NCBI GenBank assembly: GCA_018268415.1
Contig: JAFDWO010000018.1
Location: 1-64,000 of the forward strand
Length of the DNA stretch: 64,000 bases
Source: Actinomycetota bacterium
Lineage (GTDB): Bacteria; Actinomycetota; Thermoleophilia; Solirubrobacterales; 70-9
Direction of reading: 5' to 3'
Numbering within the stretch: position 1 is the first letter of the stretch; every line of letters begins with the position of its first letter. A program made the position numbers and the translations under genes. Below are positions 1-64,000 of the stretch, piece after piece. The notes beneath the pieces are model-generated. The model searched no databases. It saw only the letters and a program-made list of their open reading frames with translations, and was not told where the DNA came from.

Positions 1-30
1 CTGTGTCGTCTTTTTCACGACCCCCTCACG

Positions 31-86
31 TCCCGGGCGCCTCATGGCGCTCACAGCCTGCCAGGAGCGCCATGAGGCGCCCGGGA
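31..86 (+). repeat. Perfect 22-bp hairpin with constant 12-nt loop
   Basis: The arms (31-52 and 65-86) pair perfectly over 22 bp and enclose the loop ACAGCCTGCCAG. The same loop occurs in two other hairpins of the related element, one with the same stem (minus strand) and one with a completely different stem. Confidence 0.9.
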
Positions 87-290
87 CCATCTCGGACGGG
101 TGGGGTGGCCGGGGTCGGGGAGACATCTCGGACGGGTGTGGGGCCTCGGACGGGTGTGGGGGCCGGGGTCGGGCGGCATCTCGGACGGGCGCACGAGCCG
201 GAGTCGTGGCGCCGCGCACCCCCGCGCCGCAACTCGGACGGGCGGGGTGGCCGGGGTCGCGAACCACGTCCATCTTCCGTCACACCCCCG

Positions 291-341
291 TGTTGATGGG
301 CCGAAAACTCAAGCATGGCTTGAGTTTTCGGCCCGTCAACA
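291..341. repeat. 24-bp hairpin with ATG loop
   Basis: Arms at 291-314 and 318-341 pair over 24 bp with one mismatch, leaving the 3-nt loop ATG. It lies just inside the conserved end of the element. No U-tract follows and no gene is nearby that would need a terminator of this size. Confidence 0.85.
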
Positions 342-378
342 CCTCGGACGGGCGCGGGGGCCCCGTGAAATCAACCGC

Positions 379-984
379 CTAGGTAGGCGACTCCAACAGC
401 TCGATCAGGATCGGCCGCATCGAGCCCCAGCGATCGACCGACGGTCGCCGCTCGCGCGGCTCGAAGCTTTCGGTCAAGGCCAGACCGCGGATCGCGCTCA
501 TCACCAGATCGAGGCGAGGCCCCACCACCTCCCTCTCGCCGAGGTCGCCGACGATGCCGTCGACCACCGACCGCACCACTCCGCGCAGATGCCGCTCGAG
601 CGGCGACAGCCGCTTGCGCAGGGCCGGATCGTCCGCGGCGGCCACCCAAAGCTTGACGACGGCCTTGAAGAGGTCGCTGGAAAAATCCTCCCAGAGCAGG
701 TCGATCAGACCGGGGATCTGATCCTCGGTGCCCCGCAGGGCCGCCGCCCGCTTGCGCATCTCTGCCGCCCGCCGGTCCGCCAGGTGCTCGACCGCGTCGC
801 TGATCAGGTCGAACATCTGCGGATAGTGGTGGGTCTGCGCCCCGCGCGACACTTCGGCGATCTCGGCCACTCGACGTCCGGTGGTCGCCGGATACCCATG
901 ATCGACGAGGCTGCGGATCGTCGCCTCGAGCAGTTTCTGGCGGGTCTCCGCCCGTCGTTCCTCCTGCGTGCGCCGCTTTGGCAT
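379..984 (-). CDS. TetR/AcrR-family transcriptional regulator
   Basis: Predicted 201-residue one-domain repressor. The N-terminal third holds a TetR-type helix-turn-helix, with [17 protein letters not shown] forming the helix 2/3 region at about residues 40-56. The rest is a variable all-helical ligand-binding domain. ATG at 984 is chosen over a TTG at 1005. It is divergent from the thiolase/acyl-CoA dehydrogenase genes, with a roughly 125-bp intergenic region carrying a motif repeated before the MaoC gene. It is therefore the likely local regulator of both transcripts, responding to an acyl-CoA or related ligand (inference). Its stop codon lies in the end of the adjacent repeat element. Confidence 0.88.
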
Positions 985-1046
985 CTGGCGCAGGCTACCT
1001 GGCAACGCGGGCGATCAGCGCGGCCGGCCAACGGCCTCGTCATGTT

Positions 1047-1069
1047 CATACCAACGTGCTTGTTTGTAA
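1047..1069. promoter_or_regulatory. Candidate TetR operator, copy 1
   Basis: ATACCAACGTGCTTGTTTGT lies between the divergent TetR and thiolase genes. A near-identical sequence (two substitutions in 20 nt) precedes the MaoC gene at 5333-5355. The core is only an imperfect palindrome. Its recurrence at the two promoters of this gene block is the main evidence. Confidence 0.6.
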
Positions 1070-1110
1070 GATCGCGACCATCAACTGAATCGATGGGAAG
1101 GGAACGGCCG

Positions 1111-2310
1111 ATGGAGAAGAGCTACGTGGTCGGCGTCGGGATGACGACGTTCGACAAGCCTGGGACCAAGGACGGCGACTACCCGGAGTGGGTCGAGGCC
1201 GCCGCCGGCGAGGCGCTGGCGGACGCCGGCCTCCACTACGGATTGATCGAGGAGGCCTACGCGGGTTACTGCTACGGCGACTCGACCTCCGGCGAGCGGG
1301 CGATCTACTCCCTCGGGCTGACCGGCATCCCGATCGTCAACGTGAACAACAACTGCTCGACCGGTTCGACCGCGCTCTACCTCGCGCGTCGATCGATTCT
1401 CGCCGGGTTCGCCGATTGTGTGCTCGCGGTGGGCTTCGAGAAGATGGAGCGTGGCTCGATCGGGATGAAGTTCCCCGATCGGACGCAACCGTTGGACCGC
1501 CACATCGCCGCGATCGCCGAGCTGCAGGAATGGAAGGCCGACGGACCGATGGCACCGATGATGTTCGGCGCAGCCGGTCGCGAACACATGCAGCGATACG
1601 GATCGACCGCCGCCGATTTCGCCTGGGTGGGCTGGAAGAACCACAAGCACTCGGTCGCCAACCCGTACGCGCAGTTCCAGGACGAATACACCCAGGAGCA
1701 GATCGAAGGGTCGCCGGAGATCTACCAGCCGCTGACCAGGCTGCAGTGCTCGCCGACCTCCGACGGCGCCGCGGCCGCGGTCCTCGCCTCGGAGCGGTTC
1801 GTCGAAGAACGGGGCCTCTGGAGTCAGGCGATCGAGCTCGCCGGACAGGCGCTCGTCACCGATACCCCGGGCACCTTCGAGAGCCGCAGCGCCATCAGCC
1901 TGGTCGGATCCGACATGACCGAGGCCGCCGGGCGACGCGCGATGGAGGAAGCCGGGATCGACATCGGTGACGTCGACGTGATCGAGCTGCACGATTGCTT
2001 CTCGACCAACGAGGTGCTCACCTACGAGGCGCTGGGCCTCGCCGAGAAGGGGCACGGACACGACCTCGTGCGGGCCAAGGCCACGACCTTCGGGGGCGAC
2101 GGCCCGGTGGTCAACCCATCCGGAGGCCTGATCTCCAAGGGACATCCGCTCGGGGCCACCGGCCTCGCGCAGTGCGCGGAGTTGAACTGGCACCTTCGCG
2201 GACTGGCGGGCGAGCGCCAGGTGGAGGGCGCCGAGGTGGCCCTCCAGCACAACATCGGTCTCGGCGGCGCCGCCGTCGTCGGCGTCTACAAGAAGGCGTC
2301 CCAGGCATGA
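1111..2310 (+). CDS. SCP2-type thiolase (acetyl-CoA acetyltransferase family)
   Basis: 399-residue thiolase of the sterol-carrier/SCPx class, which cleaves 3-oxoacyl-CoA with CoA at the last step of beta-oxidation, often on branched or steroid-type chains. The nucleophilic cysteine is in [11 protein letters not shown] (C82). HDCFS carries the central His, and [14 protein letters not shown] near residue 350 carries the C-terminal catalytic His. ATG 1111 is preferred over 1093 because GGGAAGGGA lies 8 nt upstream. The stop overlaps the start of the acyl-CoA dehydrogenase (ATGA), so the two are translationally coupled. Retro-aldolase activity, known for some relatives, cannot be excluded. Confidence 0.87.
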
Positions 2311-3449
2311 GCGTCGGCCTCAGCGACGAGCTCCTGGCCTTCGAGGAAGCGATCCGCGATTTCGCCGCCCGTGAATGCGGCACCGCCGAGCAGCGACGGG
2401 AGCTCGGGGACGGGAGCAGCGAGGGACACAACGAGGCTCTCTACCGTCGCCTCGGCGAGCTCGGTTGGATCGGGTGCTGCCTACCGGAGCGCTACGGGGG
2501 TGCCGGGGGAGGTGCCCTGGAGGCCTGCGTCTTCCTCGAGCAGGCGGCCCTCGGTCGCCTGCCGATCGGGGCGGCCTCGGTCTCCCTGATCGTCGCCAAG
2601 GCGATCGAGAAGTTCGGCACCGAGGAGCAGAAGGCGGAGATCCTCGGCGCGGCGTGTGCGGGCGAGCCATTGGCGATCGCGATGTCGGAGCCGAACGCGG
2701 GCTCAGACGTCGGCGCCCTCGCGTGCCGGGCCGTGCGCGACGGCGACGCCTACGTCGTCAACGGACAGAAGACCTGGATCTCCCATGCCCAGCGGGCGAC
2801 GCGCATATTGCTGGTCTGCCGCAGCGACCGCTCCGGGTCCAAGCACGAGGGCATCACGATGCTTCTGCTCGACCCGAAGGCGCCCGGTGTCGAAGTGCGG
2901 CCGATCGACACGCTCGGTGGGCGCGAGGTCAACGACATCTTTCTCGAGGACGTACGCATCGACGCCGCCGATCTCGTCGGCGTCGAGGGAGCCGCCTGGA
3001 CCCAGCTGATGGCGGGCCTGAACTTCGAGCGGCTCGTGGTCGCGGCGACCATGCTCGGAACCGGGCGGCGCGCCTTCGAGGATGCCCTCGCTTTCGTCAA
3101 GGAGCGCGAACAGTTCGGTCGGCCGGTGGGCAGCTTCCAGGCCCTGCGACATCGGATCGCCGACCTCGCGACCGAGCTCGAGTGCACCCGCCTGTTGGTC
3201 TACAGCGTGGCGCGGCGCACCGATGCCAATCCCGGCGTGCAGATGCCGCGCGAGGCCTCGATGGCGAAGCTGAAGGCCACCGAGACGGCGAAGCGAGCCG
3301 CCATCGAGGGGATGCAGATGATGGGCGGCTACGGCTACGCCACCGAGTACGACATGGAGGGCCACCTGCGGAAGGCCATCGTCTCCACGGTCTACGGCGG
3401 GACGAGCGAGATTCAGCGCGACATCATCGGGCGCAGCTACGGCCTTTAG
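2307..3449 (+). CDS. Acyl-CoA dehydrogenase
   Basis: 380-residue FAD-dependent acyl-CoA dehydrogenase catalysing alpha,beta-desaturation of an acyl-CoA. The alpha-helical N-domain is followed by the beta-domain signature [13 protein letters not shown] and by WISHA. The C-terminal helical domain has the family FAD-contact motif [14 protein letters not shown]. Length is normal for the single-domain family. It overlaps the thiolase by 4 nt. A perfect hairpin spans its stop codon and closes the operon. Substrate length or type cannot be read from the sequence. Confidence 0.9.
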
Positions 3450-3462
3450 GCCGTAGCTGCGC
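3431..3462. terminator. Hairpin spanning a stop codon, probably bidirectional
   Basis: Perfect 14-bp stem (3431-3444 with 3449-3462) with a TTTA loop. The TAG stop of the acyl-CoA dehydrogenase is inside the hairpin. It separates two convergent operons. No clear U-run follows. Confidence 0.75.
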
Positions 3463-3486
3463 GTCGCACCCGAGGCCTCGGAGGCC

Positions 3487-4374
3487 TCACCCCAGGGTTG
3501 CCGGCAGGCGCTCGGCGATCTCCTCGATCGTCCAGGGGCCATCGCACTTCAGCTCGGCACCCGGGCGCCACCCGTCGAGCGCGGCGATCTCGCCGCCCTG
3601 CACGTGGAACACCCGCCCGGTGATCTCCGTGTCCACCGCCGCCAGGTAGGCGACCAGGGGCGGGATGTTGGCCGGGTCGAAGGCGTCGAAGGCGTCCGGA
3701 TCGTCGGGCTGCGCCATCATCTCGCCGACGACCCCCGGCACATCGACGGTCAGCCGGGTACGGGCCGCCGGGGCGATGGCGTTCACGCGAACTCCGATCC
3801 GCGACAGCTCGGCCGCGGCGACCAGCGTCATCGCGGCGATGCCCGCCTTGGCGGCGGCGTAGTTCGCCTGCCCGGGAAGGACCATGTGGGTTCCGGAGGC
3901 CGAAGCGGTGTTGATCACCGAGGCCTGCACGGCCTCACCCGACTTGGCCCGCTCCCGCCAGTGCTCCGCCGCGTGTCGCAAGACCGAAAAATGGCCCTTC
4001 AGGTGGACCGCGATAACCAGGTCGAACTCCTCCTCCGTCATCTTCGTCAGAAACGCGTCGCGGAGAATTCCCGCGTTGTTCACGACTACGTCGAGGTGAC
4101 CGAAGGCGTCGACCGCCTCCGAGACGAGCCTCCCGGCGCCCGCGAAGGTCGCGATGTCGTCGGTGTTGGCGAGGGCCTCTCCCCCGGCCGCGACGATCTC
4201 GTCGACGACGGTCTGCGCCGCCTGCACGTCCTCGCCGGCGTCGTTGTGACCGGTGCCGAGGTCGTTGACGACCACCTTGGCGCCCTCCTGCGCGAACAAC
4301 AGCGCGTGCTCCCTCCCGATTCCGCGCCCGGCGCCCGTGATCAGCGCGACGCGACCGTCCAGCGTTCCCATCAT
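3487..4374 (-). CDS. Short-chain dehydrogenase/reductase (3-hydroxyacyl-type)
   Basis: 295-residue classical SDR. The NAD(P) site is TGAGRGIG at about 13-20, NNAG lies at 99-102, and the active site has Ser158/160, Tyr172 and Lys176 (YAAAK). The NDLG motif after beta-2 favours NAD and resembles the dehydrogenase domain of peroxisomal multifunctional enzyme type 2. The likely reaction is (R)-3-hydroxyacyl-CoA to 3-oxoacyl-CoA, fitting the MaoC hydratase encoded 39 nt upstream. Tandem ATGs at 4374 and 4371 follow AAAGGAC; either could be used. Confidence 0.85.
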   Translation of the reverse strand: MMGTLDGRVALITGAGRGIGREHALLFAQEGAKVVVNDLGTGHNDAGEDVQAAQTVVDEIVAAGGEALANTDDIATFAGAGRLVSEAVDAFGHLDVVVNNAGILRDAFLTKMTEEEFDLVIAVHLKGHFSVLRHAAEHWRERAKSGEAVQASVINTASASGTHMVLPGQANYAAAKAGIAAMTLVAAAELSRIGVRVNAIAPAARTRLTVDVPGVVGEMMAQPDDPDAFDAFDPANIPPLVAYLAAVDTEITGRVFHVQGGEIAALDGWRPGAELKCDGPWTIEEIAERLPATLG

Positions 4375-4413
4375 GTCCTTTCGTCGAATTGGTAAGAGCG
4401 GGAGACCGCGTCG

Positions 4414-5268
4414 TCAGCCGGCGATCTCGGCCAGGCCGTCGCGGATCACGAGATCGCCGTTGGCCGCACGCGTCTCGAAGAGAATCGCCTGCGGCGGGCC
4501 GCCATCTGCCTTGCGCAGGGTCGTCGTGATCGCCTGGCCGGGCTCGAGGATGCCGGCGAAACGGACGAAATGCCGACGCAGACGAGTCGGATCGCCGTCG
4601 GCGAAGGAGTTGATCACCGCATGCGAGGTGAACGCCATGGTGCAGAGGCCGTGGACGATGATCCCCGGCAGTCCGACGGAGCGGGCGACGTCCGCATCGA
4701 GGTGGATCGGCATGCGGTCCCCCGAGGCATCCGCATAGCGGAAGGTCTGGTCCTCGTCGATGGTCTGCACGCACGTCCGCGGCTCCGCCTCACCCGAACC
4801 GCGGTCGCCTTGCTCCGGCATGCCCTCGCCGGCGTCGCCCTCGGCGATCACACCGCGCACGAAGTAGCTCATCCACTGCTCGTTGACGAGGTCCCCGCGT
4901 TCCCCACGGATCTCCGCCTTGACGATCGCGACGGTCCCGGACGAGCGCACTCGAACTCCGACCCCGATCGATCTCACCTCGAGCGTTTCACCAGGCACGA
5001 TCGGGCGGTGGAAGATCATGTCCTGTTCGCCGTGGACCCCCCGCATCACGGCGTCCGGGGGGACGATCGAGCGGATCGCCGCGACCAGCGGATCGATCGC
5101 CGCGACGACCGCGAAGAGCGGCGGGGCGTAGGTGCCGTCGAGATGCGACCGGATCGGATCATTCGTCGCCTCGGCGTAGGCGATCGAGCGGCTGCGCTCG
5201 ACCGGGAACCGGCCGGCCGGCCTCCACTCCCCGAGCCGGCTCATGTCGAACGGCGTGATGGTCGTCAT
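4414..5268 (-). CDS. MaoC-family double-hotdog enoyl-CoA hydratase
   Basis: 284 residues, the size of two fused hotdog folds. The hydratase-2 motif YADASGDRMPIHLD lies at about 178-191, with the catalytic Asp and His present but Met in place of the usual Asn (D-x-N-P-I-H). The following GLPGIIVHG is typical. The predicted role is (R)-specific hydration of 2-enoyl-CoA. It is first gene of a two-gene operon with the SDR. AGGAGAG lies upstream of ATG 5268. Its upstream region overlaps the decayed tail of the next gene and carries the second copy of the candidate TetR operator. Confidence 0.82.
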   Translation of the reverse strand: MTTITPFDMSRLGEWRPAGRFPVERSRSIAYAEATNDPIRSHLDGTYAPPLFAVVAAIDPLVAAIRSIVPPDAVMRGVHGEQDMIFHRPIVPGETLEVRSIGVGVRVRSSGTVAIVKAEIRGERGDLVNEQWMSYFVRGVIAEGDAGEGMPEQGDRGSGEAEPRTCVQTIDEDQTFRYADASGDRMPIHLDADVARSVGLPGIIVHGLCTMAFTSHAVINSFADGDPTRLRRHFVRFAGILEPGQAITTTLRKADGGPPQAILFETRAANGDLVIRDGLAEIAG

Positions 5269-5329
5269 CGAAGTTCTCTCCTCTGCTCGTACGACCGCGG
5301 ACCCTTATCGGCGACGCGGCGCCGCAATA

Positions 5330-7064
5330 TTACATACCGACGTGCTGGTTTGTTATTGCCGGAGCGCCCGGGACGTAGCGGACCTTCGCCGTGATCACCC
5401 GGACCACGGTCCGCCGGTCGGAGCGGAGCGCCACCTTGACCTTGACGGTCGTCGTGCGGCCCTCGAGGAGAACCAGGGCCGACTTCGGGAGCCTCGCCCG
5501 CAGCGGTCGCCTTTCGCCTTCGACAAGCCTCCGCGGGGCGATGACCGCAACCCGGAACCGGCTATCCGCCGATCGTCACCCACACTCGCTTCGGGGCTTC
5601 GACGGCGCAGCTCGCTCACCCGCAGGTGAGCGAGGCGACCCGCGCGATGCGGCCCTCGCCGACCGCCCGACCCCGCAGCGGCAGGCTCACGGCGGGCGGC
5701 GAGGCGGCGCCCGGGCGGGCGGCGCTCGCGCCACCGTCGCCCAGCCCGACGTTCACGCCCGGCTTCTCGACCGGGTCCGGAGCCGCGGGCGCGCCCGGTT
5801 CGGCGGGCAGCGCGGCGATCCCGCGCGGGATCGTCAGCGCAATCGGGTCCAGTTCGGCACCGATGCCGAGGAACCCGCCGAGCGCGGCGCCGGCCGCGGC
5901 CGTGAGAACGCCGGCGCCGGTCTTCCACTTCACGTACGGCGAGGTGACTTCGGCCGGGCCTTCGAGCGGGAAGGTGCCGAGGTCGACCCGGACGTCGGCC
6001 GACTGGTAGGCCGGGAGGCCGGGATCGACGTCGAGGTCCATGCGGGCCTTGACCGTGACCTTGCCGCCCTGGACCGTGAACCAGGGATCTTCCAGCCGCA
6101 AGGTGAAGAAGTGCCCCGGATAGCGGAAGGTGATCCGGCCGATCGTCGCCACCGTGGTGTCGGAACCGTCGGTTGCCCCGGCTCCGATCGGGGTGAAGCG
6201 AAACGCATCACGCCTGACCGGATCCGCCGGCGCCTTCAGGTGGGGATCGCAGCCACCCCGGGCGGCATCATGGCCGACCGGGCAGAAGGCTCCGTTCGAG
6301 GCCGCGATCGGGACCGCCGGAGCGGCCGGATCGAAGCCGTTGTAGACGTAGCGTCGGAAGCCTTCCCGGAAGCCCCAATCGACCTCGGGATTGTCGCCAC
6401 CGCCCGTCGGCGGTTCCGCCGCCTCGCAGGCCCCGGCGACGTCCCCGAGCGGGATCGCCCGCACGAACCCGCCGACGCTTTCGGGCGAGGGGCTGCCGGC
6501 GCCGACCACGACTTCGGGATCGGCGCCGAAGGCACCGGACGAGGCGGAGATGTCCCCACCGAGCCCGCGGCTGCCGATGTAACCGCGGATCCGGGCACCC
6601 TGACCGCAGCGGAGAGCGGCCGCGTCGATGGGCGCCGTCGACGCCTGGCCAAAGACCACGTAGGCCGCCCCGGAGGCATACTGACCCGCCGCTCCTTCGG
6701 TGCCGGGCGCGCCGATCGCGAGGTCGGCGCGGCCGTCCCCGTCGAGGTCGCCGGCGGCCGCCACGGCGGCCCCGGTCGCGACCTCGAGCGCGTTCGCGGT
6801 CGTGCCCGGAGCGGCGCCCCAGATCGGGAACAGCACCCCCGAGCCCGGCTGGTCCCCGTCGGCGAGCAAGACTTCGCCGCGGGCCTCGCCGCCGACCACA
6901 TAGGCCGCGCCGGTCGTGGCCCCGTTGGGGCCGCCCTGGGTCGGGACGCCGACCACCACATCGGGGACGCCGTCCCAGTCGACGTCCCCGGCACCGGCGA
7001 ACGAGCGCAGCGCCTCTCCGGCGGGCGGGACGATCTTCATCACCGACCCGGCCGGGTCGTTCAT
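5330..7064 (-). pseudogene. Degenerate secreted FG-GAP / HtaA-domain protein
   Basis: The main open frame (5616-7064, 482 residues) holds two or three FG-GAP repeats of the integrin-alpha type (GDVDWDGVPDVVVG near the start, GDLDGDGRADLAIG near 110). An HtaA-like domain follows (WGFREGFRRYV to GHFFTLRLEDPWF), a fold used in heme binding or surface proteins. The frame stops at TGA after SLTCG. The same frame then continues as ASCAVEAPKRVWVTIGG before a TAG, and one frame over it resumes as FRVAVIAPRRL and ARLPKSALVLLEGRTTTV. That looks like one C-terminal beta-domain broken by a stop and a small indel. No signal peptide is left at the N-terminus, so both ends are damaged. Readthrough is unlikely because two lesions follow each other. 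Confidence 0.72.
5333..5355. promoter_or_regulatory. Candidate TetR operator, copy 2
   Basis: ATACCGACGTGCTGGTTTGT, upstream of the MaoC-SDR operon, matches the sequence before the thiolase operon in 18 of 20 positions. It lies inside the residual 3' end of the HtaA pseudogene, so the MaoC promoter appears to have been kept while that gene decayed. Confidence 0.6.
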
Positions 7065-7151
7065 ATAAGTAGAGAGGCGGCGAGGATCGCAGCTGTGACA
7101 TCTGCGATCGCGCCGACGCCCGAACCGGCGGCCAGGCCGGACCGCGTACGG

Positions 7152-7394
7152 CTAGGTCTCCTTCCGTCCGCGATGCTTCCGGACCAAGGAGGCAGCTGCC
7201 ACCACGGCCCAACAGGACTCGAGCAGCAGGAATCCGAACTGCCGCTCGTGCGCGGCCAGGGTCGCGAGTACGCAACCGCCGACGAGATTGAGCCACAGGT
7301 AGAGGCACGAGTCGGTCGCCAGCCTTTCCCGCTGCGCTGCGCCGAACGCGGCGAGGATCAACAGTGACCCGGCCACCTGAACGATCTGATCCAT
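7152..7394 (-). CDS. CBU_0592-like small membrane protein
   Basis: 80-residue protein with three hydrophobic segments (about 6-22, 30-48, 54-70). The pattern QVAGSLLILAAF, then YLWLNLVGG, then GFLLLESCWAVVAAASL is typical of small CBU_0592-like membrane proteins of unknown function. GGAGG lies 6-7 nt upstream of ATG 7394. It is divergent from the XRE-cupin gene across about 165 bp. Confidence 0.75.
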   Translation of the reverse strand: MDQIVQVAGSLLILAAFGAAQRERLATDSCLYLWLNLVGGCVLATLAAHERQFGFLLLESCWAVVAAASLVRKHRGRKET

Positions 7395-7541
7395 CCGGAC
7401 CTCCTGAACGCGCCGTCGTCGATCCGGGTACGGCGCGAACTCTCGTCCGGGCGAAGGCAGGAGGCCGATCGCAACTCCACGATAGCAACGGGAGGTCGTC
7501 GCGCCGGCGCCGCGCCGGATCGCTCTTCCCCGCTCACCTCG

Positions 7542-7557
7542 GTGCAGTATCTTGCAC
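7542..7557. promoter_or_regulatory. Inverted-repeat operator at leaderless start of XRE-cupin gene
   Basis: GTGCA-N6-TGCAC with a -10-like TATCTT inside, ending two bases before the ATG at 7560. The layout fits a leaderless transcript whose promoter is covered by the repressor it encodes. Confidence 0.55.
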
Positions 7558-7559
7558 TG

Positions 7560-8150
7560 ATGGAGCAGGATACCGTCACACTCGCCGCGGCGATCGGCCT
7601 TCGCGTCAAGGAGGGACGCCGGTCGCGTGGCTGGACGCTCGACCAGCTGGCGGAGATCTCCGGTGTCAGCCGGCGAATGGTCGTCAACGTCGAGCAGGGG
7701 GAGACCAATCCGAGCATCGGCACGCTGCTGCGGCTCGGCGACGCGCTCGGCGTCGGCTTGCCGGCGCTGGTCGAGCCCCCGGAGCCGTGGTCGATGAGGG
7801 TTACCCGGGCCGGCGAGGGCGCGGTCCTCTGGCAGGGCGAGGGAGGCGGGCAAGGCGTCCTGATGGCGGGCGCCGGGCCGCCGCACGTGGTCGAGCTATG
7901 GGACTGGACTCTGGCCCCCGGGGACAAGCACACAAGCGAGCCCCACTCCTCGGGGACCAGGGAGCTGATGCAGGTCCGGGAGGGCACCGTGGCACTCGCG
8001 GTGGGCACCGAGCAGGTCGACCTCGGGGTCGGCGACGCCGCCTCCTTCCCCGGCGACACCCCCCACTCCTACGCCAACGCGGGCTCCCGCCCGGCGCGCT
8101 TCTCCCTCGCCGTCCTCGAGCCGGATGTCGGGGCAGGAGTTCCGGGATGA
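7560..8150 (+). CDS. XRE-family regulator with C-terminal cupin domain
   Basis: 196 residues. An N-terminal helix-turn-helix of XRE/Cro type lies at about 12-69 (LDQLAEISGVSRRMVVNVEQGETNPSIGTLLRLGDALG). A cupin barrel at about 105-185 has H-x-S-E-P-H-S as a partial metal-site signature and GDAASFPGDTPHSY. Such regulators sense a small metabolite through the cupin. ATG 7560 is chosen because the inverted repeat and -10-like box sit directly before it. It overlaps the next gene by 4 nt (ATGA) and probably regulates the three-gene operon and itself. Confidence 0.87.
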   Translation: MEQDTVTLAAAIGLRVKEGRRSRGWTLDQLAEISGVSRRMVVNVEQGETNPSIGTLLRLGDALGVGLPALVEPPEPWSMRVTRAGEGAVLWQGEGGGQGVLMAGAGPPHVVELWDWTLAPGDKHTSEPHSSGTRELMQVREGTVALAVGTEQVDLGVGDAASFPGDTPHSYANAGSRPARFSLAVLEPDVGAGVPG

Positions 8151-8899
8151 CCGGGCGGGAGCTGCGGGAGTTCCTCGACGGAGCAGAGGTCGACGCCGCG
8201 GTCTTTGCCCTGCGGCCCGACTACCGCGCGCTGCTCGTCGTCGCCGACGGGCTTCTCGGCGGACCAAGCGACCCCGCCGGTGACGCGCTGCTCGGAGAGG
8301 CCGAGGCGGCAGCCGGAGAGGCCCTCGGCGACCGCGCGCCGGACGAGCTCCCGCACGTCGCCGCCTGGCGTGAGGCCTACCGGGCGTTCGGGGCCAAGCC
8401 GCAGCGCACCCGCAACAGCCTCGAGTCGCTCCTTCGCCGCGCGGGGTCCGGACTGCCCCGCGTCAACCGGCTCACCGACCTGTACAACGCCGTCTCGGTG
8501 GTGCGTCAAGTGCCGCTCGGCGGTGAGGACCTCCACCGCTATGTCGGTCCGCCGCGGCTCCTCCGCGCGACCGGAGAGGAGCCGTTCGACACCGTGGCCG
8601 ACGGAGCCCCGGCGATCGATCATCCTGACCCGGGCGAGGTGGTCTGGTGCGACGAGGAGGGCGTCACGTGCCGGCGCTGGAACTGGCGCCAGGCGCGACG
8701 TACGCAGCTGACCGAGGAGACGACCGCGGCGCTCTTCATCCTCGACGCACTCGACCCGATCAGCACCGAGATGCTCGTGGCTTCCTCCGAGGACCTCGTC
8801 GACCGGCTGCGCGGGACGGCCCCCGAGGCCCGGTTCGCGCGGCGCCTGATCGCCGCCGAGACGACATCCGAACAAGGAGGCCGAGATGCTGATCCATGA
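8147..8899 (+). CDS. B3/B4 tRNA-binding-domain protein (COG3382-like)
   Basis: 250 residues resembling the free-standing B3/4 domain found in phenylalanyl-tRNA synthetase beta chains. The signature run is FGAKPQRTRNSLESLLRR, then LPRVNRLTDLYNAVSV and RYVGPPRLLRATGEE. Stand-alone members are thought to bind tRNA or aminoacyl groups, with no established reaction. It is coupled to the XRE-cupin gene by ATGA and overlaps the FMN-binding gene by 14 nt. That combination suggests amino-acid or polyamine stress control, but this is inference. Confidence 0.75.
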   Translation: MTGRELREFLDGAEVDAAVFALRPDYRALLVVADGLLGGPSDPAGDALLGEAEAAAGEALGDRAPDELPHVAAWREAYRAFGAKPQRTRNSLESLLRRAGSGLPRVNRLTDLYNAVSVVRQVPLGGEDLHRYVGPPRLLRATGEEPFDTVADGAPAIDHPDPGEVVWCDEEGVTCRRWNWRQARRTQLTEETTAALFILDALDPISTEMLVASSEDLVDRLRGTAPEARFARRLIAAETTSEQGGRDADP

Positions 8900-9533
8900 T
8901 TGGGACGCCGCCCTCGACGCAGCCGAGTGGGAAGCGTGGCTCGCCTCGACCGACCATTTCGGTGTCCTCGCCGTCGGCAACCTCGACCCCGCGCAAGCCC
9001 CGGTGCTGGTGCCGACGCACTTCACCCCCGCCGGCGACGAGCTCCTCTTCCACCTGGCCCGGCCGAATCCGGTCTGGCCGCACCTGGAGGCCGCGGCCGA
9101 GGTACGACTGGCGGTAATCGGCGACTACGCCTATATCCCGACCTACTGGCGCGCCAAGGCGGGTGGTCCCGACGAGGACGGTGTACCGACCAGCTACTAC
9201 GCAGCCGTGCAGTTCTTCTGTCGACCCCGGGTCATCGACGACCCCGAGAGCAAGGTCGAGATCCTCGATGCCCAGCTCGCCGACCTTCAACCGGAGGGAC
9301 GACACGCAAGGGTGGACGCGGACGAGCCGCCCTACGGACGCATGCTCTCCGGTATCCGCGGGGTACGACTGGCGGTGCTGCGGGTCGACGCCAAGTTCAA
9401 GTACGACGACGCCAACCCGGTCGAACATCGCGAACGAGTCGCCCGGAACCTCGATGACCGCGGCCACGGGCTCGACGCCGGGGCCGCGGCACAGCAGCGG
9501 CGCCGACTCGCCGCGATCGGCAACTGGCATTAG
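8886..9533 (+). CDS. PaiB-type FMN-binding split-barrel protein
   Basis: 215 residues of the PaiB family (negative regulator of sporulation/degradative enzymes in Bacillus; FMN-binding split barrel). Family hallmarks are HFGVLAVG, VPTHFTP, LLFHLARPNPVWPHL and the AYIPTYW and PTSYYAAVQFFCRP motifs. AAGGAGG precedes ATG 8886. Last gene of the XRE-cupin operon; a hairpin repeat follows its stop by about 30 nt. Confidence 0.85.
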   Translation: MLIHDWDAALDAAEWEAWLASTDHFGVLAVGNLDPAQAPVLVPTHFTPAGDELLFHLARPNPVWPHLEAAAEVRLAVIGDYAYIPTYWRAKAGGPDEDGVPTSYYAAVQFFCRPRVIDDPESKVEILDAQLADLQPEGRHARVDADEPPYGRMLSGIRGVRLAVLRVDAKFKYDDANPVEHRERVARNLDDRGHGLDAGAAAQQRRRLAAIGNWH

Positions 9534-9562
9534 TACCCGCCACTCGCCCGACGATGGCCCCG

Positions 9563-9612
9563 AGCAGCAGAAAGGGCCTGCTTTGCGGGCCTTTACGCAT
9601 AGCGGGGCGACG
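9563..9612. repeat. Hairpin repeat (copy 1), probable terminator
   Basis: A stem AAAGGGCCTGC/GCGGGCCTTT with TTT loop follows the PaiB gene, then ACGCATAGCGGGGCGACG. The unit recurs almost unchanged at 62892-62943 (22 nt identical in the left part). A looser relative lies at 35322. It probably terminates the XRE-cupin operon. Confidence 0.6.
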
Positions 9613-9615
9613 CAG

Positions 9616-9664
9616 TATTTTCCATATTGGAAAGTTCGCGCTACACTTTCCAATATGGAAAATA
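9616..9664. promoter_or_regulatory. Twin-palindrome operator overlapping a start codon
   Basis: A 20-nt perfect inverted repeat (9616-9635 and 9645-9664) encloses a 9-nt spacer. Each arm is itself a 15-bp palindrome (TTTCCATATTGGAAA and TTTCCAATATGGAAA), so there are two dyad sites 28 bp apart. The downstream ATG (9655) lies inside the second site. The low-GC block stands out sharply from its surroundings. The MarR-like regulator two genes on is the obvious ligand. Confidence 0.8.
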
Positions 9665-10227
9665 TGAATGATCTTCCGGCTCCCGAGGAAGCGTCCGCCG
9701 CCCTGCACGAGGCCGAAGCGTCGCGCTCGGCGTTGGCAGCCCGGCTCGTCGTTCCGCCCTCCTCGCTCGGGTTGCTCGGCCTGGCCGTCGCCGCGCAGAT
9801 CGCCCTGACCGCCGTGGGTCTGGGTCAGGATCAGGGGCAGGCTCTGGACCATGTGTGGCTGGTGGGTGTCGGGGTCGTGGTGTTCTCCGTCGCGGCAGGC
9901 CTCCAACTGGCTCTGTTCCGGCAACGCAGCGGCGTCTGGCTCGGCGGGCTCGCCAGCCGCGTCACCTTCGGCACGTCGACCGCCGCATCGACCTCCTACG
10001 CGTTGGCAATGGGGGGCGCGATCTGGGCGGCCTACGAAGGCGCCTGGGCCCTATGTGCCGTGGCCGCGGGTGCCGGTGGTGCCGCGTATGTCCTCAGCGG
10101 CCTGTACTGGGTACGCGCCTACCGGGCGCGGCCCGACCGCCACGCGCGCGGCGAGCCGGCCCTCCTGCTCGCCGCGATCGCGGCTGTGGCGATCGTCGGC
10201 CTCGTGACCTTGATCCTCGACCACTGA
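9655..10227 (+). CDS. Small integral membrane protein, regulator-coupled
   Basis: 190 residues with a charged N-terminus and four or five hydrophobic segments (about 35-55, 64-86, 103-125, 128-148, 168-188). No family was recognised beyond general resemblance to membrane proteins that precede small MarR/PadR-like regulators. Starts at 9655 and 9664 are both possible and both overlap the operator. No Shine-Dalgarno sequence exists, so leaderless translation is likely. The winged-helix gene follows after 2 nt. Confidence 0.7.
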   Translation: MENMNDLPAPEEASAALHEAEASRSALAARLVVPPSSLGLLGLAVAAQIALTAVGLGQDQGQALDHVWLVGVGVVVFSVAAGLQLALFRQRSGVWLGGLASRVTFGTSTAASTSYALAMGGAIWAAYEGAWALCAVAAGAGGAAYVLSGLYWVRAYRARPDRHARGEPALLLAAIAAVAIVGLVTLILDH

Positions 10228-10229
10228 CG

Positions 10230-10514
10230 GTGGCCTTGGACCCGAACCTCCAGGCGCCGGCGCGGCTCACGCTGATGACCACGCTCACCGCGGTGTCCAG
10301 GGCCGAGTTCTCCACGCTGCGCGATCATCTGCAGGTCAGCGACTCGGTGCTCTCCAAGCACATCGGCGCCCTTGCGAAGCTCGACTACGTCAGCAGCCGC
10401 AAGGGCGTTCATCGAGGTCGACGCACCACGTGGATCGCGCTCACCACGACCGGCCGTGCGGCGCTCAGCTCCCACGTCGCGACGCTCCGGCAGCTCATCG
10501 CGGGTGTCGACTAG
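10230..10514 (+). CDS. MarR-like winged-helix regulator
   Basis: 94-residue single winged-helix domain. A LTLMTTLTAVSRAEFSTL helix is followed by the recognition helix DSVLSKHIGALAKLDYVSSR, then a basic wing (KGVHRGRRTTWIALTTTGR). It has the size of the short transcriptional-regulator family that pairs with membrane proteins. GTG start 2 nt after the membrane-protein stop. Probably autoregulates through the twin palindrome upstream of the operon. Confidence 0.85.
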   Translation: MALDPNLQAPARLTLMTTLTAVSRAEFSTLRDHLQVSDSVLSKHIGALAKLDYVSSRKGVHRGRRTTWIALTTTGRAALSSHVATLRQLIAGVD

Positions 10515-10660
10515 GGTCGCGCCCGCGCCGCGCTGGACCGGAGTCGGATAGGGATTCCTGTTAAATAGGCCCTCCAGCCTGCGACAGCGTCGCGGCCGGG
10601 TCGGTGCACTGTCTGGGTTGCGGCCGACTACCACGCCGTGAGGCTCACGAAAGGGATGCG

Positions 10661-11611
10661 ATGCTCAGAGTTAGGACCCGTCTCCGTCCCCCGGTCCTGC
10701 TGATCGCCGTGGTCGGCGCGCTTCTCGCCTTTGCCGCCACCGCGAGCGCGGAAGTCAGGACGGGTGAAACGTCAGCGGTCTTCGGACGCGCCACTTCTCC
10801 CGAAGCCACGCTCGTCAAAGGAGACGTGTCGTATGACACGACCGCCGGGACGGTGACCTTCAACGTCACGACGGCAGCCGCACCACATCCCAAAAACGAA
10901 AAAGGCGAACTGTCCAGCATCTTGATGAATGCCGCCCTTTTCACGACCTCGGGGGAATGCGCCTCCACGCTCAGAACCCTGCAGTCCGCCGGGGCCAACG
11001 GGTCTCCGGTTCTGGCGATCCCGTACGAATACGCTGAACCGACCATCACCGTCGCTAAGTTCGGCGACCCCCTGGGCGCCGGTTACGTGCCGATCGGGGC
11101 AGCCGAAAAGACCGTGGCCGGGACGACGACGACCTTCTCGGTCCTGTCTACCTATCTCGTCGCACAGACCTTCAACTGCGCAATCGTGTACGCGGGAGAT
11201 ATGGAAGCGTCAACTCTCATCGGCTTCCCGATCAAGGGTCCACCGCCGCCCCCATCCTCACCCGCACCGATCCCCGCGCCCGCACCGGCGCCCACTTCCC
11301 CTGCGCTCTCGATCGCCAAGGTGAAACCGTTGAAGCTGAAGGTCGGCAAGTCGAGGAAGCTCGAGATGACGGTCACCAACACCGGCACCGCGGCGACCAC
11401 GCAGGGCTCACTTCGGGTCAAACCCATAGAAGACGTCCGGGTCCGACCCGAAAAGCAGAAACTGCCCTCGCTCGCCCCTACCGAATCATGGACGGTCTCA
11501 TTCCGCGTGGAACTGACCAAAAAGGCGAAGAAAAGCTCGACGCTCTCCGTCACCGGCGCCGCGGGCGGCGTCACCGCCAAAAGCTCCCTCGTGATCAAAC
11601 TCCAGGAATAA
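10661..11611 (+). CDS. Secreted protein with proline-rich linker and CARDB-like C-domain
   Basis: 316 residues. A Sec signal peptide (RTRLRPPVLLIAVVGALLAF, cleavage near ATASA-E) leads to an unrecognised N-domain of about 190 residues with two cysteines (FTTSGECAST, AQTFNCAIVY). A Pro/Ala linker (GPPPPPSSPAPIPAPAPAP) follows, then a roughly 90-residue beta-domain beginning SIAKVKPLKLKVGKSRKLEMTVTNTG, which resembles CARDB/NPCBM-type adhesion modules. ATG 10661 follows AAAGGGA. Function unknown; likely cell-surface. Glu and Lys codons favour GAA/AAA, unlike the cytoplasmic genes nearby. Confidence 0.7.
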   Translation: MLRVRTRLRPPVLLIAVVGALLAFAATASAEVRTGETSAVFGRATSPEATLVKGDVSYDTTAGTVTFNVTTAAAPHPKNEKGELSSILMNAALFTTSGECASTLRTLQSAGANGSPVLAIPYEYAEPTITVAKFGDPLGAGYVPIGAAEKTVAGTTTTFSVLSTYLVAQTFNCAIVYAGDMEASTLIGFPIKGPPPPPSSPAPIPAPAPAPTSPALSIAKVKPLKLKVGKSRKLEMTVTNTGTAATTQGSLRVKPIEDVRVRPEKQKLPSLAPTESWTVSFRVELTKKAKKSSTLSVTGAAGGVTAKSSLVIKLQE

Positions 11612-11673
11612 TCGACAACAGACCCGTGTTTCCCCCGATGCGGGTCGAGCGCCGCCAGGTCACGCTGGGACAC

Positions 11674-12468
11674 ATGACCCGCAGGCTCCTCGTCCTCCTC
11701 CTCGCCGCGCTTGCCGTGATGGCCTGCGGGGCTGCAAGCGCCGAGGCAACGATCTTCAGTCGCACGGCCTGGGATGTCTCGATCGACGGCAAGCAGACGG
11801 TGAGGTGGAGCTTCGCCGCCGAAAAGCCCGAGAACTGCAGCTCCTACTACGGGACGGCGAGCGAAGAAGCCGTTGGCTCGGGTTCGATCAGCATGTCGTT
11901 CGCGACGAAAAAGAAACAGCCGCTCTGGGCCGAAACGTATCTCAGCGGTCACAAGCTCAAGTTCATGTCGTTCTCCACCGACGGCTGGCAGATCCCGGCG
12001 GTCTTCACCGAGAAGGGCAAGTTCTCGGTCACCCCCGGGATGCCTTGCGGCTCGAAGCCTGGCGATCCGACGCCGCTGCCACGGGTTGCCGACACCAGCG
12101 AATGCGGGACCGTGAACACGACGATGGGGCCCTACCTCTCCTGGGAACGTGGCAAGTTCCAGCTCCTCGGCGGCATCGAACCCACCTTCCTCCCGGAACG
12201 CTGCCCCGGCCCCTTCGAGCTGGAAATGTGGGTCGACTCGGACGCTCCCTGCCTGCCGAAGGAAGGGATGAGCGGGATCGAAGGCTCTCCTCTGCAGGAG
12301 CTGACCGTCAAGGTGGGCTCCGACGAATTCTTCAAGGGCAAGACGTTCGACGTCGATGCGAACGAGAAGTTCCAGTGCGAGTTCCCATCCCATTGGGAAG
12401 GCGAACCGCCGCTGAAGCTGCTCCTCCAGACCAAGTACCAGGTCACCTTCAAGCCGCGCAGTCACTAG
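11674..12468 (+). CDS. Secreted cysteine-containing hypothetical protein
   Basis: 264 residues. The N-terminal export signal TRRLLVLLLAALAVMACGAA ends in ASA-EA. VMAC is a weak lipobox, so lipoprotein status is doubtful. The mature part has six or more cysteines and no recognised domain. An upstream in-frame ATG at 11638 would add 12 residues before the signal peptide and is less likely. It follows the preceding secreted gene by about 60 nt and abuts the PH-like gene (ATG directly after TAG), suggesting one transcript. Confidence 0.65.
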   Translation: MTRRLLVLLLAALAVMACGAASAEATIFSRTAWDVSIDGKQTVRWSFAAEKPENCSSYYGTASEEAVGSGSISMSFATKKKQPLWAETYLSGHKLKFMSFSTDGWQIPAVFTEKGKFSVTPGMPCGSKPGDPTPLPRVADTSECGTVNTTMGPYLSWERGKFQLLGGIEPTFLPERCPGPFELEMWVDSDAPCLPKEGMSGIEGSPLQELTVKVGSDEFFKGKTFDVDANEKFQCEFPSHWEGEPPLKLLLQTKYQVTFKPRSH

Positions 12469-12894
12469 ATGGACGCGGCTATCGTCGAGCGCGAAAAGGA
12501 TCTGCTGCCCTTCGGCTGGGGCCGCTTCGGCAAGTCGCTGGAGAAGCTGCCTGAGCTGCTCGGGCCAGAGGAGGAGTTGCTCGCCGCCTGCGTCGGCCTC
12601 AACCCGACCTTCGAGCACCGCTCGATCACCCTGGCCGGCGGCCTTCGCGAGTTGACCAAGAGCACCAACGTCGTCCTCGCCGCGACCGACCGGCGCCTGC
12701 TGCTGATCGCCACCGGTGCCGGCGGCGCCCCGCGGGAGCACAGCGAGCTTGCCTACGAGGGGATGAAGGTCGAGAAGGCCGGCAAGCGCGAGCTGAAGCT
12801 GACCTGGCCGGAAGGGTCGATGCTGATCAAGGGGATGGCCAAGCCGATGCTCCCTTCGTTCGAAGGGGCGCTTCAAGGGCGGCTGGCGGGATGA
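12469..12894 (+). CDS. Small PH-like domain protein
   Basis: 141 residues. A helical start (FGKSLEKLPELLGPEEELLA) precedes beta-strand pattern VVLAATDRRLLLIATG, as in bacterial PH-fold (YokE/SHOCT-associated) proteins. No signal peptide, so cytoplasmic. It begins immediately after the previous stop and overlaps the next start (ATGA). Family call is tentative and function unknown. Confidence 0.55.
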   Translation: MDAAIVEREKDLLPFGWGRFGKSLEKLPELLGPEEELLAACVGLNPTFEHRSITLAGGLRELTKSTNVVLAATDRRLLLIATGAGGAPREHSELAYEGMKVEKAGKRELKLTWPEGSMLIKGMAKPMLPSFEGALQGRLAG

Positions 12895-13664
12895 GCAGGC
12901 TGCGCGGCAGGCTCACCTACGCGAACGTCACCGCGACGCTCTCCCTCTTCCTCCTCCTCGCCGGCGGCTCCGCGGTCGCCGCCAGGCAAATGTTGCCGAA
13001 GAACACCGTCGGCACCGCGCAGATCAAGAACGGCGCCGTCACCGGGGCGAAGATCAGGAACGGCGCGGTAACCGGGGCGAAGGTTCAGGTCGCGACCCTG
13101 GGGACCGTGCCGAATGCAGGTCATGCGACCAGCGCGGACCGAGCCGTCACCGCCGACCGGGCGGTCAGCGCGGACCGGGCTGTGGCCGCGGACCGGGCGG
13201 TCAGCGCCGACCGGGCGGCAAGCGCCGATCACGCCACCAGCGCTGACAGCGCGGCGAGCGCCGCTGCGCTCGCGGGCGTGCCCGCGGCGCGCTACCTCAC
13301 CAACGGCTCGGTTCTCGGTGCGGGCGAAACAGAGGTCGGCGGCTGGGGCGCCTCGGGGGCGAGCGGGTCCTTCGCCACCGCGGTGATCGACTTCTTTCCC
13401 AAGCTCGGCCGCGAGATCCCCGCCGCCGACTTGGTCTTCCAGCCGGTCGAAAGCTCCTCCGCCAACTGCCCGGGGCCGCGCCAGGCCGCGCCAGGCTTCC
13501 TCTGCATCTACGCCGCGTTCCAGAACGGGCTGACGTTCGAAGGCTTCCGCAGCGCCTTCTCGAGCTCGACCGCACCGGCCGGGCCGGAGAGCGTTCTGAT
13601 GGTCTTCACCAGCACCGCCTCGTTCGGGACCGCCCGCGGCTCCTGGGCCTACCAGGAACCCTGA
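12891..13664 (+). CDS. LPKN-type exported protein with hexapeptide repeat
   Basis: 257 residues. A short basic start and hydrophobic segment (ATLSLFLLLAGGSAVAA) lead to LPKNTVGTAQIKNGAVTGAKIRNGAVTGAK-like repeats, a hallmark of a large family in Thermoleophilia and other soil actinobacteria. Residues 78-125 are eight six-residue repeats (consensus RAVSAD). A C-terminal globular part with two cysteines follows. The repeats resemble stalk segments of trimeric fibres (inference). Last gene of the 10661-13664 block, followed by a strong terminator. Confidence 0.75.
   Translation: MSRLRGRLTYANVTATLSLFLLLAGGSAVAARQMLPKNTVGTAQIKNGAVTGAKIRNGAVTGAKVQVATLGTVPNAGHATSADRAVTADRAVSADRAVAADRAVSADRAASADHATSADSAASAAALAGVPAARYLTNGSVLGAGETEVGGWGASGASGSFATAVIDFFPKLGREIPAADLVFQPVESSSANCPGPRQAAPGFLCIYAAFQNGLTFEGFRSAFSSSTAPAGPESVLMVFTSTASFGTARGSWAYQEP
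13122..13265 (+). repeat. Eight in-frame 18-bp repeats (hexapeptide xAxxAD)
   Basis: The gene segment repeats an 18-bp unit related to GACCGGGCGGTCAGCGCG, encoding RAVSAD and variants (HATSAD, RAVTAD, RAVAAD, RAASAD, SAASAA). Middle copies are almost identical at the DNA level, so copy number may vary by slippage. Confidence 0.85.
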
Positions 13665-13684
13665 GCACTGCCACCGGGGAGAGA

Positions 13685-13725
13685 GAAGCGCCCCCCGAGC
13701 GCCGGTCGCGTTCGGGGGGCGCTTC
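13685..13725 (+). terminator. Strong 14-bp hairpin terminator
   Basis: GAAGCGCCCCCCGA pairs perfectly with TCGGGGGGCGCTTC (13712-13725) around a 13-nt loop, about 20 nt after the LPKN gene stop. Confidence 0.8.
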
Positions 13726-13847
13726 CGCTTCCTATTGCTAGGTGGTTGATTCCACGGGGCGGTGGCCGAGCACGGTGCCGGCGCGACCCCGGCCCCCCCA
13801 CCCGTCCGAGATGCCCCCGACCCCGGCCACCCCACCCGTCCGAGATG

Positions 13848-13905
13848 GTCCCGGGCGCCTCATGGCGCTCCTGGCAGGCTGTGAGCGCCATGAGGCGCCC
13901 GGGAC
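13848..13905 (-). repeat. Hairpin with constant loop, minus-strand copy
   Basis: 23-bp perfect stem with plus-strand loop CTGGCAGGCTGT, the reverse complement of ACAGCCTGCCAG. Identical to the 31-86 hairpin in opposite orientation. Confidence 0.9.
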
Positions 13906-14138
13906 GGGAGGGGTCGCGGGGAAGGCGGGCACAGGGACGGGAGGGGGTCGTGAAAGAGGCGGGACAGGGACGGGAGGGGGTCGTGAAAAAGGCGGGACAG
14001 GATGGGGGAAGTCGGACTCACGTGACGGGTCCGTGCGGGAGAGGCCACACCTGGGCCCGATCGGTCACAAAGACGCCGGGAACGTCACCCTTTCCGCAGT
14101 CTTCGGTCTCTTTTCGGGCCTGGAAGGAGGGCCCGGGA

Positions 14139-14190
14139 ACGCGTTCCGTACTTTGACCCTGCCATGGCAGGGTCAAAGTACGGAACGCGT
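14139..14190. repeat. 52-nt perfect palindrome
   Basis: The sequence from ACGCGTTCCGTACTTTGACC to its mirror image is a perfect palindrome centred on CCATGG, with no unpaired loop base. It has no U-tract and no gene within several hundred bases. Confidence 0.95.
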
Positions 14191-14338
14191 CCGTGAGCGT
14201 TGGACAACACGGGAGGAGGCGTGGAGTTCCCTACGTCTCCGTGACGGGGTCTCCCTTCCGTGACGGTCCCGTCACGGAACGGTCGCACCCTCCGGCCCCC
14301 GGACGCCGGGATCGGGGGGTCCGTGGGAAGCGCGTCGA

Positions 14339-14363
14339 GTTTTGGTTGCCGTGCAACCAAAAC
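14339..14363. repeat. 11-bp hairpin with CGT loop
   Basis: GTTTTGGTTGC pairs perfectly with GCAACCAAAAC around CGT, an AT-rich stem in very GC-rich surroundings, inside element E2. Confidence 0.8.
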
Positions 14364-14501
14364 CAAACACGGAGATCCTTGAGCAATGACGAAGGTGGGA
14401 GGAAGGGTGACGTTCCCGGCGCCTTCGTGACGAGGCCCCCGTCCGGTGAGGGATCCGTCACACCTCCCGACCCCCGGGGGCCGGGATCAGGGGGTCCGTG
14501 A

Positions 14502-14553
14502 GGCCCCCGCGGGGGATCCGCCTCGTACTCGCCCGCATCCTCCCGCGGGGGCC
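14502..14553. repeat. 12-bp GC hairpin with long loop
   Basis: GGCCCCCGCGGG (14502-14513) pairs with CCCGCGGGGGCC (14542-14553). GGAT and ATCC at the loop base can extend it. Confidence 0.65.
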
Positions 14554-14586
14554 TTCCGTGCTTCCGCCGCCCGCTCCCCGCACCCC

Positions 14587-14638
14587 CGGCCGTCTCGGCC
14601 ATGGCCACAGCCTGCCAGGGCCGTGGACGAGACGGCCG
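14587..14638 (+). repeat. Constant loop on an unrelated stem
   Basis: An 11-bp perfect outer stem (CGGCCGTCTCG/CGAGACGGCCG), a mismatch, then 8 pairs (one G-T) enclose ACAGCCTGCCAG, the same 12-nt loop as in the other two hairpins. The stem sequence is different, so pairing and loop are conserved while the stem is not. Confidence 0.85.
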
Positions 14639-14808
14639 CATCCCTTTGCGCAGTGGGCGACAGCTCGAGCGGGCCGGGGCCCTTTCCCTCCCGGGCGACA
14701 GCTCGAGGGGGTCGGGGCCCTTTCCCGGGCGCCAGCTTGAGGGGGCCGCGGCCCTTTCCCCCGGGCGCCGGCTTGAGACGGCCGCATCCCTTTCCGCCCA
14801 CGGGCGCC
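14629..14808 (+). repeat. Five degenerate 34-38-nt tandem repeats
   Basis: Units share the order GAG...GGCCG..CCCTTT...GGGCGNCNGCTYGAG. First and last units are the most alike (GACGGCCGCATCCCTTT). Spacing is irregular and there is no spacer diversity of CRISPR type. Confidence 0.7.
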
Positions 14809-14840
14809 CCCCGACCCAGCCCTATCCTTCCCCAAACCCA

Positions 14841-14885
14841 CCGCTGAAGGGGTTTGGTCCCATGAGGACCAAACCCCTTCAGCGG
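14841..14885. repeat. 20-bp perfect hairpin with CATGA loop
   Basis: CCGCTGAAGGGGTTTGGTCC pairs perfectly with 14866-14885 around CATGA, 20 nt inside the right end of element E2. It mirrors the hairpin at 291-341, which is likewise the last hairpin before the end of its copy. Confidence 0.9.
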
Positions 14886-14974
14886 GCGCCGGCTTCCGCG
14901 GGTCCCCCGTGGAATCAGCCATCCAGGCCGTGAGGCCCGGCTATGGAAACCGCCAAACGTTGGCGATCACACCA

Positions 14975-17134
14975 TTAGCTCTGCGGCTTCGGAGCCGTGA
15001 CCGTCACGTTGACGGTCTTCTTCGTCGCCTTGCCGCCGGTCGGCGTGTAGGCGATCGTGACCTTGAGGGAGACCTTGCCCTTTTCGCTGAGGACCTTCTT
15101 CTCCTGCGAGGTCAGCTGAACCTTGATCTTGTTGTTGCCCGACTTGACCTTGGTCGTCTTGGCCTTGACTCCCTTGCCGGACACCTTCACGGTTCCGGCC
15201 GCATTGACCTTGAGGACCACGGTCGAGTTGTTTTCTTCGAACTTCACCCCGGCGACGCTGACGGTCGGGGTGATGCAGTTCGGGTAGGTCCCGACCTGAC
15301 CGGCCGCGCAGCCCTGCGGCGTGGTGGTCGTAGGCGGCGTCGGATTGCCCGATTCCGAACCACTGGAGCCGCCGGAACCCCCGGAGCCCCCGCCACCGGA
15401 GCCACCCGAACCCCCAGAATCGCCCGGTCCGCCCGAGCCGCCCGAGCCACCGCCACCTCCGGGACCCGCTTTGTTTTCGTATTCGCCCCCCTTACTTGCG
15501 ATGTACCCCTTGAGTTCGTTCAAGCACTTTTCGCTCATGAGTTCGCGTTTGGTGCAGGTCACGCCCATCGGCGCGGCCGCACCGAGGTTTTCCGGGCTCG
15601 CGACGAACTTGCTGCCTTCGCCGGTCGGCACGTGTCGCCATTTCTGGCCCGTGTTTTCCGGCGACGCGGTTTTGCCGAAGTAGCACGGCACGTTGGCCAG
15701 GCGTCCGTAGTAGTTCGCCGCCGAGCCCTTGATGCGCATGAGCATGTTCGAGCTCGTCGCGCGACCCGCCGTACCACCGCGGATGATCGCCCAATGGTGC
15801 TTGTTCGCGTAGGCGAACACCCGCCGCTGGTCGAGCCTGTTCATCGTGCGCGGCCAGACCAGGACAGTCGCCCCACCACTGGAGTCGACGCGGAGTTCCT
15901 GGTTGGCGACGGAGTCGGTGTTCGGGTTCGCCTTCCCGTCTTCTTCGGGATAGAAATAGCCCGGCGACGTCCCATACTGGACGAACGAGACGTACGCCGC
16001 CTGCCAGGGTTCGTTGCTCCTGACCGGGTTCGGGTACTTCGTGGCTTCCGTCAACCCCAACGTATTGGTCCAGTTGGCGACATGGGGAAGGCGGATCAGC
16101 GAGATTTCCTTGGTGCTGGTCTGCGTGCCCAGGTAGCCGGCGCACCGTTCCGGCGGCGGGACCACGGCCACGTCGGCGCCCGGCAGGATGTTCGGCCGGG
16201 TGAAGACGATGCGCTTCTTCGGGTTCTCGGGTGCGTACTGGAATTCGGTCGCTTTGATGCCGGCGCCGTCGTGGATCGGCGACCAGATCGCACCGTTCTT
16301 GAGTTTGATCCGAGTCCTCGACCCGAGCGGGCCGCTCTTCAGCTTGGACGGCGGATTCGTCGGCGGCTGCTGGTAACGGTCGGGGATCTCGTTGTACTTC
16401 TGGCAGTCGACCGGTTGGCCGGTGGCAAGGTCGACGGCGGTCGTGATCGGGAAGTTGCTCCGCGTCGTCCCACCCGGGTTGTAGCCGGGGAAGTTGACGT
16501 AGTTGCGGTTCGCCAGCACCCACATCCTGCCTTCGTTCCCGTTGTGGATCGTCGGGTATTCCTTGATGTTGGACGCCGGGATGCCGGCAGTCGGGACGCC
16601 GGCGAGCATCGGTGCGATCGACCCCGTGTAGCCGGCCGGCTTGAACAGCAGCGAGAAGTTGCGCTGCGACGCGTTCATCGGGTTGCCTTCGACGAACGGG
16701 CTCAGGCTGCCGGCGTTGGGTTGCGCCGGGTTATAACTGTTCGTCGGCGGGTTGTTGACGAAGTTGACCACCGAGAACGGCTGCGCCAGGCCGGTGTAGG
16801 CCATCCACGAGGTCCACGCCGCGTGCACGAATTCACCCGTGACCAGAAAGCCGATCCCGTCGAGGCCGGCCTGGTTGCCGGGGATGACGTAGGTGTACGT
16901 CGCGTGCGGGTCCGGCTGCAACGGGAACCGGACCGTGTCGAGCCACTCGTAGTAGTAATTGCAGAGCGTGGTGGTGCCTTTCGGCGGTCCCTCGTTCCTT
17001 TTGCCGATCGCCTGGGCTTGGGAATTCGCGAGCGCCACGGTCAACGCCGCCGTGCATATGACGGCAAGAACCGCGGCGACGACGCGACGGTTCCAGTGGC
17101 CGCCGATCGGCGAAGAATCAACGCTGCGTCTCAT
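14975..17134 (-). CDS. Large secreted protein with Gly-rich linker and beta C-domain
   Basis: 719 residues. A signal peptide (RRVVAAVLAVICTAALTVAL, cleavage near SQAQA) is followed by a roughly 510-residue unrecognised body with scattered cysteines. A Gly/Ser linker lies at about 550-600, and a C-terminal beta-domain (about 608-719) contains LKVNAAGTVKVSGKGVKAKTT. This last domain is also present at the end of the 599-residue protein at 20760. Second gene of an operon with the 471-residue secreted protein (42-nt gap). Surface or extracellular; function unknown. Codons favour GAA/AAA. Confidence 0.72.
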   Translation of the reverse strand: MRRSVDSSPIGGHWNRRVVAAVLAVICTAALTVALANSQAQAIGKRNEGPPKGTTTLCNYYYEWLDTVRFPLQPDPHATYTYVIPGNQAGLDGIGFLVTGEFVHAAWTSWMAYTGLAQPFSVVNFVNNPPTNSYNPAQPNAGSLSPFVEGNPMNASQRNFSLLFKPAGYTGSIAPMLAGVPTAGIPASNIKEYPTIHNGNEGRMWVLANRNYVNFPGYNPGGTTRSNFPITTAVDLATGQPVDCQKYNEIPDRYQQPPTNPPSKLKSGPLGSRTRIKLKNGAIWSPIHDGAGIKATEFQYAPENPKKRIVFTRPNILPGADVAVVPPPERCAGYLGTQTSTKEISLIRLPHVANWTNTLGLTEATKYPNPVRSNEPWQAAYVSFVQYGTSPGYFYPEEDGKANPNTDSVANQELRVDSSGGATVLVWPRTMNRLDQRRVFAYANKHHWAIIRGGTAGRATSSNMLMRIKGSAANYYGRLANVPCYFGKTASPENTGQKWRHVPTGEGSKFVASPENLGAAAPMGVTCTKRELMSEKCLNELKGYIASKGGEYENKAGPGGGGGSGGSGGPGDSGGSGGSGGGGSGGSGGSSGSESGNPTPPTTTTPQGCAAGQVGTYPNCITPTVSVAGVKFEENNSTVVLKVNAAGTVKVSGKGVKAKTTKVKSGNNKIKVQLTSQEKKVLSEKGKVSLKVTIAYTPTGGKATKKTVNVTVTAPKPQS

Positions 17135-17176
17135 TCTCCGTGCCTCTTTCTCTTGTTTGTGTTGGGAGTGATGTGC

Positions 17177-18592
17177 TCATTGCGTCGGGCACCCGTGGGC
17201 GCGTTCGAACTGCGCGCGGGATTGGTAGGTGCCCGTCGGCAGGTAGGCGCCCATGACGCGCTGCTCTTCGCCGGGCCGTCCCACGTTCTGGATCGCCTGC
17301 GTGAACGGCGGCGATGGGTCCTGGTTGCGCAGCATCAGCAGGCCCGCGGTGGGCCGGACGACGCCGTCGCCCACCGTGCCCCAGTCGAGCCAGGCGACAC
17401 CGCAGGTGGCGATCGCGTCCGCGGGCCGATCCTGCGGCAGGCTGACCACGACCGTGTAGTTGCCGGCCGCGTCGACGGGCACTTCTTCGTCGTCGAGGCA
17501 GTCGACGTAGTTCGCCAGCGGGATCGAGTCGTTCTGGCAGATGTCCCAATAGCGCAGCTGCGTGCCGGCTTCCATCACCGGCTGCCCCTGGCCCGTGCGC
17601 GGCGTCGTCGGCTTCCTGCCCTGCAGCACGAGCACGTTGTGCCCGCCGCGGGCAGGGCCGAGCTTGCGGTCGATATAGGCGTAGGCGATCCCCGAGTCGG
17701 CTTCCCAGTTGGCCGCGGGGCCTTCCTTGGCGGTCGGCAGCAGCGGCACGGCGGCCCCGAAAAGCGTGCCTTCGAGGAAGGGCTGGGCCAACCGGGCGAG
17801 GTTGAACCACGCGTACCAACGGAGCGGGCTCACCGCCGGATGGATGTTCGAGAACGGATCCTGGGCGAGCAGCGCGAGGTAGGCCGGGGTGGTCAGCGAG
17901 AGCGCGAACGGCAGCGCTTCACTCGGCAGGCGGCTCGCGGGCGCCCCGACCGCGGCGCACGCACGGGGGCCCGTGAGCGCGCCGCGCTGGCCGGCCGGCG
18001 TGTATTCGAGCGCGGGCAGTCCGGCGCCGCCGGTCGCGTCCCGCCCCGCGTCGGGCACGTACTCCCGGTAGAAGAGCGACACGAGTTCCTTGCCCGCGTA
18101 GAGAGTGTTCGGCCGGCGGGCGCTCGGATCCCGCGGCAGCGGCGCGCTCGTCACGGTCAGCGAGTACGAGCGTGCGGACGCCTTGCGGTCGGCGTTCGGG
18201 AGAAACGGGTTGACCGAGCCCGGTTCGGGTTCGATCGCTTCGTCGCGGAGCACGTCGTAGGGCGTTTCCACCGTGTAGGTCGAGAACGCGATGCTGCGCG
18301 CGTGCGGGTACTCGCCGTGCAGCACCACCGAGCCGCCCGGCGGGATCACGAACCACGTGTGCCAGATGTAAGCGTGTTGGTCCGGGAAGATCGCGTTCAC
18401 GGCGGGCGGAGGACCGACGACGTAGGTCCAGAAGCAGGTGGTGAGATCCGACCTCGGGGTTTCGGGTTCGACCGCGCCTGCGCCGACGGGCGATGCGGCG
18501 CCCGCAAGGGTGACGGCGGCGGCGAGGGCGACCGTGCAGAGCGTGATCCGAGCAGCGCGGACTGCGCGCCGCGGTTGGACGAGTAGACGCAT
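17177..18592 (-). CDS. Secreted protein, paralogue of the 20760 gene
   Basis: 471 residues with a signal peptide (ITLCTVALAAAVTLAGAASP). The body aligns along its length with the protein at 20760: TCFW near the mature start, G-x-x-x-L-H-G-x-x-P-H-A-R, then IEPxxGSVNPFxPxADR, APNTLYAG-like, GHNVLVLQGRKP, CGVAWLDWGT and RVMGAYLPTGTY. GSVNPF and ADR are reminiscent of secreted DUF1214-like actinobacterial proteins. It lacks the linker and C-terminal beta-domain of the paralogue. First gene of the operon with the 719-residue protein. Function unknown. Confidence 0.72.
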   Translation of the reverse strand: MRLLVQPRRAVRAARITLCTVALAAAVTLAGAASPVGAGAVEPETPRSDLTTCFWTYVVGPPPAVNAIFPDQHAYIWHTWFVIPPGGSVVLHGEYPHARSIAFSTYTVETPYDVLRDEAIEPEPGSVNPFLPNADRKASARSYSLTVTSAPLPRDPSARRPNTLYAGKELVSLFYREYVPDAGRDATGGAGLPALEYTPAGQRGALTGPRACAAVGAPASRLPSEALPFALSLTTPAYLALLAQDPFSNIHPAVSPLRWYAWFNLARLAQPFLEGTLFGAAVPLLPTAKEGPAANWEADSGIAYAYIDRKLGPARGGHNVLVLQGRKPTTPRTGQGQPVMEAGTQLRYWDICQNDSIPLANYVDCLDDEEVPVDAAGNYTVVVSLPQDRPADAIATCGVAWLDWGTVGDGVVRPTAGLLMLRNQDPSPPFTQAIQNVGRPGEEQRVMGAYLPTGTYQSRAQFERAHGCPTQ

Positions 18593-18747
18593 CGAGCATT
18601 CCCTTGTTCGCGGCTGTTCCCTTGAGCCCCGGTACTGGCGGCAATGTATGGAAGGGGAAGACGCCGCCGCTTGGGGACAAGCGCTACTCGCGAGCGCGTC
18701 TTTCGTGGGATCTCACAAGCCGATCGGCGGAGACCGGCCGGCGCTTC

Positions 18748-20007
18748 TCAGGCGTCGTCCTGCGTCACCGGCAACAGCGAGAGCGCCATGTGCAGGTCGC
18801 GCACGCGCTCGCGCGTACTGCGCCCGAGCAGGGCTTCGGCCTGCTCGATCCGGTAGCGGACCGTGTTTTCGTGGATGTTCAGCTGGCGGGCGGTGCGCCG
18901 GTGGTTGGCGCCCTCGTCGAGGAAGATCCCGAGCGTCGCGACGATCCGCGTGGTCGCGTCGTCGCGGGCGGTGAGGCCACCGAGCTCGCGCGCGACGAAT
19001 GCCTGCGCCTGATCGAGGTCGACGGTCGCGATCGCGTTCAGCGCGACCGCGCCGTAGCGCGTGATCGTGCGCGCCGGGCGGCGCATGAGGCCGGCGACGC
19101 GGCGCGCTTCGAGCGCGTCCTGGTGGCTGCGGCGAAAGCCGCTCACGCCCGGTGCCGGCTCGCCGACCGCGACGCGCACGTCGGTGTCCTCCGCGGCGAG
19201 TCGCAGCGCGTCGATGCGCTCCGCGCCGGGTGGCTCGAAGCTCGCGACCCACATCCCCATGACCCGGGGCCCGAGCGGCTCGAACAGCGGGTGCTCGCAG
19301 CCCAGGGCGGTCGCGAGACGGCGGAGCGCCCCCTGCAGGGAGGCGATCGGAGCGGGTAGCTCGGCGGACTCCTCGGCCCAGGCGATCATCGCGATGTGCT
19401 CGCGTTTGAGCTCGTAGCGAAGCCGCTGCGAGGTGGTCGACACGTCGATCGGCCGACCCGCCAGGATCGTGTCGATCATCTGCGTCTGGGCGGCGGCCGC
19501 GGTGTGCTCGCGCTTTTCGTATTCGGCTTCGTAGACCTGCTCGACCGTCTCCGAGAACCGGTCGACGTAGGCGAGCAGCCAGCGCGAGAGGAGGGCGACG
19601 GCGTCGGGTGAGTCGTGTCCGCCGTCCGCGAGCAGGGCGAGCATCTGCTCCCAGACGTCGGCGCGGGCCGCTCGCACGCTGTGGATCACCTTGTTCAGGG
19701 GCACGCTGTGGTGAACGGCGCGACGCACCATCGGCAGTGCCACCGGGGGTAGCTCGATCTGGGCCGGGTCCTCGCCCGTGTCCACGGACTCCGCGAACTG
19801 GAGGATCGATCCCTCGACCGCGGTCGCGAATTCAGCGCTCGCTTCGCTGTTGCAGACGAGCTCGGGCACCTCCCCCTGAACCCTGGCGGCGGCGCGCTCG
19901 GCGAACGCGCGCGCCTGCGGGCGCAGTTCCCCGGCCCACGGGTGCAGCAGCCCCGACCACGTCCGCTGCGCCTGCGGCTCCTGGATCGGTGGATAGCGGC
20001 CGCCCAT
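18748..20007 (-). CDS. PucR-family (CdaR-type) transcriptional regulator
   Basis: 419 residues. The N-terminal helical sensory part (about 20-170) resembles the RsbRD-like region of PucR proteins. A middle GGDEF-like scaffold follows. The C-terminal HTH_30 domain reads FLDEGANHRRTARQLNIHENTVRYRIEQAEALLG at about 365-400. ATG 20007 lies 4 nt after the TetR stop, so they form a TetR-PucR operon. The surrounding secreted-protein genes on both sides are the likely targets. Confidence 0.88.
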   Translation of the reverse strand: MGGRYPPIQEPQAQRTWSGLLHPWAGELRPQARAFAERAAARVQGEVPELVCNSEASAEFATAVEGSILQFAESVDTGEDPAQIELPPVALPMVRRAVHHSVPLNKVIHSVRAARADVWEQMLALLADGGHDSPDAVALLSRWLLAYVDRFSETVEQVYEAEYEKREHTAAAAQTQMIDTILAGRPIDVSTTSQRLRYELKREHIAMIAWAEESAELPAPIASLQGALRRLATALGCEHPLFEPLGPRVMGMWVASFEPPGAERIDALRLAAEDTDVRVAVGEPAPGVSGFRRSHQDALEARRVAGLMRRPARTITRYGAVALNAIATVDLDQAQAFVARELGGLTARDDATTRIVATLGIFLDEGANHRRTARQLNIHENTVRYRIEQAEALLGRSTRERVRDLHMALSLLPVTQDDA

Positions 20008-20011
20008 CGGG

Positions 20012-20596
20012 TCAACCCCGGTGAGCGGCGAGGAGCGCGCGGGCGATTTCCACGACCCGATCGAGCCGCGGCTCGTCGCCGACGACCAGGGTCGCCCACT
20101 CGAGCGCGGTCCCGACCTGCACGATGGTGTCGATCTCGCCCTCGAGCGCCCGCGCCTGCTCGGGGGATCGACTCTCGGCGATGCACTCGCCCAGCGCCCG
20201 CACCAGACCGCGGTGGACGGCCTGACCCTCACCCAGCAGCAGTCGCAGGGCAAGTTGAGGCTCTTTGGCGACCAGGTTCCGAACGGGGGCGAAGCCGACG
20301 GTCAGCGCCATCACCCGGCGGATGAAGTCGAGGACCCGCTCGTCGCCCTCCCCCTCGGCTTCGACCGCGGCCGTCGACGTGAACTCATCCGTCAACAGGC
20401 CGAGAACCTGGTCGATCAGCTGCTCGCGCGACCCGAACCAGCGGTAGAGGGTCGCCTGCGAGATGTCGATCTGCGTCGCCAGGGTGGCGAGTTCCACGCG
20501 TTCCTCGGCGAGGAACGACTCGCGGGCCAGCTCGAGCGCGTCCTCGGGCCGCGGCCGCCGGATGATCGGTTCGCGCTGAGATCTGGGCGTGCTCAC
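20012..20596 (-). CDS. TetR-family regulator
   Basis: 194 residues. The HTH is VELATLATQIDISQATLYRWFGSREQLIDQVL. The C-terminal QsdR-like ligand domain contains AEGEGDERVLDFIRRVMALTVG. GTG 20596 is chosen because TATACT lies 8 nt upstream, giving a probable leaderless mRNA; an ATG at 20626 would place that box inside the gene. Divergent from the 599-residue secreted protein across a region with a 27-nt inverted repeat, its likely operator. Confidence 0.82.
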   Translation of the reverse strand: MSTPRSQREPIIRRPRPEDALELARESFLAEERVELATLATQIDISQATLYRWFGSREQLIDQVLGLLTDEFTSTAAVEAEGEGDERVLDFIRRVMALTVGFAPVRNLVAKEPQLALRLLLGEGQAVHRGLVRALGECIAESRSPEQARALEGEIDTIVQVGTALEWATLVVGDEPRLDRVVEIARALLAAHRG

Positions 20597-20680
20597 CGTG
20601 CCGCAGTATAGAACCGTATCGCTCATCCGAGAGATCATGCATATATCTGTATAGCGCAATATATGTGGGTAAGCCATCTT

Positions 20681-20707
20681 ATGAGAGGTTCGTTTGAAAT
20701 CTCTCAT
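20681..20707. promoter_or_regulatory. Inverted-repeat operator between TetR and secreted-protein gene
   Basis: ATGAGAG-N13-CTCTCAT, extended by TT/AA inside each arm. It lies in an AT-rich divergent promoter region that also has TATATCTGTATA and AATATATG. A TetR-sized 27-nt dyad. Confidence 0.65.
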
Positions 20708-20759
20708 TCTCGTGCTAAGGTCGCCTCGGGAACCACCAAGGGAATCGAGGAGGAGCGAG

Positions 20760-22559
20760 ATGAGACGCAATCGTTGGACGGCGCTGCGACGCGGCGCGAT
20801 CGGAGCACTGTTGGCGCTGGCCGTCGTGCCGGCCGTCACCCTGGCGGCCGGTGGCGGCAGCTCCGCGGTCACGCCCGGTGAACAGGGCCAGGGCCCGGTC
20901 AACACCTGCTTCTGGGGTCGCCCCGCCGCGAACGTGGGCCCGATCAACCACCTCAACGTCCAGGTCGGCAACGTGGCCGGGTTCGAGTCGAACGTCGTCT
21001 ACTACTACACCCTCTTCCAGCTCCCCGCCGGGGCGACCATCACCCTGCACGGACAGTTCCCCCACGCCCGGTACTTCTCGCTCACCAGCTACGTGACGAA
21101 AAGCGGCGTGACGGGTTACCCGGCGACCTCGATCTACGACGAACAGATCGAACCGGACGCGGGATCGGTCAATCCGTTCATGCCCGGCGCGGACCGTCAG
21201 GCGGCCGACCGCGACTACACCATCACCGTCAGTGGCGAAACGCAGCCCGCGTCGCCCGCGCCCAACACCCTTTACGCCGGCCAGGCCGGCCAGACGGGCC
21301 AGACCCAACAGATCGAGCTGATCATGCGGATCTACCGGCCCGACAAGAACCTCGAAGCCAATGCGGGGGTACCACTGGCGGCGCCGACGCTCAATCCCTC
21401 CGGCGGGAGCCCGGTTACCCAGGAAAAAGCCGTCTGCGAAGCGCTCTCCACGGTAAGCGGCATCGGCAACCTGCCGACCGCCTCCCAGGGCCTGCCGCCG
21501 GCGACCTACCAGCACCTGCGTGACCTCGGGTCGCCGGTGCACCCGGCGACGCCCACGCCGACCTGGGAACGGTTCTTCAACCAGCAGCACATGCTCGCGC
21601 CGCTCTACGCGGGCGCCGGTGAACCGTACGAAAGCCTGATCCCGAAACTGCCGACCACCGTCACGGGCGGCTTCTACTCGACGCCGTCGAACGCGTACAT
21701 CACCAGCTACGTCGACCGCAATATCGGGCCGAACACCGAAGGACACAACATCGTGGTCCTGCACGCCAAGATGCCAACGCACCCGACCACCTACGAAGGC
21801 GACCCGGTCAACGACTCCACGGGCACGCAGGTCCGCTACTGGTCGCTCTGCACGGCAGGATCGATCTCCAACCCGCCGCTGATCCCGGCCAACTCGGCCT
21901 GCCTGTTCGACCAGCAGGTCCCGACGGACGCCGCCGACGAGTACACGATCGTCGTCAGCCTCCCCGAAGACCGTCCCAAGAACGCGACGCCCGCCTGCGG
22001 GGTCGCGTGGCTCGACTGGGGCACCGCCGGCGATGGCCAGGGCCGCCCGAGCCTCGACCTGCTGATCATGCGCAACCAGCTCTCCTCGCCGACGTTCGCG
22101 CAGAGCATCGAAAGGATCACGACGCCGGGCACCGAGCAGGAAGTCATGGGTGCGTATTACCCGACCACCACCTACGAGACGACCCAGGAATTCGAAGCGA
22201 AGGGCGGCTGCTCCACCCCGGCCACTCCGGCCCCGTCGGCGGCCCCCGCTCCGGCGCCGGCCCCGGCAGGCGGCTGGTTCGCGATCAAGCAGGTCACGCA
22301 CAACACCAAGAAGGGCACCGCCCGGCTCGGGGTCGACTTCACCGGCTCCGGGAAGGTCACCATGACCGGCAAGGGCATCAAGTCCGTCGACCGGACGGCA
22401 GGCACGGGCACCGGTGAACTGACGGTCGTCCCCGGCAACAGCCTGAAGGCGAAGCTCACCCAGGCCGGCCAGGCGAAGGTGAAGGTCACCGTCTCCTTCG
22501 AGACCGCCGGAAACGTCTGGACGAAGACCAAGACCATCTCGCTCCGACTGAAGAAATAG
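20760..22559 (+). CDS. Secreted protein with C-terminal beta-domain (paralogue of 17177 gene)
   Basis: 599 residues. A signal peptide (RRGAIGALLALAVVPAVTLA) leads to a body that aligns with the 471-residue protein: TCFW, LHGQFPHARYFSLTSY, IEPDAGSVNPFMPGADR, GHNIVVLHAKMP, CGVAWLDWGT and EVMGAYYPTTTY. A Pro/Ala linker lies near 485-506. The final beta-domain (about 507-599, GSGKVTMTGKGIKS) resembles the end of the 719-residue protein. Thus it combines parts of both minus-strand neighbours. GAGGAGGAG precedes ATG 20760. A P450 follows within 10 nt. A role in uptake or surface handling of a hydrophobic substrate is inference. Confidence 0.75.
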   Translation: MRRNRWTALRRGAIGALLALAVVPAVTLAAGGGSSAVTPGEQGQGPVNTCFWGRPAANVGPINHLNVQVGNVAGFESNVVYYYTLFQLPAGATITLHGQFPHARYFSLTSYVTKSGVTGYPATSIYDEQIEPDAGSVNPFMPGADRQAADRDYTITVSGETQPASPAPNTLYAGQAGQTGQTQQIELIMRIYRPDKNLEANAGVPLAAPTLNPSGGSPVTQEKAVCEALSTVSGIGNLPTASQGLPPATYQHLRDLGSPVHPATPTPTWERFFNQQHMLAPLYAGAGEPYESLIPKLPTTVTGGFYSTPSNAYITSYVDRNIGPNTEGHNIVVLHAKMPTHPTTYEGDPVNDSTGTQVRYWSLCTAGSISNPPLIPANSACLFDQQVPTDAADEYTIVVSLPEDRPKNATPACGVAWLDWGTAGDGQGRPSLDLLIMRNQLSSPTFAQSIERITTPGTEQEVMGAYYPTTTYETTQEFEAKGGCSTPATPAPSAAPAPAPAPAGGWFAIKQVTHNTKKGTARLGVDFTGSGKVTMTGKGIKSVDRTAGTGTGELTVVPGNSLKAKLTQAGQAKVKVTVSFETAGNVWTKTKTISLRLKK

Positions 22560-22568
22560 GTGACACCG

Positions 22569-23801
22569 ATGAGCTCGACCCAGCGTGACATCAAGGACGT
22601 GGAACTCGCCGACCGTGGCCTCTGGCGGGACGGTCCGCCCTATGAGCTGTTCAAGGAGATGCGGGGAGGGTGTCCGATCCACCGCACCGAGAAGCTCGAG
22701 GGCTTCCCGGGCGAGGCGGGCTTCTGGTCGGTGACGACCGCGGAGGACGTCCGCACCGTCAGCCGCGACTGGGAGACCTACTCCTCGGAACTGGGGGGTA
22801 TCACCGCATGGGCGGAGATCTTCCCGCTGGAGCTGATGCGGGGCATGTTCATCGCCATGGACCCGCCGAAGCACGATCGCATCAAGGGCCTGTTCCAGCG
22901 GGGCTTCACCCCCAAGCGGATCGCCGACCACGAGGAGCGGATCAGGGAGATCGTCACGACCGTGCTGGACCGGCTCGAGGGGCGGGAGACCTGCGATCTC
23001 GTCACCGACGTCGCCCAGCCGGTCGCCTCGCGCGTGATCGGCAGCTTCATGGGCATCCCCGAGGAGGAGGACGCACTCTGGGCGCGGATCGTCAACGCGG
23101 CAATGGCCCCCGATGACGGGGACCTCAGTCCCGGCGGCGCCCAGGCCGTCCTCGAAAAGGACATCCCGGAGGTCTTCGAACGGTGCGGCCAGATGATCGC
23201 CGCCCGCCGCGAGAACCCCACCGACGACCTGACCACGGTCCTGGTCGAGGCCGAGATCGACGGCGAGAGGCTGGAGGAGATCGAGATCGTGATGGGCTTC
23301 TTTCTCCTCATGGCCGCCGGCAACGACAGCACCAAGGCGACCTATTGCAGCGGCATGCGGGCGCTGCTGGAAGACCGCGAGCAGATGGACCAACTGCGCG
23401 CCGACCCCGCGCTGATCCCGAGCGCGGTCGAGGAGGCGCTGCGGATGTTCCCCGCCTTCGCCCACTTCCGTCGCACCGCCACCCGTGACACCGAGCTGCA
23501 CGGGCAGGAGATCAAGCGGGGCGAGAAGGTGGTCATGTGGTACGTGTCCTCGAACCGCGATGAGACGGTCTATGAGGACCCCGACCGCTTCGACGTGACC
23601 CGTGACCCCGACCACCAGGCGTTCGGCGCGGGCGGACGCCACTTCTGCCTCGGCGCCGCGCTCGCCCGGCTCGAGCTCAAGGTCTTGATCGAGGAGACGC
23701 TCGCCAGGTACCCCACCATCGCGCTCGACGGCGAGCCGGCCGCCGCCGAGGCCCTCTTCCTCAACCAGCTCAAGACCCTGCCGGTCCGGCTGGCGTCCTG
23801 A
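22569..23801 (+). CDS. Cytochrome P450 (CYP125/142-like class)
   Basis: 410-residue soluble bacterial P450. The I-helix is LLMAAGNDSTK (oxygen activation), the ExxR is EEALR, and the heme motif FGAGGRHFCLG places the ligand at C360. The substrate end (GNDST, FPAFAHFRRTATRDTELHG) resembles steroid/terpenoid or fatty-chain hydroxylases such as CYP125/142/124; subfamily is not certain. A GTG at 22560 is an alternative start. It follows the secreted protein by 9 nt, an unusual pairing that suggests a shared hydrophobic substrate. No ferredoxin gene is next to it. Confidence 0.88.
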   Translation: MSSTQRDIKDVELADRGLWRDGPPYELFKEMRGGCPIHRTEKLEGFPGEAGFWSVTTAEDVRTVSRDWETYSSELGGITAWAEIFPLELMRGMFIAMDPPKHDRIKGLFQRGFTPKRIADHEERIREIVTTVLDRLEGRETCDLVTDVAQPVASRVIGSFMGIPEEEDALWARIVNAAMAPDDGDLSPGGAQAVLEKDIPEVFERCGQMIAARRENPTDDLTTVLVEAEIDGERLEEIEIVMGFFLLMAAGNDSTKATYCSGMRALLEDREQMDQLRADPALIPSAVEEALRMFPAFAHFRRTATRDTELHGQEIKRGEKVVMWYVSSNRDETVYEDPDRFDVTRDPDHQAFGAGGRHFCLGAALARLELKVLIEETLARYPTIALDGEPAAAEALFLNQLKTLPVRLAS

Positions 23802-23808
23802 CTGCGGG

Positions 23809-23837
23809 GGCTCGCCGGCCGGCATCGCCGGCGAGCC
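23809..23837. terminator. Bidirectional hairpin between convergent genes
   Basis: GGCTCGCCGGC pairs with GCCGGCGAGCC around a 7-nt loop, between the P450 and the lipoprotein gene. Confidence 0.75.
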
Positions 23838-23846
23838 ATCCGGCTT

Positions 23847-24188
23847 CTACTTCTTCAGGTCTTCGATCTTCTCCCGTGCTTCCTCGATCGCTTCCTGGCC
23901 CTGCGCCTTGCCTTCCTTCACGGCACCTTCGAGTTGCTTCAGGCCTTCCCGGATCTGCGTACTGCCTTCGCCGTCTTCGACCTTCTTTTTGACTTCTTCG
24001 ATCAGCTCTTCGGCTTCTTCGGTCCCCTTGGAGACACCTTCCTTGACCTTCGTGGCGCCAGATTCCAGTTCGCGCTTCACACCTTCGGCACCGGTGGTGG
24101 TGTCGCTGCCGCCGCACCCCGACAAGGCCGAGCCGAGCAGGACGAGCCCCAGCAGAAGGCCGAGGGCGACCGACCTCTGCCCGATCAT
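23847..24188 (-). CDS. Small charged lipoprotein
   Basis: 113 residues. A signal with lipobox LSGC (C25) is followed by a highly charged helical tail (GTEEAEELIEEVKKKVEDGE), probably a coiled coil similar to YtxH/CsbD-type stress proteins. It overlaps the DUF7144 gene by 4 nt (ATGA). Glu is encoded mostly by GAA. Envelope-associated; function unknown. Confidence 0.7.
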   Translation of the reverse strand: MIGQRSVALGLLLGLVLLGSALSGCGGSDTTTGAEGVKRELESGATKVKEGVSKGTEEAEELIEEVKKKVEDGEGSTQIREGLKQLEGAVKEGKAQGQEAIEEAREKIEDLKK

Positions 24189-24562
24189 CGTGCTTCCTCC
24201 GGTTCCCCCAGGACAACCAGCCCGTGGATGCAGATGATGCAGACCGCGAACGCGCCGAGGGCCCAGAATGGGTAGGCGCCGCCGATCGCCAGCAGCGAGC
24301 CGAGGGCGCCGAGACTGGCGGCGATCAGGCCGATGATGCGACCGAAGGTGCCACCCGAGAAGAGCGAGAACCCGGCGATCAGCTCGACCACACCGAGGAC
24401 GACCGTGATCCAGCCCCAGGTATGCAGGTTGCCGAGCACGAAGTGGTTTTCACCGACCCAGAAGTGGGAGTCCGCGATCGCGCCGATCCCGTAGATCACG
24501 TTCAGCGTGCCGACGATCAACAGCAGGATGGCGACGAAGATCGCCCGTCCGGTCCCTCTCAT
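24185..24562 (-). CDS. DUF7144-like four-helix membrane protein
   Basis: 125 residues with four hydrophobic segments. It has NVIYGIGAI, FVLGNLHTWGWITVVLGVVELIAGFSLF and AIGGAYPFWALGAFAVCIICIHGLVV, the layout of small DUF7144/DoxX-like actinobacterial membrane proteins. GGAGGA lies before ATG 24562. First gene of a pair with the lipoprotein. Confidence 0.75.
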   Translation of the reverse strand: MRGTGRAIFVAILLLIVGTLNVIYGIGAIADSHFWVGENHFVLGNLHTWGWITVVLGVVELIAGFSLFSGGTFGRIIGLIAASLGALGSLLAIGGAYPFWALGAFAVCIICIHGLVVLGEPEEAR

Positions 24563-24703
24563 TCTTCCTCCAGTGTCTAGATCGAATTTGCCGGTGACCG
24601 TACGAGCTGCGGGGACGTGCGGCGCCCCCCGGATCGGGTGATTCGGAGCGGCCGATGACACTCCGTCTCCTACGCTTCAGGACTCCGAACCGCGAAGGAA
24701 TTT

Positions 24704-26926
24704 TTGTCGACGCCTACCAACACCCCAGTCCAGGATCCGGCGCCGCGGCGCGGCCAGGGCACGACGGCTGCCACCGAGCTGGTGGCCCGGACACGGCTGC
24801 GGAACCGGCTCGCCGAGGACACCGGGCGGGTGATCGTCCTCTCCGCCCCGTCGGGCTACGGCAAGTCGGTGCTGCTCCGGCAGTGGGTTGAGGACGATCC
24901 CCGTCCGTCCTTCACGGTCCTGCTCGGCCCCGAGCACAACGACCCGACCGTGCTGGTCGACGCGGTCGTCGAGCGGCTGGAACGGCTCGAGCCGTTCCCC
25001 GCCGACCTCGGCGACGCGCTGTTGGCGCCGAGCCCCAACGTCGAGAACATCGTCGCCCCGCGGCTGGTGGCGGCGCTGGGGGATCGCACCCGGCCGTTTG
25101 TCCTGGTGCTGGACGAGCTGGAGCGCATCGAGGCGCCGGACGCGCTGAAGATCGTCGCCGCCCTCTGTCGAGGCGTCTCTGGGGGGTCCCAGCTGGCCCT
25201 GGCGAGCCGCACGGAACCGCCGATCGGCCTGGGGCGCCTGCGCGCCCGCCGTCGGCTCACCGAGCTCGGCCGCAAGGACCTGACGATGACCAAAGGCGAG
25301 TGCGCCGTGCTGCTGGCGGCGCTCGGCCTCCAGCTGTCCCCGGCCCAACTCGACGCGATCGCCCGTCGGACCGAGGGCTGGCCCGCCGCCCTCTACCTCG
25401 CCGGCCTGGCGCTCGGCGAGTCCGCCGATCCGGGGCGGGCCCTGGCCCGGTTCACCGGCGACCACCGGATCGTCGTCGATTACCTGCGCGAGGAGTTCCT
25501 ACTCCCCGCCTCGCTCAACCACGCCGCCTTCCTGCGCCAGGCGGCGACCCTCGAGCGGTTGAGCGGCCCGCTCTGTGATTTCGCGCTCGAGCGCGACGAC
25601 TCGGGCGTCGTCCTCGACGAGCTGAGCCGGTCGAACATGCTGCTGGTGCCGCTCGATCGCAGGGACGAGTGGTACCGCCTGCACCCACTGCTGCAGGAGA
25701 TGCTGCACAGGGAGTTGCTCCGCACCGAACCAGCGGCGGCGCCGGTCATCCACCGCCGGGCCTCGGAGTGGTGGTCGGCGGCCGAAGACTCCCACCAGGC
25801 GATCCACCACGCGGTTGCGGCAGGCGCCGAGGACCTCGCCGGCGAACTGCTCTTCGCCGCGGTGCCGGAGTACTCCGCCGGCGGCCGCAACGCGACCGTG
25901 ATCGGCTGGCTGGAGCGCCTCGGCGAGCGTGGCGTGGCCGCCAGCCCCGGCGCCGGCCTGACCGCCGCCTGGGCGGAGCTGACCTTCGGCCACGGCCCGC
26001 GGGCCGAGCACTGGATGGCGGTGACGCGCCGGCTGCTGGGCGAGGCGGAGGGCGGTGCCGGTGCCGAGCTCGAGGCCGGCCTCGCCCTCGGCGATGCCAC
26101 GCTCTGCCGCGACGGCCTCGCGGCGATGCGGGAGACGGTCGCCGCGGTCGAGCCGCTGCTTCCCGAGGACGACCCCTGGCGCTCGCTCACCTCGCTGCTC
26201 GACGGAGTCGGGCTGCATCTGCTCGGCAGCGAGCGGGAGGCGGCGCAGGCGCGGCTGAGGGAAGCCGTGCGCCGCGGCTCCGTGGGGGCGCTCGACCTGC
26301 AGGTGATCGCACTCACCCAGCTGGCGCTGATCGCGATCGAGCGGGGCGACTGGCGGACCGCCGATGACGAGATGTCACGCGCACGGGCGCAGATCGACCG
26401 CGCCGGCCTCGCCGACTATCCGACCATGGGGTTTCCCGCCGCCGCCTCGGCGCTGGTCCGCGCCCAGCGGGGGGCGAGCGCAAAGGCAGGCGCCGACCTG
26501 GAGACCGGCAAGCGCCTGCTCGCCAAGCTCGAGCATTTCACCCCTTGGTACGAAGTCGAGACCAAGCTGATGCTCGCCCGCGCCTCGGCGCGGCTCGGCC
26601 GACGCGCCGAGGCGGAGGAGCTCCTGGCCTCGGCGACCGCACAGCTCACCGAGATCCCGGACGGATCCCTGCTGCGTGCCTGGACCGAGGAGGCGCGGGC
26701 GGCGATCGGCGCGGCAGCGGACAGCGCGCAACTGACCCCGGCCGAGCTGCGGGTCCTGCACTACCTGCCGCAGCACCTCTCCTTCCCGCAGATCGCCGCC
26801 TCCCTCCAGGTCTCACCAAACACCGTGAAGACCCACGCGGCGAGCGTCTACCGCAAGCTGGGCTGCTCCTCGCGCGACCAGGCCGTCCGGCGGGCGCGGG
26901 AGATCGGGCTGCTGGACCCGCCCTGA
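24704..26926 (+). CDS. MalT-like LuxR-family ATP-dependent regulator
   Basis: 740 residues of STAND/MalT type. Walker A is APSGYGKS (48-55), with Walker B-like PFVLVLDELERIE near 130. Winged-helix and helical (TPR-like) repeats follow over about 230-660. A C-terminal LuxR HTH starts at LTPAELRVLHYLPQHLSFPQ. The TTG start at 24704 follows GAAGGA. Alone on its strand after a divergent gap; inducer and targets are unknown, with DUF1269/DUF389 and GMC genes directly downstream. Confidence 0.85.
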   Translation: MSTPTNTPVQDPAPRRGQGTTAATELVARTRLRNRLAEDTGRVIVLSAPSGYGKSVLLRQWVEDDPRPSFTVLLGPEHNDPTVLVDAVVERLERLEPFPADLGDALLAPSPNVENIVAPRLVAALGDRTRPFVLVLDELERIEAPDALKIVAALCRGVSGGSQLALASRTEPPIGLGRLRARRRLTELGRKDLTMTKGECAVLLAALGLQLSPAQLDAIARRTEGWPAALYLAGLALGESADPGRALARFTGDHRIVVDYLREEFLLPASLNHAAFLRQAATLERLSGPLCDFALERDDSGVVLDELSRSNMLLVPLDRRDEWYRLHPLLQEMLHRELLRTEPAAAPVIHRRASEWWSAAEDSHQAIHHAVAAGAEDLAGELLFAAVPEYSAGGRNATVIGWLERLGERGVAASPGAGLTAAWAELTFGHGPRAEHWMAVTRRLLGEAEGGAGAELEAGLALGDATLCRDGLAAMRETVAAVEPLLPEDDPWRSLTSLLDGVGLHLLGSEREAAQARLREAVRRGSVGALDLQVIALTQLALIAIERGDWRTADDEMSRARAQIDRAGLADYPTMGFPAAASALVRAQRGASAKAGADLETGKRLLAKLEHFTPWYEVETKLMLARASARLGRRAEAEELLASATAQLTEIPDGSLLRAWTEEARAAIGAAADSAQLTPAELRVLHYLPQHLSFPQIAASLQVSPNTVKTHAASVYRKLGCSSRDQAVRRAREIGLLDPP

Positions 26927-27007
26927 TGTCCTGAGTGCCGCCACCGCGGCAAATCACCCGGTTGGGACGAGGCGGAGACGCCGATGGGTTCCTAGGTTCG
27001 GCTTGGG

Positions 27008-27409
27008 ATGCCCGAGCTCGTCGCCATCGCATACGACGATGAGACCGTCGCCGACTGCGCGATCGAGGAACTGCGGCGCTGCGGTGAAGAGCTCGGGCTC
27101 GACCCCGACGCTTCCGCGGTGCTCGTCTGTGAACGTGACGGGACCTGCCGCCTGACGACCAGCCGGCACGCGGACGCCCAGGCCCGTTGGGCCGAGTTCT
27201 GGGGAGCGTTCCTGGAAGCCTTGTTGAGCCAGGAGGATGACCCGGCCGCCATCGACGGGCGCTTCCGCGGCCGGCTGCTCCCGATGCTGCGCCCGGGGGC
27301 CTCCGTCCTGCTGCTGTCGATGCCGGGTGGCGGCGAGGAGCGCGTCCTCAGAGCCCTCAGCCACTTCGGCGGAAGGTCGCTGGTCCAGGGCCCTGGCCTC
27401 GATCGTTAG
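27008..27409 (+). CDS. DUF1269-like small protein
   Basis: 133 residues. It opens with ELVAIAYDDETVADCAIEEL and then a strand with DASAVLVCERDGTCRL, the usual layout of DUF1269 proteins, but the transmembrane hairpin seen in many members is weak here (PMLRPGASVLLLSMPG). No function known. It precedes the DUF389 gene by 18 nt. Confidence 0.65.
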   Translation: MPELVAIAYDDETVADCAIEELRRCGEELGLDPDASAVLVCERDGTCRLTTSRHADAQARWAEFWGAFLEALLSQEDDPAAIDGRFRGRLLPMLRPGASVLLLSMPGGGEERVLRALSHFGGRSLVQGPGLDR

Positions 27410-27427
27410 GTCGAGGCCCGTCCCCTG

Positions 27428-28378
27428 ATGCTGCAGCTGCGGGCGTTCGGTGACGAGGCCCGGGTGCGATCGCTCGGGGTCGAGCTCGAACGGGCGGGCC
27501 TGATGCGCGCCGCCACGCTCGTCCCCGCGCCGAGCGGCGGCCGGGCCCGGCTCGAAGGCGAGGTCGACGCCGACGCCGCCGACCGCGCCCTGGCGCTGGC
27601 CCGCGCGGCGGGGCTGGCCGAGGACTCCGTCTCGCTGGTCCGCGAGGAAACCGTCGGAGGATCAACGAGATTCCCGACGGCAAGTCTGATCTGGAGCGAC
27701 ATGCTGGGCCAGGCGGCGATCAATTCGCGACTGCTCGGACGGTACCTCGCCTTCATGTCGGTCGCCGGCGTCGTCGCGGGCTTCGGGGTCATCTACGACA
27801 ACGGGATCCTGATCGTCGGCGCGATGGCGATCAGCCCAGACGTGCTGCCGATCGCGGCGATCTGCGTGGGCGCCGTGGCCGCCGACGGACGGCTGGTGGT
27901 CCGCGCCGGCGGAACGCTGGTGACCGGCTTCCTGGCGACCTGCGCCTGGGCCGGGGCGATGACCGCGGTGCTCGATCCCCTCGGACTGCTGCCGACGAAC
28001 TTCGAAGTCGGCGCGGCGTCGCTGTCCGGGCTCACCTCGGTCAATGTCGCGACGATCGGCGTCGCGGTGGCGGCGGGCGTCGCCGCGATGCTCGCGCTCG
28101 AGACCCGGGCGAGCGCCGGCGTCGGGGTGGCGATCTCGGTGACGACGATCCCCGCCGCCGCGTACCTCGGGGTGGCGGCCGGCATCGGCGACGCCGGGAA
28201 GGTCCTCGGGGCGCTCGCCGTGCTCGGTTCCAACGTCGTCGCGCTGATCGCTGCCGGCACGCTGACCCTGATCGTCCAGCGCCGGCTCACGTCCGCGCGG
28301 TCGACCGACCCGGACGCCGGCGGAGGAGGAGCAAGTTCACCCGGATCGGAGGAGGCCGGAGCAGATCCCCGGACCTAG
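27428..28378 (+). CDS. DUF389 family membrane protein
   Basis: 316 residues. A roughly 85-residue ferredoxin-like N-domain leads to about seven hydrophobic helices. DUF389 hallmarks include SRLLGRYLAFMSVAGVVAGFGVIYDN, ILIVGAMAISPDVLPIAA and the final ALAVLGSNVVALIAAGTLTLI. Transport or signalling role unknown for the family. The C-terminal tail is Gly/Ser/Asp-rich and disordered. Confidence 0.8.
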   Translation: MLQLRAFGDEARVRSLGVELERAGLMRAATLVPAPSGGRARLEGEVDADAADRALALARAAGLAEDSVSLVREETVGGSTRFPTASLIWSDMLGQAAINSRLLGRYLAFMSVAGVVAGFGVIYDNGILIVGAMAISPDVLPIAAICVGAVAADGRLVVRAGGTLVTGFLATCAWAGAMTAVLDPLGLLPTNFEVGAASLSGLTSVNVATIGVAVAAGVAAMLALETRASAGVGVAISVTTIPAAAYLGVAAGIGDAGKVLGALAVLGSNVVALIAAGTLTLIVQRRLTSARSTDPDAGGGGASSPGSEEAGADPRT

Positions 28379-28442
28379 CATCGGCAGCGCCGGACCCCGT
28401 CGTCGCGATCGGGGACGAACCACAACGAGCTGGGAGTTGAAG

Positions 28443-30176
28443 ATGGACGCTGAATACGACGTGCTCGTGGTTGGATCAGGCTTCGGCGGCAGCGTCGCGG
28501 CGATGCGCGCGGTCGAGAAGGGCTACTCGGTGGGAGTCCTCGAGGCGGGCAGACGCTGGGCCGACGAGGACCTGCCGAGCTCCAGTTGGGACCTGCCGGG
28601 GTTCGTTTGGCAACCCGAGATCGAGCTCTTCGGGATCCAGCGGATCCGTTACCTGAACGACGTGATCGTCCTCTCCGGGGCAGGCGTGGGCGGGGGCTCG
28701 CTGGTCTACGCCAACACCCTCTACGTGCCCGCGCAGAAGTTCTTCGACTACCCGGCCTGGTCGCACATCACCGACTGGGCCGACGAGATGGCTCCCTACT
28801 ACGACCTCTGCAACCGGATCTTCGGGGTGGCGCCCTCGCCCTACGGTGAGACCGACTCCGACCGGATCATGAAAGAGGTCGCCGCGGACATGGGCAGGCC
28901 GTACCTGCGGGCGCCGCTCGGCGTCTACTTCGGCACGCCGGGGGTCGAGGCCGAGGATCCCTACTTCGGCGGCGCCGGCCCGAGCCGGACCGGCTGCATC
29001 AGCTGCAACGACTGCATGATCGGCTGCGCCCACAACGCCAAGAACAAGCTGACCGCGAACTACCTCTACCTGGCCGAGAAGGCCGGCGCCACGATCCACG
29101 ACCTGAACGAGGTCCACACCGTGAAGCCGCTCGACGGGGGTGGCTTCGAGGTCGTCGCCCGCCACCCGGGGTTGATCGGCCGGGCCGAGCGGCACCACCG
29201 CTACCGCGCTCAGCAGGTGATCGTCGCCGCGCACGCCTACGGCACCGCCCAGATCCTGCTCTCGATGAAGGAGGACGGGACGCTGGCGAACCTCTCCGAC
29301 GAAGCCGGCAAGCGGGCGCGAACGAACTCCGAGGCGCTCGTCTCCGCCCAGCGCCGCGAGGGCGACTTCAAGGACGACCCGGAGCGCTTCAGCATCACCC
29401 CGGGCGCGTCCTCGGTAACCGCCTGCCTGCAGATCGATCCGGAGGCGACGATCGGGCCGGTCCGTTACGGGGTCGGCTCCAACGCGATGGACTTCGTCTA
29501 CACCGCCCAGCCCGATGGCGACGAAGAGCATCACTTCCGCGCCTGGGTCAAGCACCTGGTCGAGCATCCGAAGGAGACGATCGGGATCGACGACGCCCAC
29601 CACTGGTCCGAGCGCGGCTTCAACCTGCTCTGCATGCGCGACCACGACGACTGGCTCGACCTGAGCTGGAAGCACGGGATGCTGCACTCGAAACCGGGCT
29701 CCGACACGGCGCCGCCGGCGATCGTCGAGGCGGCGGTCGACGTCGGCCGCCGGGTGGCCGAGAAGCTCGGCGGCGATCCCGCCCAGACCTGGTTCTCGGT
29801 CGCCGGGCGCTCGACCTCGGCCCACTTCATCGGCGGCATGACGATCGGCGAGGACGCCGGGCACGGGGTCGTCGACGCCTACCAGCGCGCCTTCGGCTAC
29901 GAGGGCCTGCACATCATGGACGGCAGCGTGATCACCGCCAACCCGGGCGTCAACCCGTCGCACACGATCGCCGCCCTGGCCGAGCGGGCGATGTCATTCT
30001 GGCCCCACAAGGGCGAGCAGGACCCGCGCCCGCCGCTCGGTTCGGGGTACGAGCGGATCGCCCCGGTGATGCCGCGCCGGCCGCTGGTCCCGGCGGGCGC
30101 CCCGGCCGAGTACCGGCTGAACCAGGACGTCTCGATCACCGACGTGGTGATCGGCGACCAACCGCAGGACGAATAG
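28443..30176 (+). CDS. GMC oxidoreductase, ChoD-like
   Basis: 577 residues. The FAD-binding GSGFGGSVAA is at 11-20, and GAGVGGGSLVYANTLY at about 79-94. The cysteine cluster C185-x2-C188-x2-C191-x3-C195 in GCISCNDCMIGCAHNAKN is typical of the mycobacterial ChoD branch rather than secreted cholesterol oxidases. The C-terminal HIMDGSVITANPGVNPSHTI carries the catalytic His/Asn region. No Tat signal, so cytoplasmic. ATG 28443 follows GGGAG. Next come a Rieske-like gene and a DUF1254 gene, probably one operon. Substrate may be a sterol or other lipophilic alcohol; unproven. Confidence 0.85.
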   Translation: MDAEYDVLVVGSGFGGSVAAMRAVEKGYSVGVLEAGRRWADEDLPSSSWDLPGFVWQPEIELFGIQRIRYLNDVIVLSGAGVGGGSLVYANTLYVPAQKFFDYPAWSHITDWADEMAPYYDLCNRIFGVAPSPYGETDSDRIMKEVAADMGRPYLRAPLGVYFGTPGVEAEDPYFGGAGPSRTGCISCNDCMIGCAHNAKNKLTANYLYLAEKAGATIHDLNEVHTVKPLDGGGFEVVARHPGLIGRAERHHRYRAQQVIVAAHAYGTAQILLSMKEDGTLANLSDEAGKRARTNSEALVSAQRREGDFKDDPERFSITPGASSVTACLQIDPEATIGPVRYGVGSNAMDFVYTAQPDGDEEHHFRAWVKHLVEHPKETIGIDDAHHWSERGFNLLCMRDHDDWLDLSWKHGMLHSKPGSDTAPPAIVEAAVDVGRRVAEKLGGDPAQTWFSVAGRSTSAHFIGGMTIGEDAGHGVVDAYQRAFGYEGLHIMDGSVITANPGVNPSHTIAALAERAMSFWPHKGEQDPRPPLGSGYERIAPVMPRRPLVPAGAPAEYRLNQDVSITDVVIGDQPQDE

Positions 30177-30213
30177 GCCGCGACCCGGCCGTCCCGAATC
30201 GGAGGAGATCCAG

Positions 30214-30558
30214 ATGACTGACCTGCAGACGGACGAGCCGCGGGTGCTCGCCAAGACCGATGAGGTACCCGACGCCTACGTCCGCCCCTTCTATCTCGAG
30301 GACCTGAAGCGCCGGGTCGCCGTCGTCCGGGTCGGCGGCGCGCTCCACGCCTTCGACGACCTCTGCACCTGCGGCGGCACCCCGTGCTCCCTGGCCTCCG
30401 GGCTGCTCGACGGCACGACCCTGATGTGCCAGTGCCACGGCTCCCGCTGGGACGTCGTCACCGGAGCGGTCGAACGCGGGCCGGCGACCGGGCCGCTGCG
30501 CAAGTACGAGGCAACCGAGGCTGACGGCAAGATCCGCGCCACCGTCTCCGCAACCTAG
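30214..30558 (+). CDS. Rieske-like [2Fe-2S] ferredoxin with Cys replacing first His
   Basis: 114 residues, the size of a small Rieske ferredoxin. The second ligand loop is normal (CQCHGSRWD, C72 and H75). The first loop reads CTCGGTPC (C51, C53, C58) where Rieske proteins have C-x-H, so the usual His ligand is Cys53. GAVERGPATGPLRKYE after the cluster is typical. Possibly a 3Cys-1His cluster or a nonstandard ligand set. It lies between the GMC oxidoreductase and DUF1254 genes and may be an electron carrier for that operon. Confidence 0.8.
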   Translation: MTDLQTDEPRVLAKTDEVPDAYVRPFYLEDLKRRVAVVRVGGALHAFDDLCTCGGTPCSLASGLLDGTTLMCQCHGSRWDVVTGAVERGPATGPLRKYEATEADGKIRATVSAT

Positions 30559-30577
30559 ACCTGACCCAGGAGGAGAG

Positions 30578-31924
30578 ATGACCACCCGCCCCGCCCTGCC
30601 CGACGACGCCGTCGAGCTCGCCGCCCAGGCCTTCGTCTACGCCTACCCGCTGGAGTACGCGCTGCGTGAAATGGCGGGCTTCACCACCGACCACAGCACG
30701 CTGCCCGTCGGTGGCCCCTGGAACGAGCTCCACCACGCCCGCGAGCTGCTCGGCCCGGAGACCGAATTCGTCTCGCCCAACAACGACACCCTCTACTCGC
30801 TCTCCTCGCTCGACCTGCGCGGCGGCCCCCTGCTGCTCGAGGTTCCGGAGACGGGCTCGCGCTACTACGTCCTGCAGATGATCGACGCCTGGAGCAACAA
30901 CTTCGCCTACGTCGGCACGCGCAGTCACGGCGGCGACGGCGGCCGCTTCCTGCTCGCGGCGCCGGGCTTCGCCGGCGAGGAGCCCCGCGACACGACGCTG
31001 ATCGAAGCCCCCACCGGCATCGCCCTGCTGCTCGGGCGGATCCAGGTCGACGGCGAGGAGGACCTCCCGGCCGTGAAGGAACTGCAGGACCGGTTCTCGC
31101 TACGCCGCCTGGACGGCTCCCATCCGAGCGCCGCGGGCCTTCCCGAGCCCGCCGCGCAGGTACCCGAGGAGCTGCGCTGGTGGGAGACGGTACGGGTCGA
31201 GCTCGCCGCCTTCCCGCCGCCGGCCGAGGACGGGCCGCTCCTCGCGGCGTTCGCCCCGCTCGGCCTCGGCGCGGCCGACTCCCCCTACGTCGATCCCGAT
31301 CCGGACCTGGTCAAGGTCCTGGTCGAGGGCGAGTCCCGAGGGCGGGCGACGATCGAGCAGCTCGCCAAAGGCGGCAAACCGGGCCCGCAGGGGTGGACCT
31401 CGGCGATGCACTTCTTCGACTACAACCGCTACCGGCTCGGCTTCGGCACGATCGACAGCGACGAGTGGAAGATCGCCGATTCCCAACGGGCCTACGCGAC
31501 CCGCGCCGCCGCTGCCCGCGCCGGCCTCTTCGGCAACCATGGCTACGAGGCCGACTACGAGCTCGTCTACACCGACGCCGACGGTGAACCGCTCGACGGT
31601 GCCAATGCCTACGAGCTGCGGCTGAGCGAGCCGCCACCGGCCGGCGCCTTCTGGTCGCTGACGATGTACGACGTGCCGAGGTTCCTCCTCGTCGACAACC
31701 CGATCCACCGCTACTCGATCGGCGACCGCACGCCGGGCCTCGCCCGCGATGAGGACGGCGCGCTGACGATCTATCTGCAGGCCGACTCTCCCGGCGCCGA
31801 CAAGGAGTCGAACTGGCTGCCGACCCCGACGGGGCCGTTCCGGCCGATGATGCGGATCTACGGCCCGCAGGCGCCGGTGCTGGACGGCAGCTACCAGCTG
31901 CCGTCGATCCAGCGCGTCGGCTGA
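30578..31924 (+). CDS. DUF1254/DUF1214 protein
   Basis: 448 residues, cytoplasmic (no signal). The N-terminal DUF1254 domain has YAYPLEYALREM, VSPNNDTLYSLSSLDLRGGPLLLEVP and YYVLQMIDAWSNNFAYVG. The C-terminal DUF1214 has FWSLTMYDVPRFLLVDNPIHRYSIGDRTPGL and GALTIYLQADSP with NWLPTPTGPF. Function is unestablished. GGAGGAG precedes ATG 30578. Third gene of the GMC-Rieske operon. Confidence 0.88.
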   Translation: MTTRPALPDDAVELAAQAFVYAYPLEYALREMAGFTTDHSTLPVGGPWNELHHARELLGPETEFVSPNNDTLYSLSSLDLRGGPLLLEVPETGSRYYVLQMIDAWSNNFAYVGTRSHGGDGGRFLLAAPGFAGEEPRDTTLIEAPTGIALLLGRIQVDGEEDLPAVKELQDRFSLRRLDGSHPSAAGLPEPAAQVPEELRWWETVRVELAAFPPPAEDGPLLAAFAPLGLGAADSPYVDPDPDLVKVLVEGESRGRATIEQLAKGGKPGPQGWTSAMHFFDYNRYRLGFGTIDSDEWKIADSQRAYATRAAAARAGLFGNHGYEADYELVYTDADGEPLDGANAYELRLSEPPPAGAFWSLTMYDVPRFLLVDNPIHRYSIGDRTPGLARDEDGALTIYLQADSPGADKESNWLPTPTGPFRPMMRIYGPQAPVLDGSYQLPSIQRVG

Positions 31925-31936
31925 CCGGGCGCCCCG

Positions 31937-32611
31937 ATGGGAGAAGCGATCGGGCAGGTCCTGCCGTTGGCGGTGGGCGTGGCGCTCAGCCCCGTCCCGA
32001 TCATCGGCGTCACCTTGATGCTGGCGACCCCGCGGGCGCGGTCGAACGGCCTCGCCTTCATCGGCGGCTGGATCGCCGGCCTGGCGATCGCGGGCGCCGC
32101 CTTCCTCCTCCTCTCGAGCGGCGCCGGCGCGAGCGAAGGGAGCGAACCGGCCGACTGGGTCGGCGTGGTCAAGCTCGCCCTCGGCGCCCTCCTCCTGCTC
32201 GTCGCCGCGCGCCAATGGCGCGGCCGTCCCCGCGCCGGCGCCGAGGCCCCGATGCCGAAGTGGATGCAGAGCATCGACGGCTTCCGGGCACCGAAGGCGG
32301 CCGGCCTCGCGGTGCTGCTCGCGGCGGTCAACCCGAAGAACCTGCTGCTGGTCATCGCCGCTGCGGCGGCGATCTCACAGACCGGCGTCGCGGCCGGCCA
32401 ACAGGCGCTCGCCCTTGGCGTCTTCGTCCTCATCGGCACCGTCGGTCCCGGCGCCCCGCTCGCCATCTACTTCCTGCTCGGCGACCGCTCCCGCGAGGTG
32501 CTCGACGAGCTGCGCTCGTGGATGACGCAGAACAACGCAACGATCATGGCCGTGCTCTGCCTGGTGATCGGAGCCAAGCTGATCGGCGACGGCATCGGCG
32601 GCCTTTCCTGA
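31937..32611 (+). CDS. GAP/Sap-type LysE-like membrane protein
   Basis: 224 residues, about six transmembrane helices. VALSPVPIIGVTLMLATPRARSNG, then a central basic loop and FRAPKAAGLAVLLAAVNPKNLLLVIAAA, then GTVGPGAPLAIYFLLG. The family includes Sap, linked to mycobacterial surface glycolipid export. It starts 13 nt after the DUF1254 gene. Substrate unknown. Confidence 0.8.
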   Translation: MGEAIGQVLPLAVGVALSPVPIIGVTLMLATPRARSNGLAFIGGWIAGLAIAGAAFLLLSSGAGASEGSEPADWVGVVKLALGALLLLVAARQWRGRPRAGAEAPMPKWMQSIDGFRAPKAAGLAVLLAAVNPKNLLLVIAAAAAISQTGVAAGQQALALGVFVLIGTVGPGAPLAIYFLLGDRSREVLDELRSWMTQNNATIMAVLCLVIGAKLIGDGIGGLS

Positions 32612-32639
32612 GCCGGCCGTGCTCGTCGGGCGGGAGTCG

Positions 32640-33674
32640 TCAGGCACCCTCCTCGCTGATCACCGGCGGCGTTTCGGCCTGCTCCTCGACGAGGTCGCGC
32701 TGGGCAAGAGCGAAGAGCAGGAACAGCGACGGCACGACGACCACCACCGCGACCACGAAGACGACCAGCACCCAGGTCAGCGTGGTCGAGACACCGGCAC
32801 CTGCTTCGATCGTCAGCGTCTGCGGAAGCAGGTAGGGGTACTGGGCGACGGCCCAGGCCCAGACCATCGTCACCACCGCCCCGACGGCGGCGACGCGGGC
32901 GGCGTGGCCACCCCGCCGGAGCAGGAGCAGGGCAGCGATCCCGCAGAGCAGGGACGCGATGACGAGCGGGATCCCGTCGCCGGTCAGACCTTCATAGATG
33001 TAAGGGGCATCGGCGCGGTAGACGAACATCGCGACGACCGCGATCGCGCCGCCGAGGATCCCGGCGACCAGCGCCCGGCGCCGGAAGTACGCGACCAGGT
33101 CGGGCGCGAAGCGGCGCGAATCGTGGGTGAGGAAGACGGCGGCGAGATAGGCGCCGGTGGCGACGAAGAGCGCACCGGTGACCAGCGAGACCGCGTTCAG
33201 CCAGCTGGTCACCGGGTCCCCTGCCGCGTTGCCTGGCGGGACCCGGCCGGCGGCGATCGCGCCGACGACGGTCCCCATGAAGAACGGGGTCAGGAGCGAG
33301 GAGAGCGCGAACAGCCGGTCGGCGACGTAACGGCCGCGGGCGCGGGCGGCCACGCCTTTGAAGGCGAACCCGGCGCCGCGCAGGACGATCCCCAGCGCGA
33401 CCAGGCTGAGCGGGATGAAGAGCGTCGACATGATCGCCGCGAAGGCCGCGGAAAAGGCGGTCCAGAGGACGACGAGGACGAAGATCAGCCAGACGTGATT
33501 GGCCTCCCAGACGGGCCCGATCGAGTGGGTGATCGCCGCCCGCACCCGCTCGCCGCGACCGTCCCGGCCGCTGAGGAGGTCCCAGAAGCCGGCGCCGAAG
33601 TCGGCGCCGGCGAAGACCGCGTAGAAGGTCGCGGCGAGCCAGAGGACGGCGGCGACGGCCTCCGCCGTGCTCAT
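32640..33674 (-). CDS. cydB: Cytochrome bd ubiquinol/menaquinol oxidase subunit II
   Basis: 344 residues with about nine helices. It has the CydB start LWLAATFYAVFAGADFGAGFWDLL, then HSIGPVWEANHVWLIFVLVVLWTAFSAAFA. Membrane terminal oxidase reducing O2 to water under low oxygen, and resistant to cyanide in the related Cio class. Overlaps cydA by 4 nt. No cydCD exporter follows in this window; the gene is convergent with the Sap-like gene. Confidence 0.93.
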   Translation of the reverse strand: MSTAEAVAAVLWLAATFYAVFAGADFGAGFWDLLSGRDGRGERVRAAITHSIGPVWEANHVWLIFVLVVLWTAFSAAFAAIMSTLFIPLSLVALGIVLRGAGFAFKGVAARARGRYVADRLFALSSLLTPFFMGTVVGAIAAGRVPPGNAAGDPVTSWLNAVSLVTGALFVATGAYLAAVFLTHDSRRFAPDLVAYFRRRALVAGILGGAIAVVAMFVYRADAPYIYEGLTGDGIPLVIASLLCGIAALLLLRRGGHAARVAAVGAVVTMVWAWAVAQYPYLLPQTLTIEAGAGVSTTLTWVLVVFVVAVVVVVPSLFLLFALAQRDLVEEQAETPPVISEEGA

Positions 33675-35083
33675 CGCTCGTCTCCCCCGGCGAGCGACGC
33701 CGGTTCGTAGGGCCCGCCGCTCTCCGCCGCGGCGGAGCCGGCCTCGCGCCAACGGCGCGCCATCGCCCGCAACACCAGCACGGTCGCCGTCCCGAGCGCC
33801 GCGTAGAGGACGACCACGCCGCCCAGCGTGAACCAGATCCCCCCCGCCCCGGTCACCGCTTCCTCGGTGCGCATCACTTCGTAGACGATCCACGGCTGGC
33901 GGCCGACCTCGGTCACGATCCAGCCGCACTCGATCGCGATCCCGACCGCGACTCCGGAGACGGCCACGGCGCGCAGGAACCACTTCGTCGAGGGGATGTC
34001 GCGCCGACGCCACCAGACGAAGGCGAACCAGGCGCCGAGGGCCAGCAGCGCGCAGCAGATGCCGACCATCGCGTCGAAGGCAAGGTGGAGCAGCGTGTTC
34101 GCCGGCGGCCGATCGGCGGGCGGCACCGAGTCGAGTCCGACGACTTCGGTGTCGGCGCTGAAGCCGACCAACCAGGAGTCGAGGTTCGGGATCCCGATCC
34201 CGCCCTTCACCCCTTCATCGGTACAACGGCCGCCGATGTACTCGGTGACGTGGGTGTGCGTTTCCTGCACGCACTCCATCGCCGCGAACTTGACCGGCTG
34301 GTCTTCGGCGACCGCGCGAGCCGCCGTGTCGCCGACCAGGAACTGGATCGGCGTCGCGAGCAGCGCCACGGTGAGCCCGATCAGGAGCCCGAGCCGGTGC
34401 CGGCGGTCGCGTCGCCCGCGCAGCATCCCCACCGCGTAGACCGAGGCGATCAGGAAGCCGGTGAACATGTAGCCGGCGAGGATCATGTGCGGGGCCTCGT
34501 AGGCGAGCGCCGGATTGAAGATGACCTTCAGCGGGTCGACGCTCGTCACTTCCCCGGAGCGCACGAGCCCCCGGGACAGCGAGAACCCCTGCGGCTGGTT
34601 CATCCAGGAGTTGACCGCGACCACCGAGAGGGCGCCGCCGATGCCGCAGACGACGATTGGCACACCGCTCCAGAAGTGGGCCCACGGCGAGAGGCGCCGC
34701 CAGCCGAACAGGTAGATGCCGATGAAGATCGCCTCGAGGAAGAAGAAGATCCCCTCGATCGCGAAGGCGACGCCGAAGACGTCGCCGAAGCGGGCGGTGA
34801 ACTCCGGCCAGAGTAGGCCGAACTCGAAGCTGATCACCGTGCCGGTGACGGCGCCGACGGCGAAGGTCACGGCGGCGACCTTCGACCACCGGCGCGCCAG
34901 CTCCATCGCGTCCGGGTCGCCGCGGCGCAACCCCCGCCAGTTGGCGATCAACATGTAGGCCGGAAAGGCGATCCCCAGGCTGGCGAAGATGATGTGAAAG
35001 CCCAGGGTCAGGGCCATCTGCTCGCGGGCGGCCAACAGCTCCGACGCGGCCAGGGGAAGTCGATCGAGCAGTAAGGTCGACAT
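33671..35083 (-). CDS. cydA: Cytochrome bd oxidase subunit I
   Basis: 470 residues. H30 (LGFHIIFASLGI) and H199 (YEAPHMILAGYM) correspond to heme-ligand His19 and His186 of the E. coli enzyme. The AIEGIFFFLEAIFIG region carries the conserved acidic residues, and DQPVKFAAMECVQETHTH is the quinol-binding segment. The Q-loop is short, as in CioA-type and most actinobacterial enzymes. GRQPW is conserved. First gene of cydAB. The upstream region contains no recognised Rex or CRP site. Confidence 0.95.
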   Translation of the reverse strand: MSTLLLDRLPLAASELLAAREQMALTLGFHIIFASLGIAFPAYMLIANWRGLRRGDPDAMELARRWSKVAAVTFAVGAVTGTVISFEFGLLWPEFTARFGDVFGVAFAIEGIFFFLEAIFIGIYLFGWRRLSPWAHFWSGVPIVVCGIGGALSVVAVNSWMNQPQGFSLSRGLVRSGEVTSVDPLKVIFNPALAYEAPHMILAGYMFTGFLIASVYAVGMLRGRRDRRHRLGLLIGLTVALLATPIQFLVGDTAARAVAEDQPVKFAAMECVQETHTHVTEYIGGRCTDEGVKGGIGIPNLDSWLVGFSADTEVVGLDSVPPADRPPANTLLHLAFDAMVGICCALLALGAWFAFVWWRRRDIPSTKWFLRAVAVSGVAVGIAIECGWIVTEVGRQPWIVYEVMRTEEAVTGAGGIWFTLGGVVVLYAALGTATVLVLRAMARRWREAGSAAAESGGPYEPASLAGGDER

Positions 35084-35321
35084 CGCGCACGATCCTCCCG
35101 ATCACCGCCGGCGAGCGCCTCATGCCGATCGGGTGATCCCTCGGGCTCGACGGACCGGGCCCGCTCGGCCCACCCGGTTCGAAGGCAAGCCTTCCGATGC
35201 GCTGCCAACGAAGGCGAGGCTGTGGCGGGAGGCGCTCGATGAGCCACCTCTCCCGCCCAGACGGCGATGGCCGTGCCCCACGCCCGATTCTGCAGGCACC
35301 CGTCTACATCTCAAGAAACAC

Positions 35322-35350
35322 GAAAGCCCCGCACCAGCGGGGCCTTTCTC
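35322..35350. terminator. Hairpin terminator-like repeat
   Basis: AAAGCCCCGC pairs with GCGGGGCCTTT (one bulge) around ACCA. GCATAGC follows, as in the related units at 9563 and 62892. It abuts the truncated YkuD domain. Confidence 0.55.
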
Positions 35351-35358
35351 TGCATAGC

Positions 35359-35583
35359 AACGCAACCGTGGGAGCGGGCGCTTCCGAGGGGATCTAGCAG
35401 GCTGGCGCCGGCGCGGCCGTGGATGCCGATCCGTCCGGTGCCTCCTTCGAAGTGCTTCAGCACGTCGGACCGGGCGGTCAGGGCGAGGACCCAGGTGCCG
35501 ACGAAGTCGCGCGGATCAGGCTGGCGGTCCCGTTCGTAGATCGCCGCCAGTCCTCTCGGGGTGGGCGTCGAGGGCGGGCGCGC
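35359..35583 (-). pseudogene. Fragment of an L,D-transpeptidase (YkuD domain)
   Basis: About 75 codons of one frame read PPSTPTPRGLAAIYERDRQP, then GTWVLALTARSDVLKHFEGG, RIGIHGRAGASLLDPLGSARSHGCV. The IHG and SHGC catalytic motifs of YkuD L,D-transpeptidases are intact. The N-terminal part is missing and the sequence diverges into the hairpin directly after SHGCV, so the C-terminus is lost. Too short for a working enzyme. Confidence 0.7.
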
Positions 35584-35815
35584 CCGCGCGGAACGGTCGA
35601 GCCGCGTGCGCGCGAGGAGCGGCGTGACGATCCGACGCCTCGATGCCAACGTCCTCTGTCGATCAAGGCCGACAAAAGGTAAAGGCCCGGCGGGCGCGAT
35701 CCGAAGTCTGACGATGGCCTCATGCCGACCCTCCGAGGCTCGGCGTAGGGACTTCGAAATGGGCGGGTTCGAACACCTCCCGCGAAGGGCACCCCCAAGC
35801 TGATCGCCAACCACG

Positions 35816-35843
35816 AAAAAACGACCGCCCAGGCGGGCGGTCG
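35816..35843 (-). terminator. Rho-independent terminator of DUF11 gene
   Basis: On the minus strand a CGACCGCC/GGCGGTCG hairpin is followed by TTTTTT, just after the stop codon. Confidence 0.9.
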
Positions 35844-35856
35844 CGGGACTTCGATC

Positions 35857-38565
35857 TCAGCCGGTGACCGGCGTCGGCGTCGGCTTCGGCGCCCTGGCCT
35901 GGACGGTGACCGGGGCCGAGGACCGGACCGGCTTCCCACCCGGGCCAGTCACGGTGGCCACGTTCCGCAGGCTGCCCTTGGCACTACTGAGCACCTTGGC
36001 CGTGACGCGGTAGACGACGCTCTTGCCGGCCCCCAGCTTGGCGGCGGTCCAGCACGGCACCCCCTTCGAGAGGGTCGCCTTCGGCTTCGAGCCGATCAAG
36101 GCGAGCCCGCTGGGCAGCCGGTCGCAGGTCTTCACGTCGCGGGCGGCGACCCCCTTCGAGAGGTTCGTGACCCGGATCGTGTAGTGGAGGGTGGCGCCGG
36201 CCTTGACCGACCTGCGGTCGACCGTCTTGACGATGCCGAGCTTGGGGGTGACGCCGATGTCGGCCTTCGCCAGGTTGTCCCCGGAGTCTTCGTCGGTCCC
36301 TTCGCCGGTCGCGCTTGCCGCGTTGACCTGCGGGCCGGCGGCTTCGAGCGGCCGCACGACGACCGTGACGGTCACGGTGGCACCGGGTTTGATGTCACCG
36401 AGCGAGCAGCTCAGCGGCAGAGTCTTGCCGCAGCTGCCCGCCGAGGGCTTGGCCGAGACGAGTGCGCCGGCATGGTTGAACGTGTCCTTGACGGTGACGT
36501 TCGGCGCCGTATCGGGGCCTTTGTTCGTCACCGTGATCGTGTAGGTCGCGGTCTGCCCCGCGGCGATCTTCTTCCTCTTCGCCGTCTTTTTGGTGACGAG
36601 GTCGAAATGCGGGGTACCCGGGGGCAGCGGGGAGCCGGCGGGCGGTGGAACCGGCCCCGCCAGGACCATGATCCGGGCGCTGCTCTGGTTGTTGGCGGGG
36701 TCCGTCTCTTTCTCGGCGGCGCTGACGGTCGCCGTGTTGTCGACGTCGCCTGAGTTGATCGTCGCCTTCGCAGTGACCAGGACCTGGGCCGAGCCGCCCG
36801 CCACCAGGTCGCCCAGGGAGCAGGAGAGGTGGCTGTCACCCGTGATCGAGCAAGAGCCCTGACTTGGTTTGGCCGCGACCAGATCGAGGCCGTTCGCCCC
36901 CGGGTCGACGACCTTCACTTCCGAGGCGTCGCTGGGGCCGTTGTTCTTGACGACCAGCGTGTAGGTGACCTGGCCGCCCGAGGTGACGGTCGTCGGCGCC
37001 GCCGTCTTTTCGATCTGCAGGTCGACTTCGCGGCCGACCGGCGGGCAGACCTGACTGGTGTTGTCGGAATGGTTCAGGTCGGGGGTGTCACTGATCACGC
37101 TCGCGGTGTTGCTCGGGCAGCTCTGCAGCGAGCTGGCGACCTTGACTTTGAGGTCGAACGTGCGCGAGGCCCCTTCGGCCAGCGAGCCGGCTTCACAGGT
37201 CACGGTGCCGGCGGCGACGCTGCAGCCCGGCGAGCCGGAGAGGAAGGTGATCCCATTCGGGAGCGGGTCGGAGACGACGACGCCTTCGGCCGTCCCGGGC
37301 CCTTTGTTGGTGACCTTGAGGTGATATTCACCTTCTTTGCCGGGGACCAGCGGCCTCGGCGTCATCGACTTTTCGATCGCCACGTCCGGCGCGATGTATT
37401 TGAGGACGACGGGACCCGGAGGGTTCAGGCCCACCATCGCGACGTTCCTGGGCCCGTTTTCGAAGGTCCCTTCTTTTTCTTCTTTCGCGATGACCTGGAC
37501 GCTCACGTTGCACGAGGCTTCGCCCGTATTCAGGTTGCCTTTCACCGCGACCGAGGTACCGCCGGGAGCCGCGGTCACCTGACCGCCGGGGCAGGTGGTC
37601 GAGGCGCCGGCCGGGCTGGCGACGAGGAGCCCGGCAGGCAGGTTGTCGGTGAAGGACCAGCCTTCCTTCGCCGACAGCTCGCTCGTGTTGGTGATCGTGA
37701 AGGTGAGGGTCGAGGGCCTGCCCACGTACTGGGTGGGCGGGTTGAAGGACTTATCGAGCGTCGGTGACACATCGAGGATTTCGATGTTGTCGAAGGCGGC
37801 GTCGTTGCCGCTCCCGTTCCCGGTCGCGTTGCGCATCAGGATGCCCAGCGATGAGCCGTTGAACAGCACCGAGCCGTTGGAAGTGTAGGTGCCGATCCGC
37901 GCCGTGGTGGCGCCGACGTTGCCGACCGCCGGTACGCTCACCGTGGTCGGCGACGCACAACCGTTGATCTGGCTGCCGACCTGGGTTTCGGTGGCCCCAG
38001 CCGTCAGGTAGAAGGTGTAGAGCGGTGCGGCGAACTGACAGTTCACCGCCGCGACGTCGACCCGGAAGGTCAGGAACCGGCCAGTCGCCGCCAGAGGTAT
38101 TTCGTTGACGGTTTTGAACTCGACGAGATTGGCGGCGCGGTTGCCCTCCGTGTAGGCGGTCACCGCGTGGTTCGTTTCCGGCACGGCACTCCCATCCTGC
38201 AGTCCCAGTGCGTAGGCAAGTTGACGCACGCCGCTGTAGCTGGTCAGGTTGCAGCCGCTGGTCGGCTGGTCGGCGTCCGGGCTTTTGTACTCGAGGATGG
38301 TGCCGTTGCAGCCGCTCAGCCAGGCGGGATCGGCGGTGTAAGTCTCACCGGTGGCGCCGACGTAGGACGTGAGCGGCACGGGCGTTTCCGCGACGCCGTT
38401 CTCGAAGTTCTCCGTGTAGACGACCGACGGCGCGGCGGGCGCGCCCGGCGCCGCCAGGGCCGCCGGGGCGACGAACGCCGCGAGGGCGCTGATCGCCGCG
38501 AGCAAGAGAGCCAGGCGGGTGGCGAAGCGTCGGCGCGCCGACGGGCTGACGTTCACTGACCTCAT
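35857..38565 (-). CDS. Secreted DUF11-repeat surface protein
   Basis: 902 residues. A signal peptide (RLALLLAAISALAAFVAPAA) leads to a lectin-like or jelly-roll N-domain of about 230 residues (VVYTENFENGV to AAFDNIEIL). Five DUF11/CshA-type beta-modules follow, each opening like DLQIEKTAAP...GGQVTYTLVVKNNGPSDA. The end is Pro/Thr-rich without LPxTG or a transmembrane anchor, so release or noncovalent attachment is likely. The first module is longer and the last less regular. An adhesin or structural role is inference. Followed by a textbook terminator. Confidence 0.85.
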   Translation of the reverse strand: MRSVNVSPSARRRFATRLALLLAAISALAAFVAPAALAAPGAPAAPSVVYTENFENGVAETPVPLTSYVGATGETYTADPAWLSGCNGTILEYKSPDADQPTSGCNLTSYSGVRQLAYALGLQDGSAVPETNHAVTAYTEGNRAANLVEFKTVNEIPLAATGRFLTFRVDVAAVNCQFAAPLYTFYLTAGATETQVGSQINGCASPTTVSVPAVGNVGATTARIGTYTSNGSVLFNGSSLGILMRNATGNGSGNDAAFDNIEILDVSPTLDKSFNPPTQYVGRPSTLTFTITNTSELSAKEGWSFTDNLPAGLLVASPAGASTTCPGGQVTAAPGGTSVAVKGNLNTGEASCNVSVQVIAKEEKEGTFENGPRNVAMVGLNPPGPVVLKYIAPDVAIEKSMTPRPLVPGKEGEYHLKVTNKGPGTAEGVVVSDPLPNGITFLSGSPGCSVAAGTVTCEAGSLAEGASRTFDLKVKVASSLQSCPSNTASVISDTPDLNHSDNTSQVCPPVGREVDLQIEKTAAPTTVTSGGQVTYTLVVKNNGPSDASEVKVVDPGANGLDLVAAKPSQGSCSITGDSHLSCSLGDLVAGGSAQVLVTAKATINSGDVDNTATVSAAEKETDPANNQSSARIMVLAGPVPPPAGSPLPPGTPHFDLVTKKTAKRKKIAAGQTATYTITVTNKGPDTAPNVTVKDTFNHAGALVSAKPSAGSCGKTLPLSCSLGDIKPGATVTVTVVVRPLEAAGPQVNAASATGEGTDEDSGDNLAKADIGVTPKLGIVKTVDRRSVKAGATLHYTIRVTNLSKGVAARDVKTCDRLPSGLALIGSKPKATLSKGVPCWTAAKLGAGKSVVYRVTAKVLSSAKGSLRNVATVTGPGGKPVRSSAPVTVQARAPKPTPTPVTG

Positions 38566-38694
38566 TCCACGGACCTCCTGGTTGGCTGGACGAACACCCG
38601 GCGGGCAGCGTTCGCGAATCGGCCTGAAGTCAATTCGGTCGGCACCGCTCGTTGCAACCGCGAGGGCGAAATATCAACCGCGAGGATGAGGGTG

Positions 38695-39570
38695 CTACTC
38701 CGACGGTGAGGTGGTCGGCTCCGCGACGACCAGGGCGGTGTCGCGCTCGCTCACCAGCAGCGAGATCAGGTCGACTCGGCTGCGGACCCCGAGCTTGTCG
38801 AAGGAGTGGGCCAGGTGGGTCTTAACCGTCGCCTTGCTGATCATCAGGGCGCCGGCGACCTCGTCGTTGCTGGCGCCGCCGGCGACTAGGCGGACGACCT
38901 GCGCCTCCCGTGGAGTGAGCGGGATCGCGCAGGCGAGGCGGTTACCGGACTCCGGCGGCGCCGCCCGCAGCGCGGCCCCGTAGGCGCACTCGAGCATCGC
39001 GTGGCTGGCGCGGAGAAGGGCGAGCTGGCGGCTGGCGGGCGCCTCGTCGTGGGGTCGAAGGAGGTCGATGCCCGCCCTGGCCCGACCGTCGTGCCTGAGC
39101 AGCAAGGTCGTCTGGCCGGCCATGCCCAGCTGTCGCAGGTACTCGGTGAAGTAGGGCAACCGCGCCATCGACCTCGAGTCGAAGATCGAGGAGGAGTCGA
39201 CCAGCGCGGCCCGGCCGGCGCCGACCCGACGCGGCGCGAAGGGGTCGAGCGCGTGGTACCGAGCCCGATACCTGAGGAGGCTCGCCTCCAGGTTCGCGGC
39301 GGCACCGGTCCCCATGTGCCCGACGATCACCTCGTCGGTGAACTTCCGCATCCGGCGGTCGATCGTGTAGAACAGCCCGAGCGCCGCCCCCGACGCCTCC
39401 AGCAACAACGCGAGGGCGTGAGCAACCATCGCCTGGCGATGATCCCCACTCGCAAGCGCCTCGACCGAGCCGATCACCCGCGCCCCCGCCTTCCCCGTCC
39501 GCTGCGAGACATCGTCTTGGGGGGTAGGCCGGAGAAACACGTTGGAGTGCCGCCAAAATACTGGCCCCAA
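38695..39570 (-). CDS. LuxR-type response regulator without receiver domain
   Basis: 291 residues. A GAF-like or autoinducer-binding-like N-domain of about 200 residues (GAALGLFYTIDRRMRKFTDE...) precedes a C-terminal LuxR HTH at about 217-275 (LTPREAQVVRLVAGGASNDE, VAGALMISKATVKTHLAHSFDKLGVRSR). The start is uncertain; internal starts near VIGSVEAL or MVAHAL are possible. It lies upstream of the DUF11 gene on the same strand and may control it. Confidence 0.8.
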   Translation of the reverse strand: MGPVFWRHSNVFLRPTPQDDVSQRTGKAGARVIGSVEALASGDHRQAMVAHALALLLEASGAALGLFYTIDRRMRKFTDEVIVGHMGTGAAANLEASLLRYRARYHALDPFAPRRVGAGRAALVDSSSIFDSRSMARLPYFTEYLRQLGMAGQTTLLLRHDGRARAGIDLLRPHDEAPASRQLALLRASHAMLECAYGAALRAAPPESGNRLACAIPLTPREAQVVRLVAGGASNDEVAGALMISKATVKTHLAHSFDKLGVRSRVDLISLLVSERDTALVVAEPTTSPSE

Positions 39571-39693
39571 ATCCCCTCCCCATCCCCCGAATCGGGTGAG
39601 ATCCAGTCCGGCCGGAGTTGTCCTTGGTCCCGATGCAGGGATCGGCGATCACATAGGCCGCCTTTGTACCTCCTTCGATCCGGCCGCTAAGCC

Positions 39694-40794
39694 TCAGCCG
39701 GCGTCCGGGGACGGCTCGTGCCTGATCGCTCCCACCGCCGTCCCACCGACTGACGGCGCTCCATCAGGATGCTTCCCGTCGCCGAGGCCAGGTGCATGAG
39801 AGATGGGACTGTCGCCACCCGAGTCCTCCTCGATCGTGCCGCGCTCGACTTTCGCCCGCTGGCGCCAGACGGCAAAGCTGACGGCGAGGATCAGGGCGCA
39901 GCCGTTGAAGACGTCGTTCAGCCACTGGACACTGGTGATGTACTGGATCCCCTGGACCCCGGTCGCGAGGACGTAGACGGCGATCACGGTTCCCCAGACA
40001 TTGAATCGCCCGGGCTTCAGCTGGGTCGAGCCGAGGAAGGCCGCCGCGTAGGCGGGGAGCAGCAGGGCCTGTCCGAAGGTCAACGACGGTCCCGAGAGCG
40101 AGGCGTACGCAACCCCGGCCAGGGAGGTGATCGCACCGGAGACGATCAGCGAGATCCAGGTGTACTTGCCGACTCGGAGACCAGAGAGCCGCGCCGCCTC
40201 GGTGTTGCTGCCAACGGCGTAGATGTAGCGACCAATCGGCATATGCTCGAGCACCCACCAGAGGATCACGGCGAGGACGAGCAGGTAGAGGAAGATCGCC
40301 TGGAAACCGAAGATCGTGTTCTGCGTCAGGCCGGTCCATGTGGTGCTCAGCACCGGGGTCGGCTCAAGGTTATTGGTCACGATCGTCTGCGCCGCGGTGA
40401 TGATCGAGGCCATCCCCAGCGTCGCGATGAACGAGCTGACGTGGAGCTTCACGATGATGAAGCCGTTGATGATCCCGATCAGCGCGCCCACCGCGACCGT
40501 GATCAGGATCGCCGGGACCATCGGCACACCGTCACGGACCTGCAGTATCGTCACCAAAACCGCGGCGAGGTTCACGTTGGCGCCGATCGACAGATCGAAC
40601 GCGCCACAGGCGAGGGGCATCAGGATCGCCAGGCCGAGCATCGCCGCGATCGCCTGCTGACTGGCGATCAGGTGGACGTTGTCCATGCTCAGGAACTGAT
40701 CGGGCCGCAGGGCGCCGAACACGATGATGAACAGGGCCCAGACGTAGAGGCCGCTGAACCGGTCGAAGCCGAAGTTGATCTTGCCCCGAGACAT
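39694..40794 (-). CDS. CUT2-type ABC transporter permease (RbsC-like)
   Basis: 366 residues, 8-10 helices. Typical are MPLACGAFDLSIGANVNLAAV and the GTVIAVYVLATGVQGIQY end of RbsC/XylH permeases. The C-terminal 40 residues are a hydrophilic tail without match. Third gene of a binding protein-ATPase-permease operon, overlapping the ATPase stop by 1 nt (TGATG). In this catabolic locus the substrate is probably not a sugar, but the family does not say what it is. Confidence 0.87.
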   Translation of the reverse strand: MSRGKINFGFDRFSGLYVWALFIIVFGALRPDQFLSMDNVHLIASQQAIAAMLGLAILMPLACGAFDLSIGANVNLAAVLVTILQVRDGVPMVPAILITVAVGALIGIINGFIIVKLHVSSFIATLGMASIITAAQTIVTNNLEPTPVLSTTWTGLTQNTIFGFQAIFLYLLVLAVILWWVLEHMPIGRYIYAVGSNTEAARLSGLRVGKYTWISLIVSGAITSLAGVAYASLSGPSLTFGQALLLPAYAAAFLGSTQLKPGRFNVWGTVIAVYVLATGVQGIQYITSVQWLNDVFNGCALILAVSFAVWRQRAKVERGTIEEDSGGDSPISHAPGLGDGKHPDGAPSVGGTAVGAIRHEPSPDAG

Positions 40795-42338
40795 CAGACG
40801 CTACCTCCTGCTTGGGTCCCCAGGGCGTTCCTGGAGATGCTTGACAAGCTGACCTCTTCTCGGCGGAGGTCGGCCACGATGAGTCCGTCGCGGATGACGA
40901 TCACGCGCTCGCAGAGGGCGACGAGCTCGTCCATATCGGTGCTGCTGACGACGATCGCCATCCCCTCCTCGCCGGCCGCCAGCAGCTGCCGGTGCAGGAG
41001 GGCCTTGGCGCCGATATCGACGCCTTGGGTCGGCTCGTCGAGAAGGAACACCGAAGGCTTCAGCCGCAGCCACTTCGCGAACAACACCTTCTGCTGGTTC
41101 CCCCCGCTGAAGGTGCCGAGCTGATTCTCGGCGCCGGTCGGCGGCTGCACGTTGAGGTCCTTGAACCAGCCCTTCACCTCTCTCTTCTCCGACGCCTGGC
41201 GCAGCCAGAACGGAGATGAGAACGGCCCCAGGGAGCCGATTGTGAGATTCTCGCGGGCCGAAAGCTCGAGCATGCCGCCTGCCGTCTTGCGATCGGGCGG
41301 CATGTAGGCCATGCCCGCGGCCATCGCGCGGTCCGGCCGCTCCGCCCGCACCTGCGCCCCGTTCACCTCGACCGATCCGGCCGCCCGTGGGGCGCCGCCG
41401 AAGATCGTCGAGAGGAGGCTCTCGGCGCCCGATCCGGTGATCCCGGCGATCCCCACCACTTCGCCGGCGCGAACCGTGAACGAGATGTCCTTGATCGGAC
41501 CCCCGGCGATGCCGCCCACCTTCAGCGTCGGCTCGCCGTGGGTCAGGTGGATCGCTTCGCGCTCCTGGCTGATCTCCTCGAGCTCGTGTCCGATCATCAG
41601 GTTGATCAGTTCCGGCCGGGTCAGCGCGGACACCTTTTCGGTGGCGACCTTGTAGCCGTTGCGCAGAACGGTCACGTTGTCGGCGACATCGAACACCTCG
41701 CCGAGGCGGTGGGTCACGTAGATCACGCCGATGCCGTTCGCGGTGACCGTGCGGATCATCTCCAGAAGGCGGGTGACCTCGCCCTCCGGGAGGGTCGCGG
41801 TCGGCTCATCGAGCACCAACAGCTTCGCCTCCGAGTCGGGGTCGGGGCGCAAGGCCTTGGCCACCGCGACTCCGGTCTTCTCGGCCGGGCTGAGGCTCCC
41901 TACCTCGACGTCCGGCTTGATCGAGAGGCCCGCCCGCTGCAGGTCTTCGGCGACGGTGCGCCGGGCGGCACCCGTCCTGATCGTGCCGAGACGGGTAGGA
42001 AAGCCGGTGTTCATGAGGATGTTGTCGATGACGCTCGACTCGTCGATCAAGCCGAGATCTTGGTGTACGAAACGGCAGCCGAGCTGGTAGGAGCTCTTCG
42101 CCGAGCCGAGCGACAGGGGGAGGCCCGCGACACGGACCTCCCCACCGTCGGGCTCGTGGTAGCCCGACAGGACCTTGATCAGCGTGGACTTGCCACAACC
42201 GTTCTCGCCGACCAAGGCGTGCACCTCTCCGGAGGAGACCGAGAGGCTCACATCTGAGAGCACCGGCCGACCCGCGAATGACTTGGAGACATCGCTTACG
42301 GTCAGCGCCGCAGACCCTGTCGGGTCACCAGCTTTCAT
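40794..42338 (-). CDS. CUT2-type ABC transporter ATPase (RbsA-like, two NBDs)
   Basis: 514 residues. NBD1 has an intact Walker A (GENGCGKST) but a degenerate signature (LSPAEKT). NBD2 has a degenerate Walker A (GITGSGAES) but an intact signature (FSGGNQQK) and Walker B (VFLLDEPTQGVD). This complementary pattern is usual for RbsA/MglA-type fused ATPases. ATG 42338 overlaps the binding-protein stop (ATGA), so translation is coupled. Confidence 0.92.
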   Translation of the reverse strand: MKAGDPTGSAALTVSDVSKSFAGRPVLSDVSLSVSSGEVHALVGENGCGKSTLIKVLSGYHEPDGGEVRVAGLPLSLGSAKSSYQLGCRFVHQDLGLIDESSVIDNILMNTGFPTRLGTIRTGAARRTVAEDLQRAGLSIKPDVEVGSLSPAEKTGVAVAKALRPDPDSEAKLLVLDEPTATLPEGEVTRLLEMIRTVTANGIGVIYVTHRLGEVFDVADNVTVLRNGYKVATEKVSALTRPELINLMIGHELEEISQEREAIHLTHGEPTLKVGGIAGGPIKDISFTVRAGEVVGIAGITGSGAESLLSTIFGGAPRAAGSVEVNGAQVRAERPDRAMAAGMAYMPPDRKTAGGMLELSARENLTIGSLGPFSSPFWLRQASEKREVKGWFKDLNVQPPTGAENQLGTFSGGNQQKVLFAKWLRLKPSVFLLDEPTQGVDIGAKALLHRQLLAAGEEGMAIVVSSTDMDELVALCERVIVIRDGLIVADLRREEVSLSSISRNALGTQAGGSV

Positions 42339-43543
42339 TTCAACTGCCAGAGCTTTTCGAACTGTTCGCGGTAATCCGTGGGTTGTTCGAAAGAGGCTTC
42401 CGGGGTCCATTCGTTTTCGGTCAACAGCAACTGCTGCGGAAGCGCACCGTTGTCTTCCGCGGGTACCGGCAGACCCATCGCGTCACGGAACGCGGCGTCG
42501 GCCGCAGCCCATCCGGCGATCGTGAAGTGGGCCGGCGTGGCGGCGTTCCAGGTACCTGCCTTGATCGCCTTCTGACCGACGATCGTCGGCGTCGCCCCCG
42601 CGATCTTGATCTTGTCCGCGAGACCCGCCGCCTGCATCAGCGAGGGCAGCGAATCGAGGAACTCGAGGTCGGCCGAGATCAGGTATTCGTTTTCGGGATG
42701 CGACTGCAGCGCCGGGACGATGCTCTGCGGAATCGTGCCTTCGGTGGCATCCGCAATCGTGCTGTCCAGGGTTTCAAGCTGGCACTTTTCGCATTTTTCC
42801 TTGACCGTTTCTTCGAAGGCGTCTGCCCAAACTTTGAGGATCGGGAAGCCGTCGAGGCGCTGTAGCAGGGCCTTGCCTTCACCGTTCGATTCGGCGATGA
42901 ACCAGTAGGCCATGTTTTCCCCGGCCAGCTGTCGGTCGGGCGGACCGGCGGTATTCGCGATCAAGGTTTCTTCCAGTTCGGTCGGGCCGAGGGAGATCGC
43001 CACGATCGGGATTCCGGCGGCTTTGTATTCCGGGATCACGGAGCTCCACCCGGCCGACGGCGGGATCCCCGAGAGGCTCACGGCCGTCGGGTTCTTCGCC
43101 AGGGCGCGCTTCAGCGCCGCGGTGAGCGTGGCCGGATCGGCCGATTCGTAGTTCTCGGTTTCGTACTTCCAACCGGCTGCTTCGACGCCTTCCTTCACCC
43201 CGGTACCGATGACCGTGCACGCGGGCACGTCACAGTTCATCCAGATCATCGTGCCCTTCGGCGGTGCTTCGGGCAAGGGCTTTTTCAGCGTGATTTCGGT
43301 CGGCGGTTTCGACAGTTCTTCGACCTTTTCCGCCGCTTCCGCAACCACCGGGTCATTGCTGACCGTTTCCGTGCCCGACGATTCCGAACCGGACGTTTCC
43401 GAACCCGAGCTTTCGGACGAAGTAGTGCTTTCCGCAGAGCTGCTGCCGCTGCCCCCGCCGCATCCGGCGGCGAGCATGGCGACGGCAGCCAGCACGCCGG
43501 CCACGAGCGCCCAAACCGGCCACCGTGAGTGCTTCATCTGCAT
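42335..43543 (-). CDS. Sugar-type (CUT2) solute-binding lipoprotein
   Basis: 402 residues. The lipobox LAAGC anchors at C28. A low-complexity Ser/Glu/Thr linker (about 30-65) precedes a periplasmic-binding fold of the Peripla_BP_4 class (VIPEYKAAGIPIVAISLG and ANTAGPPDRQLAGENMAYWF typical). Four cysteines in the mature part (CDVPAC, CEKCQ) may form disulfides. First gene of the ABC operon. A member of the shared TCCG-motif family lies about 118 bp upstream. Glu/Lys are mostly GAA/AAA. Confidence 0.88.
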   Translation of the reverse strand: MQMKHSRWPVWALVAGVLAAVAMLAAGCGGGSGSSSAESTTSSESSGSETSGSESSGTETVSNDPVVAEAAEKVEELSKPPTEITLKKPLPEAPPKGTMIWMNCDVPACTVIGTGVKEGVEAAGWKYETENYESADPATLTAALKRALAKNPTAVSLSGIPPSAGWSSVIPEYKAAGIPIVAISLGPTELEETLIANTAGPPDRQLAGENMAYWFIAESNGEGKALLQRLDGFPILKVWADAFEETVKEKCEKCQLETLDSTIADATEGTIPQSIVPALQSHPENEYLISADLEFLDSLPSLMQAAGLADKIKIAGATPTIVGQKAIKAGTWNAATPAHFTIAGWAAADAAFRDAMGLPVPAEDNGALPQQLLLTENEWTPEASFEQPTDYREQFEKLWQLK

Positions 43544-43660
43544 CTCTTCTCTCTCCTTTTTGCTGAAGGAAGGGCCTCACGCGCGGTTCGCGCTCGATCT
43601 CTCCCGCCACAGATGTGGCCCAAACGACAATAGCGAGCGGTTCCGGTAATTGCAATGTGC

Positions 43661-43677
43661 ATTCCGAAGAACGATAT
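43661..43677. promoter_or_regulatory. Shared TCCG motif upstream of ABC operon
   Basis: ATTCCGAAGAACGATAT. One of six related sites in this locus; the core fits TCCGWWNWNCGRWWT, read on the strand opposite to the gene. Confidence 0.6.
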
Positions 43678-43753
43678 GGCCTAAAGACGGCAGGGAGGCA
43701 TGCGAGCGGCAGCTCGGGGTCCTTTCAGCCCGGGTCAAAGCGCTACAGAGGGC

Positions 43754-44626
43754 TCAGTCGAGGCGCCGGCCGTCGTCGCCATAGCGGTAGAAGCCTCGCC
43801 CCGCCTTGCGCCCTACCTGGCCCGCCATGACCATGTTGCGGAGTACGGCCGGCGGGTGGTACCGCGAGCCGTGGGATGCCTCCAACGATTCCACCGCGGC
43901 AAGGAAGGTGTCGAGACCGTTGAAGTCACCGAGCTCGAGCGGTCCCATCGGAAAGTTCAGTCCCAGTTTGCAGGCCCGATCGATGTCCTCGGCGGAGGCC
44001 ACACCTTCTTCGAGGATCCGCAGGCACTCCAGGCGAACGGCGGCGGAGATCCTTGTGGTGACGAATCCGGGGACGTCCTTGGCGAGGATCACCACCTCAC
44101 GGTCGAGGGTGAGTCCGAACTCCTCCGTGCGGGCCACGGTGTCATCGGCGGTCAGCTGACCACGCGTCACCTCGAGCAGGCGCATCAACACCGGAGGGTT
44201 GAAGAAGTGCATCCCGATCACGCGCTCGGCTGCCTCCTCCGGGACGCCGGCGGCGATCGCCGTGATGCTGAGCTGTGAGGTGTTGGTACCGAGCAGGCAA
44301 CTCGAGGGCGCAGCGAGCGCCGCCTCGCGGAGGACCGCCCGCTTCACCTCAAGCTGCTCAACCACCGACTCGATCACCACCTCGGCATCGCCCACGCCGG
44401 CGCCGAGGTCGCATCCGTAGTCGATCAACTCGACCACGCGCTCCGCGCCCGCCTCCTCCACGCGCCCCGCCCGCACGAAGCGCTCGAGGCTCCTGTCGAC
44501 GCTCGCCCGCGCGCGCTCCAAGGAAGGCTGGTCGACGTCGATGTTGCGGACTTCGTGGCCGTGCATGGCGGCCAGTTGCGCCACGCTGCTGCCCATCGTC
44601 CCTGCTCCGACAACGGCGACCTTCAC
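43754..44626 (-). CDS. 3-hydroxyacyl-CoA dehydrogenase (HAD-type)
   Basis: 290 residues. The NAD-binding GAGTMGSSVA is at 7-16. The substrate/catalytic motif GMHFFNPPVLMRLLEV contains the catalytic His, and KDVPGFVTTRI is conserved. The C-terminal dimerisation domain has GLDTFLAAVESL. It oxidises (S)-3-hydroxyacyl-CoA to 3-oxoacyl-CoA, complementing the crotonase-type hydratase at 58339. Single gene between the IclR regulator and the ABC operon, with its own copy of the shared motif 50 bp upstream. Confidence 0.9.
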   Translation of the reverse strand: MKVAVVGAGTMGSSVAQLAAMHGHEVRNIDVDQPSLERARASVDRSLERFVRAGRVEEAGAERVVELIDYGCDLGAGVGDAEVVIESVVEQLEVKRAVLREAALAAPSSCLLGTNTSQLSITAIAAGVPEEAAERVIGMHFFNPPVLMRLLEVTRGQLTADDTVARTEEFGLTLDREVVILAKDVPGFVTTRISAAVRLECLRILEEGVASAEDIDRACKLGLNFPMGPLELGDFNGLDTFLAAVESLEASHGSRYHPPAVLRNMVMAGQVGRKAGRGFYRYGDDGRRLD

Positions 44627-44675
44627 GGTTGACCCCCTCTGGTTTGGCTTGCGTCTTACAATAGACGAAACGGGG

Positions 44676-44699
44676 ATTCCGAAGATCGGAACGAATTTC
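44676..44699. promoter_or_regulatory. Shared TCCG motif upstream of hydroxyacyl-CoA dehydrogenase
   Basis: ATTCCGAAGATCGGAAC, followed by GAATTTC. TTCCG-N5-CGGAA is itself near-palindromic, the best dyad among the six sites. Confidence 0.6.
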
Positions 44700-44700
44700 C

Positions 44701-45495
44701 CTAGGGCGCGACTCCTTCGGCGACTGTGGCGGCCACCTCCCGCCCGGCGGTGAGGGCGCGCTTGATCGTCACGTCGAGCTGCTCCGTCACCCGCTCCGCG
44801 GGCCCCAGCACGCTGAGCGTCGCGAACGCAAATCCGTCCCCAGTCGAGTCGAGGATCGGCGCGCTGATCCCCATTGCTCCTTCGGCTCGCTCGCCACGGC
44901 TGATCGCGTACCCGTTCTGCAGCGTCTCCGCAAGCTCCTCACGCAGGACGTCGAGATCGGTGATCGTGGTCGAGGTGAGCGGCGTCAGCCGGATCTGCTC
45001 GAGGATCTTCTCGCGCTCCGCCTCCGGCATGAAGGCGAGGAGAACCTTCCCCGCCGAACCGACGTGGATGCCGACGGTCGAGCCGACCCCCTCGGTGTAG
45101 CGGATCGGTTGGCTGCTCGGGTACTCCTGGATGCAGATCCGCGAGCGTCCCGCCCGCACGTGGACGGTGATCGTCTCGCCGGTTTCGTCGCGCAGCTGTT
45201 CGAGCCGCCGCCCGGCTCCCAGGAGCATGCCCGCGTCGCCGCTGACGATCGCGGTCATCAGGCTGTAGCAGGTCGGCCCGAGCGCGTATTCACCGGAGAG
45301 CGGGTCCTGCATCACCATGCCGGTCGCCTTCAGGCTGGAGAGGATCCGATGGGCGGTCGGTTTCGAGAGCCCGGCCGCGGCGCTGACGTCGCCGAGGCGC
45401 TTCGGGCCGTCGCGAAGGACCATCAGCAGGCCGACGGCCCGCGAGACCGTCCCCACCCGCTCCTGCGTCCCGCTGGCAGCCATCGCAAAGGTCAT
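44701..45495 (-). CDS. IclR-family transcriptional regulator
   Basis: 264 residues. The N-terminal winged HTH is KRLGDVSAAAGLSKPTAHRILSSLKATGMV at about 35-65. The C-terminal IclR effector domain (GYAISRGERAEGAMGISAPIL) is a GAF-like fold. The start could be ATG 45495 or 45483. It is the only regulator inside the 39.7-62.5 kb catabolic locus. It follows the OB-fold gene by 32 nt and is probably cotranscribed with the ligase-thiolase-OB operon. Best candidate to bind the shared TCCG motif (inference). Confidence 0.88.
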   Translation of the reverse strand: MTFAMAASGTQERVGTVSRAVGLLMVLRDGPKRLGDVSAAAGLSKPTAHRILSSLKATGMVMQDPLSGEYALGPTCYSLMTAIVSGDAGMLLGAGRRLEQLRDETGETITVHVRAGRSRICIQEYPSSQPIRYTEGVGSTVGIHVGSAGKVLLAFMPEAEREKILEQIRLTPLTSTTITDLDVLREELAETLQNGYAISRGERAEGAMGISAPILDSTGDGFAFATLSVLGPAERVTEQLDVTIKRALTAGREVAATVAEGVAP

Positions 45496-45527
45496 TTTAT
45501 CTGCCGGAATGGCGGAACGCGTGTCGC

Positions 45528-45917
45528 CTACCGGTCGTGGAAGCGATACGGAGGCACGGCCCCCTCCGCGGAGACGACGGTGCGGACCGACCGCGGGACG
45601 TCCGCGTCGGGCGGCAACCCCTCGATCAGGCCGAACACCAGTGGCCCGTTGGCGTCGAGCTGGACCTGGCCGAGCATGTAGGGAGCCGCGAGCCCGGCCA
45701 GCGGGACGTGGGCCGTGGTGTGGGTGATGAGGACGCCGGAGCCCGCGAACACCTCGGTTCGGAGCGCGGCGCTGCCGCAGCGATTGCAGACGGCACGGGC
45801 AGGCCAGGAGGGGGTGTTGCAGACGGAGCAGCGGGACCCGACCAGGGCCTGAGCCTCGCGGTCCACCCGCGGTCGCGATCCGGTCAGCTCGGCGTCCAGC
45901 GCCGGGGTCAGGTCCAT
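45528..45917 (-). CDS. DUF35 Zn-ribbon OB-fold protein
   Basis: 129 residues. A rubredoxin-like zinc knuckle CSVCNTPSWPARAVCNRCG at about 30-48 is followed by an OB-fold (LITHTTAHVPLAGLAAPYMLGQVQL). DUF35 proteins partner thiolase-like enzymes, as in the steroid retro-aldolase Ltp2-ChsH2. Overlaps the thiolase gene by 10 nt, so it probably forms a complex with that protein. Confidence 0.85.
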   Translation of the reverse strand: MDLTPALDAELTGSRPRVDREAQALVGSRCSVCNTPSWPARAVCNRCGSAALRTEVFAGSGVLITHTTAHVPLAGLAAPYMLGQVQLDANGPLVFGLIEGLPPDADVPRSVRTVVSAEGAVPPYRFHDR

Positions 45918-47086
45918 GAGTCGATCCGCTCCAAGATGTGGATGTTGTTGGCGGCCGATTCGCCCTCGAGCCAGCCACCGCTGTTATGGGCAAGGGCGAT
46001 GCGCGGCTCGTTGCCGACCTGGCGGGCGCCGGCTTCGCCGCGCAACTGCCAGGTCAGCTCGGCGATCTGCGCCAGGCCGGTGGCCCCGACCGGATGCCCA
46101 CGCGAGGAGAGGCCGCCGCTCGGGTTGACCGGCTTGGCGCCGGTGATGCTCGTCGTCCCGGCGGCGAGCAGCGCGCCCGCGCCGCCCTTCTCGCAGAAGC
46201 CGAGCTGCTCGTAGGCGAGCAACTCGGCGGGCGCCATCGCGTCGTGCACCTCGGCGACGTCTACGTCCCCCGGCCCGAGCCCGGCGGCCTCGTAGGCGGC
46301 GGTGACGTTCTGCTCGGAGAGGGTCGGCTGGCCCTCGGGTAGCGGCGTGAATCCGCTGGCCCCGCGGGAGCTCCTGAACCTAACCCTGGGCCGGTCGACC
46401 TTGAGCGCGCCGCGGCGGGCGACGACGACTGCAGCGGCCCCGTCGCAGATCGAGCTGGTCATCAGCAGGGTGAGCGGATCGGCGATCATCGGCGCTGCCC
46501 GCACCTCCTCGGGGGTGACCTCCTTTTGGTGCTGGGCGTAAGGGTTGAGTGCCCCGCAGGCGTGGCTCTTGACCGAGACCTCGACCAGGTCCTCGCCGCG
46601 GATCGTCCCTTCGGCGAGCATCTTCCGCAGGCGCATGCCGTAGACCGCGGTGAACTGGAGGCCGGCGCCGCGGACCACGTCTACGTCGGCGGCCGACTGC
46701 AGCGCGTCGAGCGTCCGCGTCCGGTCGTTCACGAACATCTTCTCGAAGCCGACCGCGAGCACGATCTCGGCGGCGCCGGCAGCGATCTCGAGGATCGCCT
46801 GGCGCAACGCGGTCGAGCCGCCCGCGCAGGCGTTCTCGACGTTGACGATCGGGATCCGCTCGATCCCGACCTCGCGCATGACGGCCTGGCCGCGGACCAT
46901 CTCCTGGCCCTGCAGCATTCCCCCCATCGCGTTCGAGGAGTAGACGACGTCGATGTCGCGGGTGCCGATGCCCGCGTCGGTGAGCGCCTGGACCGTGGCC
47001 ACCCGGGCCAGGTCCTTGAGACTCGAATCGCTGAAGCGACCGAACGGGTGCATTCCGACGCCGATGACTTCGACCTCGTCGATCAC
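45908..47086 (-). CDS. Thiolase-family enzyme (SCP2-type), pair 1
   Basis: 392 residues. The active-site Cys is C87 in NVENACAGGSTAL. EVHDAM carries the His region, and PSGGLSSRGHPVGATG the C-terminal His. All catalytic residues of a degradative thiolase are present. Coupled with the OB-fold gene downstream and overlapping the CoA-ligase stop upstream. Probable role: thiolytic cleavage of 3-oxoacyl-CoA in the catabolic pathway. Confidence 0.87.
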   Translation of the reverse strand: MIDEVEVIGVGMHPFGRFSDSSLKDLARVATVQALTDAGIGTRDIDVVYSSNAMGGMLQGQEMVRGQAVMREVGIERIPIVNVENACAGGSTALRQAILEIAAGAAEIVLAVGFEKMFVNDRTRTLDALQSAADVDVVRGAGLQFTAVYGMRLRKMLAEGTIRGEDLVEVSVKSHACGALNPYAQHQKEVTPEEVRAAPMIADPLTLLMTSSICDGAAAVVVARRGALKVDRPRVRFRSSRGASGFTPLPEGQPTLSEQNVTAAYEAAGLGPGDVDVAEVHDAMAPAELLAYEQLGFCEKGGAGALLAAGTTSITGAKPVNPSGGLSSRGHPVGATGLAQIAELTWQLRGEAGARQVGNEPRIALAHNSGGWLEGESAANNIHILERIDSWT

Positions 47087-48588
47087 GTCGTCGCCTCTCC
47101 CTCGAGGCGCTTGCGGACGCCGACTCGGTCGACCTTGCCGTAAGGGGTGCGGGGGATGTCCTCCCAGATCTCGACCCGCTTCGGCGCCCGCATGCCGAGG
47201 CGCTCGGAGGCGTAGCGGACGATCTCCGCCGGGGTCATCTGCTGGTGATCGTGCTGGCGGATTACCGCGGTCACGGCGTCGCCCCAGCGCGGGTCGGGCA
47301 TCCCGAGGACCACCACCTCACGCACCCCAGGCAACTTCTCGAGCACGTCCTCGACCTCGCGCGGCGCGATGTTGTAGCCGCCCGAGTTCATGATTTCGTC
47401 GCTGCGTCCCTGCAGGTAGACGAAGCCGCGCTCGTCGACTTTGGCGAGGTCCCGCGTGCGCAGCCAGTCGTCGACCAGGACCTCGTTGGTGGCGGCCGGA
47501 TTCTTGTGGTACCCACTCATCACCTGGGGGGCGCGGACGTAGACTTCGCCGACCTCCCCCACCTCGACCACCGCACCGTCGGGGCCGCGGACCTCCGCCG
47601 CCACCGTGCGCCAGGGACGACCGGCGGAGCGGCGCGCCTCCTGGTCGAGGTGGTCCAGCTTGCCAAGGCAGGTGATCGTCATCGGCGCCTCCGACTGGCC
47701 GTAGTCCTGAAACAGGGTCGGCCCGAAGCGCTCCAGGGACCGCTCCAGGGTGGGCACGCTGACGCTGGAGGCGCCGTAGACGATGGTCTCGAACCCCCAC
47801 TCCCCCGCCTCGGCCTCGAGCAGCGGCTCCAGCATCGCCGGCACCAGCTTCAGGGTGCGGAGATCCTCGCGGCGGGAGAGCTGCCAGATCCGGTCCGGAT
47901 CAAACCTCGACATCAGGTTGACCCCGGCCCCGCTCAGCAGGTAGGGGAGGACGAAGTACCCGGAGGCGTGGGAGATCGCCTGGGTGAGGACGATCTGCTC
48001 GCCCGGCACCACCGGCCCCAACTCCAGCAGGAGGTTGTAGGCGACCTCGCGGATTGCCCGGTGCGACAGCACGATACCCTTCGGCCGGCCGGTGGTCCCG
48101 GAGGTATAGGTGATCCAGGCGGGGTCCTCGGCGTCGATCGACCGCTCGCGCGGGAGTTCACCGCCGCGGATCGCCAGCTCGTCGAGGGACATCTCCTGGT
48201 CACCGTCCTCGATCGCGACCACCCGCACGCCGGTCTGCTCCGCCAAGGCCAGCGCCGCCTCGGCGTTGTCCGGTGAGTAGAAGAGGAGCTCGACCGCGGC
48301 GTCCTCGATCACGAAGCGGAAGTCCTCGAGGTGAAGGCGCGAGTTCAGGGCGACGCGCACGCGACCGCCGAGGGCGAGCGCGACGTCGATCTGGACCATC
48401 TCGGCGCGGTTGCCCGACAGGATCCCCACCGGGGCGTGAGGCCCGACCCCTTCCAGGTCGAGGCCATTTGCGATGGACTCACCCCGGCGCAGCAGCTCGG
48501 CAAGCGTCAGTTGCCTGATTCCGTCATCGACGGCAGGCGAATCTGGATACCAGGCCGCCGCCCTCCGAAGGAGGTATGCAAGGTTCAA
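47083..48588 (-). CDS. AMP-forming acyl-CoA ligase, pair member 1
   Basis: 501 residues. The AMP-binding motif is ITYTSGTTGRPKG at about 165-177. YGQSEAPMT, RTRDLAKVDERGFVYLQGR (core Asp and hinge) and the C-terminal catalytic Lys in RTPYGKVDR follow. It activates a carboxylic acid to its CoA ester. TTG 48588 follows GGGAG by 5 nt and gives a normal N-terminus; longer frames upstream run through the promoter. First gene of the minus operon ligase-thiolase-OB fold-IclR. Confidence 0.87.
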   Translation of the reverse strand: MNLAYLLRRAAAWYPDSPAVDDGIRQLTLAELLRRGESIANGLDLEGVGPHAPVGILSGNRAEMVQIDVALALGGRVRVALNSRLHLEDFRFVIEDAAVELLFYSPDNAEAALALAEQTGVRVVAIEDGDQEMSLDELAIRGGELPRERSIDAEDPAWITYTSGTTGRPKGIVLSHRAIREVAYNLLLELGPVVPGEQIVLTQAISHASGYFVLPYLLSGAGVNLMSRFDPDRIWQLSRREDLRTLKLVPAMLEPLLEAEAGEWGFETIVYGASSVSVPTLERSLERFGPTLFQDYGQSEAPMTITCLGKLDHLDQEARRSAGRPWRTVAAEVRGPDGAVVEVGEVGEVYVRAPQVMSGYHKNPAATNEVLVDDWLRTRDLAKVDERGFVYLQGRSDEIMNSGGYNIAPREVEDVLEKLPGVREVVVLGMPDPRWGDAVTAVIRQHDHQQMTPAEIVRYASERLGMRAPKRVEIWEDIPRTPYGKVDRVGVRKRLEGEATT

Positions 48589-48715
48589 GTTGTCTCCCGG
48601 CTTCGATTGCGAATCGTCCGGTGGACGAGTCAGATGGGTACGGGTTAATGGGGATTGGAGCGTAGCATGAGTTCCATTTATTGAGTCAAACGTTTCGTTA
48701 GTCGGAACAACCAAT

Positions 48716-48732
48716 AATCCGATTAGCGAAAT
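48716..48732. promoter_or_regulatory. Shared TCCG motif facing the minus-strand ligase operon
   Basis: AATCCGATTAGCGAAAT on the plus strand, in an AT-rich divergent promoter region (48660-48755). Lies 3 bp from the oppositely oriented copy. Confidence 0.55.
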
Positions 48733-48735
48733 ATT

Positions 48736-48753
48736 GATATCGTTGAACGGAAT
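48736..48753. promoter_or_regulatory. Shared TCCG motif facing the plus-strand ligase operon
   Basis: Minus strand ATTCCGTTCAACGATATC. It has the same orientation relative to its gene as the other sites have to theirs. Confidence 0.6.
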
Positions 48754-48825
48754 GGCGACGTTGCGCGAGCGGCGTCGGCGGTGGCGCGTACGCACCCGGG
48801 AAACGAACTGAGGAGGAGTAAGCCG

Positions 48826-50454
48826 TTGCTATTGGAAGCGTCCCCCCTTGAGAAGCGGACCATCCCGAATCTCTGGGCCGCCGCGGTCGAGAAGGACCCC
48901 GACGCCTCGTTCCTGCTCTTCGACGGTGACGAGTGGAGCTATGGCGAGGCCGACCGCTTCGTAGCCGCCACCGCTCGGCGGCTCTACGACGAGGGCCTCG
49001 CCCCCGGGTCGCACGTCGCGGTCTTCCTCGACAACGGGCCGGAGTACGTGTGGACGCTGCTCGCCCTTGCCCGGATCGGCGCGGTCGCGGTGCCGATCCA
49101 CGGCGAGGCGCAGGGACCTCTGCTGCGCCATTTCCTGCTCTCCTCCGACTGCCGCTCGGCGATCATCGCCGACGGATATCTCGGCCGCGTCAGCGAGGCA
49201 ATCGGCGCGGAGGTGATCGAGCGCGTCTGGGTGGTCACGACGGAGGCCGGCGCCGACCAGGCAGGCCTCGCAATCTCCGCCCACCAGACGGCGCTCACCT
49301 TCACCGACTCGATCGCCGTGGACGCCGGCGCCGAGCCGATCCCCGAGCCGCGGTTCTCTGACACCGCGCTCCTTATGTTCACCTCGGGGACCTCGGGCCC
49401 GTCGAAGGCGGCGATCGTCGCCCAGGCGCACCCGATGACCGCCGCCCTGGCGATGGCCGACGCCGCCGGGATCAGCGCCGCGGACCGGATGCACACTTGC
49501 CTGCCGCTCTCCCATGCCAACGCGATGTGGTTCACCGTCTATACGGCGATCACGGTCGGCGCCAGCGTCGCGCTGAGCCGACGGTTCTCGGTCAGCGGGT
49601 TCTGGCGGGACGTGGTCGCGACCGGGTCGACCCAGACCAGCCTGCTGGGCAGCATGCTGCAGTTGCTCTGGAAGCGCGAGCCCGACGCGGATGAGCAGAA
49701 CGCCCGGCTGCAGAGCATGTTCGTCGTGCCGTTCCCGACCAACGCGCAGAGCTACGAGGATCGCTTCGGCGCCAAGCTGATGACGATCTACGGGATGAGC
49801 GAGTGGACCCCGGTCTCGCTCTCGCGGCCCGGCGAGGGGTACGACAAGCCCACCGGGATGGCCGGGCCGCTGCGCTGGGACCTGAACGACATCGCCATCC
49901 TCGACGACGACGACCTGCCGCTGCCGACCGGACGGATCGGTGAGATCGCGGTGCGCCGCAAGCAGCCCTTCACCTCCTTCCAGGGCTACTACGGTCGCGA
50001 CGCCGAGACTTTGGGCGATTGGCGAAACCTTTGGTTCCACACCGGCGACCACGGCTACATCGGCGAGGACGACTACCTCTATTTCGTCGGCCGCAAGTCC
50101 GATTCGCTGCGCCGCCGCGGTGAGAACGTCTCCGCCGGGGAGCTTGAGGACATCCTGCTCGAGTGCCCGCTGATCGCCGAGGTGGCCGCGGTGGCGGTCC
50201 CCTCCGATCTCGGCGAGATCAGCGAGGACGACATCGCCGTGTTCGTCATCCCGACCGCTACCGAGGCCGACCCGGCGGCGATTCGCCAGTTTGCCGTCGA
50301 TCACCTGCCCCGCTACATGAGACCCCGGTATCTGAAGTTCGTCGACGACTTCCCCCGCACCGGCAACGCCAAGGTGCGCAAGCAGCCGCTCCGCGAGGAA
50401 GCCAAGGCGGCGCTGGCCGACTTCCACGACTTCGACCGCGAGCAGGTCCGATGA
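48826..50454 (+). CDS. AMP-forming acyl-CoA ligase, pair member 2
   Basis: 542 residues. LMFTSGTSGPSKA (P-loop), YGMSEWTPVS, WFHTGDHGYIGEDDYLYFVGR and RTGNAKVRK with the catalytic Lys. TTG 48826 is chosen because GAGGAGGAG lies 8 nt upstream; an in-frame GTG at 48781 lacks this. It diverges from the other ligase and overlaps the Baeyer-Villiger monooxygenase by 4 nt. Long-chain/crotonobetaine-type similarity; substrate unknown. Confidence 0.87.
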   Translation: MLLEASPLEKRTIPNLWAAAVEKDPDASFLLFDGDEWSYGEADRFVAATARRLYDEGLAPGSHVAVFLDNGPEYVWTLLALARIGAVAVPIHGEAQGPLLRHFLLSSDCRSAIIADGYLGRVSEAIGAEVIERVWVVTTEAGADQAGLAISAHQTALTFTDSIAVDAGAEPIPEPRFSDTALLMFTSGTSGPSKAAIVAQAHPMTAALAMADAAGISAADRMHTCLPLSHANAMWFTVYTAITVGASVALSRRFSVSGFWRDVVATGSTQTSLLGSMLQLLWKREPDADEQNARLQSMFVVPFPTNAQSYEDRFGAKLMTIYGMSEWTPVSLSRPGEGYDKPTGMAGPLRWDLNDIAILDDDDLPLPTGRIGEIAVRRKQPFTSFQGYYGRDAETLGDWRNLWFHTGDHGYIGEDDYLYFVGRKSDSLRRRGENVSAGELEDILLECPLIAEVAAVAVPSDLGEISEDDIAVFVIPTATEADPAAIRQFAVDHLPRYMRPRYLKFVDDFPRTGNAKVRKQPLREEAKAALADFHDFDREQVR

Positions 50455-52385
50455 CCGGCACGGCGCCGGCCACGGCAAGCGGCCCGACCGCGGCCGCGGT
50501 CGGGCCGGATACCCTCGCCGCGGCGGTAGAGGCGGCCAACCTCCCGACCCTGTTGATGGTGGTCATCCACCTCACCGGCGACCGCCGCTGGCTCGACGAC
50601 CGCTACCGGCCACGGCGCCCGCGCGGCCTCGGGGACGACGACTCCGGTGGCCTCGACGCCGAAGCCCAGGCCGAGGTGAAAGCCGCCGCCCGGCTCGCCC
50701 TCGCCGAGTACCTGGAGCGGGGCTGCCCGGCGCCGGCGATGCCGTCCCCTGACGCCCTCCGCGAGCTGCTGACCTTCTCGGTCGGCGAGGAGGTGCCGGA
50801 GGACTACGGGCGGATGATGCACGAGGATCTCGCCGCCCAGCTGGCGCCCCGCACACCGGCGCCGGCGGCCCGCCCTGACGCCCACCTGAGCGCCCTGATC
50901 ATCGGTGCCGGACCCTCCGGGATCGCCGCGGCGATCGCGCTGCGCTCGGTCGGCGTCCCCTTCTTGATGGTCGAGCAGAACACCGAGGTCGGCGGCACCT
51001 GGCTCGACAACGAGTATCCGGGCGCCGCGGTCGACACGCCGAGCGACATCTACTCGTTCTCCTTCGCACCGTTCCGGTGGCGGCGCTACTTCGCCGCCGG
51101 CGACGAGCTGCGCGACTACCTCGACGGGATCGCCGACCAGGAGGACCTGCGCCCGGCGATCCGCTTCGGAGTCGAAGCCCGGACCGCCGTCTGGGACGAG
51201 GACGCCCGGACCTGGAGCGTCACCCTGCGCCGGCGCGACGGCTCCACCGAGACCGTCACCGCGAACCTCCTGATCAGCGCGGTCGGCGCGCTCAGCCGGC
51301 CGACCATCCCGGAGATTCCTGGCCTCGCCAGCTTCATCGGCCCGTCGTTCCACACCGCGCGCTGGCCCGCCGGGATCGATCTCGCCGGCAAGCGCGTCGG
51401 CGTGATCGGCACTGGGGCCAGCGCGATGCAGCTCGTCCCCTCGATCGTCGACGAGGTCGGCCATCTGACCGTCTTCCAGCGCTCGGCCCAGTGGGCGGCG
51501 CCGTTCGAGAAGTGCAAGGTCGAGATCCCGGAGGCGCTTCGAGAGCTGACGCTGGCGGCACCCATCTACCGCGCCTGGTATCGCCAACGGCAGGCCTGGA
51601 TCTTCAACGACCGGGTCTACGACTCGCTGATCAAGGACCCCGAGTGGCCGCACCAGGACCGCGCCGTGAACGCGGTCAACGACCGCCACCGGCAGTTCTT
51701 CACCGACTACATCCTGGCCGAGATCGGCGACCGCCCTGACCTGGTCGAGAAGGTGCTGCCGACCTATCCGCCGTTCCTCAAGCGGATGCTGCTCGACAAC
51801 GGCTGGTTCAAGGCGATGGCGCGAGACGACGTGACCCTGGAGACCGGACGCATCCGCAAAGTCGCGAAGGACCGGGTGATCATGGAGTCCGGCGAGGAGC
51901 ACATCCTCGACGTCCTCGTCCTCTCCACCGGATTCGACGCCACCCACTTCCTCGCCTCGCTCGACGTCCGCGGACGCGGCGGGACCTCGCTCAGTGAGGC
52001 TTGGGACGAGGATGATCCCAAGGCCTACCTGGGGATGACCGTGCCAGGATTCCCCAACTTCTTCACCATGAACGGGCCGAACCTGCTGACCGGCCACGGC
52101 GGCAGCCTTATGTACATCGCCGAGTGCCAGCTGCGCTATCTGCTCGACATCGTCGGCAAGATGCTCGACCGCCGGCTCGACTCAATCGAGTGCCGGCACG
52201 AGATCAACGAGGCCTACAACGCCGCCGTCGACGCCCAGCACGACCGGATGATCTGGTCACACAAGGGCGCCGACACCTACTACCGCAACCACCGCGGCCG
52301 GGTGGTGGTGAACAGCCCCTGGCGGGTCATCGACTTCTGGTCGATGACCCGCGAGGCCGACCTCGACGACTACATCGTCCGCTAG
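50451..52385 (+). CDS. Baeyer-Villiger monooxygenase with long N-terminal extension
   Basis: 644-residue class-B flavin monooxygenase. An N-terminal helical extension of about 145 residues precedes the FAD site GAGPSG (152-157). The BVMO fingerprint FIGPSFHTARWP is at 295-306, and the NADPH site GTGASA follows. Total length and extension match 4-hydroxyacetophenone monooxygenase-type enzymes rather than the roughly 540-residue cyclohexanone type. It inserts oxygen next to a ketone to give an ester or lactone (NADPH, FAD). Ends convergent with the Zn-alcohol dehydrogenase, overlapping by 4 nt. Confidence 0.92.
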   Translation: MTGTAPATASGPTAAAVGPDTLAAAVEAANLPTLLMVVIHLTGDRRWLDDRYRPRRPRGLGDDDSGGLDAEAQAEVKAAARLALAEYLERGCPAPAMPSPDALRELLTFSVGEEVPEDYGRMMHEDLAAQLAPRTPAPAARPDAHLSALIIGAGPSGIAAAIALRSVGVPFLMVEQNTEVGGTWLDNEYPGAAVDTPSDIYSFSFAPFRWRRYFAAGDELRDYLDGIADQEDLRPAIRFGVEARTAVWDEDARTWSVTLRRRDGSTETVTANLLISAVGALSRPTIPEIPGLASFIGPSFHTARWPAGIDLAGKRVGVIGTGASAMQLVPSIVDEVGHLTVFQRSAQWAAPFEKCKVEIPEALRELTLAAPIYRAWYRQRQAWIFNDRVYDSLIKDPEWPHQDRAVNAVNDRHRQFFTDYILAEIGDRPDLVEKVLPTYPPFLKRMLLDNGWFKAMARDDVTLETGRIRKVAKDRVIMESGEEHILDVLVLSTGFDATHFLASLDVRGRGGTSLSEAWDEDDPKAYLGMTVPGFPNFFTMNGPNLLTGHGGSLMYIAECQLRYLLDIVGKMLDRRLDSIECRHEINEAYNAAVDAQHDRMIWSHKGADTYYRNHRGRVVVNSPWRVIDFWSMTREADLDDYIVR

Positions 52386-53464
52386 TCGAAGATGATGACC
52401 TGACGGGAGATGTCGGCGCCCCCGTCGAGCGCGTCCATCGCCTCGGGGGCGTCGGCGAGGTCGATCTTCGAGGTGATCAGGCCCTCCAGGTCGAGCTGTC
52501 CGGTGCGCCAGAGATCGAGGTACATCTGGTAGTCGATCAGCGGGTTCACCGAGCCGCCGACGGACCCGACCAACCGCTTGGCTTCCATCGTCGCCTCGTA
52601 GAGGCTGAGCCCGGTCTCGGTGGTCTCCGAGCCGATCCCGGAGAGGACCACCATGCCGCCGAGGCGGGTCGCGTCCCAGGCAGCGCGCAGGGTGTCGGTG
52701 CGGCCGACGTTCTCGAACGCGTAGTCGAAGCCGATGCCGCCGGTCGCCTCCTCCTTCGCCGCGGCGAGCCCGTCGGGCGTCACCGTGTGGGTGGCCCCGA
52801 ACTGGCGCATCCGTTCGAACTTCGACTCGATCGGATCGACGACGACGATCGTCGAGGCCCCGGCCAGACGCGCGCCCTGGACCGCGGCCGCGCCGACGCC
52901 GCCGACGCCGACGATGACCACGGAGGAGCCGGGCTCGACCTCGGCGGTGCGGATCACGGCACCGACCCCGGTCATCACCGCGCAGTTGATCAGAGAGGCG
53001 ATCTCGAACGGCACGTCGTCGCCGACGAAGGGCACCACGCTGATCTCCGGCAGCACCACCTCCTCGGCCCAGGCGCCTAGCCCGACCATGCCGAAGGCCG
53101 GCTCCCCGGCGAGCAGGAAGTTGTGCTCGGCGGCCCCTTTCTGGTCCTCGTGTCCGCAGAGATAACGCTCCCCGCGGAGGCAGAAATAGCACTTACCGCA
53201 GCCGCGCAGGTTGGCGAGGATGACCCGGTCACCGGCGGCGACGGTGTCGACGTCGGCGCCGACCTCGAGCACTTCGCCGGCCCCCTCGTGGCCGAGGATC
53301 ACGGGCAGCCTGGTGGGCCAGATGCCCTTCGCCGCCGACAGGTCGGTGCGACAGATCCCGGAGGCCCGCATCCGCACCCGGACCTCGTCCGGCCCGACGG
53401 CGACGGGCTGGACATCGTCCCGCAGTTCGGATCTGCCCAGCTCTTCGACAACGATCGCCTTCAT
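52382..53464 (-). CDS. Zn-dependent MDR alcohol dehydrogenase
   Basis: 360 residues. The catalytic-zinc ligand Cys lies in ASGICRTDL (C38) with GHEGAGEV (His-Glu). The structural zinc lobe is CGKCYFCLRGERYLC. The NAD site is GVGGVGAAAVQ near 190. Oxidises a primary or secondary alcohol. Co-located with the aldehyde dehydrogenase 15 nt away, the pair is equivalent to ChnD/ChnE, which convert a hydroxyacid to a dicarboxylic acid. Confidence 0.9.
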   Translation of the reverse strand: MKAIVVEELGRSELRDDVQPVAVGPDEVRVRMRASGICRTDLSAAKGIWPTRLPVILGHEGAGEVLEVGADVDTVAAGDRVILANLRGCGKCYFCLRGERYLCGHEDQKGAAEHNFLLAGEPAFGMVGLGAWAEEVVLPEISVVPFVGDDVPFEIASLINCAVMTGVGAVIRTAEVEPGSSVVIVGVGGVGAAAVQGARLAGASTIVVVDPIESKFERMRQFGATHTVTPDGLAAAKEEATGGIGFDYAFENVGRTDTLRAAWDATRLGGMVVLSGIGSETTETGLSLYEATMEAKRLVGSVGGSVNPLIDYQMYLDLWRTGQLDLEGLITSKIDLADAPEAMDALDGGADISRQVIIFD

Positions 53465-53479
53465 TCGTACGTCCTTCCC

Positions 53480-54964
53480 TCAGACCGCGATGTAGACGGC
53501 CTTGTTCTCCGTGTAGGCCTGGTACCAGTCGAGTCCGAACTCGCGGCCGAGCCCCGACTGCTTGTAGCCGCCGAACGGCATCGTCGGATCGAGGCTGCCC
53601 CACTTGTTCACCCAGACCGTGCCCGCCTCGAGCCGCCGGGCCAGTCGATGCGCGCGGCCCAGATCGCGAGTCCAAAGCGCCGCGGCCAACCCGTAGTCGG
53701 TCTCGTTCGCGAGCCGCACCGCCTCCTCCTCGTCGTCGAACGGGATCACCGAGACGACCGGGCCGAAGATCTCCTCGCGGGCGATCCGCATCGAGTTTTC
53801 GACCCCGGTGAAGACGGTCGGCTCGACGAAGAAGCCGCGCCCCTCGATCACCGCGCCGCCGGCGCTTGCCGTCGCGCCGGCCTCCTTGCCGGTGGCGAGG
53901 TAGGCGGCGACCCGGTCGCGCTGACCGGCCGAGATGAGTGGACCGACGTCGGTCCCCGCCGCCGTCGGGTCGCCCACGGTCAGTGAGCCGACCGCGGCAC
54001 TGAGCCGTGCGGCGAACTCATCGTGGATCGCCCGCTGGACGAAGAGACGCGAGCCGGCGGTGCAGATCTGCCCGCTGAGACTCGTGAACGCGGCGACCGC
54101 CACCGGCAGCGCCGCCTCGAGATTGGCGTCGGCGAAGACGATGTTCGGTGTCTTGCCGCCGAGCTCCAGCGACACATGCTTCAGCGTCGACCCGGAGACG
54201 GCAAGGATCAGCTTGCCGACCTCGGTCGAGCCGGTAAAGGAGACCTTGTCGACGCCGGGATGCGCGGCGAGGGCGCTGCCCGCGCCCTCGCCCATACCCG
54301 GGAGCACGTTGACCACGCCGGGTGGGAACCCGGCCTCGAGCACCAGCCGGCCGAGCCGCAGGGCGGTCAGCGGCGTCAGCTCGGCCGGCTTCAGGATCAC
54401 CGTGTTGCCGGCTGCCAGGGCCGGCGAGAGCTTCCACACGGCGTTCGTGATCGGCGCGTTCCAGGGCACGATCGAGGCGACCACGCCGACCGGGTCGCGC
54501 AGCGAGTAGTTGAACGCGTCGCCGCCGCTCTGCGGGGTGACGCCGTGGATCGTGTGGGCGGCGCCGGCGAAGTGGAGCACGGTCTCGATCGCCCCGGCGA
54601 TCATCGCCTCGGCGGTGGGGAGGGTCATCCCCGAGTCCAGGGTCTCGAGCCGGGCCAGGTCGTCGGCGTCGCGGGCGATCAGCTCGGCGAAACGCCGCAG
54701 AAGGACGGCGCGGTCGGCCGGCGAGGTATCCCGCCAGCTCGCCGCCTCGAACGCCTTGCGAGCGGTGCCGACCGCGCGCTCGACATCGGCGTCGCCCGCC
54801 TCGGCCACCTCGGCAAGGGTCTCCTCGGTCGCCGGGTTCGTGGTCGGGAAGGTCGCACCCGACTCGGCGTCGACCCACTCGTCGCCGATCAGGAGGACGG
54901 CCGGGCCGCCGAGCAGGTCGTCCACCCGCTCCGCGGACGGCGCCGTGTCGTTCTGGCCACTCAT
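53480..54964 (-). CDS. NAD(P)-dependent aldehyde dehydrogenase
   Basis: 494 residues. Asn169 (VPWNAP), catalytic Glu267 (LELGGKTP) and nucleophilic Cys301 (SGQICTAGSR) are all present, with the GSTEVGK coenzyme motif at 245-251. Oxidises an aldehyde to an acid. Overlaps the SDR gene by 4 nt and precedes the alcohol dehydrogenase. Confidence 0.92.
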   Translation of the reverse strand: MSGQNDTAPSAERVDDLLGGPAVLLIGDEWVDAESGATFPTTNPATEETLAEVAEAGDADVERAVGTARKAFEAASWRDTSPADRAVLLRRFAELIARDADDLARLETLDSGMTLPTAEAMIAGAIETVLHFAGAAHTIHGVTPQSGGDAFNYSLRDPVGVVASIVPWNAPITNAVWKLSPALAAGNTVILKPAELTPLTALRLGRLVLEAGFPPGVVNVLPGMGEGAGSALAAHPGVDKVSFTGSTEVGKLILAVSGSTLKHVSLELGGKTPNIVFADANLEAALPVAVAAFTSLSGQICTAGSRLFVQRAIHDEFAARLSAAVGSLTVGDPTAAGTDVGPLISAGQRDRVAAYLATGKEAGATASAGGAVIEGRGFFVEPTVFTGVENSMRIAREEIFGPVVSVIPFDDEEEAVRLANETDYGLAAALWTRDLGRAHRLARRLEAGTVWVNKWGSLDPTMPFGGYKQSGLGREFGLDWYQAYTENKAVYIAV

Positions 54965-55767
54965 CGGAGCATGTTCCCCATGTCCATCAGCAGGTTGTGC
55001 CCGGTCATGAACCGGCCCTCGTCGGAGGCGAGGAAGAGGACGCCCTCGCTGATGTCGCGCGCCTCGGCCATCTCGATCGGCAGCGCGTTCGTGAACAGCG
55101 GCGCGAAGTGCGGGCCTTTCGCCATCAGCTCCTCGAACCCGCCGAGCCCTTCAAGCAGCCCCGTGTTCACCCCGTTGGGGCTGATGCAGTTGACGCGGAT
55201 GTTGTGCATGCCGAGCTCGTTGGCCATCGTCTTGGCGAGCCCGATGACGCCGTGCTTGGCCGCACCGTAGGCCGCCAGGTAGGGATTGCCGCGGGCCCCG
55301 GCGACGCTCGCGGTGATGATGATCGAGCCCGAACCGCGCTCCAGCAGGTGCGGGACGGTCGCTTTCAAGGTGTTCCAGGTCCCGGTCAAGATCGTGTCGA
55401 TCTGGTCATTCCAGATCTCGTCGGTGGTTTCGTCCCACGGCTTCATCGTGCAGATGCCCGCGTTGGCGCAGACGATGTCGATACCGCCGAGCTCGGCGGC
55501 GCCTCGGTTGGCGGCGGCGGTCACGCCCTCCCGGTCACGCACGTCGGCGACAGCTAGGTACACCCGGCGGTCGAGTTCGCGGACCCGGGCGCCGGTCTCA
55601 TCGAGGTCGTCTTTCGTCGCCAGGCCGTAGTCGATGCTGGTGATGTCAGCGCAGATATCAGTGGCGATGATGTCGGCGCCCTCTTCGGCCAGGCGCAGGG
55701 CGTGGGCACGTCCCTGTCCGCGGCCGGCGCCGGTGATGTACGCGACCTTGCCGTCAAGTTTTCCCAT
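54961..55767 (-). CDS. Mycofactocin-type SDR dehydrogenase
   Basis: 268 residues. TGAGRGQGRAHA (12-23) followed by EEGADIIATDIC and a longer loop before beta-3 is the signature of mycofactocin-coupled SDRs with tightly bound NAD. The active site is Ser154, Tyr167, Lys171. It would oxidise an alcohol, for example the P450 product, to a ketone. No mycofactocin biosynthesis genes are in this window. First gene of SDR-ALDH-ADH; the shared motif lies 29 bp upstream. Confidence 0.88.
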   Translation of the reverse strand: MGKLDGKVAYITGAGRGQGRAHALRLAEEGADIIATDICADITSIDYGLATKDDLDETGARVRELDRRVYLAVADVRDREGVTAAANRGAAELGGIDIVCANAGICTMKPWDETTDEIWNDQIDTILTGTWNTLKATVPHLLERGSGSIIITASVAGARGNPYLAAYGAAKHGVIGLAKTMANELGMHNIRVNCISPNGVNTGLLEGLGGFEELMAKGPHFAPLFTNALPIEMAEARDISEGVLFLASDEGRFMTGHNLLMDMGNMLR

Positions 55768-55795
55768 TGGCTCTCACTCCTCCGTACAAACCGTT

Positions 55796-55815
55796 ATTCC
55801 GTTTATCGGTATTTC
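55796..55815. promoter_or_regulatory. Shared TCCG motif upstream of SDR operon
   Basis: ATTCCGTTTATCGGTATTTC on the plus strand, followed by another AATTTC. Confidence 0.65.
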
Positions 55816-55891
55816 AATTTCATCATAAGAAACGACAGGCCGCAACCGCGGACCGCCGCCGACGTCCTCCGGGCCTGGTGCCTACGCCGCT

Positions 55892-56779
55892 TCAAGGCGC
55901 CGGGACCTCGACCTGACAGGTGAGCAGCTCGGACTCGCGCGCCCCCATGCGTCTGGCCGCGATTGCGTCCGGCGCGCAGCACAGAAGCAGGGTCGAACCG
56001 TCTGGACCGCCGAGCGCGCAGGCGAAGCACCGCAGCCCCGGGGGCGGCTCGATCCGATCCAGGACCTCGCCTCCGGCCCGCACCAGAAGACATGCGCCGC
56101 CGGCCGCATCGGCGCACCAGATCCGGTCCTCCCGATCCACCGCGAGCCCGTCCGGAGCTACCCGCAAAGCCTTCAGGGTGCCCCGGAGGTCGTCCAGCGG
56201 CGGCGGTGGCGCCAGCTGCGCCCAGACCGCGGCGCCGCCGAGGCTGCCGTCGGCCGCGATCGGGAAGGCGGTGAGGCGCGAGCCGAAGGTCTCGGCCACG
56301 ACCAGGGTCTTCCCGTCGCCGAGGACGACGGCGCCGTTGGGGACCGTCAGATCGGCGGCGGCCACCTCGACCCGCCCGTCTGGGGTGACGCCGACCAGCG
56401 GGCTCGTCAGCGGTCTCTCCCCCGTCTCCATATCGAAGCCGAGGCCACCGACCCAGGCGCGGCCGTCGGCGGCGACGATCAGGTCGTTGGCCGGCCCCCG
56501 CATCAGCGGTCCGAGCTCGGCATAGACCTCGGGGCTGCCGTCACCGGACACGCGGACGATCTGCCGCCGACTCATCAGGACGACCAGAAGGCTCCCGTCC
56601 GGTAGCCTGCCGATCCCGCCCGGGTGATCGGGGAGGAGGTGCTCCTCGACCACGATCCCGGCCGGGTCGAGGCCGAGGACACGGTCGGCGAACATGTCCG
56701 CCACCCACCACAGGCCGGCGTACCAACGTGGGCTCTCGAAGAACCGCCCGTCGGCATGGAGGCGGTTCAGGGCGGTCAC
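55892..56779 (-). CDS. SMP-30/gluconolactonase-type hydrolase
   Basis: 295 residues, a six-bladed beta-propeller of the SMP-30 class: ESPRWYAGLWWVADMFA at the start, PANDLIVAADGRAWVG and APDGLAVDREDRIWCADAA. The Asn/Asp metal-ligand positions are retained. Family members hydrolyse lactones with Ca or Zn. It would open the lactone formed by the BVMO. Unusually Cys-rich C-terminus (CADAAGGACLL, CFACAL, LLLCCA). Last gene of the long minus operon from the B12 mutase. Confidence 0.83.
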   Translation of the reverse strand: MTALNRLHADGRFFESPRWYAGLWWVADMFADRVLGLDPAGIVVEEHLLPDHPGGIGRLPDGSLLVVLMSRRQIVRVSGDGSPEVYAELGPLMRGPANDLIVAADGRAWVGGLGFDMETGERPLTSPLVGVTPDGRVEVAAADLTVPNGAVVLGDGKTLVVAETFGSRLTAFPIAADGSLGGAAVWAQLAPPPPLDDLRGTLKALRVAPDGLAVDREDRIWCADAAGGACLLVRAGGEVLDRIEPPPGLRCFACALGGPDGSTLLLCCAPDAIAARRMGARESELLTCQVEVPAP

Positions 56780-56786
56780 CCGCCGT

Positions 56787-57938
56787 TCACCCCACCGCAG
56801 CCGCGGCGGTGCCGAGGATCAGGGTCGCGGCGTGGTTGAACATGCCGCCGATCCCGTGGGCCAGGCTGATCTCGACCCCATCGACCTGGGCGGTGGCCTC
56901 GCCGCGCAGCTGGCGCACCGACTCCTGGATCGCGAACATCCCGTACATCCCGGTATGGGTGTAGGAGAGGCCGCCGCCGGAGGTGTTCAGCGGCAACTGC
57001 CCGCCGGGGGAGGTGTTGCCTGCCTCGATGAACGGCCCCGCCTCGCCGCGCGGCAGGAAGCCGAGGTCCTCGAGGCCGAAGATCGGCAGGTGGGCGAAGG
57101 CGTCGTAGATCATCAGATGGTGGACCTCGGCATGGGCGATCCGCGCCTCGCGGAAGGCCTGCGCCGCGGATACACGAAAGGCGCGCGAGGTGGTGAAGTC
57201 GTCCATCGTCGTGATGATCGGGGTCTCGCTCGACTCGCCGCTGCCGAGGACGTACACCGGCTTCCGCCGGAGGTCCTTGGCCCGCTCCTCCTCCATGATC
57301 ACCAGGGCCCCGCCGCCGTCGGTCACCAGGCAGCACTCGAGCCGGTGGATCGGATAATCGACGTAGGGCGAGGCGAGGACGTCCGCGACCGTGAGTGGAT
57401 CGCGCTTGAAGGCCCGCGGCGTCAGCGCCGCCCAGCGCCGCTGCGCGACCGCGACACTCGCCAGCTGCTCCGGAGTGAGGCCGAAGTCCTTCATGTAGCG
57501 GAGCACCCCGAGCGGCAGCATCGACGGCGGGCCTTTGGTCCCGAAGGGCCGCTCGAACTGGCCGTGCATCGACTCCGGCCCGGGGTCGGGGTAGGTCATC
57601 CCGACCCGCGACCGGCCGGACTGGCCGTGGGTGACGAGGACCACCTCGCAGTGGCCTGCCTGGATCGCCGCCGCGGCGTGCCGGACGTGGGCAAGGAAGG
57701 AGCACCCACCGACCCGGGTGCCGTCGACGTACCGCGGCCTGACCCCGAGGTAGTGGGCGACGTCGATCGGCGGATGGCCGGCGGTGGCGAGGCCGTCGAT
57801 CGCGGCCGGCTCGATGCCGCAGTCGGCGATCGCGTTGCGGGCGGCGTCGACCTGCAGTTGCAGCGCGGACATCCCTGGGACGCGGCCGATCTCGGTCGAC
57901 TCGGCGGCCCCGGCGATCACGATCCGACCGCGGCTCAT
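56787..57938 (-). CDS. Thiolase-like enzyme (DitF/Ltp2-like), pair 2
   Basis: 383 residues. The Cys position is kept in VGGCSFLAHVRHA, but the C-terminal motif is SGGGLSYTHTGMYGM in place of GHPxGATG, as in DitF-type and other thiolase-like proteins paired with DUF35. Could be a thiolase or a retro-aldolase cleaving a 3-hydroxyacyl-CoA with a branched or tertiary alcohol. Overlaps the OB-fold gene by 4 nt. Confidence 0.83.
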   Translation of the reverse strand: MSRGRIVIAGAAESTEIGRVPGMSALQLQVDAARNAIADCGIEPAAIDGLATAGHPPIDVAHYLGVRPRYVDGTRVGGCSFLAHVRHAAAAIQAGHCEVVLVTHGQSGRSRVGMTYPDPGPESMHGQFERPFGTKGPPSMLPLGVLRYMKDFGLTPEQLASVAVAQRRWAALTPRAFKRDPLTVADVLASPYVDYPIHRLECCLVTDGGGALVIMEEERAKDLRRKPVYVLGSGESSETPIITTMDDFTTSRAFRVSAAQAFREARIAHAEVHHLMIYDAFAHLPIFGLEDLGFLPRGEAGPFIEAGNTSPGGQLPLNTSGGGLSYTHTGMYGMFAIQESVRQLRGEATAQVDGVEISLAHGIGGMFNHAATLILGTAAAAVG

Positions 57939-58342
57939 GCCGGTCCCGCCGGGCGGAAGAAGGGCAGCACCACCGAGTTGCGCTCCTCGAACACGACCTC
58001 CAGCGGCAGGTCGAGCGGCAGTAGCTCCGGATCGGGCTCGACGCCGACGATGTTCGACATCATCCGCGGGCCCTCCTCGAGCTCGACGATCGCGATCACG
58101 TAGGGGACATCGTTCTCGAAGCCAGGCGCCGGGTCATGGCAGATCAGGTAGGTGTGCAGAGTCGCCCGGCCGCTCACCTCGGTCCACTCGACCCGATCGC
58201 CGAGGCAGGTCGGGCAGTGGTCCCGTGGGTAGAAGAAATGCGCGGCGCAATCGATGCACCGTTGGATGCTGAGCACGCCTCGCCCTGCCGCTTCCCAGAA
58301 CGGCAGGGTGTCCGGGGTGGGCTCTGGCACCGCGCCGCTCAC
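57935..58342 (-). CDS. DUF35 Zn-ribbon OB-fold protein, pair 2
   Basis: 135 residues. Zinc ribbon CIDCAAHFFYPRDHCPTC near 28-45, then an OB-fold (TLHTYLICHDPAPGFENDVPYVIAIVELEEG). The GTG start at 58342 overlaps the hydratase stop (GTGA). Expected partner of the thiolase-like protein downstream. Confidence 0.85.
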   Translation of the reverse strand: MSGAVPEPTPDTLPFWEAAGRGVLSIQRCIDCAAHFFYPRDHCPTCLGDRVEWTEVSGRATLHTYLICHDPAPGFENDVPYVIAIVELEEGPRMMSNIVGVEPDPELLPLDLPLEVVFEERNSVVLPFFRPAGPA

Positions 58343-59121
58343 GGGCGCTGGTCGTCGCGGTGGCGGACCAAGGCCCGCATGCGGTCCGCGGCCTCCGGAT
58401 CGCCGAGCAGCAGCTCGATCATCTCGTCCAGGTGGTCGGGCCGATCGTAGGAACGGAAGATCTTCTTGTACGCACGGATCGCAGCCGGGCTGGTGGCCGC
58501 GAACTCCGCCGCCACCTCCCAGGCCCGCGCGAGCAGATCGTCGGCCGGGACGCACTCGAGGACGAGGCCGAGGCGCCACGCCTCCCGGGCGTCGATCAGC
58601 GATCCAGAGAAGAGCAGGTACTTCAGCGCCGGGAGCGGCATCTGGGCGAAAAGCCGCGCGATCGCCAGGCCGTCGATCAGGCCGACCTTCGCCTCCGGGA
58701 TCCCGACCCGGGTCCCCTCGGCGGCGATGACGACGTCGCAGGCGGTGGCAAGCCCGAAGCCGCCGCCGACACAGGTGCCCCTGATCGCGGCGATCGTCGG
58801 CTTGCGGCAGCCGCGGATGGTCGCGAAGGGAAGGTCGTCCTGGTACCTGAAGACCCGCTCGTGCGGCGGCCCGTCGTCGAGGTATTCGAGCATCTCGTTC
58901 AGATCGCCGCCGACGCCGAAGACGTCGCCCGCGGCGCTGAACACGATCACCGCGACCTCCGGATCGGCCTCGGCGATCCGCGTTGCGAGGCGGATCTCAC
59001 GGTACATCTCGGTCGTGTAGGCGTTGATGTGGCCGGGGCGGTCGAGGACGATCGAGGCGATCCCGTCCGCGTTGTCGGACCTCAGGTTCTTGAACTCCTG
59101 CCCGCCTTGTCCTCTCGGCAC
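58339..59121 (-). CDS. Enoyl-CoA hydratase/isomerase (crotonase family)
   Basis: 260 residues. Oxyanion hole segments FSAAGDVFGVGGDLNEM and RGTCVGGGFGLATACDVVIAAEG. The acidic residue in IPEAKVGLIDG aligns with a crotonase catalytic Glu; the second usual Glu is less clear, so isomerase or hydrolase activity is possible. Next to the thiolase/OB pair, it probably hydrates an enoyl-CoA for aldol or thiolytic cleavage. Confidence 0.85.
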   Translation of the reverse strand: MPRGQGGQEFKNLRSDNADGIASIVLDRPGHINAYTTEMYREIRLATRIAEADPEVAVIVFSAAGDVFGVGGDLNEMLEYLDDGPPHERVFRYQDDLPFATIRGCRKPTIAAIRGTCVGGGFGLATACDVVIAAEGTRVGIPEAKVGLIDGLAIARLFAQMPLPALKYLLFSGSLIDAREAWRLGLVLECVPADDLLARAWEVAAEFAATSPAAIRAYKKIFRSYDRPDHLDEMIELLLGDPEAADRMRALVRHRDDQRP

Positions 59122-59138
59122 CCTGGCCTCCCGTCGCC

Positions 59139-59537
59139 CTACGCCTCGACGCGCTTGCAGTCAAGGAACGCCTGAACGATCTCCCCGATCGGCGTCCCCG
59201 GGCCGAAATGGACTTTCACTCCGCTGACCAGCATCCGCTCGATCTCGGCGGGCTCGTCGATGCCACCCGCGAGCACCGGGATCTGCACTTCCTCCTGGGC
59301 CAGCAGCTCGACCGTATTGGTGGCGAAATGGCCGAGGCCGCCGCTGAGGCAGCTGACCCCGATCACGTCGGCGTCCTCCGCCACCGCCGCCGCGACCACG
59401 CTTGCGGTGGGGATGCGTTTGCCGAGGTAGATCACCTCGCAGCCCGCGTCGACGAGGGATTTGGCGATCAGGTTGATCGCCACGTCGTGCCCGTCGAGGC
59501 CGAGCTTCGCGAGGACGACGCGTGGCTTGTCGCTCAA
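59139..59537 (-). CDS. B12-binding small subunit of acyl-CoA mutase
   Basis: 132 residues. KLGLDGHDVAINLIAKSLVD carries the cobalamin lower-ligand motif, with D15 and H17 kept, but the final Gly of D-x-H-x-x-G is Ala20. VSCLSGG and AGGIDEPAEI complete the Rossmann fold. Overlaps the large subunit by 4 nt. A stand-alone small subunit is the arrangement of isobutyryl- and 2-hydroxyisobutyryl-CoA mutases. Confidence 0.88.
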   Translation of the reverse strand: MSDKPRVVLAKLGLDGHDVAINLIAKSLVDAGCEVIYLGKRIPTASVVAAAVAEDADVIGVSCLSGGLGHFATNTVELLAQEEVQIPVLAGGIDEPAEIERMLVSGVKVHFGPGTPIGEIVQAFLDCKRVEA

Positions 59538-61105
59538 CGTGCGAACCCCGCGCGGGTCGCTGCCACGATCTCCTGTCCGGTCGCCCCGGTCTGCAGCGCC
59601 GCGATCGTCGGCGGTAACAGATTCTCGGTCGTCGCGGCCGACGCCTGCACGTCGGCCAGGGCCGGGGCGACGTCGCCGCGCGCGGCCTTGTGACGCTCGA
59701 TCCGCTCCCGCATCTCCTGCTCGACCCGACCGAAGTCGACCTCTCCTTGGCTGCTCCCCTGAAAGAGATCCCGCTGCGCCGGTGCGACGTTCGTGGAGTG
59801 CCCGACCATCAGGCGCTCGCCACTCTCGAGCTGCGCCTCCCGGGCGCCCCTCTGTTCGTCGATCCGCTGCTTCACATAGCCGCTTTCCAACGCCCGCAGG
59901 GACCCGCCCTCCTCGTCCAGGCGCTCGAGCTCTGCGTGGACGGTGGTCGCCACGTAGTCCTCGACGTCGTGGAGCTTGGCGCTCCCGACCAAAGGATCGA
60001 TCGTGGTGGCCGTGCCGTGCTCGTTGCCGACCACCTGCATGGTGCGGACGGCGAGCGCCGCCGCGTCGACCGAGGGGATGCGCAGCGCCTCGTCATAGCC
60101 GGTGGCGCAGAGGTAGTCGACCCCGCCCATCACCGAGGCGAGGACGCTGAGGGTCACGCGCGGCAGGTTCACCAACGGCTCGGCGGCCGACTCGAGACCG
60201 TGGGCGTAGCCCATCAGGCACATCACCGGCTGATCCTCGACCTTCACGCCGTAGTGCTCGGCCAGCAGTTCGCTCCACAGGGTCCGCGCCGCCCGGAAGA
60301 CCGCCGCCTCGACGAAGAAGTCGCTGCGCTCGTTCAGGAAGAACATCAGTTTGCCGCAGACGTCATCCACGGTATAACCGCGACCGACCAGCTCGTCGAT
60401 GTACACGATCGCGTTGCCGAAGGCGAAGGCCATCGCGAGCACCGGGCCAGTGCCGGCGACGTCGTAGTGGTTCGAGCAGACGGTCATGGCGACGCCGGGG
60501 ATGTCCTCGTCGATCGCGTGGGCGACGCAGTCGCAGGCGATCCGCACCGCCTCGGCGGGATGGTGGATCTCGGTGCCGCGGGCGGTGAACTCCTTTAGCG
60601 GGTCGTTCTGCATCACCAACTTCACCTCGGGGGCACCGAGTTTGCGCAGAGTCGAGGCGACCATGCCCATGCCGATGTGCCCGACCGAGTTGGAGAGCAT
60701 GCCGACGCTGTCCGCCCGGTCGAGCGCGAGCTCCGAGCAGATCGCCTCGAAGTCGGCCAGGGTCGTGCAGCTCACCCCGGCCCGGCCAACCTGGGCGTAG
60801 GCGAGTTCGGCGTCGGGGTCGAAGCCGAGCTGCGACGGCAGGTCGGTGGCGATCAGGAACGACTCGGCACCGACCTCCTGCAGGATGCGGAGGCGCTCGG
60901 CGGTCATCGCCGGGCTGCCTAGCCCGGAGTAGACCATGTAGCGAGGGCGGAAAGGGCCGCCCGCGGCCGCCCGGGCGCGACGCCACGCTGCGATCGCCGG
61001 CGAGCTCACCCCGGCGGCGGCGTCGTAGTCGCTCAGGATCGGCGCCCGGCTGTCGTTCGCGCTCGAAGTGGCGACCGTGCCGGTCTGCGCGCTACCGGCC
61101 ATCAC
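59534..61105 (-). CDS. Acyl-CoA mutase large subunit (methylmalonyl-CoA mutase family)
   Basis: 523 residues, the TIM-barrel substrate subunit. Tyr59 (MVYSGLG), Arg176 (QNDPLKEFTARGT) and His213 (SNHYDVAG) fall at the Tyr89, Arg207 and His244 positions of methylmalonyl-CoA mutase. Isobutyryl-CoA mutase has Gln at the Arg position, so a substrate with a free carboxylate is favoured, for example a methyl-branched dicarboxylyl-CoA. Chain identity with known mutases looks low over the N-terminus. Rearranges a carbon skeleton using adenosylcobalamin. No chaperone GTPase gene is adjacent. Confidence 0.85.
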   Translation of the reverse strand: MMAGSAQTGTVATSSANDSRAPILSDYDAAAGVSSPAIAAWRRARAAAGGPFRPRYMVYSGLGSPAMTAERLRILQEVGAESFLIATDLPSQLGFDPDAELAYAQVGRAGVSCTTLADFEAICSELALDRADSVGMLSNSVGHIGMGMVASTLRKLGAPEVKLVMQNDPLKEFTARGTEIHHPAEAVRIACDCVAHAIDEDIPGVAMTVCSNHYDVAGTGPVLAMAFAFGNAIVYIDELVGRGYTVDDVCGKLMFFLNERSDFFVEAAVFRAARTLWSELLAEHYGVKVEDQPVMCLMGYAHGLESAAEPLVNLPRVTLSVLASVMGGVDYLCATGYDEALRIPSVDAAALAVRTMQVVGNEHGTATTIDPLVGSAKLHDVEDYVATTVHAELERLDEEGGSLRALESGYVKQRIDEQRGAREAQLESGERLMVGHSTNVAPAQRDLFQGSSQGEVDFGRVEQEMRERIERHKAARGDVAPALADVQASAATTENLLPPTIAALQTGATGQEIVAATRAGFAR

Positions 61106-61222
61106 GATGTCGTCGACTCATACCAGTCCTCCCGGCCCACGGGGCCAGACAAGCGTAGCTCGGCACTCTGCGGGGCTGTCCGCCGGCAGAGGCCACGTCC
61201 TCCTCGCACTTGCCGCCGGGGG

Positions 61223-62470
61223 TCAGGCGGGCTTGAAAGTGACGCGGAGGTTGTCGACGCCACGGGTCCAGAGTCCGGTCTCCTGCGGCACGAAACCCTC
61301 CGACAGGCGCAGCTCCTTCATGTTGTCGAGGATCAGGTTGACACCGTTTTCGACCTCCGCTTTGGAGAGCGCGGCGCCGACGCAGAAGTGCCGGCCGTTG
61401 GCGAATCCGAGGTGATCAGCGCCGCCGCTGAATCCGCGCTCAACGTTGTTGTCGGTGCGGAAGATGTCGAACACTTCGGGGGTCGAGAACTTCCGCGGGT
61501 CGCGGTTGCCGGCGCCGAGCAGACAGTGGATGACCGAACCATCGGGGATCGTCACCCCATCCAGCTCGAGGTCGGCAATCGTCGTCCGCGAGGCGATGTT
61601 GACCGGCGCGCTGTACCGCAGGGTCTCGACGAATGCGTTGGCGACCAGGCTGCGGTCGGCGCGGACGGCCGCCAACTGGTCCGGGTGGCGGAGCAGGTTC
61701 AGCATCACCATGCCGAGCGCGCGGTCGGTGGTCTCGCCGCCGGCGACGACCATCAGGGTGATGAACGAACGCACCTCGTCATCGGTGAGCGTCTCGCCCT
61801 CGATTTCGTTCGAGCACATCTGCGAGACGAGATCGTTGCCCGGATTGGCGCGCCGCGCGGCGATCAGCGGCGCGACGAATTCGGCCAGTTCGTCGCGCGC
61901 CCGGATCCCGCGGGCGGCCGCCTCGGGGTCGTTGCCGACGTTCGCGACGAACGCCATCAGATCCTTGAACCAACGGATGAAGTCACTGCGCGACTCGCGC
62001 GGCAGGTCCAGCATCTCGAGGATCACCGAGATCGGGATCGCCTGCAGGTAGCTCTCGGCGATGTCCATCTCGGCGAACTCCTGCTCGCCCGCGAGGACCG
62101 GGGCCACGGCCTGTTCATAGGCGGGAGTGAACAGGGCCTCCACCACGCGCTTCACGACCGGCTGGTAATCGGCGATCGCCGTCCGGTTCAGCAGCGGCAT
62201 GATCAGCCCGCGCTGCTGCTGGTGCTCGCGCCCGTCCAGCTCCAGCAGGGTCCGCCCGTACACGGTGCCGATCGAGGCGGCGTAGTTGTCAGAGCTGATC
62301 GCCTTGCTCTTGAGGATGTTGAGGATGTCGGCGTGCCGCGTGACCAGCCAACCCCCGGACCCCTCGTGAAAGACGACGGGCTCCTCTTCGCGCAGGTGCC
62401 GATACGCGATCTGGGGTTCGCGATCGTGCTCCTCCGAAAGGATGTCTGGGATCGCGCTCGCTACAGCCAT
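61223..62470 (-). CDS. Cytochrome P450
   Basis: 415 residues. I-helix VVAGGETTDR, ExxR in ETLR, heme loop FANGRHFCVG with C363. The N-terminal HLREEEPVVFHEGSGGWLVTRHADI is that of soluble bacterial P450s. AGGAGAAGAG precedes ATG 62470. First gene of the long minus-strand catabolic run (117 nt from the mutase). It would hydroxylate the unactivated substrate entering the pathway. Redox partners are not in the window. Confidence 0.9.
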   Translation of the reverse strand: MAVASAIPDILSEEHDREPQIAYRHLREEEPVVFHEGSGGWLVTRHADILNILKSKAISSDNYAASIGTVYGRTLLELDGREHQQQRGLIMPLLNRTAIADYQPVVKRVVEALFTPAYEQAVAPVLAGEQEFAEMDIAESYLQAIPISVILEMLDLPRESRSDFIRWFKDLMAFVANVGNDPEAAARGIRARDELAEFVAPLIAARRANPGNDLVSQMCSNEIEGETLTDDEVRSFITLMVVAGGETTDRALGMVMLNLLRHPDQLAAVRADRSLVANAFVETLRYSAPVNIASRTTIADLELDGVTIPDGSVIHCLLGAGNRDPRKFSTPEVFDIFRTDNNVERGFSGGADHLGFANGRHFCVGAALSKAEVENGVNLILDNMKELRLSEGFVPQETGLWTRGVDNLRVTFKPA

Positions 62471-62481
62471 CTCTTCTCCTC

Positions 62482-62500
62482 ATTCCGTTATTCGAATTTC
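62482..62500. promoter_or_regulatory. Shared TCCG motif at P450 promoter
   Basis: ATTCCGTTATTCGAATTTC ends 12 bp from the start codon, overlapping any promoter or 5' leader. Confidence 0.65.
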
Positions 62501-63071
62501 CCGTTGCGCTGAGTGTAACGGGTTGGATGATTTCGAACAAGGGCATCGGCCGCCCGCCGCGGCGGTAACCCGATCCGCCGCCGGGCTGACAAGAGCGCTC
62601 TGCTGGTTGCCGCCCCACAAAAGCTCCAGTGCGCGGCCCGGCTTGGCCGGGCGCGCGGCGACCCGCTCGATTTCACGGTTCACCTGCCCCCGCTCGGAGC
62701 GCTGGTCGAGCCGCCCCATCAGCTGCTGCAGCGCGGAGGAGGGCGAGGGTCATGTTGTCGCGCAGATTGCGCCTCGGGGTGAGAGGCGCCGGTGGAACGC
62801 ACTCAACGCCCCGGCAGACGAACTTCCTACAGCGCGGATGACGCGAACTCAGTACCCGCTTAGTACCGCGTGCCACGCTCAATGCTCTGCACAACAGCAG
62901 AAAGGGCCTGCTTTGCAGGCCCTTTCAAAATAGCGGGGGGACGATCCGACCTTAGGGGAGCACGCGCCGTGCCGATTGAAGAAGCCGCAGATTTGGCTTT
63001 GTAGGCGGGCTTGAGGCGGGCCGTCGGAGGTAGCTCCGAGGCGCCCGCGAGAAGGCCTCGAAAAAGTCGCC
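62501..63071. other. Intergenic region, mostly without recognised features
   Basis: About 570 bp between the P450 and the XRE module. It contains the second copy of the hairpin repeat and several small GC hairpins. Open frames here lack gene-like composition or a recognised domain. No tRNA was found. Confidence 0.5.
62892..62943. repeat. Hairpin repeat (copy 2)
   Basis: A 12-bp perfect stem (62900-62911 with 62915-62926) with TTT loop, then CAAAATAGCGGGGGGACG. Shares CAGCAGAAAGGGCCTGCTTT with copy 1 at 9563. No gene lies immediately upstream on the plus strand, so it may mark an old junction. Confidence 0.6.
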
Positions 63072-63099
63072 TTGACATCGGCCGCAACCGCCCTACCTT
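63072..63099 (+). promoter_or_regulatory. Sigma70-like promoter of XRE module
   Basis: TTGACA and TACCTT are separated by 16 bp, about 80 bp before the first gene. The implied 5' leader (about 63106-63180) contains a 9-bp hairpin (GGCCCTCGG/CCGAGGGCC, 63121-63155). AAGGAGG can pair with CTCCT right before the start codon, which could occlude ribosome binding. Confidence 0.6.
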
Positions 63100-63180
63100 G
63101 GCGCACCGGTAAAACGAAGCGGCCCTCGGCGGCGGTGCAACGCCATCCGAGGGCCTGACCACAAGGAGGCGAAGCTCCTC

Positions 63181-63546
63181 ATGGCTGACGAGAACCCTAA
63201 GGGCGCCCCTCGGGCAGTGCCCATCATCTTTTCCGACCCCCTGATCGACCTCCTGAAGCAGGAGGTCGGCGGATGGCTAGCCGGCGTTGAGGAGGATCTT
63301 GAGACGCCGGGGCTTGAGGACCCAGAGGAGTCCGTCCGCGAGGCCGCAGTGTGGCGGCGCCTGCTCGAAGCACTCGACCGCCGCGAGGTCATGCTCCCCG
63401 ACGAGGAGGCGCGGGCGACGATGGAGGCAGCGACCGAGGGCTACGAGGAAGCGGCGGAATACACGCTCGCGACCCTCCGGCACGACGCCCACCTGGCGCT
63501 GCTCGATCTCCTGGGCGGGGAAAGCACACGAACCGATGACCGCTAA
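63181..63546 (+). CDS. Small acidic hypothetical protein of regulator module
   Basis: 121 residues, strongly acidic (many Glu in EEDLETPGLEDPEESVREAA and MEAATEGYEEAAEYTLATLR), mostly helical. No domain recognised and no signal peptide. Overlaps the first XRE gene by 11 nt. A DNA mimic, antitoxin or adaptor role can only be guessed. Confidence 0.6.
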   Translation: MADENPKGAPRAVPIIFSDPLIDLLKQEVGGWLAGVEEDLETPGLEDPEESVREAAVWRRLLEALDRREVMLPDEEARATMEAATEGYEEAAEYTLATLRHDAHLALLDLLGGESTRTDDR

Positions 63547-63802
63547 CCAGAGGATCGGCCGCAACATCAGGCGGATCAGACGTGCGGCCGATCTGAGCCA
63601 GGAGGCCCTCGCCGACCAGGCGGGCATCCACCGGACCATGATCGGCCAGTACGAGTGGGGAGAGCGGGAACCCCTGACCCGGTCATTCCTGAAGCTCGCC
63701 GCTGCGCTCGGCGTCGACCTGGCCGTGCTGGCGGAGGGCGTCAGATGGGAGCCCGGCCGGTCGAGCCCAGGCCGGTGGGTGATCGATGAGGACGCGAAGT
63801 GA
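63536..63802 (+). CDS. XRE-family helix-turn-helix protein
   Basis: 88 residues. HTH RIGRNIRRIRRAADLSQEALADQAGIHRTMIGQYEWGEREP at about 5-45, then LKLAAALGVDLAVLAEG. ATG 63536 lies inside the preceding gene, which stops at 63546. It ends in GTGA, overlapping the next XRE start. Confidence 0.85.
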   Translation: MTANQRIGRNIRRIRRAADLSQEALADQAGIHRTMIGQYEWGEREPLTRSFLKLAAALGVDLAVLAEGVRWEPGRSSPGRWVIDEDAK

Positions 63803-64000
63803 CGAGGAACGAGTACGCCGCCAACATGTTCGGCCGCAATCTCTGCCTGGCCCGCCGGCGCCGCGGACTCTCCCAGGAAAAGCTCGCCGAGCGCACCGGC
63901 TTGTGGGGCGACACCATCTACAAGATCGAGATTGGCCAGCGCTCGCCGAGGCTCGACACGCTGCTGACCCTCGCGGACGCATTGAGGGTCGACGCAGCGG
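63799..64000 (+). CDS. XRE-family helix-turn-helix protein, partial
   Basis: Open from GTG 63799 to the window edge, at least 67 residues: MFGRNLCLARRRRGLSQEKL, AERTGLWGDTIYKIEIGQRS, LDTLLTLADALRVD. A second XRE domain in tandem with the previous gene and coupled to it by a 4-nt overlap. The two are diverged, not a recent duplication. Confidence 0.8.
   Translation, partial: MTRNEYAANMFGRNLCLARRRRGLSQEKLAERTGLWGDTIYKIEIGQRSPRLDTLLTLADALRVDAA

Follow-up and report, generated by a model that had tools for sequence, protein, structure and literature searches.

A two-subunit coenzyme B12 acyl-CoA mutase in a conserved ligase and thiolase cassette: a candidate for 4-oxoacyl-CoA rearrangement

To our knowledge, the established substrate classes of B12-dependent acyl-CoA mutases are few, namely methylmalonyl-, ethylmalonyl-, isobutyryl-/pivalyl- and 2-hydroxyisobutyryl-CoA. 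Two adjacent genes in the stretch of actinobacterial DNA analyzed here (64,000 nucleotides in full, hereafter the window) raise the question of which acyl-CoA their product would rearrange. The genes occupy positions 59139-61105 and overlap by 4 bases, both on the minus strand:

59534..61105, minus strand: mutase large subunit (mutL), TIM barrel, PF01642, 523 aa, GTG start; ORF, Pfam, PDB and model matches
59139..59537, minus strand: mutase small subunit (mutS), B12-binding, DGH...SxL...GG, 132 aa, TTG start; Pfam, PDB and alignment

The large subunit was matched by Pfam MM_CoA_mutase (E 7.6e-85; 285.8 bits against a cut-off of 22.1) and the small subunit by B12-binding (E 4e-21), E-values that, as sequence matches, lie well beyond chance. 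The best PDB sequence match for the large subunit was the large subunit of 2-hydroxyisobutyryl-CoA mutase (HCM; 4r3u_A, E 7.6e-54), and the best for the small subunit were 2yxb (E 2.2e-21) and 4r3u_C (E 1.8e-15). A structural model of the large subunit matched 2xiq_A with a Z of 41.5 and an rmsd of 2.8 across 481 residues, level with further chains of methylmalonyl-CoA mutase (MCM); the model matched MCM and HCM chains, which have the fold of AdoCbl-dependent acyl-CoA mutases. Weaker model matches outside the B12 mutases (IspG and dihydropteroate synthase, Z about 15) were taken as ordinary TIM barrels. The proteins carry the defining features of the AdoCbl-dependent superfamily, a PF01642 barrel and the B12 motifs DGHD, SCL and GG, and judged by sequence the pair is a two-subunit coenzyme B12 acyl-CoA mutase. 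The separate small subunit, as in HCM, bears out the layout described in an initial annotation of this DNA.

Finer assignment placed the enzyme below existing subfamily models. Against TIGR00641 (NCBIfam, methylmalonyl-CoA mutase N-terminal domain, subfamily_domain; cut-off 303.8), the window mutase scored 253.6 and its relatives at loci L025 and L032 scored 243.7 and 236.2, all below the cut-off, while the eight non-clade mutases scanned scored 376.7-721.1, all above it. PRK09426 was rejected for the large subunit (213.3 bits vs 876 required), as was NF045497 (isobutyryl-CoA mutase/IcmF) for the mutase (120.1 bits vs 1500 required).

Twelve named actinobacterial orthologues share 55-68% identity with the window mutase. 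The clade sits on a long stem, with 13 rows and support of 100/100, and with 14 rows and 100/100 in a second tree. Approximately unbiased (AU) tests, on groupings picked after inspection of the first tree, rejected its union with MCM (p 0.0009), with HCM (4r3u_A) plus L003 (p 0.0002), and with the isobutyryl-type rows (p 0.0004; four rows, labeled by residues alone). The trees were built without authentic Ecm (R. sphaeroides), IcmA, PcmA, RcmA, ActD/MatB or (1-methylalkyl)succinyl-CoA mutase; L002 and its kin may, as a guess, be of the ethylmalonyl-CoA mutase type. On these alignments, the clade is a deep branch separate from each group open to testing (MCM, HCM and isobutyryl-type), authentic ethylmalonyl-CoA, pivalyl-CoA and RcmA mutases lying outside the comparison. 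The large-subunit phylogeny that the initial annotation had suggested as a check returned a clade of its own, with each of the three unions rejected at p ≤ 0.0009, and this agrees, together with the three clade members under the TIGR00641 cut-off, with its placing of the enzyme in an undefined substrate class. Among 420 matching records, no plasmid-borne close relatives at at least 60% were found.

The mutase genes belong to a set of six (ligase, mutL, mutS, thiolase, zinc-ribbon/OB partner and IclR regulator) present in 13/13 orthologous loci outside the window, these being the 12 named loci plus L074. There the cassette spans 5.8-7.4 kb in four gene orders; in the window, the same six genes are spread over 44.7-61.1 kb. 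The remaining four, each with an orthologue in all 13 loci, are listed with one accessory gene:

47083..48795, minus strand: AMP-forming acyl-CoA ligase; Pfam match from residue 77, start uncertain
45908..47086, minus strand: SCP2/BbsB-like thiolase, N-A-C-A Cys kept, HDAM motif
45528..45917, minus strand: BbsA-like zinc-ribbon/OB (DUF35) thiolase partner, 129 aa
44701..45480 (start approximate), minus strand: IclR-family regulator
43754..44626, minus strand: 3-hydroxyacyl-CoA dehydrogenase, accessory; present in one of the 12 named loci (L025)

The IclR ORF as listed, 44701-45993, is overlong at its 5' end. The thiolase partner matched zf-ChsH2 (31.9 bits, cut-off 23.2), with OB_ChsH2_C slightly below its cut-off (26.2 against 27.1). 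In the thiolase, the N-A-C-A Cys is found in 16/16 sequences and HDAM in 15/16. Among solved structures its second-best match, benzoylsuccinyl-CoA thiolase, carries HDAF and cleaves an alpha-branched beta-keto acyl-CoA. The partner genes resemble BbsAB (7pxp) in the thiolase Cys, the HDA[MF] motif and the small zinc-ribbon/OB partner gene; they differ in that no benzylsuccinate genes were noticed, and acetoacetyl-CoA thiolase 6esq scores about equally. By its sequence motifs, the cassette thiolase reads as a true beta-ketoacyl-CoA thiolase.

No dehydrogenase or hydratase common to the cassette loci was found at the 12 named loci and L074, in a search with few queries, so that misses are possible. 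Acyl-CoA dehydrogenase was seen at 1/12 named loci, 3-hydroxyacyl-CoA dehydrogenase at 1/12 (L025) and a hydratase-like protein at 2/12; neither of the latter two was found at L074. SDR-like genes are present at seven of the 12 and at L074 and could serve as 3-hydroxyacyl-CoA dehydrogenases, of which the window and L025 have a genuine one. One MeaB query matched nothing, either in the window or at the 13 loci. At L038 (same genus), a sister cassette (thiolase 67%; mutL 38% over 390 residues) comprises the same six gene kinds; it also has a MeaB gene, query and match both verified as PF03308, and lacks a 3-hydroxyacyl-CoA dehydrogenase match.

We then turn to the active site. In 1REQ numbering by alignment, Tyr59, Arg176 and His213, which the initial annotation had likened to MCM, correspond to its Tyr89, Arg207 and His244, sites with known roles in MCM. 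Y59/Q166/R176/N212/H213/Y300/E339 are unchanged in all 13 aligned clade sequences, the window's own and those of the 12 named orthologues. Compared with MCM (1REQ, 2XIQ and 6OXC), the fold is shared and Tyr89, Gln197, Arg207, His244 and Glu370 are kept, whereas identity is 25-28%, the B12 subunit is separate, the two do not form one clade, and Tyr243 to Asn, Ser114 to Leu, Thr166 to Leu, Gln361 to Asp and others are fixed changes. The first of these, Asn212, directly precedes His213; the site is Tyr in 36/36 non-clade mutases compared, a set that excludes L005 (Tyr) and the sister L006 (Asn). HcmAB (4r3u) is alike in its two subunits, PF01642 and B12-binding domains, position as top PDB sequence match and a ligase among its partners, but identity is 28.8%, the two are not one clade, and the partners here are IclR, thiolase and OB protein. 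HCM's Asp (T-D-F-D) and Gln (Arg207 site), D and Q in 4r3u and presumably important for HCM, are Ala86 and Arg176 here. The isobutyryl-type rows (L012, L013, L014 and L020) have Phe and Gln at the Tyr89 and Arg207 sites, which we assume to be the rule for that type, against Tyr and Arg in the clade.

Many residues that line the barrel in MCM differ in the clade enzyme. Changes were not significantly enriched in lining columns (4/8 lining vs 19/76 other conserved columns, Fisher p 0.21; lining residues taken as known for MCM, L005 and L006 excluded), and because this departure is not statistically special, substrate reasoning from residues is weak; the Tyr/Arg pair would also suit a carboxylate. 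In the small subunit, the motif reads D-G-H-D-V-A. The Ala noted earlier in D-x-H-x-x-G is real (Ala20) and is not diagnostic: Gly stands there in 12/12 named orthologues and L037, and we rejected it as a hallmark, peculiar as it is to the window copy among the sequences aligned.

Starting from the computed family, clade, residues and cassette, we infer the reaction, its substrate and direction, and the residue roles as follows. With a probability of roughly 45%, the enzyme is an AdoCbl-dependent carbon-skeleton mutase in a fixed ligase/thiolase module with a 4-oxoacyl-CoA as its substrate. Since the shared module holds a thiolase and no dehydrogenase or hydratase was found with it, the mutase itself should make a beta-ketoacyl-CoA, and a 4-oxoacyl-CoA would be the sole starting point from which a 1,2-shift yields one. 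The cassette ligase would activate the acid to its acyl-CoA; the mutase would shift the CO-SCoA group onto the adjacent carbon (R-CO-CH2-CH2-CO-SCoA <-> R-CO-CH(CH3)-CO-SCoA), in parallel with succinyl-CoA <-> methylmalonyl-CoA, a ketone substituted for the free carboxylate; and the BbsAB-like thiolase would cleave the product to R-CO-SCoA and propionyl-CoA. Tyr59 and Arg176 may bind the oxygen of the ketone, and His213 and Gln166 may contact the thioester; space for R may come from Asn212. Gene order is no proof of reaction order, and the SDR-like genes and the missing MeaB match count against this reading; the make-up of the L038 cassette and the conserved Tyr59 and Arg176 speak for it.

A tertiary 2-hydroxyacyl-CoA mutase like HCM would instead interconvert R-C(OH)(CH3)-COSCoA and a 3-hydroxyacyl-CoA, followed by dehydrogenase oxidation and thiolysis. 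HCM is the closest solved large subunit by sequence and shares the two-subunit layout, the 3-hydroxyacyl-CoA dehydrogenase adjoins the cassette genes in the window and L025, and SDR-like genes occur at 7/12 named loci; yet Ala86 and Arg176 replace HCM's Asp and Gln, the union with HCM and L003 was rejected (p 0.0002), and a 3-hydroxyacyl-CoA dehydrogenase was not found at 11/12 named loci. We consider this reading unlikely. In its favor, Mycolicibacterium ELW1 carries an isobutylene cluster in which a ligase and a mutase are joined by an auxiliary protein, a 3-hydroxybutyryl-CoA dehydrogenase and a thiolase (PMC13188929). Against it, HCM usually comes with a regulator of the GntR family and a G-protein chaperone (PMC7176365), as against IclR here and no MeaB match at the loci searched.

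The branched dicarboxylyl-CoA proposed in the initial annotation would make this a 2-alkyl dicarboxylyl-CoA mutase, acting on methylmalonyl-, ethylmalonyl- or larger alkylmalonyl/alkylsuccinyl-CoA. The MCM-like Tyr59, Arg176 and His213, invariant in the clade, would fit, and so would the hexylmalonyl-CoA mutase step proposed for matlystatin/actinonin biosynthesis (PMC5719088). Against it, a true-thiolase-like partner would have nothing obvious to do once a malonyl- or succinyl-type product is made, and the union with MCM was rejected (p 0.0009), in trees without authentic ethylmalonyl-CoA mutase and ActD/MatB. We do not favor this substrate and judge it quite improbable, as the conserved ligase and thiolase partners point away from a second carboxylate and towards a gamma-keto acyl group. 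The cassette leaves the order of steps free, and the mutase might act after the thiolase on a branched acyl-CoA of the isobutyryl/pivalyl type freed by thiolysis; the Phe/Gln of the isobutyryl-type rows, by the rule assumed above, against the clade's Tyr/Arg, and the rejected union with those rows (p 0.0004), make this very improbable.

For the preferred 4-oxoacyl-CoA reading, it is plausible, at somewhat less than even odds, that a levulinyl-CoA type mutase, a dedicated ligase and a DUF35-thiolase together turn gamma-keto acids into two acyl-CoAs in three steps without redox chemistry, encoded on a cassette that has moved among actinobacteria. The Pseudomonas levulinate (lva) pathway likewise begins with a ligase giving levulinyl-CoA (PMC6692424). 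In the lva pathway the ketone is reduced and isomerization passes through a phosphorylated intermediate, whereas the proposed route would use B12 and no reduction. Among the matches listed in a literature search that covered few subscription papers and no bioRxiv preprints, no B12-dependent mutase acting on levulinyl-CoA or a different 4-oxoacyl-CoA appeared. By gene content, the clade's travel with a dedicated ligase and thiolase suggests a possible new route for degrading 4-oxo (gamma-keto) acids, for example levulinic acid. If true, levulinate-type degradation would proceed without reduction or phosphorylation, which would be useful for conversion of biomass-derived acids; the family would gain a new reaction, with a ketone in the carboxylate's place, and a natural counterpart to MCM for how carboxylate and ketone are discriminated. 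The deep branch and its fixed cassette in any case offer a ready test for a further B12 mutase substrate class.

Around the cassette genes, the window contains:

61223..62470, minus strand: cytochrome P450, immediately upstream of the mutase
58339..59121, minus strand: enoyl-CoA hydratase-like protein; counterpart in L025 (50%)
57935..58430 (start approximate), minus strand: ChsH2-type zinc-ribbon/OB protein; counterpart in L025 (60%)
56787..57938, minus strand: thiolase-fold protein, YDAF motif, tentatively an Ltp2/Sal-type retro-aldolase; counterpart in L025 (72%)
55892..56779, minus strand: SMP-30/gluconolactonase-like protein (lactonase); counterpart in L025 (50%)
54961..55767, minus strand: mycofactocin-coupled type SDR
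53480..54964, minus strand: aldehyde dehydrogenase
52382..53464, minus strand: zinc alcohol dehydrogenase
50451..52385, plus strand: Baeyer-Villiger-type flavin monooxygenase (BVMO); counterpart in L025 (54% over the available portion)
48781..50454, plus strand: second acyl-CoA ligase; counterpart in L025 (60%)
39694..43543, minus strand: ABC importer (binding protein, ATPase and permease), downstream of the cassette genes

For the upstream pathway, we infer that the 4-oxo acid may derive from a terpenoid-like cyclic ketone via P450, dehydrogenases, BVMO, lactonase, ligase, hydratase and retro-aldolase; PDB matches of the P450 and BVMO indicated no single substrate. The whole window gave 0 Rfam matches at gathering score for a riboswitch or other RNA family, and no tRNA. 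At other loci, the neighbors include amidase, CN-hydrolase, aldo-keto reductase and F420 LLM enzymes, which suggest amide or N-heterocycle front ends and no definite compound. TRAP small-acid importers, which count in favor of the 4-oxoacyl-CoA reading, adjoin the cassette in L032 and L035.

Two genes with reading frames overlapping by 4 bases encode the mutase, bearing out the two-subunit layout described in the initial annotation:

59534-61105, minus strand, mutase large subunit, mutL (Pfam MM_CoA_mutase, E 7.6e-85)
59139-59537, minus strand, B12-binding small subunit, mutS (Pfam B12-binding, E 4e-21)

The match to methylmalonyl-CoA mutase (MCM) claimed for Tyr59, Arg176 and His213 also held, as alignment equated them with Tyr89, Arg207 and His244 of 1REQ, and all three were invariant across the 13 clade sequences (the window mutase and 12 named orthologues). 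The site of Asn212, which precedes His213, is Tyr in 36 of 36 other mutases compared, a count excluding sequences L005 and L006, which have Tyr and Asn, respectively, when separately aligned. The Ala reported for Gly in the small-subunit motif D-x-H-x-x-G is present (Ala20) but is a peculiarity of the window copy, since the site is Gly in 12/12 named orthologues and in the more distant L037.

To place the mutase, relatives were collected by a pattern-based scan of GTDB contigs, which gave 13: L037 at 35% identity and 12 at 55-68%, from named actinobacteria, namely Sciscionella, Actinocrispum, Streptomyces, Amycolatopsis, Spongiactinospora, Pseudonocardia, Actinosynnema, and a Pseudonocardiaceae MAG. 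In a 50-row tree (without L005), the window mutase and these 12 formed a single clade with 100/100 support, its stem measuring 2.8 changes per column. The 14 clade rows of a 56-row tree (without L004 and L005, with L047), to which an extra orthologous locus, L074, and further rows were added, again grouped together at 100/100. Their sister there was L006, encoded by a congeneric genome (100/99), both branches being long and such joins, as the tree program warns, possibly false. AU tests, on groups picked after the tree had been viewed, rejected one clade with three MCM references (p 0.0009), with 2-hydroxyisobutyryl-CoA mutase (HCM) and the HCM-like L003 (p 0.0002), and with four rows labeled isobutyryl-type by residues only (p 0.0004). 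Three clade members also scored 236-254 bits against TIGR00641, below its cut-off of 303.8, with eight other mutases at 377-721. The "undefined substrate class" initially assigned thus stands with respect to the MCM, HCM, and isobutyryl-type groups tested (AU p ≤ 0.0009), in trees drawn without authentic ethylmalonyl-, pivalyl-, RcmA, or ActD/MatB mutases. That the mutase is real and distinct from the groups tested, and that the clade and its gene cassette exist, is well supported.

The window's genome holds four additional mutase-family matches (27-33% identity), among them a full IcmF (1661.6 bits, cut-off 1500) and L003, with HCM-like residues. As further family matches were present in each of four orthologue-bearing genomes examined, this mutase is additional to its hosts' others. 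It is also rare: matches occurred in 8/390 genomes of Sciscionella's family and 2/394 of that of Streptomyces albidus (both E ≤ 1e-110), only in the window's own among 399 of its class (E ≤ 1e-100), and in 11/396 of its phylum (E ≤ 1e-72), the other 10 at 33-36% identity.

An AlphaFold2 model built from 14 sequences (pLDDT 81.8, pTM 0.87) had 4r3u_B as its top Foldseek match (E 5.9e-26); the first VIA row was human MCM 2xiq_A (Z 41.5, rmsd 2.8 over 481 residues), level with three further MCM chains. At what we take to be the barrel-lining positions, with their presumed roles, the clade retains Tyr89, Gln197, Arg207, His244, Phe287, and Glu370, among others (1REQ numbering). Clade-fixed changes from the commonest outside residue include Ser114Leu, Ser164Gly, Thr166Leu, Thr195Val, Tyr243Asn, Ser285Met, His328Met, Gln330Tyr, Gln361Asp, and Ser362Tyr; such changes were not significantly enriched at lining columns (4/8 vs 19/76, Fisher p 0.21).

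Using window proteins as tblastn queries, we found an acyl-CoA ligase, thiolase, zinc-ribbon/OB partner, IclR regulator, mutL, and mutS at 12/12 named loci and L074. This cassette spans 5.8-6.1 kb, in four gene orders across the 13 loci, except in Sciscionella marina (L025), where it is 7.4 kb with a dehydrogenase inserted; in the window it is split, the two mutase genes (59.1-61.1 kb) lying apart from the other four (44.7-48.8 kb). Because the three Spongiactinospora loci are close kin, as are L026, L034, and L074, we read the tree as about eight independent lineages. Among the named loci, acyl-CoA dehydrogenase was found in 1/12 (L035), 3-hydroxyacyl-CoA dehydrogenase in 1/12 (L025), a hydratase-like protein in 2/12 (L025 and L033), and an SDR-like protein in 7/12, a search in which misses are possible because its few queries all came from the window's genome. 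L074 gave an SDR-like match and none to the 3-hydroxyacyl-CoA dehydrogenase or hydratase query. The cassette thiolase occurred in 2/101 related genomes (E ≤ 1e-110), the window's and G008 of the same genus, each with a cassette. The G008 sister cassette (L038; thiolase 67%, OB 46%, IclR 45%, ligase 40%, mutS 47% over 94 residues, mutL 38% over 390) comes with a MeaB gene, and its mutase probably acts on another acyl-CoA. Genes for an FMN-dependent dehydrogenase, CN-hydrolase, CoA-transferase III, and HpcH/HpaI-type aldolase lie nearby.

The cassette thiolase has the N-A-C-A Cys in 16/16 sequences and HDAM in 15/16 (HDAC in L037). Benzoylsuccinyl-CoA thiolase shares the Cys but has HDAF, and acetoacetyl-CoA thiolase 6esq scores about equally as a relative. 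The OB partner exceeds the Pfam ChsH2 zinc-ribbon cut-off (31.9 vs 23.2) and falls slightly below that of the OB domain (26.2 vs 27.1). Same-fold retro-aldolases carry YDHF (Ltp2) or YDCY (Sal), with the nucleophilic Cys replaced by Gly in Sal (PMC12329534); given its retained Cys and HDAM, the cassette enzyme is read from its motifs as a true thiolase. The window encodes another thiolase-fold protein (56787-57938), which carries YDAF, with a Tyr close to the lost GHPxGATG motif, and so may be an aldolase, judging from its C-terminal half. Together with a ChsH2-type zinc-ribbon/OB protein it forms a pair (56787-58579, minus strand), shared with L025, that may be an Ltp2/Sal-type retro-aldolase.

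The cassette would provide a three-step path of ligase, 1,2-acyl mutase, and beta-ketoacyl-CoA thiolase. Since these three, with no shared redox enzyme, would otherwise be incomplete, the mutase itself would have to yield the beta-keto compound, which, on chemical grounds, a CO-SCoA shift could do only from a gamma-keto acyl-CoA. Our specific, testable proposal, held at a probability of roughly 0.45, is a 4-oxoacyl-CoA mutase (R-CO-CH2CH2-COSCoA <-> R-CO-CH(CH3)-COSCoA), mirroring the succinyl-CoA/methylmalonyl-CoA interconversion of MCM. One would expect a dehydrogenase next to a hydroxyacyl mutase that has a thiolase of its own, because known HCM operons comprise ligase, mutase, and chaperone, in most cases with a GntR regulator (PMC7176365), and the isobutylene cluster has a dehydrogenase and thiolase in addition (PMC13188929). 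That expectation is weakened by the same account of HCM operons, which leaves later steps to enzymes elsewhere (PMC7176365), and the dehydrogenase that the window shares with L025, like the SDR-like genes at cassette loci, counts against a redox-free path. Among the literature matches listed, with partial coverage, there was no B12 mutase for levulinyl-CoA or other 4-oxoacyl-CoA; the known Pseudomonas lva levulinate route uses reduction and phosphorylation (PMC6692424).

Other genes common to the window and L025 (BVMO, second ligase, hydratase, OB protein, YDAF protein, SMP-30 lactonase) fit a route in which a cyclic ketone is cleaved to give a keto acid. Elsewhere, clustered neighbors labeled from scanned cluster members are CN-hydrolase (seven loci), amidase (six), and aldo-keto reductase (six), with TRAP importers at L032 and L035. 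As neighbors differ between loci, the six-gene core appears to be a shared lower module fed by varied upper pathways. An importer downstream of the window's cassette genes possibly takes up the pathway's substrate:

39694-43543, minus strand, sugar-type ABC importer

Other mutases in the comparison also grouped. L007, L008, L009, L037, and L048 joined at 100/96 in the 50-row tree; in these, position His328 is occupied by Phe and position Gln330 by Phe or Tyr. In this group's context, a ligase adjoins in L039 and L040, and ligase plus thiolase in L037. Plasmid mutase clusters of Sulfitobacter dubius (L077) and Marinobacter sp. M3C (L079), paired by themselves at 100/100, encode a hydratase, a CoA-transferase, and a TRAP transporter, along with a GTPase in the former and an adenosyltransferase in the latter. 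Finally, a 37-kb linear plasmid of Streptomyces canus (L078) carries a two-subunit mutase with metH, metF, and ahcY as its neighbors.
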